Source of the DNA: Cryomorphaceae bacterium
GTDB taxonomy: Bacteria; Bacteroidota; Bacteroidia; Flavobacteriales; Schleiferiaceae
DNA: 43,479 nt
Assembly: GCA_021298655.1 (NCBI GenBank)
Contig: JAJTFK010000012.1
Coordinates: 1 to 43,479, forward strand
Reading direction: 5' to 3'
Shown: positions 1-43,479 of the stretch, one piece after another
Layout of the letters: every line of letters begins with the position of its first letter
Numbering within the stretch: the first letter of the stretch is position 1
Notes under the pieces: model-generated
The model's input: the letters and a program-made list of their open reading frames with translations, nothing else
Database searches by the model: none
Told to the model about the DNA's origin: nothing
Position numbers and translations under genes: made by a program

Positions 1-483
1 ACCTACGACTCGACCATGGCCAACAACATTGGCCTGGCGCCCTACGTGGTTTGGGACCAGTCGGGCGACACGCTCTGGCCCGACGCCACCGGCAAGATCG
101 TAGTGGCCCAAGTCGGAGGCATTCAGGATTCCTTGGTGTGGCCTTCGTTTTCGGCCAACCCGATGTCGGTCGGCAAGGCGATGGTCCTGGGCAGCGGACT
201 TTTCCCTAAAGACACGCTTTTTGCCGACTACGTGTGGTCGACGCCCGAAATGGAGCTTCCGTGGTCGGTTTCGCAGTCGGACAGGGCGTGGACCCTGCGC
301 GCCGCGTCGGACTTTTCGGGTCTTGATTGGACGCTGCGGTACATTGACGGACGGGATGTGGCGCGGGGAACTGCCGACGGCGAATCCCTAAGCATTGGGT
401 ATCCGCAAGCGGCTGGCTGGTACGTGTTCGAAGCCACCGACGCCGCCGGGCGCCGCTGGACCCAAAAGCTGCTGCGGCCCTAA
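1..483 (+). CDS. C-terminal end of a secreted protein with a type IX secretion sorting domain (5' partial)
   Basis: The reading frame is open from the first base, so the gene starts upstream of the window; 160 residues remain. The last ~75 residues look like a T9SS type A C-terminal sorting domain: a beta-rich stretch, then the typical ending with a Gly-Trp-Tyr turn, a short strand, and a final basic strand (WTQKLLRP), comparable to the family ending 'GxYxxxxxxxxGxxxxxKLxx'. Proteins carrying this domain cross the outer membrane through the T9SS, and the domain is cleaved or anchored at the surface. The catalytic or binding part is not visible, and I do not recognise the fold of residues 1-85. 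It converges on the LOG-family gene, with 18 bp between the stops. The T9SS assignment rests on pattern recognition, with no profile search. Confidence 0.6.
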   Translation, partial: TYDSTMANNIGLAPYVVWDQSGDTLWPDATGKIVVAQVGGIQDSLVWPSFSANPMSVGKAMVLGSGLFPKDTLFADYVWSTPEMELPWSVSQSDRAWTLRAASDFSGLDWTLRYIDGRDVARGTADGESLSIGYPQAAGWYVFEATDAAGRRWTQKLLRP

Positions 484-501
484 ACCGTAGCCCGCGGCCG
501 C

Positions 502-1212
502 TTAGAAGTTGGGTTTGAGGATGTAGCGGCTGTAGAAGTCGTCAATCGCCTGAATCGCCTCGTCGGCCGTATCGACGAGCTTGAACAGCGTGGAGTCCTC
601 GGGGCTGATGAGCGCATTGCCCTTAAGGGTGGATTCAATCCAGTCGAGGAGTCCGCCCCAGTAGTCTCGGCCGACCAAAACCACCGGGAAGCGTCCGATT
701 TTCTTGGTTTGAATGAGCGTAATGGCCTCAAACACCTCGTCGAGGGTGCCAAAGCCGCCGGGCATCACGACAAACCCTTGAGAATACTTGACAAACATGA
801 CCTTGCGCACAAAAAAGTAGTCAAAGTCTACGCTCTTGTCGAGGTCGATGAAGTCGTTGGGCTTTTGCTCGTGGGGAAGTTCGATGTTTAAGCCCACCGA
901 GGGTGCGCCCACGGCCTTGGCGCCGCGGTTGGCGGCTTCCATGATGCCCGGGCCACCGCCGCTGATGATGCCGTAGCCCTTGGTGCCCAGGCCTTCGGCG
1001 ATATCTTGGGCGGTTTGGTACCAGCGGTGGTCTTCGGGCAGTCGGGCGGAGCCAAAGATGCTTACGCAGGGTCCGATGCGCGACAGGCGCTCGTAGCCCT
1101 GTACAAACTCGCCCATGATTTTAAAGATGGCCCAGGAGTCGTTGGTGCGCACTTCGTTCCACGACTTTTGCGCAAAGGCGGTCTTGATGGGGCGTTTTCC
1201 GTTGGTTGCCAT
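502..1212 (-). CDS. LOG-family Rossmann-fold protein (TIGR00730 type; probable nucleotide 5'-monophosphate phosphoribohydrolase)
   Basis: A 236-residue protein of the 'lysine decarboxylase-like' LOG family, whose characterised members hydrolyse (cytokinin) nucleoside 5'-monophosphates to base plus ribose 5-phosphate; none are decarboxylases. The hallmark motif PGGFGTLDE is at residues 151-159. The glycine-rich nucleotide loop SGGGPGIMEAAN is at about 84-95 and the N-terminal strand IFGSAR at 52-57. The ~50-residue N-terminal extension is the usual form in Bacteroidota. It is the last gene of the minus-strand operon, starting 6 bp after the uvrA stop. It is cytosolic. The substrate cannot be predicted from sequence. 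Confidence 0.88.
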   Translation of the reverse strand: MATNGKRPIKTAFAQKSWNEVRTNDSWAIFKIMGEFVQGYERLSRIGPCVSIFGSARLPEDHRWYQTAQDIAEGLGTKGYGIISGGGPGIMEAANRGAKAVGAPSVGLNIELPHEQKPNDFIDLDKSVDFDYFFVRKVMFVKYSQGFVVMPGGFGTLDEVFEAITLIQTKKIGRFPVVLVGRDYWGGLLDWIESTLKGNALISPEDSTLFKLVDTADEAIQAIDDFYSRYILKPNF

Positions 1213-1218
1213 GGGCGG

Positions 1219-4061
<2,843 letters not shown>

Positions 4062-4070
4062 GCTCTAGGG

Positions 4071-4970
4071 TTAACGCTTTTCGGGAAGCTCCAGTTCAAT
4101 TCGGGCGGAGTCGGGATTGTCCCACTGGGCATCGCGCAGCCAGGGGTTGCGGCGTTTTAGCTCGCGGTAGTGCGTGCCTTCGCGCTGCGCCCAGCGGCCC
4201 CAGTGGGCGATGCTGCTGTCTACCGGAACCATGCGGCCGGGTTCTTCGCGCCAAAGTTCTTCGGCGCGCACATGGTAGCCGTAGTCTTCGGGGTGCTCTA
4301 AAATCAGTTTGAGCGCGGCGATTCGGAATCCGTAGCGGCCCGTTTCGTCGTTCCAGGTCATGCGAAAGTAGCTGCGCTCTCCCTGGCGCTCCATTTGGCG
4401 GATCACGCCGTTGAGCCCCATGTTGTAGGCCGCCGCCGCCAAAAACCACGATCCCGTTTGGGCGTAGGCGTTTTTAAGGTACTTGGCCGCCGTCCGGGTG
4501 GCTTTTTCGGCATGGTAGCGCTCGTCGATTTGGGCGTCGACGCGCAGTCCGTGCTCTTTGGCCGTAGCGGGCATGAATTGCCACAGACCCGCTGCGCCCG
4601 ACGACGAAAAAGCCGTGGGCTGAAAGGCGCTCTCGGCCGCCATCAGGTAGACGAAGTCTTCGGGAACGCCCTCTTCGCGCAGCCAGGTGCGCACCCGAGC
4701 CTCCCAGCGCGGACGGCGCTGCAGCATCAGCAAGGTGTTGGAATGCCAGTAGGTGTTGGCGTGCAGTTCGCGGCTCAGGAATTCGGCAATGTCCGCCTCG
4801 CGAACCGGCACCGGTTCACCAAAAACCTCCAGGCGCAGCGGAAGCGGAACCGCCACCGTTTCGTTGGTTGCCGCGACCCGACCCAGGGCCTCGGCCACGG
4901 AATCTACACGGCTCCCGACGAGCACGCCCAGGCTGACCAAGGCCAGCGCCGCGATCCAGCGTTTAGCCAC
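4071..4970 (-). CDS. Membrane-anchored lytic transglycosylase (MltD/Slt-type GH23)
   Basis: Predicted peptidoglycan lytic transglycosylase, which cleaves MurNAc-GlcNAc bonds with formation of 1,6-anhydroMurNAc. The start chosen is GTG at 4970: it overlaps the rfbC stop and gives a 299-residue protein with a good signal or anchor sequence (K3-R4, then a hydrophobic run from about 5 to 20). Longer frames only add rfbC shadow sequence. The SLT domain spans roughly 95-240, with catalytic Glu113 in AAESAFQP, then GAAGLWQFMPATA and AAAAYNMGLNG, all standard for the family. No LysM repeat is present, unlike E. coli MltD. It is translationally coupled to rfbC and followed by uvrA. It acts in the periplasm. 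Confidence 0.87.
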   Translation of the reverse strand: MAKRWIAALALVSLGVLVGSRVDSVAEALGRVAATNETVAVPLPLRLEVFGEPVPVREADIAEFLSRELHANTYWHSNTLLMLQRRPRWEARVRTWLREEGVPEDFVYLMAAESAFQPTAFSSSGAAGLWQFMPATAKEHGLRVDAQIDERYHAEKATRTAAKYLKNAYAQTGSWFLAAAAYNMGLNGVIRQMERQGERSYFRMTWNDETGRYGFRIAALKLILEHPEDYGYHVRAEELWREEPGRMVPVDSSIAHWGRWAQREGTHYRELKRRNPWLRDAQWDNPDSARIELELPEKR

Positions 4971-5526
4971 CGTAGGTAAAGGGGCTTTTAAACGCGGCAA
5001 ACGCCTGTCCCACCTGGTCTTTGGCACTGACGGTGAAGGCCTCGTCGGAGTTCCAGATGGCGCTCCAATCCACACCGAGGTCGGTGTCGTCAAACTTCAC
5101 GCAGCCCTCGAGTTCCGGCGCGTAGTAGTCGGTGCACAGGTACTGAAACACCGTGTGGTCCTCGAGCGTCAGGAAGCCGTGGGCAAAACCGGCCGGAATG
5201 TACAGGCGCTTCTTGGTTTCGGCGTCGAGGCGCAATCCGAAGTACTGCCCGTAGGTGGGCGAACCCACGCGAATGTCGACCGCGACGTCGTAGACGGCTC
5301 CGCGTACCACCGAAACCAGCTTGCCCTGGGCTCGGGGCGGAGCCTGAAAGTGCAGGCCGCGCAGCACCCCGCGCTTGCTCATGCTTTCGTTGTGCTGAAC
5401 GAACTCGGGCACCTCCGCCGGAAGCACGTCGCGGCGCAGGGACTCAAAAAAGTAACCCCGGTCGTCGCCGAACACGCGGGGTTCGATCACAATCAGGCCG
5501 GGAATGGGGGTGGAGTGCAGGGTCAT
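4963..5526 (-). CDS. rfbC: dTDP-4-dehydrorhamnose 3,5-epimerase
   Basis: A 187-residue cupin-fold RmlC/RfbC enzyme that converts dTDP-4-keto-6-deoxyglucose to dTDP-4-keto-rhamnose for surface polysaccharide. The start is the ATG at 5526, which begins MTLHSTPIPGLIVIEPRVF. Family hallmarks are GYFFES (24-29), RGLHFQ with catalytic His59, the basic residue Lys69, the strand IPAGFAHGF (110-118) and the Tyr134/Tyr135 pair. Its start overlaps the original stop of the phosphatase gene as ATGA, and its own stop overlaps the transglycosylase start, so translational coupling is likely. The other dTDP-rhamnose genes (rfbA, B, D) are not nearby. Confidence 0.95.
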   Translation of the reverse strand: MTLHSTPIPGLIVIEPRVFGDDRGYFFESLRRDVLPAEVPEFVQHNESMSKRGVLRGLHFQAPPRAQGKLVSVVRGAVYDVAVDIRVGSPTYGQYFGLRLDAETKKRLYIPAGFAHGFLTLEDHTVFQYLCTDYYAPELEGCVKFDDTDLGVDWSAIWNSDEAFTVSAKDQVGQAFAAFKSPFTYGG

Positions 5527-6265
5527 TTCGCGCGAAAAGCTTCGTGGGTAATCGATAAAAGTTCGGCATGGGCGCGGGGATTGCCGGCGGTGATGCTGCC
5601 GCAGCGAACCAGGTCGTAGTCGTCTAATTCCGTGCCGTGAAAGTCGGTGGCGCAAGTCCGTGCTCAAAAAATCCCTGAAAACGTCCGTCGGCCAACCAGG
5701 CCAAATCGGTGGCCGCAGAACCGAATCGGCGCACGCCGCGCGACCCGCGAAAGCAGGCCTGCAGCGCTTCGAGGTAGGCAGGCATCTGCGAAAACTCGTG
5801 GTAGGGGAAGCCGGTGGCCACCAGTCCGTCGCGCAGCGAGGCCCCGTCGCCAACCTGTAGGGCGCGACCGTCGCAGCGCGCACCCTGGCCCTTTGAGGCC
5901 GTAAACATGCGGGCTTGGCCGAGTTCGTATACGGCGGCCCACACGAGCTCCCGGTCCTGCATCAGGGCCACCGAAACCGCGTAGGGCGGCAGGTCGTGAA
6001 TGAAGTTGGTGGTGCCGTCGAGCGGATCAATGATCCAGTTGGCGCCGCCTTCGACCCAGGATTCGCCGCCTTCTTCGCCGAGCACCCCGCTGCCGGGTAC
6101 GGCCTCGGTCAGGCGCTGGATCAGCATCTGCTCGGCCTGCTGGTCGACGTAGCTCACCAGGGAGTTGAGCGATTTGGTTTCGACGCGGTTGGCGGCAAAC
6201 TCGCGGCGCTCGCCGCGGATCCAGTCGCCGACTTCGCGCACGGCCCGTTCCCAACCGGCACTCAT
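5523..6265 (-). pseudogene. Inositol-monophosphatase-family gene with internal deletion and frameshift
   Basis: Starts at ATG 6265 (overlapping the mtaB stop as ATGA). It encodes a typical IMPase/SuhB N-terminus: the GEE metal ligands near residues 63-65 and DPLDGTTNF at 80-88. The frame reads well to FEHGLAP, then runs into a stop at 5624. The true C-terminus (TDFHGTELDDYDL...SITHEAFRAK) resumes in another frame at about 5648 and ends at 5523, overlapping the rfbC start. Family members have ~17 residues between GLAP and TDF, including the (W/Y)D-x-A-A-G motif whose Asp binds catalytic metal. Here that stretch is missing, consistent with loss of about 52 bp at the 5648/5649 junction. The protein as written (213 residues) should be inactive. 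The deletion size is inferred from memory of the family. Confidence 0.85.
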
Positions 6266-7608
6266 ACGGCGGCGGATTGAGCCGGATCGGCGGCGGGCTC
6301 GGTCGCCACCGTTTCGCGGGGAGTGAGTTCGGTCAGGCGCACCCAAGCACGGGTTCCGGCCAGCGCAGCGTCGTAGTGGGCCTCGACCCGAATGTAGTTG
6401 TCGGTGTAGCCGAGCATGCGGCCGTCGCGCTCCGAATGCTCCCAGACCACGCGGCGCACGCTGCCCAAGTGGGCCTCGTAGAACGCGCGCTGCTTGATGG
6501 CGCTGAGCAAGCGCAGCCGGTGGTTGCGCGCCTTGCGCTCCGCCTTTTCGACGACCCCTTCGCGCAATATGGCTTCGGTTCCGGGCCGTTCCGAGTAGGT
6601 AAACACGTGGAGGTAGGCGATGGGGAGCGCCTCCAAGAACCGGTAGGTGTCCAGAAAGTGCTCCTCGGTTTCGCCGGGGAATCCGACGATGACGTCGACG
6701 CCAATGGCCGCGTCGGGCATGCGGTCGATGATGCGGGCCACGCGCTCGGCGTAGAGCTCGCGGCGGTAGCGGCGCTTCATCCAGCCCAGGACCTCGTTGC
6801 TGCCGCTCTGCAGCGGAATGTGGAAGTGCGGCACCCAGCGCGCACTCTGGGCCGTGAAGTCGATGATTTCGTCGCGCAGCAGGTTGGGCTCGATGCTCGA
6901 AATCCGCAGGCGGTCCAGCCCCTCCACCTGGTCGAGCGCCTGAACCAGTTCGAGGAAGGTGTGGTCGTGGCGCTTGTTGCCCTGTTCGCCCTTGCCGTAG
7001 TCGCCCACGTTGACGCCGGTGAGCACCACCTCAAGCACGCCCTTGGCGGCCAACTCGCGGGCCTGGTTTACCACCTGGTCCAGCGGCGCCGAACGGCTCA
7101 CGCCGCGGGCCATCGGAATCGTGCAGTAGGTGCACACGTAGTCGCAGCCGTCCTGAACTTTGAGGAAGGCCCTGGTGCGGTCGCCCATGCTGTAGGCCGA
7201 GTGGTACTGGTCGGCCTCGCCGATTTCGCAGGCATGCACTTCGGCGTCGCCGCGCTTGCGCAGGTCGCTCAAAAACCGCCGCAGGTAGGGCTTTTCTTTG
7301 GCGCCCAGCACCAAGTCTACGCCCTCCATGGCCGCCACTTCGCTGGGGCGGAGCTGGGCAAAGCAGCCGGTCACCACGATAAAGCACTCGGGATTGGCCC
7401 GCAGCGCTTGGCGCACCAAGCCGCGCGTTTCTTTGTCGGCCTCCTGCGTGACCGAACAGGTGTTGATCACCGCCACGTCCGCAGCCTGACCGAAGTCGGT
7501 GCGCACAAATCCGGCGGCGTAGAGGTCGCGCGCCAACGTGCTGGTCTCGGCAAAATTCAGCTTGCACCCGAGGGTGTGGAACGAAGCGCGGAGTCCAGTC
7601 GGAAGCAT
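6262..7608 (-). CDS. mtaB: tRNA (N6-threonylcarbamoyladenosine37-C2)-methylthiotransferase
   Basis: A 448-residue radical-SAM methylthiotransferase that turns t6A37 into ms2t6A37 in ANN-decoding tRNAs. The N-terminal UPF0004 domain carries the three auxiliary-cluster cysteines Cys15, Cys51 and Cys82. The radical-SAM CX3CX2C motif is Cys155-Cys159-Cys162 in DGCDYVCTYCTIP. A C-terminal TRAM-like stretch spans about 385-435. The TLGCKLN start and the compact N-terminus favour MtaB over MiaB or RimO. It is the first gene of the minus-strand operon and divergent from the substrate-binding protein gene. Its substrate modification is made by the TsaC-dependent pathway, whose gene lies at 28755-29711. 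Confidence 0.93.
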   Translation of the reverse strand: MLPTGLRASFHTLGCKLNFAETSTLARDLYAAGFVRTDFGQAADVAVINTCSVTQEADKETRGLVRQALRANPECFIVVTGCFAQLRPSEVAAMEGVDLVLGAKEKPYLRRFLSDLRKRGDAEVHACEIGEADQYHSAYSMGDRTRAFLKVQDGCDYVCTYCTIPMARGVSRSAPLDQVVNQARELAAKGVLEVVLTGVNVGDYGKGEQGNKRHDHTFLELVQALDQVEGLDRLRISSIEPNLLRDEIIDFTAQSARWVPHFHIPLQSGSNEVLGWMKRRYRRELYAERVARIIDRMPDAAIGVDVIVGFPGETEEHFLDTYRFLEALPIAYLHVFTYSERPGTEAILREGVVEKAERKARNHRLRLLSAIKQRAFYEAHLGSVRRVVWEHSERDGRMLGYTDNYIRVEAHYDAALAGTRAWVRLTELTPRETVATEPAADPAQSAAV

Positions 7609-7609
7609 C

Positions 7610-7634
7610 CCGCGAATTTAGCGAATTTTCGCGG
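7610..7634. repeat. Inverted repeat in the mtaB / substrate-binding protein intergenic region
   Basis: 7-bp arms ccgcgaa (7610-7616) and ttcgcgg (7628-7634) separated by 11 bp, between the divergent starts at 7608 and 7651. It overlaps a near-consensus minus-strand box (TAAATTCG, complement of 7613-7620) and abuts the plus-strand promoter box. It could be an operator or simply chance in a GC-rich spacer. Confidence 0.4.
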
Positions 7635-7635
7635 C

Positions 7636-7643
7636 TATCTTTG
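7636..7643 (+). promoter_or_regulatory. Bacteroidota -7 promoter box TATCTTTG
   Basis: Matches the consensus TAnnTTTG. It ends 7 bp before the ATG at 7651, implying a very short leader for the substrate-binding protein gene. No convincing -33 TTTG was found at the usual spacing. Confidence 0.55.
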
Positions 7644-7650
7644 GCTCGAA

Positions 7651-9288
7651 ATGCTTCGTGTTCCTCGGATTTTCGACGCCCATGCGGCGGTCTGGGCGGT
7701 CGCCGCAGCACTCGGTCTTTCGGGCTGCACCCCGGCGGACGCGCCGGAGGCTGAGGGGCTCCTTTTTCGATACAACGAGGCCAGCGGAATTTCGTCGCTT
7801 GACCCAGCTTTTTCGCGCGACCAGGCCCACAATTGGGTGATTCGCCAGCTCTACACCACGCTTTTTGAAACCGATTCCACGGGCCAACTGCGCGGACTCC
7901 TCGCGGAATCCTGGTCCGTAGGGCCAGACGGACGCACCGCGGGCCTCCGCCTGCGCCCCGGCTTTACCGCCCACGAAGACCCTTGCTTTGGCGGCCAGCT
8001 CCACGCGCTGGACGCGTCCGACGTCGTTGCCAGCCTGCGCCGATTGGCCGACCCCGCCACCGCCTCGCCCGGCGCTTGGCTGCTCGAAGGCGTCGATTCC
8101 GTTTGGGTCGCCGGGCCCGACTCGGTAGTTTTTGTGCTGCACTCGGCGGACCCTGCCCTGTGGAGCAAGCTGAGTGTTCCCTACACGGCGGTGGTTCCGG
8201 CGGCGGCCCTCACCGCCTATGGGTCTGGGCTGAGCGAACACCCCGTCGGATCGGGTCCATTCCGCCTTAAGGCCTGGCAGCGGGGCCAAAAGCTCGTGCT
8301 GCGCCGCCACCCGAACTACGCCGAGCGCGACGAATCGGGCCGCCGATTACCCTACCTCGAGGCCGTGAGCATTCGCTTCACGCCCGACCGGCAGTCGGCC
8401 TTTATGGCCTTTGTTCAGGGGGAACTCGACTTTTTAACCGGCGTGGATCCCAGCTACAAAGACCAGTGGCTCGACCCCGACGGCCAACTCAAAGCCCAAT
8501 GGCGCGACCGCTTTACGCAGCGCACGGCGCCCTTTCTCAACACCGAATACCTCGTGCTGCGCTTCGGTCCCAGCGATCCCGACTACCTCGCCGACCTGCG
8601 GGTTCGGCGTGCCCTCAACTGGGCGGTGGACCGCGAGGGCATCATTCGCTACCTGAAGAACGGACTCGGAATTCCTGCTCATGGCGGACTATTGCCCGCG
8701 GGGATGCCCGGCTACCGTCCGGCCTTGGAATGGGCCACGCCCTGGACCTATCGGCCGGATTCCGCGCGGATTTTACTTACCCAAGCGGGCCTTCTCGACC
8801 CCCAAGGCAACGCCAAGCCCGGCGTCAAGCCCCTGGTGCTGAGCACCACGGCTTCGTACCGCGACATCGCCGAATTTCTGCAAAGCGCGTGGACCGACCT
8901 GGGCCTGCGGGTGGAGGTTCAGGTGCTGCCGTCGGCCACCTTCCGCGAAGACAAGGCCAACGGGCGCCTTGGGCTCTACCGCGCCAGTTGGATCGCCGAC
9001 TACCCCGATCCGAGCAACTACCTGATGCTCTACGGTGCGCCCGGCGGTCCCAACGTCAGCGGGTATCCGGGTATATCCGGAGTTCACCAATTTTTGTCGG
9101 AATCCGATCCGCAGCGCCGCGCAGACTTGGCGGCCCAACTCGACGCGGAACTCCACCGAAGCGCCGCACTCATACCGCTCTTTTACGACGTCAGCCTGCG
9201 CGCATGGCCCAAGGAATGGATTGGCCCGCCGTCGCACCCCATGAATGACCTGGACTTGCGTCGGGTGCGGAAAATCAATCTAAACTGA
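7651..9288 (+). CDS. Peptide-type ABC transporter substrate-binding lipoprotein (SBP_bac_5 family)
   Basis: A 545-residue extracytoplasmic solute-binding protein of the DppA/OppA family. The ATG at 7651 is followed by a lipoprotein signal with lipobox LSGC (Cys26). A much longer open frame upstream is antisense to mtaB and is rejected. Family landmarks include the opening 'SGISSLDPAF...HNWVIRQLYTTLF', the 'HPVGSGPFRLKAW' loop, 'RVRRALNWAVDREGI', and the C-terminal 'ADYPDPSNYLMLYG' and 'ALIPLFYD'. No permease or ATPase genes are adjacent, so it is an orphan component and its ligand is unknown. The segment at 9060-9105 (GYPGISGVHQF) departs from the family and may hide a compensated frameshift. 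Confidence 0.85.
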   Translation: MLRVPRIFDAHAAVWAVAAALGLSGCTPADAPEAEGLLFRYNEASGISSLDPAFSRDQAHNWVIRQLYTTLFETDSTGQLRGLLAESWSVGPDGRTAGLRLRPGFTAHEDPCFGGQLHALDASDVVASLRRLADPATASPGAWLLEGVDSVWVAGPDSVVFVLHSADPALWSKLSVPYTAVVPAAALTAYGSGLSEHPVGSGPFRLKAWQRGQKLVLRRHPNYAERDESGRRLPYLEAVSIRFTPDRQSAFMAFVQGELDFLTGVDPSYKDQWLDPDGQLKAQWRDRFTQRTAPFLNTEYLVLRFGPSDPDYLADLRVRRALNWAVDREGIIRYLKNGLGIPAHGGLLPAGMPGYRPALEWATPWTYRPDSARILLTQAGLLDPQGNAKPGVKPLVLSTTASYRDIAEFLQSAWTDLGLRVEVQVLPSATFREDKANGRLGLYRASWIADYPDPSNYLMLYGAPGGPNVSGYPGISGVHQFLSESDPQRRADLAAQLDAELHRSAALIPLFYDVSLRAWPKEWIGPPSHPMNDLDLRRVRKINLN

Positions 9289-9297
9289 TTGAATTCT

Positions 9298-11055
9298 GTG
9301 AAGGTAAATTCAAGTTGGTGGAAGTGGCGTCCGGCTGATTGGGCAGATAGTACTTGGATTTCGTTTCTAATCTCAACGGCGGTTTGGATTGCGGCCTTTG
9401 CGTTCATAGTTATTCGAGAGGGTATTTATGTAGATTTTGCCGACGGAATTGCGCACTATGCAATGACCAAATACGCACTTCAGGATCCATCTATTTTCTT
9501 TAATTCGTGGGCTCGGCCAGCTCATGTTCTCTTTGGAGTTCTACCAGCCCAATTTGGATATATTCCATACATCGCGGCGCACGTGGCGATTACCATTGCT
9601 ACCATCGTACTCTCACTTGAATTGGGGCGACGTTGGAAAGTGCCCGCACTGTGGTTGATTCCGTGGTGGATTACGGTGAACCGCGCGGTGCTTTATGTTA
9701 CGTTGGCTGGCTTAACCGAGTCTCTTTTTTTGTTTATTGTCATGTTGGCGCTCCTCGGACTTGAGCGTCAAAAGTGGAAATCCACCGCCGTACTTCTTGG
9801 CGCTGCCCTTTTTTCTAGACCGGAGGCATTGTTGTTAGTTGTTTTGGGAGTACTCTGGATGGTGGCAAAGGCACCTCGCCGCGAAATCTGGATTTTAATC
9901 GCTTGTGTCCTCTCCGTTCCAGTTGTTATGTACTTAGTTGAAAACTGGCTCAGTCACGATGACCTGGTGTGGAAACAAAGTGAGTTCCCGATCCGCAGTA
10001 TCCTCAATGTCTACGGTTCTGGAGACTGGACCCATTTTTACCAACTTAGACACAAATGGGCGAGCACCCCTTTGATCTTTGGTGGCTTCTTGGCAACTAT
10101 TTTATTGGTAATTAGGGCGATAGCAAAGCAAATTCAAATCATTCATTTCGTCCTCGTCTATGTCTGGGGTGTGGTGATTGTGCACTCCTTTTTATGGCAC
10201 TTTGGACTAATGGGTTCCCTAGGATTGCCTCGGATCTTGGCTGTAGTAATTCCGCCACTAGCATTGCTGCTTCATTTTTCTCTCGGCTCGAAGCGCCTTG
10301 TTCCCGCCTTTTTAACGTTGTTGTTCATAGCCCATTCAGCCGAACTCATTTACCATCAATCGCTTCGTTTTGAGCGCAGCCCACAGCAAGTTTTGGCGCA
10401 GCATGTTGCGGAATGGATCAAGGTTCAAAATCCTAACTTGAATTGGTCTGCCCAGTGGAGTATGCCTATTGTGCTGGCTGACCTGCCTTCTGAAGATACG
10501 GGACGTATTCGTCGGCTTTGGACGTTGCCGCCCTTGAGGCCTTCATCCTATTTGAACCCAGGAGAATTCCTACTTTGGGATAATATTACCGGATTCCGCG
10601 AAGGAGGGATTGATCAAGCTGTTTTGGACCGAGACCCAAATCTCTCGTTAGCACGGATTTTTCGCTATAAAAACCTCGAAGTCAGGGCATATGAGGTGGT
10701 TGAAAGCACCCATTTTGATTTTCATCTTAGCGAAGTGGTTCCGTTTGTTTCGGGTATTGGAGTTTGGGAGCGTTCAGATTCTGCATCGTTGCGCATACGA
10801 CCGCCAAAAAAACTAGGGCGCATTATTGGTCTGCCTCCTTCCGTGCAACTTCGAACAATCAAATGGGAAGGGGATTCGACCGGAACATTACTGCTTAAGC
10901 ACAGTAATGGGCACACCGAAGTGCTTGGCTCGAAAGGTCACTGCCGTATTAAGCCGCTCAGTAAATCAATAACGGTTTTGTGGCGATCGGAGCGAGGAGC
11001 GGTGTTGCACCAATTTGATTTGATAACCAATTCGCAGCCAGAAAAAAAGCACTAG
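9298..11055 (+). CDS. Polytopic membrane protein, GT-C glycosyltransferase-like
   Basis: About 585 residues with some eight to ten hydrophobic segments in the first ~370, then a soluble C-terminal half. The architecture (first membrane helix, then a loop with acidic residues Asp46 and Asp49 in VDFADG, then many helices and a periplasmic domain) resembles GT-C enzymes that use polyprenyl-phosphate sugars, but no signature proves activity. The start is uncertain: GTG 9298 is preferred, TTG 9289 is possible, and no ATG lies ahead of the first helix. It begins just after the upstream stop (9288). Base composition is clearly AT-richer than either neighbour, with many ttt, att and aat codons, suggesting acquisition by transfer. 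It converges on the EEP gene with 3 bp between stops. Confidence 0.6.
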   Translation: MKVNSSWWKWRPADWADSTWISFLISTAVWIAAFAFIVIREGIYVDFADGIAHYAMTKYALQDPSIFFNSWARPAHVLFGVLPAQFGYIPYIAAHVAITIATIVLSLELGRRWKVPALWLIPWWITVNRAVLYVTLAGLTESLFLFIVMLALLGLERQKWKSTAVLLGAALFSRPEALLLVVLGVLWMVAKAPRREIWILIACVLSVPVVMYLVENWLSHDDLVWKQSEFPIRSILNVYGSGDWTHFYQLRHKWASTPLIFGGFLATILLVIRAIAKQIQIIHFVLVYVWGVVIVHSFLWHFGLMGSLGLPRILAVVIPPLALLLHFSLGSKRLVPAFLTLLFIAHSAELIYHQSLRFERSPQQVLAQHVAEWIKVQNPNLNWSAQWSMPIVLADLPSEDTGRIRRLWTLPPLRPSSYLNPGEFLLWDNITGFREGGIDQAVLDRDPNLSLARIFRYKNLEVRAYEVVESTHFDFHLSEVVPFVSGIGVWERSDSASLRIRPPKKLGRIIGLPPSVQLRTIKWEGDSTGTLLLKHSNGHTEVLGSKGHCRIKPLSKSITVLWRSERGAVLHQFDLITNSQPEKKH

Positions 11056-11058
11056 TAA

Positions 11059-12105
11059 CTAGTTACTTGTCACTCGCGCCACTACCGGATTGTGGTCGCT
11101 CCAGCGCTGCTTGACCACGCGGTGCTCGAGGGCCTTCCAATCGCCGCTGGTCCATATCCAATCAATGCGAAGCGGAACAACCCGCAGCCCGCGGTAGGTG
11201 CTTCCCCAGCCGGCGCCCGACTGAATAAACGTGTCGGAGCCCAGTTCGCGGAGCCTTCGGTGGGTGGCCGACGTAGGGCCGTCGTTGAAGTCGCCCAGCA
11301 CGAGCGCCGGACGGGAGCTTTCGGCCCACCAAGCAGCGAGGGCGTCAACCTGAACGGATCGGGGTTCCGCCCGACGAATCATGCGGCGCAGCAGCAGCTT
11401 CGCGCTTTGCCACCAGCCTGCCTTGGCTTGTTCCGACTGTGCCTCGCGAAGGTCGACGTCGGTACTCACCAGGTGCACGTTGACCACGCGCAGCGTGTCG
11501 CCATAGGGCAGCAAAACGTCGGCCCAAATAAAACCGACCCGCCCCGAATCGCCGGGGTAGTCCACTCGGTCCCACTGCACAATGGGGTAACGGCTGTACA
11601 GGGCGAGGTCGTAGGCCTCGACGCGGTGCGGCAGTTCTTCGCCGATTTGGCGCTCGGCGTCCGTTCCACGGCGCACGTCCTGAAGGGCGAGCACGTCGAC
11701 GCCGAGTTCCGAGGCGAACTTGGCCATTTCGCTCACGGTGGCGGAATCCTCGGTCCAGGTGCGGTTGCGCCAGTGGTGCACGTTCCAGCTGGCTACCAAC
11801 ACGCTGGGCTGAGCGTACCATGCCGAGTTCGGCGCCCGAACCTGCATCCAGCTGCCCATTGGGGTCCAAAAGGCGGCCAGCAGGATTCCGCCCAACAGGG
11901 CCGAGGGGTGGAGGTGCGCGGTAGCCATCATGCTCCACAGCACGTGGTAGAGCACCAGGTAGGGCAGGAGCAGGCTCAGCGGCGCGAGCAGCGACAGATC
12001 GGTGGCCATGCCCAGCCACGCCAGCCCCGTCACCGGCAGGGCGAGGAGCTGCGGAATCCACCACCACCGGCGGCCCCATTTACTTCTTTTGGCTGTAGCG
12101 GGCAA
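11059..12105 (-). CDS. Membrane-anchored endonuclease/exonuclease/phosphatase-family protein
   Basis: 348 residues: two to three N-terminal hydrophobic segments (about 17-85), then an EEP (DNase I-like) domain. Landmarks are SWNVHHW with Asn108, GDFND (271-275), the IDWIW strand and SDHNPV (Asp337, His338). The metal-binding Glu usually found in 'LQE' is Asp143 here (ALQDV), a conservative but unusual change. The start is TTG 12105, overlapping the end of the upstream rhomboid gene by 26 bp; no earlier ATG is available. It lies last in the mutL-rhomboid-rhomboid-EEP operon. It could be a phosphodiesterase, lipid phosphatase or nuclease; the substrate cannot be read from sequence. Confidence 0.8.
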   Translation of the reverse strand: MPATAKRSKWGRRWWWIPQLLALPVTGLAWLGMATDLSLLAPLSLLLPYLVLYHVLWSMMATAHLHPSALLGGILLAAFWTPMGSWMQVRAPNSAWYAQPSVLVASWNVHHWRNRTWTEDSATVSEMAKFASELGVDVLALQDVRRGTDAERQIGEELPHRVEAYDLALYSRYPIVQWDRVDYPGDSGRVGFIWADVLLPYGDTLRVVNVHLVSTDVDLREAQSEQAKAGWWQSAKLLLRRMIRRAEPRSVQVDALAAWWAESSRPALVLGDFNDGPTSATHRRLRELGSDTFIQSGAGWGSTYRGLRVVPLRIDWIWTSGDWKALEHRVVKQRWSDHNPVVARVTSN

Positions 12106-12871
12106 GGAGTTTGCGTTCGTTGGCGGTCAAGGATTCGTAGCCTTTGGCCGAAATTTTATCGAGAAGTTGATCCAGGCTGGGATCTTGGGGTCGAACGACG
12201 CTCAGCGGGCTTTTGGGGGCGGAACGCCGCGCCGTACGGCGTGCCGCGAGGTCGAGGAGGTGCGGTCGGGCCGAAAAAAACCAGCCGGCTGCGGCTCCGG
12301 CCAAGTGCGCGGCGCGGGCCGTCGTGTCGGGTGCAAAAAGCCCGATTACGTCCATTCCCAGCAACACGGCCAAAACGACCCAAAGCTTGAGTTCGAGGAC
12401 CATAAACAACCGAACCTTGAAGTCGGGCATCCGCACCGCGGCCGCGGTGAACACCGCATAAACACCGGCCGATGCGCCCACCACAAAGGCAGGGCGCCAA
12501 ATTCCGGCCAACCAGGCTCCGAGTCCGCCCACAAAAACGCCCACCGCAAACAGCCGAAGGATCCGCGTCGGGGGCCAGAGGGTTTCGAGCAGCGAGGCCG
12601 TGAAGTACAGCGTCAGGGCATTAAAAACCAGGTGAAGCAGCCCGTGGTGCAGGGCGCCGTAGGTCAGAAAGGTCCATGGACGGTAAAGCGGCCTCAGGCC
12701 CTCGGTGTCCAGCGAGAGGTAGCTAATGATGCCTTGTTCGGCGGGCCAGCCGAGCAGCCAGCCGGCGGACTCGAGGAGGGTTTGTACCACAAAAACGAGC
12801 ACCAGTCCCGCAATCAAGCGGTTAACGGGGCTCTGCTGCATCCAGGAGCGAATCGAATCCATCGGGCTCAT
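12080..12871 (-). CDS. Rhomboid-family intramembrane serine protease (second copy)
   Basis: A 263-residue polytopic rhomboid. The catalytic dyad is Ser134 in GASAGV and His189 in AAHLAG. The conserved HHGLLHLVFN segment (75-84) corresponds to the His/Asn oxyanion region. A cytosolic C-terminal tail of ~60 residues is rich in basic residues. The start is ATG 12871, with another ATG at 12862. It lies 13 bp after the first rhomboid gene in the same operon. Such proteases cut transmembrane helices within the lipid bilayer; the substrate is unknown. Confidence 0.88.
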   Translation of the reverse strand: MSPMDSIRSWMQQSPVNRLIAGLVLVFVVQTLLESAGWLLGWPAEQGIISYLSLDTEGLRPLYRPWTFLTYGALHHGLLHLVFNALTLYFTASLLETLWPPTRILRLFAVGVFVGGLGAWLAGIWRPAFVVGASAGVYAVFTAAAVRMPDFKVRLFMVLELKLWVVLAVLLGMDVIGLFAPDTTARAAHLAGAAAGWFFSARPHLLDLAARRTARRSAPKSPLSVVRPQDPSLDQLLDKISAKGYESLTANERKLLARYSQKK

Positions 12872-12884
12872 CGGGGCGGGGGAG

Positions 12885-13571
12885 CTAAAACCGGGTCCTG
12901 CTTGATTGCCACTTGCGAATCAGGAGGAAGCCAAAAATCATTCCGCCAACGTGGGCGAAGTGGGCGATGCTGGAGCCGGAACTGGCGACCCCATTGAACA
13001 ACTCAAATAATCCGTAAATGGCCACAAAATACTTGGCCTTGATGGGCAACAGAAAGTACAGGTAAATCTGCTGGTTGGGGTACATCATGCCGAATCCGAG
13101 CAGCAGCCCAAAGACGGCGCCGGATGCGCCAACCGTGGGGGTCAAGGCCAGCGACTGCATTTGGTACAGGGCTTCGGCACTGCCGGTGAGCGCGTGGAGG
13201 TTGCTCGCCTGGAGGTACTCCCAGTAGTTGACCCCTAGGTGGAGTGCGGCGGCCCCAAATCCCGTGACGAAGTAGTAGGTCAAGAAGCGCTGGCTTCCCC
13301 AGCGATTTTCGAGCGGAGTTCCGAACATCCACAGGGCAAACATGTTGCCCAAAATATGACCTAAGTTGCTGGTATCGTGTAGAAAAAGGTGCGTAACCAG
13401 CTGAAACGGTTTAAATAGTTCGCTGGCGGGCAGGTACAGCCCAAAATGGCCAATGACGTCGTAGCCCATGCGGCCAAACACGATGCTCGCGAAGAAGGCG
13501 AGTCCGTTGATGATCAGCAGGTTTTTAACAACGGGCGGAAGAAAGCTGAATCCAGAAGGTCGGTAGTACAT
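12885..13571 (-). CDS. Rhomboid-family intramembrane serine protease (first copy)
   Basis: A 228-residue rhomboid with six to seven membrane helices. Catalytic Ser150 is in GASGAVFG and His207 in AHVGGMIFG; HILGNMFALWMFG (from His72) is the conserved helix-2 segment. It starts 2 bp after the mutL stop, so it is cotranscribed with mutL and followed by a divergent paralogue. The pair shares the fold but little sequence outside the active sites, which suggests an old duplication with different substrates. Confidence 0.9.
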   Translation of the reverse strand: MYYRPSGFSFLPPVVKNLLIINGLAFFASIVFGRMGYDVIGHFGLYLPASELFKPFQLVTHLFLHDTSNLGHILGNMFALWMFGTPLENRWGSQRFLTYYFVTGFGAAALHLGVNYWEYLQASNLHALTGSAEALYQMQSLALTPTVGASGAVFGLLLGFGMMYPNQQIYLYFLLPIKAKYFVAIYGLFELFNGVASSGSSIAHFAHVGGMIFGFLLIRKWQSSRTRF

Positions 13572-13573
13572 GA

Positions 13574-15346
13574 TTAAAAGAAGCGTGCAAGTTCATCGGC
13601 TGTCAAAAGTCGCGCCGTGGCGCGCCCGAGATCGTCGGTCCAGGGGTCGCTGCAGGCAAAGAGCCGATCGATTAAATCCGGAAAATCCCGAACCCGACGC
13701 GGGTGGGCGTTGAGCCATTGGCTGATCCACGTTCGCAGTTCGGCGGGGTCGTCGGGGTCAATTTTGGCGAGACCATCCAGCCAATCCAGGGCCGCTTCGG
13801 GGGAGCAAAATCCAGGTCCTGCGGTCCAGCGCCATGTTTCGTCGCCTTCGTCCCAGGCAAACCCCCAGGCCTCCAGGCGCGAGCCCCACTGGGCAACCAA
13901 ACCGGGCCTTGGGTTCCATTCGAGCGGAAACAACCAAGTTTGTCCGTGCTGCGGTCCGCCCTCCAGCCAACGTTCCAGGTCGATGCGCCGCTGGGCACGA
14001 GCCACATGGACCAATACCAACTTATCGGGCATCGGAACCAGGGCATAGGTTCCCGCTACGCTGTAGGCACTGCCGCTGCGCGCCGGGCGCTTGGATTCGA
14101 GGACGGCGCCGTCGTCGTTCCAGCCAAAACTGGGCAGTTCCAGTTCGTGCTGCGCGGCGGTGGAATCGGCGCTCGGTGGGGCCAAAAAATCCAGGGCTTC
14201 GCGGCTCGCCGTTCGGCGATCGCTGGAGGCAGCAGCAGCCGTGAACGGATTGTAGTTGGGATTGATGAAAATTCCCGGGGCCTCGGGGCGCGCCCGGCTG
14301 CTCCAGTCGATGTGTTCGCCTACGGGAACGTCAAAATCCAGCGTTGGCGCAATTTGGTGGATCCCCAGCGCACGGCGAACCGCACTGCGCACCACCGCGT
14401 ACACGCCGCGTTCGTCGTCAAACTTGACTTCGGTTTTGGCCGGGTGAACGTTGACGTCAATCCGCTCGGGGTCGAGCGTCAAAAACAGGACGTAGGCCGG
14501 ATGTTGGTCTCCCGAAATCAGCCCTTCAAAGGCCTCGAGGACCGCCCGGTGGATGTAGGGGCTGCGAACGGTGCGTCGGTTCACAAACAGGTACTGATCG
14601 CCCCGAGTTTTGCGCGCGGCTTCGGGGCGGAGCACAAATCCGTGCACGTGAACCAAATCGGTCACCTCGTCTACGGGCACGAGCTTCTCGTTGCTGCGCC
14701 GCCCGAGCACCGCCGTGGTGCGCTGGCGCACGTTGCCGGGCTCCAGGACGCGTTCGTCGGCATCTTGGTGCTGAAGCACCATGCGTACTTCGGGGTGGGC
14801 CAAGGCCAGCGCGTCAAACGCTTCGACTACATGCTTGAATTCGAGCACGTCGGACTTTAAAAACTGACGTCGAGCCGGTACATTAAAAAACAGGTTGTCG
14901 ACCGTAACCGTGGTGCCAACCGGGCCGGGGCTGGGGCTGCTTCCTTCGTGTGCGCCCCCAAAGCAGCGCAACTCGATGCCCACCTCGTGGTCGGCGGTTC
15001 GCGAACGAAGCGTTACCTGGGCCACGGCAGCCATGGAGGCCAGGGCTTCGCCCCGAAACCCCATGGTAGTGAGGGCAAAGAGGTCGTCGGGATCGCGAAG
15101 TTTGGAGGTCGCGTGACGCACCAAGGCCATAGGAAGATCCTCGGGGTCGATGCCGTGTCCGTTGTCCCGAACGAAAATTCGGGTTCGGCCCGCGTCGCGA
15201 AGGCCAACGACCACTTCCGTGGCGCAAGCATCCAACGCATTCTCAATCAGCTCTTTAACTACCGAGGATGGACGCTGCACGACTTCGCCGGCCGCCACCA
15301 AATTGGCCACCGATTCCGGGAGCGCGCGAATGGGGGGGCGGTTCAT
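13574..15346 (-). CDS. mutL: DNA mismatch repair protein MutL
   Basis: 590 residues starting at ATG 15346 (MNRPPIRALPESVANLVAAG), overlapping the stop of the upstream small gene as ATGA. The GHKL ATPase N-terminus is intact: ELIENALDA, DNGHGI, ATSK, GFRGEAL, then NVPARR and NVHPAKTEVKF in the transducer domain. The C-terminal domain is atypical. Where endonuclease-type MutL has DQHAx2Ex4E there is HVARAQRRIDLE, and where a CPHGRP motif is expected near the end there is DDLGRATARLL. It is therefore predicted to dimerise and couple MutS to downstream factors without its own nicking activity. It heads a run with the rhomboid genes. Confidence 0.93.
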   Translation of the reverse strand: MNRPPIRALPESVANLVAAGEVVQRPSSVVKELIENALDACATEVVVGLRDAGRTRIFVRDNGHGIDPEDLPMALVRHATSKLRDPDDLFALTTMGFRGEALASMAAVAQVTLRSRTADHEVGIELRCFGGAHEGSSPSPGPVGTTVTVDNLFFNVPARRQFLKSDVLEFKHVVEAFDALALAHPEVRMVLQHQDADERVLEPGNVRQRTTAVLGRRSNEKLVPVDEVTDLVHVHGFVLRPEAARKTRGDQYLFVNRRTVRSPYIHRAVLEAFEGLISGDQHPAYVLFLTLDPERIDVNVHPAKTEVKFDDERGVYAVVRSAVRRALGIHQIAPTLDFDVPVGEHIDWSSRARPEAPGIFINPNYNPFTAAAASSDRRTASREALDFLAPPSADSTAAQHELELPSFGWNDDGAVLESKRPARSGSAYSVAGTYALVPMPDKLVLVHVARAQRRIDLERWLEGGPQHGQTWLFPLEWNPRPGLVAQWGSRLEAWGFAWDEGDETWRWTAGPGFCSPEAALDWLDGLAKIDPDDPAELRTWISQWLNAHPRRVRDFPDLIDRLFACSDPWTDDLGRATARLLTADELARFF

Positions 15347-15600
15347 CGCAGCAGCAGCGAAGCCAAAACCAACAACGCGGCAAAAATCCCGGCCATGCGC
15401 AGAAACTGGCTGCTGCCCGCAGACCGCGTGGTCCGCTTGGACGACCACGCCTCGTGAAGGCGTTGCTTTCGCGCTTCAGGATTTGCTTGGCCGTCTTCGC
15501 CGAGTTGGGCAAGTCGTTCCTTGCGTTCGTCGTAGTAGCGGTGCTGCAGCTGAAATCCGCGGGGTTTGCTCTGGTTTTTAAACAGGGAAAAAAGCGCCAT
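15343..15600 (-). CDS. Small membrane protein upstream of mutL
   Basis: 85 residues from ATG 15600. The N-terminal half is soluble and basic with the recognisable 'HRYYDERKERL' segment, and residues ~68-84 form a single C-terminal membrane helix. I recall short proteins with a similar 'RYYD/E' segment near mutL in Flavobacteriales; the function is unknown. Its stop overlaps the mutL start, and a TACCTTTG promoter box lies 6 bp upstream of its ATG, so it is probably the first gene of the mutL operon. Confidence 0.7.
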   Translation of the reverse strand: MALFSLFKNQSKPRGFQLQHRYYDERKERLAQLGEDGQANPEARKQRLHEAWSSKRTTRSAGSSQFLRMAGIFAALLVLASLLLR

Positions 15601-15606
15601 ACCCCC

Positions 15607-15614
15607 CAAAGGTA
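15607..15614 (-). promoter_or_regulatory. Bacteroidota -7 promoter box TACCTTTG for the mutL operon
   Basis: On the minus strand, TACCTTTG ends 6 bp before the ATG at 15600. If transcription starts the usual few bases after the box, the mRNA is almost leaderless. Confidence 0.55.
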
Positions 15615-15641
15615 CCGCGATTTTTGGCCTACTTTGGGGTC

Positions 15642-18335
15642 ATGAAAGGCAAATGGGTTCTCGGTGCGTCACTTTTATGCACGGTGTTGACTACCAGCAC
15701 ACTGCGTGCGCAAAATCTCGAACGCCAGCTCGGACAACTGATCATGGTTGCGGGCTACAGCAACAAGGGTACGGCCGAAATCGACCGACTCGAGGCCCTG
15801 GTTCGGGCCGAAGACATCGGAGGAATCATTTGGATGCAAGGCGGCCCCGAGCGGCAGCGGGCGGCAATCAAGCGGCTGCAGTCTGCGGCCAAGTTGCCCT
15901 TGATGATGGCCCAAGACGCCGAATGGGGCGCAGCCATGCGCCTGGATAGCCTGCCGCGCTTGCCCTGGCCGCTCACCCTTGGCGCCACGGGCGACACCGC
16001 GCTCGCGCGGCGCTACGGCGAAGCCCTGGCCACGGAATCCCGCATGCTCGGCATCCACGTGAACTTTTCGCCGGTCGTCGACGTCAACACCAACCCGCGC
16101 AACCCCATCATCGGGCAGCGCGCCCTCGGCAGCGATCCGCGCCGCGTTTCGTCGCTGGCCATTGCCCAAATTCGCGGAATGGAACGGGCCGGCGTGATGG
16201 CCTGCGTCAAGCACTTCCCGGGCCACGGCGATACCGAGACCGACAGCCACCACACGCTGCCGACCGTCGCGCGCAGCCGTGCCGAGCTAAAGCGCCTCGA
16301 CCTGGCACCGTTCAAGGCCACATTTGATGCCGGCGTCGGTTCGGTTATGGTGGCCCACGTCAACATCCCGGCGCTCGATCCGAGCGGAACCCCTGCATCG
16401 CTCAGCAAAGCCGTGGTGACGAATTGGATGCGCGACAGCCTGGGCTACCAGGGCCTCAGCTTCACCGACGCCCTCAACATGAAGGGGGTATCGCAGGACC
16501 TGGCGCCCGGCGAGCTCGAAGTGCGTGCGTTTGAAGCAGGCCACGATGTGCTGCTTTTTGTGGGCAGTCCGCGCGCGGCCATTGCGGCCCTAAAGGCGGC
16601 GGTGCGAAGCGGACGCATCGACTCGACCGAAGTGCACCGTCGCTACCGCCGGGTTGTCGAAGCCAAGAAGCGGTGGAACTGCGGAGCGCCCTTGCCCGAG
16701 GCCGACTACGCGGCGCAACGGGCGACCTGGGCGCAGCTGAGTTCGGAAGTTTACGGGGCCGCATTCACGGAGGTCAAGGCGATGAATGCCGTGGAGGCCA
16801 TGGAATTTTATGGCGAAGGCACGCCGCCCGAGGGACTTAAGCCGGTTCAGCCCGGCGACCAGCGCGTGGTGTTGATTTTTGGTACATCCAGTACCACGGC
16901 CTGGAAGAAGGGTGCCTGGACCGACGAAATGAAGGCCGCCCTGGCCCGCCACCAAGCCGCCGGCCGACGGGTGGGCGTGGTGCACCTGGGCAACCCCTAC
17001 GGGCTTCGGGGTCAACCGGTCGAAGATCTGGCCGGGCTTTGGGTGGGCTACGAGAACACCCCCGAAACGCGGCAGCTGGCCGCAGACGTCGTTCGAGGAA
17101 CCCGGCCGGCTCCCGGTCGCCTTCCGGTCCAGGGAATCCCGGCGCCCAAGATGCTGCAGGCGTCCGACCTCCAGTCGGCCGGCTTCGCCCCCGATTTGGC
17201 CAAGCGGGTCGAGGCGGTGGTGAACGTGGGCCTCGAGGCCAAGGCCTACCCCGGTTGCCAGGTTCTGATCGCCCGACACGGGGATCTGGTCCTTTCCAAG
17301 GGCTACGGAACCCTTGACGGCACCGCGCCGGTAACGGCAGAAACGGTCTACGACATTGCGTCGGTTACAAAAATCATGGCAAGCGTCCCTCTGCTCCTCG
17401 AGGTCTACGACGAAGAGGGTCCCGGATTCCTGACTCGGACCATGGACCAGCTCCTGCCCGAGCTGCGCGGAACGGCCATTGGCCGCGCCCTGGTGCAGGA
17501 CGTCTTAGCCCACCAGTCCGGACTTCCGGCGTGGTTGCCGTTTTGGAAATCCATGGTTCGCCAAGACGGCGGTTACGACCACCGCTACCTTCGGACCCAG
17601 CGCGATACCGTCTACCGGTTGCCGGTTGCGCCCGGAATCTGGGCCGCCGAGTGGATGCACGACACCCTGATTGCCCGCATCGCCCGAGCGCCCTTGGGCC
17701 CCAAAACTTATGAGTATTCCGACCTCGGATACTACCTTTTTCAGCGCTTTCTGGAGCGCCGCGACGGGCGGAGCATCGAACGCCAGCTTGAAGACGACTG
17801 GTACGGGCCCCTTGGAGCTTCGCTCTGCTTCAACCCCGAAGCTTCGGAACGCGTGGCGCCGACGGAATACGACCGGGTCTTTCGCAAGCAGCAAATCCGC
17901 GGCACGGTTCACGACCAGGGTGCCGCGCTGATGGGGGGTGTAGCCGGCCATGCCGGGGTCTTCGGGACCGCCGAGGGCGTGGCCCGCATGATGCAGGTTT
18001 TTCTGGACGGCGGAACCGCCAACGGCCTTCGCTTCACCAGTGCCGAGGCCCTAAACCGCTTCACGGCCTGCCTCGCCTGCGACCAAGGCAACCGGCGCGG
18101 ACTCGGGTTCGACAAGCGGCAGCGCTCCGGCGGAGGCCCCGCCTGCTTGTGCACCAGCACGTCCAGCTTCGGCCACACCGGATTCACCGGTACCTTTGCC
18201 TGGGCCGATCCCGAAACGGGCATCGTCCTGGTTTTTCTTTCCAACCGCGTTTTTCCCGATGCCAGCGTCAACAAACTCGCCCAAATGGGCATTCGCACCG
18301 ACCTTCAGCAGGTGGTGTACAGCGCTCTACTTTAG
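15642..18335 (+). CDS. GH3 beta-N-acetylhexosaminidase fused to a class C beta-lactamase-like serine hydrolase
   Basis: An 897-residue secreted or periplasmic two-domain protein. The start is ATG 15642 with a signal peptide (MKGKWVLGASLLCTVL...LRAQ). Residues ~26-345 are a NagZ-like GH3 domain with the KHFPGHGDT(x)5H dyad motif (190-204) and nucleophile Asp276 in FTDALNMKG. NagZ-type enzymes release GlcNAc from peptidoglycan. Residues ~525-895 are a beta-lactamase/esterase fold with SxxK Ser574-Lys577 (ASVTK) and a YSDLGYY segment standing for the YxN motif. The middle segment looks like a degenerate GH3 C-terminal domain. The second domain may act as a DD-peptidase, esterase or amide hydrolase. 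It is the first gene of a five-gene operon. Confidence 0.87.
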   Translation: MKGKWVLGASLLCTVLTTSTLRAQNLERQLGQLIMVAGYSNKGTAEIDRLEALVRAEDIGGIIWMQGGPERQRAAIKRLQSAAKLPLMMAQDAEWGAAMRLDSLPRLPWPLTLGATGDTALARRYGEALATESRMLGIHVNFSPVVDVNTNPRNPIIGQRALGSDPRRVSSLAIAQIRGMERAGVMACVKHFPGHGDTETDSHHTLPTVARSRAELKRLDLAPFKATFDAGVGSVMVAHVNIPALDPSGTPASLSKAVVTNWMRDSLGYQGLSFTDALNMKGVSQDLAPGELEVRAFEAGHDVLLFVGSPRAAIAALKAAVRSGRIDSTEVHRRYRRVVEAKKRWNCGAPLPEADYAAQRATWAQLSSEVYGAAFTEVKAMNAVEAMEFYGEGTPPEGLKPVQPGDQRVVLIFGTSSTTAWKKGAWTDEMKAALARHQAAGRRVGVVHLGNPYGLRGQPVEDLAGLWVGYENTPETRQLAADVVRGTRPAPGRLPVQGIPAPKMLQASDLQSAGFAPDLAKRVEAVVNVGLEAKAYPGCQVLIARHGDLVLSKGYGTLDGTAPVTAETVYDIASVTKIMASVPLLLEVYDEEGPGFLTRTMDQLLPELRGTAIGRALVQDVLAHQSGLPAWLPFWKSMVRQDGGYDHRYLRTQRDTVYRLPVAPGIWAAEWMHDTLIARIARAPLGPKTYEYSDLGYYLFQRFLERRDGRSIERQLEDDWYGPLGASLCFNPEASERVAPTEYDRVFRKQQIRGTVHDQGAALMGGVAGHAGVFGTAEGVARMMQVFLDGGTANGLRFTSAEALNRFTACLACDQGNRRGLGFDKRQRSGGGPACLCTSTSSFGHTGFTGTFAWADPETGIVLVFLSNRVFPDASVNKLAQMGIRTDLQQVVYSALL

Positions 18336-18819
18336 CCTTCTCGTTGGCCTGAGCGCGCCGCTTTGGGGTCAAGCCCAGGTGGGCCATGAATTCAGCCGGG
18401 CCGACAGCGTTTCGGTTCACTACTTCGGGAACGGCAAGCCGCGCATGATTACGCCCTTTCGCCAAGGGCTTGCGCACGGTGTGGCCTTCGAATACCACGC
18501 ATCCGGTCAGATTAACTTCATTACCCACTACTACGACGGCGAAAAATCCGGCGAACAAAAAATGTTTGACCAGGCGGGCCGCCTGATTTGGGTAAAAACC
18601 TGGCAGGCCGACCGCATGCACGGCGAGGAGCGCCTCTACTACCAAGATGGCCAAATCCAGTCGCGGGCGGAGTGGCGGAACAACCAAAAGCACGGCGCCT
18701 CGATCTTTTACTACGAACAGGGTGGCGTGGCGGCCGAACTCCGCTACGAATTCGGAACCCAAGTTGGGTCCACCTACTACGACGAAGACGGCAACATCAA
18801 AAAAAACACCGTCGACTGA
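18259..18819 (+). CDS. Secreted YwqK/MORN-like repeat protein
   Basis: Roughly 186 residues. Tandem beta-hairpin repeats of the 'G.....Y...G......Y..G...G....Y...G.' type (FEYHASGQINFITHYYDGEKSGEQKM and following) match the MORN-2/YwqK family. These are often labelled antitoxin-like, but the function in Bacteroidota is unclear. A hydrophobic stretch ending LWGQAQ suggests a signal peptide. The start is uncertain: the only in-frame ATG giving a sensible signal is 18259, which overlaps the fusion gene by 77 bp, and no closer ATG or GTG exists. The stop overlaps the bshA start (TGATG). Confidence 0.7.
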   Translation: MPASTNSPKWAFAPTFSRWCTALYFSLLVGLSAPLWGQAQVGHEFSRADSVSVHYFGNGKPRMITPFRQGLAHGVAFEYHASGQINFITHYYDGEKSGEQKMFDQAGRLIWVKTWQADRMHGEERLYYQDGQIQSRAEWRNNQKHGASIFYYEQGGVAAELRYEFGTQVGSTYYDEDGNIKKNTVD

Positions 18820-19949
18820 TGCGCATCGGAATCGTTTGCCATCCCACCTTTGGCGGTTCGGGCGTGCTCGCAACGGAGCTCGCGGCCTACCTCGCCCAGC
18901 AAGGCCACAGCGTCCACGTGATCAGCTACGCGATGCCGGCGCGCCTCGATGAGCTGCAGCCCGACCTCTATTTTCATGAAGTCCAGGTACAGGATTACCC
19001 GCTGTTCCAGTACCAGCCCTACGAGCTGGCCCTTTCGAGCATGATGGTCCAGGTTGTGCAGCGCGAGAAGCTCGACCTGCTCCACGTGCACTACGCCATC
19101 CCGCACGCCTACGCTGCCTACATGGCGCGCAAAATTCTCGAGGACCAAGGGGTTCATATTCCGGTGGTTACCACGCTGCACGGCACCGACATCACGCTGG
19201 TGGGCAAGCACCCATCCTACAAGCCGGCCGTCTGCTTTTCCATCGAGCATTCCAGCGCCGTTACGGCGGTCTCCGAGTCCCTCCGCCGCGATACCGAGCG
19301 GATTTTCAGCATCCGGCACCGAATCCTCGTCATTCCCAACTTCGTGGACCTCAACCGCTACGGACGCGGTTCGTCCGACGATCGAAGCAAAATTGCGCCA
19401 GACGGGGTGCCCATTATGGTGCACGTCTCCAACTTCCGCAAGGTCAAGCGAATTCCCGACGTGGTCGATGTGTTTGCGCGCGTTCGGTCCCAAATCCCGG
19501 TTCGCTTGATCATGGTCGGCGACGGCCCCGAGCGGCCACGGGCTGAAGAAGACATCGAGGCTCGAGGTCTTCACGACGACGTACGGTGGATGGGTAAGTC
19601 CACCGACGTGGAGCGCATTTTGGCCATGTCCGATGTCTTTTTGCTGCCCTCGGAGTCGGAGTCCTTTGGTTTGGCGGCCCTAGAGGCGATGGCGTCCTAT
19701 GTTCCGGTGGTGGCCACTAATTCGGGTGGAATTCCTGAAGTCATCGACCACGGCCACAGCGGCTTCCTCGAAGCGGTGGGCGATACCGAGGCCATGGCGC
19801 GCGACGTGCTCGAAATCCTTACGACGCCCGGCCTACGGGATGCCATGGGCCAGCGCGCCCGCGCGAAGGCCGAGCAGTTTGCGATGGCGCCGGTGGGCAA
19901 CCAGTACATCGAACTCTACCAAAAACTGCTTCATGAGCAAGCGCGGTGA
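18819..19949 (+). CDS. bshA: N-acetyl-alpha-D-glucosaminyl L-malate synthase (bacillithiol pathway)
   Basis: A 376-residue GT4 glycosyltransferase that joins UDP-GlcNAc to L-malate, the first step of bacillithiol synthesis. Typical BshA features are the opening [46 protein letters not shown], the [10 protein letters not shown] phosphate-binding loop and the retaining GT4 E-x7-E segment ESFGLAALE. The start ATG overlaps the previous stop, and the next gene starts inside its last codons, so translation is coupled. It is cytosolic. bshB and bshC are not in the window. Confidence 0.93.
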
Positions 19950-20319
19950 TTTTTCGACCGGCGCGGCCGGCGACAACCCCTTTGCTTCGGCGCTGGCCTC
20001 GGCCCTGCAGTCCAAGGGCATCGAGGTGCCCGTGCCTTCGTCAAGCGGCGGCGACGACCTCGAGGCCGACGACCGCCCCGCGCCCAAGGGCACCTTGGGC
20101 ATTCGATTTGAACGCCGCAACGGAAAGCCCACCACCGTCGTCTTCGTCGACGGCGTGGACCACGCCGACCCCGCAGCTTGGGCCAGCGAACTCAAAAAGC
20201 GCTGCAGCGTGGGCGGGAGCCTTGTCGACCAAAGCATCGTACTCCAAGGCGACGTGCGCACCAAAGTTGAGGATTGGGCCAAGGCCAAAGGGCTTAAAAC
20301 CAAACGCATCGGAGGCTAA
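19933..20319 (+). CDS. eIF1/SUI1-domain translation factor (YciH-like)
   Basis: 128 residues. The C-terminal ~75 residues form a SUI1 domain: a VVFVDGVDH strand, ELKKRCSVGGS, then VLQGDVRTKVEDWAKAKGLKTKRIGG, which matches the family pattern 'KKxCxxGGx...LQGDxRxxV...L...G'. The N-terminal 50 residues are low-complexity and acidic. Bacterial YciH-type proteins are linked to start-site fidelity or stress translation. It starts 17 bp before the bshA stop and ends in TAATG overlap with the methyltransferase gene. Confidence 0.85.
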   Translation: MSKRGDFSTGAAGDNPFASALASALQSKGIEVPVPSSSGGDDLEADDRPAPKGTLGIRFERRNGKPTTVVFVDGVDHADPAAWASELKKRCSVGGSLVDQSIVLQGDVRTKVEDWAKAKGLKTKRIGG

Positions 20320-21089
20320 TGCTGCAGCTTGATTCTACCCAAAACCCCAAGGTGCGGCAGCTGATTCGCTACCGTGAAAAATCGGCGCTTCGGCGCAAAG
20401 ACGGCGTGGTGCTCGTCGAAGGGGTACGCGAACTGGAGCGCGCGGTGGCGGCTGGCTGGACGCTTCGCCAAACCTTCTGGGAGCCCGCCACGGCACATGT
20501 TCCGGCATGGGCTCAGGGTCACGGACAGCACTTTCGCTGCGCCTCGGCGGTCTACGAAAAACTCGTTTTGCGCGAAAACGGCGCGGGTGCCGTGGGATTG
20601 CTCGCGCAGCCCGTGGCGAGCCTAGACAACCTTGTTCTGCCCGCCAAGCCGTGGATTCTCGTGCTCGACGGCCTCGAAAAGCCCGGTAACGTGGGGGCCA
20701 TACTCCGCACCGCCGACGCGGTGGGCGTGGATGCGGTCGTATTCAGTAGCCTCGAATGCGATCCCTACAGCCCGCAGGCAGTTCGCAACTCGACGGGGGC
20801 CGTTTTCACGCTTCCCCTTGCCGCCGCACCCCGCGAAGCAGTTCAGGCTTGGCTTCGGGACCGCGGCGTTACGCCCTACGCGCTCCACCTTGAGGGGGCC
20901 ACGGCGCACCACGAGGTCGATTGGACCCAAGCGACTGCCATGGTACTCGGACCCGAGGATCGGGGGTTGGAGTCGTCGTGGTCCCATGCGCACCGGGTTA
21001 AAATTCCCATGAAGGGCCATGTGGATTCCCTAAATGTGAGTGTGGCTGCAGCCGTAGTTCTGTTTGAAGGTCTTCGCCAGCGAGGCTAG
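20319..21089 (+). CDS. SpoU/TrmH-family RNA 2'-O-methyltransferase
   Basis: A 256-residue SPOUT methyltransferase. The N-terminal substrate-binding part (FLVEG-like segment 'VVLVEGVRELERA') precedes the knotted domain with motif 1 LEKPGNVGAILRTADAVG, motif 2 VLGPEDRGL and motif 3 IPMKGHVDSLNVSVAAAV. It uses SAM to methylate a ribose in rRNA or tRNA; the target cannot be named, although RlmB-like 23S rRNA is most common for this layout. It is the last gene of the operon that begins at 15642. Confidence 0.9.
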   Translation: MLQLDSTQNPKVRQLIRYREKSALRRKDGVVLVEGVRELERAVAAGWTLRQTFWEPATAHVPAWAQGHGQHFRCASAVYEKLVLRENGAGAVGLLAQPVASLDNLVLPAKPWILVLDGLEKPGNVGAILRTADAVGVDAVVFSSLECDPYSPQAVRNSTGAVFTLPLAAAPREAVQAWLRDRGVTPYALHLEGATAHHEVDWTQATAMVLGPEDRGLESSWSHAHRVKIPMKGHVDSLNVSVAAAVVLFEGLRQRG

Positions 21090-21130
21090 GCAGCCCGTTA
21101 TCCGGGCTCGGACGTTGGCCGAAATGGCCT

Positions 21131-21163
21131 AAAAAAGGAAGCCCGATCCGAAGACCGGGCCTC
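21131..21163 (-). terminator. Intrinsic terminator with UUCG tetraloop
   Basis: Read on the minus strand: an 11-bp stem with arms GAGGCCCGGUC and GAUCGGGCUUC closed by a UUCG loop (C-UUCG-G), then one C and six U. It is positioned to end transcription from the second uvrA or from the candidate small RNA. Confidence 0.85.
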
Positions 21164-21213
21164 ACACCAAACCAATAAACCTATTCCACTGAACACGTTC
21201 AGATTCCTAGATT
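21131..21213 (-). ncRNA. Candidate small RNA between uvrA paralogue and SpoU gene
   Basis: A minus-strand TAnnTTTG box (21219-21226) is followed ~50 bp downstream by a very strong intrinsic terminator, defining a possible transcript of about 83 nt. It would contain a 5' hairpin (arms CUGAA/UUCAG), a U/G-rich single-stranded linker (GGUUUAUUGGUUUGGUGUG) and the UUCG-capped terminator. No coding frame fits. The alternative is that this is simply the 3' UTR of the uvrA paralogue. The -33 element spacing is not ideal (TTTG 12 nt upstream). Confidence 0.35.
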
Positions 21214-21218
21214 CCCCA

Positions 21219-21226
21219 CAAAGATA
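21219..21226 (-). promoter_or_regulatory. TAnnTTTG box (TATCTTTG) upstream of the candidate small RNA
   Basis: Exact consensus match on the minus strand inside the intergenic region, about 90 bp after the uvrA paralogue stop. An isolated 8-mer can occur by chance; its weight comes from the terminator placed downstream. Confidence 0.35.
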
Positions 21227-21314
21227 ACGGGTTAGCTGCAAAATAATACCCCAAAAAAACCACAAAGCCGTTTAAACGCAATTTTGGTAAGTTTAACCAA
21301 TACTAGCCTAAATT

Positions 21315-24047
<2,733 letters not shown>

Positions 24048-24057
24048 GGGCAAGGTG

Positions 24058-24065
24058 CAAATTTA
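24058..24065 (-). promoter_or_regulatory. Bacteroidota -7 promoter box TAAATTTG
   Basis: Minus-strand consensus match ending 10 bp before the ATG of the second uvrA gene (24047). No clear -33 TTTG at standard spacing was found. Confidence 0.55.
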
Positions 24066-24194
24066 CCGCTTTGTATTGCGAGAAAAAACTTATTTTTGGA
24101 TCCAGTTCTGCCGTCGAGGCAGTTCATTAAACCAAAAAATAGACCCGAGCCTATCGAAGCACAGCTACGCAAATTGACTTAATGCCAACCAGCT

Positions 24195-24770
24195 ATGCTG
24201 TACCCTCAGGTTCAGGATGCCGAGCTCATCGAGCGCTACGCATCCGGTGACGAGCGCTCCTTTGAAGTGCTCATGCGCCGCCACGGCGACGCCGTTTTTT
24301 CTGCCATTCTCGCTAAAGTCAAGGACCAATCGGTCGCCGACGACCTTTTTCAGGAGGTTTGGATCAAATTCATCCACACCATCAAGGCCGGCGACTACAC
24401 CGAGTCGGGCAAGTTTGCGGCGTGGATTCACCGGGTGGCCCGCAACGCCACCATGGATCACTTCCGGCGCCAGCAGCGCAGTCCGGTTGCGCACTACGAC
24501 CATTTTGAATCGGCTACCGACGGCGTGGCCGACGAGTCCCTCAACGTCGAAGAACGCGCCGTAGCCGCCCAATGGATGCTCGACGCCCACGAGGCGGTGC
24601 AGCGCCTGCCTGCCGACCAAAAACTCGTCTTGGAACTTCGGCTCCACGCCGGATTGAGTTTCAAAGAAATTGCCGAGGAGACGGGGGTGGGCATCAACAC
24701 GGCCCTGGGTCGCATGCGCTACGCCGTGGCCAATTTGCGCCGCATGCTCCACGTCGAAATACCAAACTGA
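24195..24770 (+). CDS. ECF-type RNA polymerase sigma factor
   Basis: 191 residues. The sigma-2 region carries DDLFQEVWIKFI and the -10-recognition helix WIHRVARNATMDHFRR. The sigma-4 helix-turn-helix is VQRLPADQKLVLELR...LSFKEIAEETGVGINTALGRMRYAVANLRR. The linker is short. It directs RNA polymerase to an alternative promoter set, probably for envelope or stress responses. The 147-bp upstream spacer contains a hairpin (arms ctgcc/ggcag, 24108-24122) that could be regulatory. A tiny gene follows 32 bp downstream where a zinc-type anti-sigma gene would often be found. Confidence 0.92.
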   Translation: MLYPQVQDAELIERYASGDERSFEVLMRRHGDAVFSAILAKVKDQSVADDLFQEVWIKFIHTIKAGDYTESGKFAAWIHRVARNATMDHFRRQQRSPVAHYDHFESATDGVADESLNVEERAVAAQWMLDAHEAVQRLPADQKLVLELRLHAGLSFKEIAEETGVGINTALGRMRYAVANLRRMLHVEIPN

Positions 24771-24802
24771 TCCCGGCGGCGTTAGGTAGGCAGCACCCCG
24801 TA

Positions 24803-24961
24803 ATGCGGCCTATGACTGAACCTACCCAACCCGATTCCCTTTTGGAAGCCCACCCCAGCGAAACCGCCTACCGGCGACTCATCGCGTATTCCGCTGCCTG
24901 CCGCGTCCTTTCGGTCGCTGACGCAATGCCTCCGGAGCTGCGCACCGCAATCCTGAATTAG
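24803..24961 (+). CDS. Small protein encoded downstream of the ECF sigma factor
   Basis: 52 residues from ATG 24803, or 49 from ATG 24812. The sequence is acidic at the N-terminus, then 'PSETAYRRLIAYSAACRVL'. I recall short genes with a similar 'P-S-x-x-T-x-x-x-L-x-x-Y-A' core after this kind of sigma factor in Flavobacteriales, but no function is known. There is no membrane helix and no zinc motif. It could be a sigma-binding regulator. It ends 5 bp from the convergent recQ stop. Confidence 0.55.
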   Translation: MRPMTEPTQPDSLLEAHPSETAYRRLIAYSAACRVLSVADAMPPELRTAILN

Positions 24962-24966
24962 CGGAC

Positions 24967-27159
24967 CTAAACCACGCTGCACAAAAAGCGCAACCGCGCC
25001 AACCGCAGCTCGAGTTCGCCGTACTCCTTGTTGAAGTGCCGCGTGGCCTCATCGAGTGCGCCGTCTTCGCTTTCGTCGGCGAAGTACTCGGTGATTTCGT
25101 CGAGCGAATCTTCGTCGAGGTAGTCCTCGATGAGGTAATCCAAGCTGAGTCGGGTGCCGCTGCGCACGATGTTCTCCATCTCGCTCAAGATTTCGTCGAC
25201 CGAAACCTGCTTGCTCCGGGCAATTTCTTCGAGGCCGAGCTTGCGGTCCACCGACTGAATAACGTAGAGCTTGAGGTTGCCCTTCTGGCCGGCACTGCGA
25301 ATCGCGAAATCGCCCGGGCGCTCGATGCCGTGGGCGTCGACGTGGGCCTTAATTGCGGCCACCAACTCCGCACCGAAGCGCTTGGCCTTGGCTTCGCCCA
25401 CGCCGGGAATCGTCTTAAGTTCCTCAAGACTAATCGGGTAGGAGGTGGCCATCTCGTTGAGTGAGGCCTCCGAAAACAGGGCATAGGGCGGAATACTGCG
25501 GGTCTTGGCCATCTTGCGGTTCAGCTCCTTAAGCACCCCGTAGAGCTCGGGATCCAGGGCCGCCGCACGCTTAACTGCTCCGCTGCCGCCGCCTACCACG
25601 TCGTCTTCGTCAAAGGCTCGGTAGGGAACCGCCGTGAACGTACGGCTACCCGACCGAAGCGCTTCGCCTTCGGCGGTCACCGACAAAATTCCGTATCGTT
25701 CCAAGTCCTTTTCGAGCACGCCCGCGAGCATAAGCTGGCGAATCAAGTCATCCCAGTAGCCGGGAGCAAATCCAGCCCCCTCACCCCAGGTGGCCAGGCC
25801 CCGCGCACCAAGCGTTTTTAAAATCGCCGTCTCGTTCGCGATCAGCGTGTTCACGACCTGCAGCGCGCGAAACTGGCCACGACCCAATTCCACGGTGCGC
25901 AGAATCAGTAGGGCATGACCCGTTGCGTCAAAGCCCGATTGCGAACTTCGGCAGTTGTCGCAGTTTCCGCAGTTGGGCTCGTCGTAGGATTCCCCGAAGT
26001 AGTGAAGCAGGAACTTGCGGCGGCAGCTCGACGTGATGGCGTAGGCCCGGGCATCGAGCAGCAGCTGGCGCCCAATCTCTTGCTCGGCCACCGGCTTGCG
26101 CGACAGGAACTTGTCCATTTTCTCAAGGTCCTTCTCGGCGTAAAACGTCACGCAGCGTCCTTCACCGCCGTCGCGTCCGGCGCGTCCGGTTTCTTGGTAG
26201 TAGCCCTCGAGGCTGCGCGGCATGTCGTGGTGGACAACCAGGCGCACATCGGGTTTGTCGATGCCCATGCCAAAGGCTACGGTCGCCACGATGACGTCTA
26301 CCTCTTCGTTCAAAAACGCGTCCTGGTGGCGGCTGCGCGAACCGGCATCCAGCCCGGCGTGGTAGGGCAGGGCCGAAATCCCGTTGAGCTGAAGCACCTG
26401 CGCGAGCTCCTCCACCTTTTGGCGGCTTAGGCAGTACACAATGGCGGATCGCCCCGCGTAGTCCCGCAGCAAGCGCACCACGTCGCGCTCGACGTTGGCC
26501 GTCTTGGCTTCGACCTCATAGGCGAGGTTGGGGCGGTTAAAACTCGTGGTAATCACCGTGGCATCGGGGATTTCGAGCGTTTTCAAAATGTCCGACATCA
26601 CCTTGGGCGTGGCCGTGGCCGTCAGGGCCAAAATAGGACGGCGTCCAATGGCGTTCATGGCCTGGCGCAGCATGCGGTACTCGGGCCGGAAATCGTGGCC
26701 CCATTCCGAAATGCAGTGCGCTTCGTCAATCGCATAAAAGGACACATTAAGTCCGCGCAAAAAATCAATGTTTTCCTGCTTGTTCAGCGACTCGGGCGCC
26801 ATGTACAAGAGCTTGGTGCGGCCAGCCGACAAATCTTGGCGGACTACGACCATTTCGCGCTTGCTGAGCGACGAATTCCACACGTGGGCCACGCCGTCGG
26901 AGTCTGCGAAGCTGCGCAGCGCGTCAACCTGGTTTTTCATCAGGGCGATGAGCGGCGAAACCACCACGGCCACGCCCGGCATGTCGAGCGCCGGCAACTG
27001 GTAGCACAGCGATTTGCCGCCCCCGGTGGGCATCATCACAAAGGTGTCGTCCCCGTTCATTACCGAGGCCACAACCTCGATTTGGCGGCCCCTAAAGTCG
27101 TCAAAACCAAAAAATGACTTCAATAAAGCCCGGCTGGATACCGGTTCAAACGTGGCCAT
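24967..27159 (-). CDS. recQ: ATP-dependent DNA helicase RecQ
   Basis: 730 residues from ATG 27159 (upstream codons in frame belong to the spacer). It is an SF2 3'-5' helicase. Walker A is MPTGGGKSLCYQLPA (about 43-57), the DEAH box is in AIDEAHCISEWGHDFRPEY, motif VI is YYQETGRAGRDG, and RecQ zinc cysteines lie in SSCRRKFLLHYFGE...CGNCDNC. A winged-helix (RQC) region, an HRDC domain (MAKTRSIPPYALFSEASLNEMA...) and an acidic C-terminal tail follow. It acts in recombination and fork repair. It is divergent from tatC with a 68-bp spacer. Confidence 0.95.
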   Translation of the reverse strand: MATFEPVSSRALLKSFFGFDDFRGRQIEVVASVMNGDDTFVMMPTGGGKSLCYQLPALDMPGVAVVVSPLIALMKNQVDALRSFADSDGVAHVWNSSLSKREMVVVRQDLSAGRTKLLYMAPESLNKQENIDFLRGLNVSFYAIDEAHCISEWGHDFRPEYRMLRQAMNAIGRRPILALTATATPKVMSDILKTLEIPDATVITTSFNRPNLAYEVEAKTANVERDVVRLLRDYAGRSAIVYCLSRQKVEELAQVLQLNGISALPYHAGLDAGSRSRHQDAFLNEEVDVIVATVAFGMGIDKPDVRLVVHHDMPRSLEGYYQETGRAGRDGGEGRCVTFYAEKDLEKMDKFLSRKPVAEQEIGRQLLLDARAYAITSSCRRKFLLHYFGESYDEPNCGNCDNCRSSQSGFDATGHALLILRTVELGRGQFRALQVVNTLIANETAILKTLGARGLATWGEGAGFAPGYWDDLIRQLMLAGVLEKDLERYGILSVTAEGEALRSGSRTFTAVPYRAFDEDDVVGGGSGAVKRAAALDPELYGVLKELNRKMAKTRSIPPYALFSEASLNEMATSYPISLEELKTIPGVGEAKAKRFGAELVAAIKAHVDAHGIERPGDFAIRSAGQKGNLKLYVIQSVDRKLGLEEIARSKQVSVDEILSEMENIVRSGTRLSLDYLIEDYLDEDSLDEITEYFADESEDGALDEATRHFNKEYGELELRLARLRFLCSVV

Positions 27160-27215
27160 AGGCGGTGAAAAAAACGGCGCAAAATTGCACCAAAACTTGA
27201 AGGTACGACCAATCC

Positions 27216-27223
27216 TACCTTTG
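27216..27223 (+). promoter_or_regulatory. Bacteroidota -7 promoter box TACCTTTG for tatC-lptB
   Basis: Ends 4 bp before the tatC ATG (27228). A TTG at 27197-27199 lies 16 bp upstream of the box, near the accepted spacing for the -33 element. Confidence 0.65.
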
Positions 27224-27227
27224 CAGC

Positions 27228-28043
27228 ATGTCCGACGGTTCACGCATGCCCTTTTTGGCGCACCTCGCGGCGCTCCGAACCCACTTGGTGCGGGCGTCGG
27301 GCTTCATCCTTGCCGGGGCCGTCGTCGCCTTCGTCTTCATGGACTGGCTTTTTGCCCACGTGCTGCTGGCGCCCAAAGAGGCCAACTTCATCACCTACCG
27401 GTTGTTTTGCGAGGCCGGAACCTACCTCGACCTGCCGTCCCTCTGCATCGGCGGATTCCAACTCGACCTGCTCAACACCCAAATGGCGGGTCAATTCAGC
27501 CTGCACATGTGGCTGTCCCTGGTCGCAGGCTTGATTATGGCTTTTCCGTTCGTGCTCTTTGAACTCTGGCGCTTCATCGGCCCCGGCCTTACCGAGCGCG
27601 AGCGCAGCCTTTCCGTCCTGTTTATCGGCTCGGCCTCCTTGCTTTTCTTTCTCGGAGCCCTGTTTGGCTACTACCTCATCGTGCCGCTAAGCCTCCAGTT
27701 TTTGGCGACCTACACCGTCAGTGGCGAAATTCAAAACCTCTTTGAAATGTCGTCCTACCTCTCGACCGTGACCAGTGTGGTGGTTGCGAGCGGACTCCTC
27801 TTTGAACTGCCCGTTGCCGTGTATTTGCTGTCGCGACTCGGACTCACCACCCCCCAGGGAATGCGCACCTACCGCCGCCACGCCTGGATTGGAATTTTGA
27901 CGATTGCGGCCGTCATCACCCCGCCCGACGTATTCAGCCAAATCGTGGTCTCGCTGCCGGTGGCCTTACTCTACGAACTGAGTATCGGCTTGAGTCACCT
28001 GGCACACGTTCAACGCAAAAACCGCGTTAAATCCAACGCATGA
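27228..28043 (+). CDS. tatC: Sec-independent (twin-arginine) translocase subunit TatC
   Basis: A 271-residue inner-membrane protein with six hydrophobic segments; it forms the twin-arginine signal receptor. Family landmarks include the N-terminal [12 protein letters not shown], the cytosolic loop [21 protein letters not shown]-like '[18 protein letters not shown]', and [21 protein letters not shown] near the end. The usual HLxELR glutamate (E. coli Glu15, part of the signal-binding site) is Ala here, while the second site (the Glu of ERER) is kept. tatA is not in the window. The stop overlaps the lptB start as ATGA. Confidence 0.95.
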
Positions 28044-28798
28044 TGACCCTCCGCGCCGAAAATCTGGTTAAAACCTACCGCGGCCGCCGCGTGGTGGACG
28101 GGGCGAGCTTTAGCGTGAATCAAGGCGAAATCGTCGGGCTGCTCGGGCCCAACGGCGCCGGAAAGACGACGTCCTTTTACAGCGTAGTGGGCCTGGTTCG
28201 CCCCGACGAGGGCCGCGTCCTGCTCAACGACCAGGAGCTCACCGACCTCCCCATGTACCGCCGTGCGCAGCTCGGCATCGGCTACTTAGCTCAAGAAGCC
28301 TCGGTATTCCGCAAGCTCAGCGTCGAAGACAACGTGGCCGCCGTGCTGGAGTGGCGCGGTTTCGATCGGGCCGAAGTGCGCCGCCGCACCGACGAACTCC
28401 TCGACGAATTCAGCCTGACCAAGGTGCGGGCCTCGCGGGGTGAACTCCTTTCGGGTGGCGAACGCCGCCGCACCGAAATTGCCCGCTGCCTGGCATCCGA
28501 CCCCAAATTCATCCTCCTCGACGAGCCCTTTGCGGGCGTTGACCCCATCGCCGTCGAAGACATTCAAACCATTGTGGCCCGCTTGGCCGACGAACGCGGA
28601 ATCGGCGTGCTCATCACCGACCACAACGTCCACGAAACCCTGGCCATCACCGACCGGACCTACCTCATGTTTGAGGGCAAAATCATCAAGAGCGGAACGG
28701 CCGAAGAACTCGCCGAAGACGAGGTCGTTCGCCGCGTCTACTTGGGCCAGAACTTCAGTCTTCGCCGCGGTGGGCGGCGCGGCGCAACCGGTCGTTAA
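28040..28798 (+). CDS. lptB: Lipopolysaccharide transport ATP-binding protein LptB
   Basis: A 252-residue ABC ATPase that powers LPS extraction by LptFG and export to the outer membrane. Walker A is GPNGAGKTT (36-44), the Q-loop region [15 protein letters not shown] is characteristic of LptB, the signature is [14 protein letters not shown], and Walker B plus D-loop is [16 protein letters not shown]. The switch His is in [10 protein letters not shown]. Its start overlaps the tatC stop. Its 3' end overlaps the convergent tsaC gene by 44 bp. Confidence 0.95.
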
Positions 28799-29711
28799 CC
28801 GCCCGTCCGAGCCCCTCTTCGGGGGCCAACTCCATCCACAGTTCGCGGTCGCTGGAGGCCGCAAAATCCCGAAGGGCCGCAAACAACCGCTGCGCGCCTT
28901 CGGAACCGCTTCCGTTCGTCGTGAGCGAAGCAAGGCCGTGCGTTCCAGGCTGCCACGCAAGGTACTGGTTGCCCGCCTCGGGCTCGACCGAAGACCAATC
29001 AAAACCATGGGGTACCAGTCGGACCGGCTTCCCCGGGGCGTAGTGGGCGTCCAGCATACCCGGAGCGACGGGTCGACTCGAAGAACGGCGTACCTCGGGT
29101 TCGTAGCCCAGCAGCTCGCGCAGCCGTTCGAGCGGAACGCCCCCAAGGCGAAGCACCACCGCTGCGCCGCCGTCGGCCCACGAAACAATGGTCGATTCCA
29201 AACCGACCGCACAGGGTCCGCCGTCGAGGATGTAGTCCACCTTGCCCGCGAGCTGATCGGCCACGTGCTGGGCCGTAGTCGGCGATACAAACCCAAAGGG
29301 ATTCGCGCTGGGCGCCGCCACGGGCACGCCCGCCGACGCGATGAGCTGCCGGGCCAGATCCAATTGCGGAATCCGCACCGCCACGTGGTCCAACCCCGCC
29401 GTGACCAGGTCCGGAACCTCTGGCCGCTTGGGAACCACGTAGGTCAAGGCCGCCGGTCCCAGCGCCGACCAAAGGACTCGGGCCTCGGCCGGAACCTGGG
29501 CGGCCACGCGGTCCACGTCGTTCCAGTCGGCCAAATGCACAATGAGGGGATCAAAATGCGGGCGGTTTTTCGCCGCAAAAATCCGCGCAACCGCGACTTC
29601 GTCGAGGGCGTTCGCAGCCAGGCCGTACACCGTTTCCGTAGGCATGCCCACCAGGCCGCCGGACCGAAGTACCGACGCGGCTCGGGCTAAATCGGTCCCC
29701 AACTGCTGCAT
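28755..29711 (-). CDS. tsaC: L-threonylcarbamoyladenylate synthase (Sua5/YwlC type)
   Basis: 318 residues: an N-terminal YrdC domain (about 1-200) plus the C-terminal Sua5 domain, so the long Sua5/YwlC form. It makes threonylcarbamoyl-AMP from Thr, bicarbonate and ATP for t6A37 in tRNA. Landmarks are PTETVYGL (23-30), [16 protein letters not shown], the VAVRIP strand, [18 protein letters not shown] and GLESTIVSW. MtaB (6262-7608) acts later on the same base. A TACCTTTG box sits 5 bp upstream of the ATG. Confidence 0.93.
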
Positions 29712-29716
29712 GAGAA

Positions 29717-29724
29717 CAAAGGTA
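29717..29724 (-). promoter_or_regulatory. Bacteroidota -7 promoter box TACCTTTG for tsaC
   Basis: Minus-strand match in the 18-bp gap between the T9SS plug stop (29730) and the tsaC ATG (29711), 5 bp from the start codon. It is the only non-coding space available, so it probably gives tsaC a private promoter behind the plug gene. Confidence 0.55.
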
Positions 29725-29729
29725 GCGGG

Positions 29730-31001
29730 CTATTGCCCAAGCTCCATGCGCAGCTGGGCGCCGTCGACCACGTCCACCAGGCGAAACGCCACCGCTCGGT
29801 CGTAGCGCTCGCCCCAAATGCGCGCATAAACCACGGCCGAATACTGATTGGCCGAGCGGCTGTGGCTCCCTTCGGTCCAATCGATCCCGTCGACCCCGGC
29901 ATTCAGGTCCCGAAACCGGTACTCCAAGTAACCTTGCTTGACCAAAATGCGTCCGATGTAGGCGCCGCGCGCTTCGCTGAAGCTCAAAACGTGTTCCGGT
30001 CCCGGTTGGTATTGGTTGAAATCGCCCTCGAGGGCAATGCGCCTTCCGCCCCAAGCTTCGGTATCCTTGAGCTCCAAATCCAGCCAAACGTAGTCCGCTT
30101 GGGTGCCGGCATCGCCGCGCGCGGACCGCGGAACAAAGGACCCGCGGGCATCCTCTTGGCGCACGTAGGTTCCGATGCCCGCCGGAATGTCCTGGCGCAC
30201 AAACCCAATCCAGCGGTCGCTGAGCTCGTAGCGCGTAACCCGCAGCGAAGGGGAGGGCAGGGCCTTGGTATCGACAAACCGAAACACGTTGCCCGCCAAA
30301 AACGCATTTTCGCCGCCGTTGTAGTCAAAATCCAACCGGTCTCCTTGTGCGAATCGGGGCGCCAGCAACCGAAAGCTTTTCCAGTCGCGGTTTTGAAGGA
30401 TGCCCAGGCGCACGTCGGTAAACGGATTCGAGGTGCGGCTAGCGTCCCAGGGAAACCAGGCGTCGACCTCGTGGTAGCGCTCGGTCCACTTGGCGGCGAC
30501 GGGGCGGCGCACCGCTACCTGCAGGGCACTCGGAGTTTCCGCAAAAACGACGGGAAGCTGGAGCAGCAGCTGCTCGTCGGCAAAAACCTTGAGGTAGTAG
30601 TTTCCCGAAAGCACGGGCATGCTGCTCTCTTCGGGCAGCTGCATTTCGTAGTGGCTGTAGCCCTGGTACGTATTAAAGGCAAGGCGGCCTTCGGGCACCT
30701 GACCTTCCCAAAATCCGCGCACGAATTCCGAGGCCATGATGGGGGAGGGTTGCCAGTTCCGGTCGCAGTGTACCCAAACGTACTTAAGCGGCAGCACCGA
30801 CTGGCTAAAGTCGTCGAAGCGGAGCTGCAGCGCACGCGGCTGACCGAGCCCTACGATGGCCGGAGCGTCGACCCGATCCACGGGGTGCCAAAGGACGCTA
30901 TGTAAAAGGCTATCTTTCTTTATTTCAGGAGTTTGTCCGATGGCCCAGCCCGGCGCAGCGAGCAGGGCAACGAGGACCGCCGTCCAGCGTGGTATTTGCA
31001 T
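29730..31001 (-). CDS. Type IX secretion system plug protein (DUF5103 family)
   Basis: 423 residues with a signal peptide (MQIPRWTAVLVALLAAPGWAIGQ). It is beta-rich: an N-terminal beta-sandwich domain ('LQLRFDDFSQSVLPLKYVWVHCDRNWQPS', 'YQGYSHYEMQLPEE', 'SGNYYLKVF') and a C-terminal immunoglobulin-like region ('VWLDLELKDTEAWGGRRIALEGDFNQY', 'GYLEYRF'). The order and motifs fit DUF5103, the periplasmic plug that closes the SprA outer-membrane channel of the T9SS. It is divergent from nqrA. With the sorting domain at 1-483 it shows that this organism uses type IX secretion. Confidence 0.85.
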   Translation of the reverse strand: MQIPRWTAVLVALLAAPGWAIGQTPEIKKDSLLHSVLWHPVDRVDAPAIVGLGQPRALQLRFDDFSQSVLPLKYVWVHCDRNWQPSPIMASEFVRGFWEGQVPEGRLAFNTYQGYSHYEMQLPEESSMPVLSGNYYLKVFADEQLLLQLPVVFAETPSALQVAVRRPVAAKWTERYHEVDAWFPWDASRTSNPFTDVRLGILQNRDWKSFRLLAPRFAQGDRLDFDYNGGENAFLAGNVFRFVDTKALPSPSLRVTRYELSDRWIGFVRQDIPAGIGTYVRQEDARGSFVPRSARGDAGTQADYVWLDLELKDTEAWGGRRIALEGDFNQYQPGPEHVLSFSEARGAYIGRILVKQGYLEYRFRDLNAGVDGIDWTEGSHSRSANQYSAVVYARIWGERYDRAVAFRLVDVVDGAQLRMELGQ

Positions 31002-31057
31002 GCCTTAAAGGTGCTAAAAACATGTTAAATAATCACCTTTTTGAACCCGGCCTAGTG

Positions 31058-31065
31058 TACATTTG
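31058..31065 (+). promoter_or_regulatory. Bacteroidota -7 promoter box TACATTTG for the nqr operon
   Basis: Consensus match ending 19 bp before the nqrA ATG (31085). A TTTTTG at 31038-31043 lies 14 bp upstream, shorter than the usual -33 spacing. Confidence 0.55.
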
Positions 31066-31084
31066 CCCCGAAATTTTAGCAGTT

Positions 31085-32425
31085 ATGCCCAACGTACATT
31101 CTGTTCGGAACGGTCTCGACCTCCCGATCCTTGGTGCTCCCGAAGCCATCGTCGATGGCCACCTCAGCACCTCGGTCTACGCGGTTCGTCCGAGCGACTT
31201 CCGCGGACTCGCCCCCAAACTCGCGGTCAAAGAAGGCGACCGCGTACTCGCCGGCGACATTCTTTTCACCGACAAGGCCAACCCCCAAATTGCCATCGCG
31301 TCGCCCGTTAGCGGCGAAGTAGCCCGCATCGAGCGCGGCGACAAGCGCAAGATTTTGGCCGTGGTCGTGCTCGCAGACGCGCAGCAGTCCTACCGTTCGG
31401 TGCCCGCGGGCACTCCGGCCAACCGCGAAGACGCCATTCAGTGGCTGCTCGGTGCCGGAGCGTGGTCGCTCATCGAATCGCGCCCCTACGGCCGCATCGC
31501 CAACCCCGAGGCCCAGCCCAAGGCGGTATTTGTCAACGGAATGGCTACCGAGCCGCTTGCGGTTTCGCCCGCGGTCGCCCTGGCCGGTCGCGAAGAGGAC
31601 TTCGCCAAGGGCCTACAGGTCGTTGGCCTGCTGAGCCCCCGCACCGTACTCTCTATTGGCGCCAACGAAACGGCACCCGCCTTGACCAAGGCCAGCGGCG
31701 TCGAAATCCACCAGTTTAAGGGTCCGCACCCCGCCGGAACCACCAGCGTGCACATCAACCGCATCAGTCCGATCAACAAAGGCGAGACCGTCTGGACGCT
31801 GAACTACCAGGATGTGGTCATCATCGGTCATTTGGCGCGCACCGGCAACCTGAAGCTCGAGCGCGTGGTTTCGCTGTGCGGAACCGGTATTTCCAAGCCC
31901 CGCGCCGTCACCGCGGTAGCTGGGGCCCAGCTGGAAGGCTTTTTGAGCACGGAGCTCAAGTCGGGCGCCTACCGCGTGATTTCGGGCAGCGTGCTGACCG
32001 GGGCCAACGTCGGCAAGAACGGCTACCTGGGCTACTACGCCAGCCAGATTACGGCCATTCCCGAAGGACAGGGTACCGATTTCTTTGGTTGGGTTATTCC
32101 CAGTTTCGGCAAGTGGTCGATTAGCCGTACCCTGTTCAGTTGGATGACGCCGTCGAAGAAGTACGACCTCAACACCAAGCAGCACGGCGAAGACCGCGCC
32201 TTTGTGGTAACCGGCGTATACGACAAGGTATTCCCCCTGGATATTCTGCCGATGCCCTTGATCAAGGCCATGTGGGCCAAGGACCTCGAGAAAATGGAGC
32301 AACTCGGCGCCTACGAAGTGGTGGCTGAAGACTTCGCCCTCTGCGAGGTGGTATGCCCGTCAAAGCAAGAGCTTCAAAAGCTTGCCGGCGAGGCCATTGA
32401 TCTACTCTACACCGAGATGAATTAA
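31085..32425 (+). CDS. nqrA: Na+-translocating NADH:quinone reductase subunit A
   Basis: 446 residues, the usual NqrA length, from ATG 31085. A soluble cytosolic subunit of the sodium-pumping complex, with a biotinyl-like 'GDRVLAGDILFTDK...ASPVSGEVARI' N-terminal domain and an RnfC-like core (NRISPINKGETVWTLNYQDVVIIGHL). The 'SRTLFSW' segment and the 'C..VC' pair near the end (ALCEVVCPSKQ) are typical. First gene of nqrABCDEF-apbE; nqrB begins 8 bp after its stop. Confidence 0.95.
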   Translation: MPNVHSVRNGLDLPILGAPEAIVDGHLSTSVYAVRPSDFRGLAPKLAVKEGDRVLAGDILFTDKANPQIAIASPVSGEVARIERGDKRKILAVVVLADAQQSYRSVPAGTPANREDAIQWLLGAGAWSLIESRPYGRIANPEAQPKAVFVNGMATEPLAVSPAVALAGREEDFAKGLQVVGLLSPRTVLSIGANETAPALTKASGVEIHQFKGPHPAGTTSVHINRISPINKGETVWTLNYQDVVIIGHLARTGNLKLERVVSLCGTGISKPRAVTAVAGAQLEGFLSTELKSGAYRVISGSVLTGANVGKNGYLGYYASQITAIPEGQGTDFFGWVIPSFGKWSISRTLFSWMTPSKKYDLNTKQHGEDRAFVVTGVYDKVFPLDILPMPLIKAMWAKDLEKMEQLGAYEVVAEDFALCEVVCPSKQELQKLAGEAIDLLYTEMN

Positions 32426-32433
32426 TACGCGCT

Positions 32434-33639
32434 ATGAAACTGTTTCAAAACCTTTTTGACGCCACGCGACCTGCGGTAACCACAGGTAGCCTGAAGGGTC
32501 TCTTCCCGCTCCACAATGCGCTTGAGACCATGTTCTTTGTGCCGAACCACAACGCCCACAGCGGCGCCCACGTTCGGGATGCCATCGACATGAAGCGCAC
32601 CATGATCACGGTGATTTTCGCCTTGGTTCCGGCGCTCCTGTTTGGCATGTTCAACGCGGGGTACCAGCACTACAGGGCCCTTGGCTTGGTTGGCGGCGGC
32701 GAACTGCTCGCGGAATTCTTCACCATCCAGAACTTCCTGTTTGGGGCCCTGCGCATCGTGCCGATGATCACCGTGACCTACATCGCGGGTCTGGCCATCG
32801 AAATCTACTTCGCCTACCGCAACAAGCACGCGGTCAACGAGGGATTCCTGGTGTCGGGTATCCTGATTCCGTTGATTATGCCCATCGACATTCCCTTGTG
32901 GATGGTGGCCGTGTCTACGGCCTTTGCCGTGCTCTTCGGCAAGGAGGTCTTCGGGGGAACCGGCATGAACGTGCTCAACCCAGCCCTGACGGCGCGTGCC
33001 TTCGCATTTTTTGCCTACCCGACCTACATGTCGGGCGACAAGATTTGGATCAATACCGCGCCCGAACAGGGTGCCCAGGTAGTCGACGGGTTCTCGGGCG
33101 CTACGGCCTTGGGCCAGCTCGCCACAACAGGTCAAACCAGCTACTCCGCGTGGGATGCTTTCTGGGGTTTTGTTCCCGGTTCCATTGGCGAAACCAGCAC
33201 CTTCGCCATCCTGATTGGTGCGGTTTTCTTGATTTACACCGGCGTCGGAAGCTGGAAAATCATGCTTTCAACGGTTTTGGGCGGACTTACCATGGGCTTG
33301 ATTTTCAACGCCGCAGCCGGATCGCTTGAGCCCGGAGCGATGAAGAGCTACATGGAGCTTCCCTACTACCAGCACCTCATGTTTGGCGGCTTCGCCTTCG
33401 GTGCCGTGTTCATGGCCACCGATCCGGTTTCGGCAGCCCATACGGAGCGCGGCAAGTGGATTTACGGCTTCCTGGTCGGCATCCTCAGCATTTTGATTCG
33501 CGTGTTCAATCCGGCCTACCCCGAAGGCGTGATGCTCGCGATTCTTTTGATGAACGTGTTCGCGCCGCTGATCGACCACTACGTCGTTGAAGCCAACATT
33601 TCTAAGCGCCTGAAGCGCCTTAAACTCCAGCAATCATGA
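32434..33639 (+). CDS. nqrB: Na+-translocating NADH:quinone reductase subunit B
   Basis: A 401-residue membrane subunit with about ten helices that carries riboflavin and a covalent FMN and forms the Na+ pathway. The flavinylation motif DGFSGATAL places the acceptor Thr at about residue 224. Other landmarks are the N-terminal RPAVTTGSLKGLFPLHNALET-type cytosolic segment, GTGMNVLNPALTARAFAFFAYP and FMATDPVSAAHTERGKW. Its FMN would be attached by the ApbE encoded at the operon end. Its stop overlaps the nqrC start. Confidence 0.96.
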   Translation: MKLFQNLFDATRPAVTTGSLKGLFPLHNALETMFFVPNHNAHSGAHVRDAIDMKRTMITVIFALVPALLFGMFNAGYQHYRALGLVGGGELLAEFFTIQNFLFGALRIVPMITVTYIAGLAIEIYFAYRNKHAVNEGFLVSGILIPLIMPIDIPLWMVAVSTAFAVLFGKEVFGGTGMNVLNPALTARAFAFFAYPTYMSGDKIWINTAPEQGAQVVDGFSGATALGQLATTGQTSYSAWDAFWGFVPGSIGETSTFAILIGAVFLIYTGVGSWKIMLSTVLGGLTMGLIFNAAAGSLEPGAMKSYMELPYYQHLMFGGFAFGAVFMATDPVSAAHTERGKWIYGFLVGILSILIRVFNPAYPEGVMLAILLMNVFAPLIDHYVVEANISKRLKRLKLQQS

Positions 33640-34388
33640 ACGTAAACAGCAATTCCTACACCTACCTGTTTTCGGTAATCATGGTCGTCCTTGTGGCGGT
33701 CATGCTGTCGGTAGCAGCCCTCTCGCTCAAGCCCGCTCAAGACGCGAATATTGAGCTCGAGAAGAAGCAAGAAATTCTGAAGTCGCTGGGCGTAGAGGTT
33801 TCTCGTGAAGAGGCCGGGGGCGCATTTGACGAGTTCATTAAGGAGCAGATCGTGCTTAAAGGTGGCCAGCCCGTGGCCAATCCAGAGGTGCCGGCCTTCG
33901 CCATCAGCATGGCCGACGCGGTAGCCAAGCCTTCGGACCAGCGTGAAGTTCCCCTCTTCATCGCCGAGCGCGACGGACAGACGTTTTACATTATCCCGGT
34001 GCGCGGTAAGGGTCTGTGGGGTCCGATTTGGGGCTACGTTTCCATTTCCTCCGACGGCTACACGGTTACCGGCGCCACCTTTGGCCACAAGGGCGAAACC
34101 CCGGGCCTTGGTGCCGAAATTTCAACGCCGGTGTTCACCGATCAGTTTCCGGGCAAAAAGCTGGCCGTCAACGGAGCCTACCAGGGAATTGCCGTGCGCA
34201 AGGGCGACGCCTCGGGCGACCATCAGGTCGACGGAATCTCGGGCGGAACCATTACTTCGGTGGGCGTAGAAAACATGCTCAACGACTGCCTGCAACCCTA
34301 CATTGCCTACCTTCTCTCGCGCAGTGCTTCGAGCGCACCCGCCGAAGCTGCTGCCGCCACGTCTGATACCTTGATTTCTGCATTATGA
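33636..34388 (+). CDS. nqrC: Na+-translocating NADH:quinone reductase subunit C
   Basis: 250 residues: one N-terminal membrane helix (about 7-30) and a periplasmic FMN-binding domain. The covalent FMN site is [13 protein letters not shown], with acceptor Thr at about 205 (SGGT in place of the SGAT seen in Vibrio). A C-terminal Ala-rich tail ([13 protein letters not shown]) extends beyond the usual end. It overlaps nqrB and nqrD by 4 bp each. FMN attachment requires ApbE. Confidence 0.95.
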
Positions 34389-35056
34389 GCCAAACGACGA
34401 CCAAATCAGAGCCTAAAGAGGCCCTGTTTTCGAAGAAGAACGTCAAGCTTCTTTCGGATCCCCTCAACGGATCCAACCCCGTAACCGTTCAGGTATTGGG
34501 AATCTGTTCGTCGCTTGCCATTACGGTTAAGCTGGAGCCCGCCATCGTTATGGGCGTCAGCGTACTTGTGGTAACGGCCTTTGCTAACCTGATCACTTCG
34601 CTGATGCGCAACCTGATTCCGAACCGAATTCGGATCATCGTACAGCTTGTCGTCGTGGCGGCCCTGGTTATTGTGGTCGACCAAATCCTCAAGGCCTACG
34701 TCTACGACGTGAGCAAGCAGCTCTCGGTCTTCGTGGGATTGATCATTACCAACTGCATTTTGATGGGCCGCATCGAGGCCTTCGCGCTGGCCAACACCCC
34801 ATGGAAGTCGTTCTTGGACGGCATCGGCAACGGAGCCGGCTATGCGGCGGTGCTCATCATCGTGGCCTTCATTCGCGAACTTTTGGGTTCGGGCCAGCTC
34901 TACGGCTACCAAGTCGTTCCCGAGTCCTGGTACATCCACAACGGCGGATGGTACAGCAACAACGGCATGATGCTGCTCCCCCCGATGGCCCTGATTGTAC
35001 TCGCCGTGCTCATTTGGGTACAGCGCGCCAAGTTCCGCCAACTCATTGAAGACTAA
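34385..35056 (+). CDS. nqrD: Na+-translocating NADH:quinone reductase subunit D
   Basis: A 223-residue membrane subunit with six helices of the NqrD/RnfE family. Together with NqrE it holds the intramembrane [2Fe-2S] centre; the Cys residues in GICSSLAIT (near 38) and in [16 protein letters not shown] are the expected ligand positions. The start overlaps the nqrC stop (ATGA), and the C-terminus is basic. nqrE follows after 26 bp. Confidence 0.95.
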
Positions 35057-35082
35057 CCTCCCAACGAACAACACACACGAAA

Positions 35083-35697
35083 ATGGAACTCGTTAACCTC
35101 TTTATTCGGAGCATATTCATCGAGAATATGATCTTCGCATTCTTCCTGGGAATGTGTTCGTACTTGGCTGTTTCGAAAACAGTTAAGACGGCGTTGGGCC
35201 TCGGTGTTGCGGTAACCTTCACGCTTCTGGTGACCGTACCGGTGAACTACCTGGTCGACACCAAGTTGCTTCAGCCGGGCGCATTGGCTTGGTTGGATCC
35301 GAGCTTGGCCGACTACGACCTGAGCTTTTTGAGCTTCATCATCTTCATCGCGGTAGTGGCAGCCATTGTGCAGCTGCTTGAAATGGTGGTTGAACGCTTT
35401 TCGCCGAGCCTGTACAATGCCTTGGGCATCTTCCTGCCCTTGATCGCGGTTAACTGCAGCATCTTGGGTGCGGCCCTCTTCGTTCAGGAGCGCGGCTACA
35501 AGACGCTTTCGGAGGCCACGGTCTTTGGCGTAGGTTCCGGTGTGGGTTGGGCGCTTGCCATTGTGGCGCTGGCCGCCATTCGCGAGCGATTGAAGTACAG
35601 CCACGTTCCGGCTCCCTTGCGCGGACTGGGCATCACCTTCATCATCACCGGCTTGATGGGTATGGCCTTCATGAGTTTTATGGGTATTAAAATCTAA
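35083..35697 (+). CDS. nqrE: Na+-translocating NADH:quinone reductase subunit E
   Basis: A 204-residue membrane subunit with six helices, NqrE/RnfA family. The expected iron-sulfur cysteines are in [12 protein letters not shown] and [14 protein letters not shown]. The N-terminus [25 protein letters not shown] is typical. The inverted topology relative to NqrD is a family property. It is followed by nqrF after 8 bp. Confidence 0.95.
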
Positions 35698-35705
35698 TCA
35701 TCGAA

Positions 35706-37001
35706 ATGTTTACCTCAACGATTATCTGGAGTATTGCGATTTTCACGCTGGTAACCGTATTGCTGGTTACCCTGCTGCTCCAGGCCAAAGCACGCCTCGC
35801 TCCGTCGGGCCCCGTGAAACTGGACATCAACGGCGATACCATCGAGGTAGAGTCGGGCAGCTCGCTGCTCACCACCTTGGGCAACCAAAAAGTGTTTCTT
35901 CCTTCTGCCTGCGGCGGTGGAGGTACCTGCGGCATGTGCCGTTGCCAAGTGCTTGAAGGCGGAGGCGAAATCCTTCCGACCGAAACCGGCTTCTTCAACC
36001 GCAAGCAGATCGCCGACAACTGGCGCCTTGGTTGCCAGGTGAAGATCAAAAACGACATGAAAATCCGCGTCCCCGAGGAGATCTTCGGGATCAAGAAGTG
36101 GGAGTGCGAGGTCGTTTCGAACTACAACGTGGCTTCGTTCATTAAGGAATTTGTGGTGAAGCTTCCCGAGGGCGAGAACCTCGATTTCTTGGCGGGTGGC
36201 TACATCCAGATCGACGTTCCAGCCATCGAAGTGGACTACAAAGACATGGACATTACGGCGCACCCGCGCTTGGGCAAGAAGGCCGACGAATTCCAGGGTG
36301 AGTGGGACAAGTTCAAGCTGTGGGACCTCAAGATGAAGAATCCCGAGCCGCTCTTTCGCGCGTACTCGATGGCCAACCACCCCGCTGAGGGCAACATCGT
36401 GATGCTCAACATCCGCATCGCTACCCCGCCGTGGGACCGCGCTAAGGGCGGCTGGATGGACGTGAATCCGGGTGTGTGTTCTTCGTACATCTTCAACCTC
36501 AAGCCGGGCGACAAGGTTACTGTTTCGGGTCCCTACGGTGAATTCCACATCAAAGAGACCGATGCCGAAATGATCTACATCGGCGGCGGTGCAGGTATGG
36601 CTCCGATGCGTTCGCACCTGTTCCACTTGTTTCACACGCTGAAGACGGGCCGCAAGGTGTCGTACTGGTACGGAGGCCGTTCGCGCCGCGAGCTCTTCTA
36701 CATCGACGACTTCCGTCAAATTGAGGAGCAGTTCCCGAACTTCAAGTTTCACTTGGTGCTCAGCGAGCCGCTTCCCGAAGACAATTGGACCGCGAAGACG
36801 AGCATGGACAGTCCCGGTGACGGCTTTGTAGGCTTTGTGCACCAGGCGTTGATCGACAACTACCTGTCCAAGCACGATGCGCCCGAGGATATTGAATACT
36901 ACTTCTGCGGACCGCCGATGATGAACGCAGCGGTACTGAAGATGGTTGACGACTTTGGGGTTCCGCCCGAAAACGTTTCCTTCGATGATTTCGGAGGCTA
37001 A
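35706..37001 (+). CDS. nqrF: Na+-translocating NADH:quinone reductase subunit F
   Basis: The 431-residue electron-entry subunit: an N-terminal membrane helix (about 5-27), a ferredoxin domain with [2Fe-2S] ligands in [10 protein letters not shown] (C-x5-C-x2-C) plus the Cys of LGCQV, an FAD domain ([16 protein letters not shown]) and an NADH domain ([26 protein letters not shown]). It oxidises cytosolic NADH and passes electrons to the membrane subunits. apbE starts inside its last codons, and a terminator-like hairpin begins 10 bp after its stop. Confidence 0.96.
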
Positions 37002-38019
37002 GTCACGACTCAAGGGCGCCCTAGGGCGCCCTTTTTTGGTTTTGAACGCCGTCGCGATGGCGTTTCTTGCGGTTTCGTGCAGCTCCGAGGCGGAATTCGT
37101 CGCAGAAGGCGAGGCTCAAGGAACCACCTTCGTGGTGCGCGCCTACGGCGATTCGCTGGACCTTACCCAAGACGACATCGCCCGCTGGCTCGACGCCTAC
37201 AACCGGGCCGCTTCAGCCTGGGACCCCAACTCGGAACTTTCCCGCCTGAACCGGGGTGAGGCGGTGCGTCCGTCGCCCGTACTCGCTGACCTGCTCGTGG
37301 TCACCGAAGCCCTGCGTACCGCCACCGATTCGGTGGTCGAGCCGGCCCTGGAGCCCGTGCTGGCGGCCTGGGGATTCTCGGTGGGCGAAAACCTGCTTCC
37401 GACGTCATCGGGTGCCCGCCGCGATTCCGCCCTGGTCGATTCACTTTTGGCGCTCGTGCGCTGGTCCGCGCCCGTGGTGCAGCCCGACGGCCAGCTGCGC
37501 CTGCTGCGCCCCCTAAACGTCAATGCCTTTGCCCAGGGTCATTCGGTGGACCTCGTGATGGATTCCCTGCGCGCGCGGGGCGCCACCGCCGCGTTCGTCG
37601 AAATAGGCGGCGAGGTGCGCAGCATGGGCCGCAAACCCCACGGCGAATCCTTTACCGTGGGCATTGAAAAACCGGTGGTTTCGGGCGACCGCAGCCTGCA
37701 GATGACGGTGGAACTGGACGACCGCGCACTGGCCACCTCGGGAAACTACCGCAAGTTTCAAGTAGATCCGGTAACCGGCGTCAAGTATGGCCACAGCGTG
37801 AATCCGCGCACCGGCTGGCCAGCGCCGACCGACGTGCTCAGTGCGACCTTGATTGGCCCGACCTGCGCCGAGGCCGACGCCTTCGCCACCATGGCCATGG
37901 TGCTGGGACTAGAAAAAACGAAAACGTGGTTGGCTGCCCACCCCGAGTGGGATGCGGTACTCATCTATAGCGACCCGACGGGGGCGCTTAAGGTCTACGA
38001 TTCGCGGTCCGCTTACTGA
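36985..38019 (+). CDS. apbE: FAD:protein FMN transferase ApbE (lipoprotein)
   Basis: About 344 residues. ApbE transfers FMN from FAD to Thr in SGAT-like motifs, here expected on NqrB and NqrC. Start ATG 36985 gives an ideal lipoprotein signal: basic [10 protein letters not shown], a hydrophobic core, and a lipobox ending AVSC. Later starts (TTG or ATG 37057) lack the positive charges. Family landmarks are the GTTF strand, [49 protein letters not shown] and [15 protein letters not shown]. The first codons overlap nqrF, and codons about 10-18 coincide with a perfect palindrome resembling a terminator. The 3' end overlaps the convergent 65-residue gene by 7 bp. Confidence 0.9.
37012..37037 (+). 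terminator. Terminator-like hairpin after nqrF, inside the apbE signal-peptide codons
   Basis: A perfect 22-nt palindrome (37012-37033): arms aagggcgcc and ggcgccctt around ctag, with the 3' arm running into six T (37032-37037). This is the textbook layout of an intrinsic terminator or attenuator. It begins 10 bp after the nqrF stop but lies within the apbE reading frame when ATG 36985 is used. Confidence 0.75.
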
Positions 38020-38210
38020 TTCGCGCACTGCTCGCTCGGAGCCTTGCCGCACAGCGAACAGGATTCGCCGTCTTGGTTTAAAAACGGACTCTGTGAGGCA
38101 CAGGTGCCTTCAAACTTGCCGTCTTTTTTGCCCCAAATTTTGACGGCCATTCCGAGCATACCAAGGGCCAAAAGGCCGGCTACAATTAGGGAGAGTTTCA
38201 GGAGTGCCAT
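38013..38210 (-). CDS. Small single-helix membrane protein with four cysteines
   Basis: 65 residues: an N-terminal membrane helix (about 4-25), a basic KIWGKKDGK stretch, then GTCASQSPFLN...CSLCGKAPSEQC, with Cys37, Cys51, Cys54 and Cys62. I recall similar 'GTCAS...C..CGK.P.E.C' proteins in Flavobacteriales, annotated only as membrane or secreted protein. The cysteine spacing suggests a metal or Fe-S site, but this is inference. It has its own TACCTTTG box 8 bp upstream of ATG 38210 and converges on apbE with a 7-bp overlap, so it is not part of the nqr transcript. Confidence 0.75.
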   Translation of the reverse strand: MALLKLSLIVAGLLALGMLGMAVKIWGKKDGKFEGTCASQSPFLNQDGESCSLCGKAPSEQCANQ

Positions 38211-38218
38211 AGTGACGG

Positions 38219-38226
38219 CAAAGGTA
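38219..38226 (-). promoter_or_regulatory. Bacteroidota -7 promoter box TACCTTTG
   Basis: Minus-strand consensus match in the 39-bp gap between murB and the 65-residue gene, ending 8 bp before the ATG at 38210. Confidence 0.55.
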
Positions 38227-38249
38227 CGAATGCCCCAGGCTGACTTGGG

Positions 38250-39284
38250 TTACGCGCTCGGCGCCGCGCCAATTAAATTCACCTCCATCTCAAGGGCGAC
38301 GCCAAAGGCCGCCTGAACGTCGTGCTGCACCTGATGGGCCACGGCGACCAACTCGTTCGCGGTGGCTCCGCCGTAGTTGACCAAGACGAGCGCTTGCTTG
38401 GCATGCATCCCGGCGTTGCCGACGCGCTTGCCCTTCCAGCCGGTTTGCTCAATCAGCCAACCGGCGGCCAGCTTCACGCGGCCGTCGGGTTGCGGGTACT
38501 GCGGGAGGCTGGGGTGCGCCGCGGCCAAGTTCGCAGCCCATTCCGCGCTCACCGTCGGATTTTTAAAAAACGAACCGGAATTTCCGAGCTCGGCCGGGTT
38601 GGGAAGCTTGCTTTGCCGTATCGCAATGACCGCGTCCGCAATGCTGCGCAGGGAAGGTTCCCGACCCGCAGCGGCGAGTTCTTCGGCAACCGAACCGTAG
38701 TGCGTCAGCAGCGCATGGTCTTTGGTCGTCAGCTTGAACTGCACCGACAAAATCACGCCTTGGTCGCGCAGGGCGCCCTTGAACACGCTTTCGCGGTACC
38801 CAAACCCGCAGTCGGCATTCGAGAATTCCTCAATCTCGCCGTCTTCCCAGCGCATCCAGCGCAGTGCGTGCAGGCTGTCCTTGGTCTCGACCCCGTAGGC
38901 GCCCACGTTTTGAACGGGCGCGGTGCCAACCAGCCCCGGAATCAACGACAGGTTTTGAAGTCCGCCCCAACCTTGGTCGACCGTCCACTGCACGAAGCGG
39001 TGCCAGTTTTCGCCCGCGGCGGCCTCGACGACCACGAAGCCGTCGCCTTCTTCGACCACACGCCGACCGGTCCAGGCCACGCGCGCGACCGAACCCTTGA
39101 TGTTGCCAGCCAGCAGCATGTTGGAGCCTCCCCCGAGGAGAAGGGCGTGTTGGGCGTAACCACGCGGGTCGTCGAGGTACTCCACCAGATCCATTTCGGA
39201 CTCAAGGTGGTAGAGTCGCTCGGCCGTGACGTCCAGGCCAAACGTGTTGTAGGGCTTCAGCGAAGCGTTGCGTTCGGTGCGCAC
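38250..39284 (-). CDS. murB: UDP-N-acetylenolpyruvoylglucosamine reductase
   Basis: 344 residues, the size of type I (E. coli-like) MurB. It reduces UDP-GlcNAc-enolpyruvate to UDP-MurNAc with NADPH and FAD, in the cytosol. Landmarks are the N-terminal SLKPYNTFGLDVTAE, the FAD-binding LLLGGGSNML, PGLVGTAPVQNVGAYGVE, GYRESVFK, the catalytic Ser in NSGSFFKNP, and AGWLIEQTGWKGKRVG with a C-terminal Glu in ALEMEVNLIG. It follows the aminotransferase gene by 3 bp, so the two are cotranscribed. Confidence 0.95.
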   Translation of the reverse strand: MRTERNASLKPYNTFGLDVTAERLYHLESEMDLVEYLDDPRGYAQHALLLGGGSNMLLAGNIKGSVARVAWTGRRVVEEGDGFVVVEAAAGENWHRFVQWTVDQGWGGLQNLSLIPGLVGTAPVQNVGAYGVETKDSLHALRWMRWEDGEIEEFSNADCGFGYRESVFKGALRDQGVILSVQFKLTTKDHALLTHYGSVAEELAAAGREPSLRSIADAVIAIRQSKLPNPAELGNSGSFFKNPTVSAEWAANLAAAHPSLPQYPQPDGRVKLAAGWLIEQTGWKGKRVGNAGMHAKQALVLVNYGGATANELVAVAHQVQHDVQAAFGVALEMEVNLIGAAPSA

Positions 39285-39287
39285 GGC

Positions 39288-40411
39288 TCAGGCAGTTCGT
39301 CCGGGGTAGGCCGCGAGGCCCTGTTCCAAAACGTCCATGGCGCGCTCTAGCGCCGCCTGCTTCAGCACATAAGCCAGGCGAACCTGGTGCTTGCCCAAGG
39401 CCCGTTCGGCGTAGAATCCCGCGGCCGGAGCCATCATGACCGTGGCGCCATCGAACGAAAAATCCGTGAGCATCCAGCGGCAGAAGGCCTCGGCGTCGTC
39501 CACGGGGAGTTCCGCGACCGCATAAAATGCGCCGCGTGGAGTGGGGCAGAACACGCCAGCCATGGCGTTGAGGCGCGAAACCAGGGTGTCGCGCCGCGCG
39601 CGGTACTCGGCGTTGACGGCCTCGAAGTAGCTCGCCGGCGTCGCGAGGGCCGCCTCGGCAGCGATCTGTTCGTAGGTCGGGGGCGAAAGGCGCGCTTGCG
39701 CAAACTTCAGCGCGGTGGCCATTAGTTCGGCATTTTTACTCACCATGCAGCCGATGCGCGCACCGCACATGCTGTAGCGCTTGGAAACGCTGTCGATGAG
39801 TACGGCGTGCTGCTCCAGTCCAGGCAACGAAAGCACCGAAATCGCTTCGGCGCCGTCGTACACAAATTCGCGGTAGACCTCGTCGGCAATGACAAAAAGG
39901 TCGTGCTTCAGCGCCATATCGCGCAGTGCTTCGAGCTCGTCGCGGCGGTAGACATACCCCGTGGGATTCCCGGGATTGCAGACCAAAACGGCCTTGGTGC
40001 CACCTTGGCGCCTAAGGCCTGAGCGAAACCAAAGTAGTTGGCGTAGTAGGGCTCGGGAATGATGACCTCATCGCCCGCGTCGAGGATGCTGCCCATGGCG
40101 AACGAAAGGGCCTCCGATCCTCCGGTGGTCACAATCACGTCGCTGGCGTTCACCTGGAGTCCGATGCCCTGATAGTATGCAGCTAGCCCCGCGCGGTAGC
40201 TCGCAAAACCCGGCGAAGGACTGTACTCCAGCACGCGCAGGTCGCTCTGCTTCACGGCATCGAGCGCTACCGCTGGGCTTTCAATGTCCGGTTGACCGAT
40301 ATTGAGGTAGTAGATTTTGGTTCCGCGCTGAACGGCCGCGTCGGCCAAGGGGGCAAGCTTGCGAATGGGTGATTCGGGCATCTGCTGCCCGCGAGAAGAA
40401 ATCTTCGGCAT
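39288..40411 (-). pseudogene. Class I/II PLP-dependent aminotransferase with internal deletion and frameshift
   Basis: The N-terminal part from ATG 40411 is typical of aspartate-type aminotransferases (YYLNIGQPDIESP, VTTGGSEAL, IPEPYYANYFGFAQALGAKV). The frame then leaves the family sequence at about 40000 and stops at 39908. The remainder (CNPGNPTGYVY, VIADEVYREF and the PLP-lysine motif SVSKRYSMCGARIG) is in another frame down to 39288. Family members have ~28 residues between GAKV and TKA-LVCNP (the '...PPIEAFEAKITPRT' region); here they are absent, consistent with a deletion of about 85 bp at 39998/39999. The N-terminal fragment has no PLP lysine. The missing length is judged from family memory. 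A near-consensus box (GACCTTTG, complement of 40419-40426) lies upstream. Confidence 0.87.
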
Positions 40412-40429
40412 AGTGCCGCAAAGGTCAAT

Positions 40430-40458
40430 AAAAAACCCGCAGCGGTGGGCTGCGGGTT
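40430..40458 (-). terminator. Intrinsic terminator after the DUF1573 gene
   Basis: On the minus strand, a 9-bp stem with arms AACCCGCAG and CTGCGGGTT around a 7-nt loop, followed by a run of T (complement of 40430-40435). It lies 24 bp downstream of the DUF1573 stop and just upstream of the aminotransferase promoter region. Confidence 0.85.
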
Positions 40459-40481
40459 GAAAACTTTACCGGGAGCTTCGC

Positions 40482-40916
40482 TTACTTGCTCACCTTCGAG
40501 GTGCCGGTGGTGTTCACGGGCGTGGTGGGCTGTGCGGGCGCATCCTCAACGGTGCCTTTAATGGTCAGGACCTTAGTGGGCGTAGCCGCGTTGCTGGTTA
40601 CCGTTACCGTCTTTTGGAAGGCGCCCAAGCGCTGCGTGTCGTACTTCACCTTGATCGAGGCCTTTTCGCCCGGAGCAATGGGCGTCTTGGGCCAAACCGG
40701 CACCGTGCAGCCGCACGAACCGACGCAGTTGGTGATGATCAAGGGTTCCTTGCCGGTATTCTTGAATACGAACTCGCGCTCGCCGTTGGCGGCTTTTTTA
40801 ACCGTACCGTAGTCAATGGTCTCTTGGGTAAACGAGATTTGGGGTGCGTTCGCATTTTGGCCAAAGGCAAAAGTGCTCGCGAGAACTACGGCGGCGGCGG
40901 TGAAAAAGTGCTTCAT
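40482..40916 (-). CDS. Secreted DUF1573-domain protein
   Basis: 144 residues from ATG 40916, with a clear signal peptide (MKHFFTAAAVVLASTFAFGQ). One DUF1573 immunoglobulin-like domain follows: ISFTQETIDYGTVKKAANGEREFVF, NTGKEPLIITNCVGSCGCTVPVWP and PGEKASIKVKYDT. The SCGCTVP motif is diagnostic. The Thr/Pro-rich tail (PAQPTTPVNTTG) is low-complexity. These periplasmic or surface proteins are very common in Bacteroidota and have no established role. It is monocistronic, with its own promoter box and terminator. Confidence 0.9.
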   Translation of the reverse strand: MKHFFTAAAVVLASTFAFGQNANAPQISFTQETIDYGTVKKAANGEREFVFKNTGKEPLIITNCVGSCGCTVPVWPKTPIAPGEKASIKVKYDTQRLGAFQKTVTVTSNAATPTKVLTIKGTVEDAPAQPTTPVNTTGTSKVSK

Positions 40917-40955
40917 AATAGGTTTAAATTTTTGTGTTGACGAATCAAGCAGGGG

Positions 40956-40963
40956 CAAATGTA
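40956..40963 (-). promoter_or_regulatory. Bacteroidota promoter for the DUF1573 gene (TACATTTG with -33 TTTG)
   Basis: Minus-strand TACATTTG, with a TTTG 21 bp upstream (within the A-run at about 40985-40992 on the plus strand), the best -33/-7 pair in the window. The leader to ATG 40916 is 39 bp beyond the box. Confidence 0.65.
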
Positions 40964-41004
40964 ACCGCTGCGGCCAAACCTACGCAAAAAAAATGCCACA
41001 AGGT

Positions 41005-41012
41005 TACCTTTG
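41005..41012 (+). promoter_or_regulatory. Bacteroidota -7 promoter box TACCTTTG for valS
   Basis: Consensus match ending 8 bp before the valS ATG (41021), divergent from the DUF1573 promoter 42 bp away. Confidence 0.6.
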
Positions 41013-41020
41013 CGGTCCCT

Positions 41021-43479
41021 ATGGAAATTCCCTCGCAGTACGCCCCCCGCCACGTTGAGCAACGCTGGTACCAAACCTGGCTGAAGAACCAGGCATTTGC
41101 CTCGAAACCCGACCACCGTCCGGCCTACACGATCGTGATTCCGCCGCCCAACGTGACGGGAGTGCTCCACATGGGCCACATGCTCAACAACACCATTCAG
41201 GATGTCTTGGTGCGCCGAGCGCGAATGCGCGGATTCAACGCCTGCTGGGTGCCGGGCACCGACCACGCGTCCATTGCGACCGAGGCCAAGGTGGTTCAAA
41301 AACTGCGCGCCGAGGGAATTAAAAAATCGGACCTCAGCCGCGACGCCTTCTTGGAGCACGCCTGGGCCTGGACCCACAAGCACGGCGGAATCATTCTTGA
41401 GCAGCTCAAGGAATTGGGCGCCAGCTGCGATTGGGACCGCACGGCCTTCACCATGGACGAGGTGCGCAGCGACAGCGTGTACCAGGTGTTCGCCGACCTG
41501 CACGCCAAGGGACACATTTACCGCGGACTGCGCATGGTCCACTGGGATCCGGAGGCCAAAACCTCGCTCTCGGACGAAGAGGTGCTGCACAAGGACATCA
41601 CGGCCACCCTGTACTACGTGAAGTACGAGGTGGTGGAGAAGCCCGGAACCTTCCTGACCGTCGCCACGTCGCGCCCCGAAACCATCATGGGCGACGTGGC
41701 CGTGGCGATCAACCCGAAAGACGAGCGCTACACGGCGCTGCACGGCCTGCACGTGCGCGTACCGGTGGGTGGACGCGAGGTGCCCATCATCCTTGACGAC
41801 TACGTGACGACCGACTTTGGAACGGGCTGCCTCAAAGTCACTCCGGCCCACGACTGGAACGACTACGCCATCGGTCAAAAACACGGACTCGAAGTGCTCG
41901 ACGTTTTGAACGAAGACGGAACCCTGAGCGCCCACGGCCTGCAGTACGCGGGCATGGACCGCTTCGCCGCCCGGACCAAAGTGGCCGAGGACCTCAAGGC
42001 CTCGGGGCACTTGGCGAAGACCGAAGAGTATGCCTCCACCGTGGGCACCAGCGAGCGCACCGGCGCCGTCGTGGAGCCCCGACTGTCGCTGCAGTGGTGG
42101 GTGCGCATGCCCGAGCTGGCGAAGCCCGCCCTCGACGCGGTGATGTCCGACGAGATTCAGCTGATCCCCGAAAAGTTCAAGAATACCTACCGCCACTGGA
42201 TGGAAAACGTCAAGGACTGGTGCATTTCGCGCCAGCTTTGGTGGGGGCACCGCATTCCGGCCTACTTCTACGGACCGGGCGAACACGATTACGTGGTGGC
42301 CTTGAGCGCCGAAGAGGCCTTGACCAAGGCCCGCGAGGCCAGCGGCCGCGCCGACCTGCAATCCAGCGACCTGCAGCAAGACCCCGACTGCCTCGACACC
42401 TGGTTCTCGAGCTGGCTGTGGCCGCTGAGTGTCTTCGACGGCATCCGCAACCCCGAAAACCCCGAAATCCAGTACTACTACCCGACCCAGGACCTGGTCA
42501 CGGCCCCCGAAATTCTCTTTTTCTGGGTGGCGCGCATGGCCATGGCGGGCTACGAGTACGCCGGGAAGCGCCCGTTCGAACGCGTGTACCTCACGGGCAT
42601 CGTGCGCGACAAGCTCGGCCGCAAGATGTCGAAGTCACTCGGCAATTCGCCCGACCCGATTGAGCTCATGAACACCTACGGGGCTGACGGCGTGCGCATG
42701 GGGATGCTGCTTACCTCGCCCGCGGGCAACGACCTGCCGTTCGACGAGCAGCTGTGCGAACAGGGCCGCAACTTCACCAACAAGGTGTGGAACGCCCTAC
42801 GCTTGGTCAAGGGCTGGACCGTTTCGGATGAGGCTCCGGCCGACGAGGCCGCCGAATGGGCCGTGACCTGGTTCCGTGCCCTGCTCGACGCCGAACTGAG
42901 CGAGCTGCAGCGCGACTTCGACCGCTACGCCCTTTCGGAGGCCCTGATGCGCCTCTACAAGCTCACGTGGAACAGCTTCTGTGCCTGGTACCTCGAGCTG
43001 GTGAAGCCCGCCTACGGCCAGCCCATTTCGGCCAGCGTCTACCGCGCCACCGTGGGCTACTTCGAAGAGCTCATGGCGGCCCTGCACCCCTTCATGCCGT
43101 TCCTGACCGAAGAAGTGTGGCACCTGCTCTCGGACCGCGCCGAAACCGACTTCTTGGATTTCGCGTCCTACCCAACGCCGAGCGGAACCTCCTACGACCC
43201 CGCCGAGTTTGCGTCGGTCGAGGCTCACGTGGTCGCCTTGCGCACGTTTAGGGCCGAGAAAAACATTGCGTTCAAGTCGCCCCTGACGACCGATGCGGCC
43301 CAAAAGCCCGCGGGCTGGCCCGCCATCGCCAAGCTCACGAATTCCCTCTGGGGCCGAGCCGAGGGCGGACTCCCACTGCGCGCCGGAACCGCGGAGCTGC
43401 GCGTGCAAATCGAGGCAGACGCCGTGGACGTCGAAGCCGAAATCGCCAAAGCCCAAAAAGACATCGAGTACTACAGCGG
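41021..43479 (+). CDS. valS: Valyl-tRNA synthetase (3' end beyond the window)
   Basis: The frame is open from ATG 41021 to the window edge (819 codons plus 2 bases). It is a class I synthetase that charges tRNA-Val. PPPNVTGVLHMGH carries the HIGH-type motif (HMGH at 50-53), the editing domain includes TSRPETIMGDVAV and FGTGCLKVTPAHDWNDY, and the KMSKS motif is at residues 535-539 (GRKMSKSLGNSPDP). The anticodon-binding domain (NKVWNALRLVKG..., LMAALHPFMPFLTEEVWHLL) and the start of the C-terminal coiled coil (VDVEAEIAKAQKDIEYY) are present. Only roughly 50-60 residues should be missing. Confidence 0.96.
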   Translation, partial: MEIPSQYAPRHVEQRWYQTWLKNQAFASKPDHRPAYTIVIPPPNVTGVLHMGHMLNNTIQDVLVRRARMRGFNACWVPGTDHASIATEAKVVQKLRAEGIKKSDLSRDAFLEHAWAWTHKHGGIILEQLKELGASCDWDRTAFTMDEVRSDSVYQVFADLHAKGHIYRGLRMVHWDPEAKTSLSDEEVLHKDITATLYYVKYEVVEKPGTFLTVATSRPETIMGDVAVAINPKDERYTALHGLHVRVPVGGREVPIILDDYVTTDFGTGCLKVTPAHDWNDYAIGQKHGLEVLDVLNEDGTLSAHGLQYAGMDRFAARTKVAEDLKASGHLAKTEEYASTVGTSERTGAVVEPRLSLQWWVRMPELAKPALDAVMSDEIQLIPEKFKNTYRHWMENVKDWCISRQLWWGHRIPAYFYGPGEHDYVVALSAEEALTKAREASGRADLQSSDLQQDPDCLDTWFSSWLWPLSVFDGIRNPENPEIQYYYPTQDLVTAPEILFFWVARMAMAGYEYAGKRPFERVYLTGIVRDKLGRKMSKSLGNSPDPIELMNTYGADGVRMGMLLTSPAGNDLPFDEQLCEQGRNFTNKVWNALRLVKGWTVSDEAPADEAAEWAVTWFRALLDAELSELQRDFDRYALSEALMRLYKLTWNSFCAWYLELVKPAYGQPISASVYRATVGYFEELMAALHPFMPFLTEEVWHLLSDRAETDFLDFASYPTPSGTSYDPAEFASVEAHVVALRTFRAEKNIAFKSPLTTDAAQKPAGWPAIAKLTNSLWGRAEGGLPLRAGTAELRVQIEADAVDVEAEIAKAQKDIEYYS

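Follow-up and report, generated by a model that had tools for sequence, protein, structure and literature searches.

A predicted small RNA gene conserved beside uvrA in Schleiferiaceae and its candidate complementary partner RNAs

The window, i.e. the whole stretch of 43,479 nucleotides of Cryomorphaceae bacterium DNA analysed here, carries on its minus strand a uvrA gene (21315..24053; NCBIfam TIGR00630, above cut-off) and, convergent with it on the plus strand, a gene for a TrmH/RlmB-type RNA methyltransferase (20319..21089; NCBIfam TIGR00186, below cut-off). Downstream of uvrA, on the same strand, the minus-strand sequence from 21226 to 21131 presents, in order, a TAnnTTTG box, a hairpin at the 5' side, UUGGUUUGG as an unpaired linker, and a terminator with an 11-bp stem, a UUCG loop and six T, the layout that the initial annotation had described. 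Placing the -7 promoter box (TATCTTTG, 21219..21226) at -12 to -5 (PMC9723704) set the start at about 21214 and the length of the predicted sRNA at about 84 nt (21131..21214), close to the ~83 nt proposed originally; no -33 TTG element was evident at the usual distance from the box. The 5' hairpin (21177..21214) is composed of P1 (GAATCTA/TAGGTTT, 21214-21208 with 21183-21177) and P2 (CTGAA/TTCAG, 21202-21198 with 21193-21189) and is followed by the unpaired linker ATTGGTTTGGTGT (21164..21176), the proposed seed, and by the intrinsic terminator (21131..21163), with arms GAGGCCCGGTC-TTCG-GATCGGGCTTC at 21163-21138 and six T at 21136-21131. Folding of the lone 96 nt gave a z of -2.5 (2/200 shuffles equally good), and P1 was assigned by sequence comparison, since it is missing from the minimum-energy fold of these 96 nt. 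The terminator stem, with 11 pairs, had the most among 33 terminator-like sites found in 12000-31000; shuffles of these 19 kb yielded a mean of 26 sites, indicating that the terminator is unusual in strength only.

The exact TAnnTTTG box was present upstream in 17 of 20 aligned homologous loci, the three exceptions being L015, which reads TAAATTTA, L021, which is cut by the contig end, and L033, where there is none. Among eight orthologs, the mean pairwise identity was 0.94-0.97 in the linker and terminator, versus 0.72 in the box block, 0.55-0.64 in the hairpin, 0.31-0.50 in the upstream spacer, 0.08-0.51 downstream and 0.60-0.87 at the uvrA end; the linker itself (0.96-0.97, with invariant columns in the 19 sequences of alignment A1) is therefore kept better than the adjoining coding sequence. 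A blastn search with 180 nt against 60 relatives recovered seven members of the genus (E < 1e-15); the linker, together with the initial bases of the terminator stem, was the part that reached farthest among these relatives. In the hairpin, the letters vary among orthologs while the pairs are retained. The unfitted alignment of eight sequences displayed two-sided changes at 4/5 P2 pairs, and 10 such changes were counted against 2.8 in the control. With 42 sequences, two-sided changes were seen at 4/7 P1, 5/5 P2 and 10/11 terminator pairs (19/23), with 151 two-sided cells, compared with 32 for shuffles and 12-27 after sliding, figures that lean towards the structure of model R1, to which this alignment (A6) and A4 were fitted. 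A6 comprised 42 of 56 sources, excluding L015, L022, L045, L048, L054, L058, L063, L065, L069, L083, L088, L093, L118 and L149.

Using the TrmH gene as synteny anchor in the 22 genomes of the genus, the uvrA-TrmH junction was readable in all except G010, and the sRNA was found there in 16 of the 21 readable members, as a degenerate copy in G018. It was absent from the junction in G009, G011, G013, G015 and G016, in which the gap between both genes is 14-24 bp, and these five members indicate that the sRNA is dispensable. Of the 88 genomes of the family, model R1 matched 45 at E <= 0.001 and 68 at E <= 1, in genera g1, g6, g9, g12, g16 and g37; eight of the recovered genomes had been used for its training, and the model E-values are rough. 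At least two R1 matches (E <= 1) were detected in 23 of 25 g6 genomes: at the loci examined, one copy lies between uvrA-like and TrmH-like genes (L067, L071 and L073), and second copies located elsewhere (L068 and L070) display the same hairpin and UUAUUGGUUUGG with a different terminator. A tandem array of five R1 matches within 900 bp was observed at L083 (G036:C419, 1381-2245), each member preceding its own terminator, with a spacing of some 100-360 bp.

An exact 21-nt core was retrieved from 16 records of the contig database (genome_contigs), labelled as Schleiferiaceae (n = 2), Cryomorphaceae (n = 5), Phaeocystidibacter luteus and an Owenweeksia-labelled MAG, the rest being named to order or above; the host family is probably Schleiferiaceae in the wide sense. 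All 16 records carried a methyltransferase gene downstream, while the upstream neighbour was a uvrA-like gene in 10, another gene in three (L401, L410 and L414) and unreadable in three. L401 is from the culturable Phaeocystidibacter luteus LMG 25704. A phage origin was rejected, as no exact core was present in viral contigs. When 394 other Bacteroidota genomes were searched with model R2, 15 gave matches at E <= 0.01 (about four expected by chance; best 4.5e-4); inspection of all 15 revealed that many directly follow coding sequence, hence these matches were dropped and the genomes were not counted as members.

On the comparative evidence, a genuine small-RNA gene is very likely present beside uvrA, and it is best read as independent. 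Its position on the uvrA strand, about 100 nt past the uvrA stop, would also suit an RNA processed from the uvrA 3' UTR, the alternative kept by the initial annotation, or merely the terminator of uvrA; the conserved box and linker argue against such an origin, and the recurrence of the box, together with copies away from uvrA (the second g6 copies, the L083 array, and L401, L410 and L414), makes it highly improbable. As in trans-acting sRNAs, the sequence holds a promoter-like box of its own, a Rho-independent terminator and, in the linker, a conserved single-stranded seed; the traits of a 3'-UTR-derived sRNA, namely no promoter of its own and one parent gene, were not found. A plain spacer or terminator was rejected on account of the conserved box, hairpin and linker. 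Conservation thus extends beyond the terminator hairpin, whose isolation had been named at the outset as what would speak against an sRNA gene, and includes the linker in relatives, so that the original proposal of an independent sRNA gene is supported.

The comparison with Rfam that had been suggested earlier placed no family at threshold in the window. RF04177 (BTnc201, MasB) aligned over its full length and scored 20 bits (E 0.57 over 601 bases), where the gathering score is 105. The sub-threshold alignment displays the same plan of hairpin, U/G-rich linker and terminator; over the whole own genome RF04177 gave no match at E <= 10, and sub-threshold matches appeared in 9/14 control genomes. 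With 20 versus 105 bits, homology to MasB was rejected, the plan alone being in common. MasB of Bacteroides thetaiotaomicron is an intergenic RNA of ~100 nt with the same succession of 5' hairpin, U/G-rich linker and terminator but a different sequence; it pairs with mRNA partly via positions 41-50 and 69-74 and is narrowly conserved, and the available portions of the report mention no sponge (PMC10994844). GibS and FopS of Bacteroides are paralogous sRNAs with a common seed and housekeeping promoters, and so resemble the present family as multicopy, seed-sharing Bacteroidota sRNAs, but they are bound by the RRM-1 protein RbpB, whereas no RRM_1 match was obtained in the genome studied here; for FopS this comparison follows its description in the available text (PMC11697453). 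Rfp18 of Flavobacterium psychrophilum is, according to its description in the accessible part of PMC9723704, likewise a conserved flavobacterial RNA with strong structure, but its pairing region is the third stem-loop.

Elsewhere in the genus, short sequences matching the linker exactly turned out to have the opposite polarity and to lie between a promoter-like box and a different terminator. Tiny predicted RNA genes of this kind, not foreseen by the initial annotation, occupy two conserved loci in 14/22 genus members, including this genome. Locus 1 (10 genomes; L080, L104, L108, L110, L113, L114, L115, L121, L125 and L193) faces a PaaD-type gene in convergent orientation (assigned to Pfam PF23451 on one example), and locus 2 (seven genomes; L081, L082, L087, L105, L107, L111 and L112) is found downstream of an AlbA_2 gene (assigned to Pfam PF04326, again on one example); three genomes have both. 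Partners consist of a promoter-like box (CACATTTG, CACTTTTG, CACCTTTG and similar), an element near GGCYUCACACCAAAYC and a terminator, and the alignment confirmed box, complement and terminator as their common parts; the complement element is present twice in L108 and L110. Upstream of the locus-1 box, a conserved TCTCACAA(TT) element, often repeated, was observed (L080, L104, L108, L110, L113-L115, L121 and L125), which could be a regulator binding site. The partner of this genome is located at G000:C45:45665-45681 (minus strand). A search of the own genome allowing three mismatches returned 16 matches versus 19 in the control, i.e. no excess, for which reason only this 1-mismatch match, accompanied by box, terminator and synteny, was counted. 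No dedicated partners were found outside g1, except for one g12 candidate: at L200 (G063:C32, ~1200, minus strand) a partner-like RNA with UUCACACCAAACCAAUUUG before its terminator is convergent with coaE.

The stretch complementary to the own partner RNA spans 16 nt with two G-U pairs (21158..21173) and extends from the linker into the terminator 5' arm. A contiguous sRNA-partner duplex of 16-21 bp was predicted in all 16 same-genome pairs tested, with energies at z -2.9 to -6.0 versus shuffled partners, although three pairs (G000 and both from G005) were equalled or surpassed by one or more of their 200 shuffled partners. Where the sRNA has A for G at one place (G001 and G019), all three partners carry U and never C; U at that position is also common in other partners. 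The YTCACACCAAAYC pattern occurred 40 times in the 22 genus genomes versus two for the reversed pattern, the occurrences corresponding to junction sRNAs (n = 15), partners (n = 17), sense-polarity RNAs elsewhere (n = 4) and others (n = 4). At 24 further loci inspected, the match was inside an ORF >= 60 aa in 18; the six intergenic ones were the locus-1 partner L193, the sense-polarity L106, the partner-like L200, and L165, L168 and L197, for which no meaning was evident. A partner was present in 13/16 genomes with the junction sRNA versus 0/5 without it; this co-occurrence is in part circular, as the partners had been identified through their match. A general habit of UUGGUU before terminators was rejected, the motif preceding 0/45 terminators in G053 and 2/35 in G020, both of the latter being the RNAs described here.

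Taken with a probability of about 0.7, the preferred reading is that the locus encodes an independent sRNA of ~84 nt that would pair in trans via its seed and be buffered within the genus by the complementary tiny RNAs. Sequence comparison showed its anatomy, conservation and covariation, and also that the complementary elements exist and are syntenic between promoter-like boxes and terminators. The gene, with its 5' hairpin, single-stranded AUUGGUUUGGUGU seed and Rho-independent terminator, would be transcribed independently, and its RNA would most likely act in trans by base pairing through this seed, presumably on mRNA targets. The partners beside the PaaD-like and AlbA_2 genes would be transcribed in turn; carrying the complement of the seed and of the first terminator-stem bases, they would sequester the sRNA in the cell in a duplex of 16-21 bp, so that its activity is probably buffered. 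As predicted separate RNA genes complementary to the seed, the partners look like trans-encoded sponges, suggesting that sRNA and partners are regulators which inactivate one another by binding. The genome, 97% complete, gave no match at E <= 0.001 to Hfq (PF17209) or RRM_1 (PF00076), the chaperone genes on which an Hfq- or RbpB-dependent sRNA would rely; other chaperones are possible, and the lack of such matches suits long uninterrupted duplexes.

Pairing being symmetric, and the partners having promoter-like boxes and terminators of their own, the polarity might be reversed, with the PaaD- and AlbA_2-locus RNAs as regulators or targets and the uvrA-linked RNA as their sponge, a view also favoured by the doubled complement in L108 and L110. 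We regard it as unlikely, because the sRNA occurs in several genera (45/88 genomes), including genera in which no dedicated partners were found, whereas partners were seen mainly in g1; as the older and more widespread of the two, the uvrA-linked RNA is more likely the regulator. An invariant, unpaired, U/G-rich linker, like the U/G-rich linker of MasB, could instead be the site of an RNA-binding protein rather than a seed. However, the genome holds no RRM_1 or Hfq match at the threshold used, the motif is rare before terminators, and protein binding would not predict complementary RNA genes, so a protein site in place of a seed seems improbable; both functions of the linker could hold together. 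The trans-pairing sRNA with titrating partners is retained as the preferred reading of the locus.

A weak candidate for an mRNA target is glmS. In enteric bacteria, GlmZ acts on glmS and has in GlmY a mimic or decoy partner; the sRNA described here might be a counterpart that regulates glmS via leader pairing, though its predicted partners are antisense RNAs, not mimics, and the glmS link is weak. The ACCAAACCAA sequence lies just upstream of glmS (assigned by NCBIfam on a partial protein) in all five close genomes, with the start codon 23 nt downstream in four of them, the contig of G019 ending soon after; of the 54 exact sites in these genomes, 46 were inspected, seven being sRNA or partner loci and G020:C3:32971 being left out. 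Across 70 glmS leaders, taken from 69 of the 76 genomes that gave a match, the anti-seed motif was present in 16/22 of g6, within the true leader, and in 11/12 of g1 with the sRNA versus 0/4 of g1 without it, compared with 13/246 other leaders of G098. However, the motif set was chosen after viewing the leaders, and related genomes are not independent. Moreover, the g1 site falls within the final codons of the gene before glmS (..WYTKPN*). Because genera in which no sRNA was detected likewise show TKP endings, protein constraint may account for this site; in the sRNA-bearing genus g9 the motif was found in 0/3 glmS leaders. Duplex ranking with three own-linker forms placed glmS 40th, 16th and 11th among 283 leaders of G098; in G020 it came first of 160, but had been chosen beforehand by its motif, and the ORFs behind both rankings are mechanical, some of them spurious. 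Regulation of glmS by this sRNA is accordingly doubtful.

In Proteobacteria, sponges are separate RNAs that pair with an sRNA and block it, as described in the available text for a Caulobacter sponge (PMC12559287) and a PinT antagonist (PMC12721325). The predicted partners differ from these in being dedicated tiny syntenic genes at two loci, with 16-21 bp of uninterrupted pairing and no Hfq match in the genome. Among the matches listed for a literature search conducted partly with narrow terms, the text available described neither this RNA nor any sponge RNA in Bacteroidota. Relative to the known systems, the novelty lies in the sRNA family, in anti-seed genes that stand alone and keep their synteny, and in a genome with no Hfq match. 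If the preferred reading is right, a Bacteroidota family with many aquatic members would gain an sRNA family whose seed is defined, and an organism with no Hfq or RRM_1 match would be shown to encode sponge RNAs in stand-alone genes of conserved synteny; such a natural conserved seed/anti-seed pair would make Hfq-independent sRNA action in Bacteroidota testable via compensatory base swaps.

Other predicted RNAs were noticed during the comparison. One is flanked by a transporter-like and an alpha-amylase gene (G000:C11:27399 [L131, L264], L077, L078, L079 and L109; genes assigned by Pfam on L079) and carries a hairpin containing the seed-like GGUUUGGUGUGAGG, followed by AUUGGUUGG and a strong terminator; having the same seed, it would be predicted to pair with the partners too. 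An Hfq-free seed/anti-seed network, in which the family-wide sRNA, the two-locus antisense genes and this seed-sharing RNA beside amylase and sugar-transporter genes would tune sugar and cell-wall precursor metabolism, is a speculative extension with rather low odds. Downstream of a sucC-like gene, L088 and L093 (G081 and G029) present a predicted RNA with AUUGGUUAGGUUAGUUUGGUUGG before its terminator, and in four f3-family genomes (L211, L212, L213 and L221) a 3'-UTR element, UUGGUUUAUU(U)GAUUAGUGA, precedes the terminator of the same gene.
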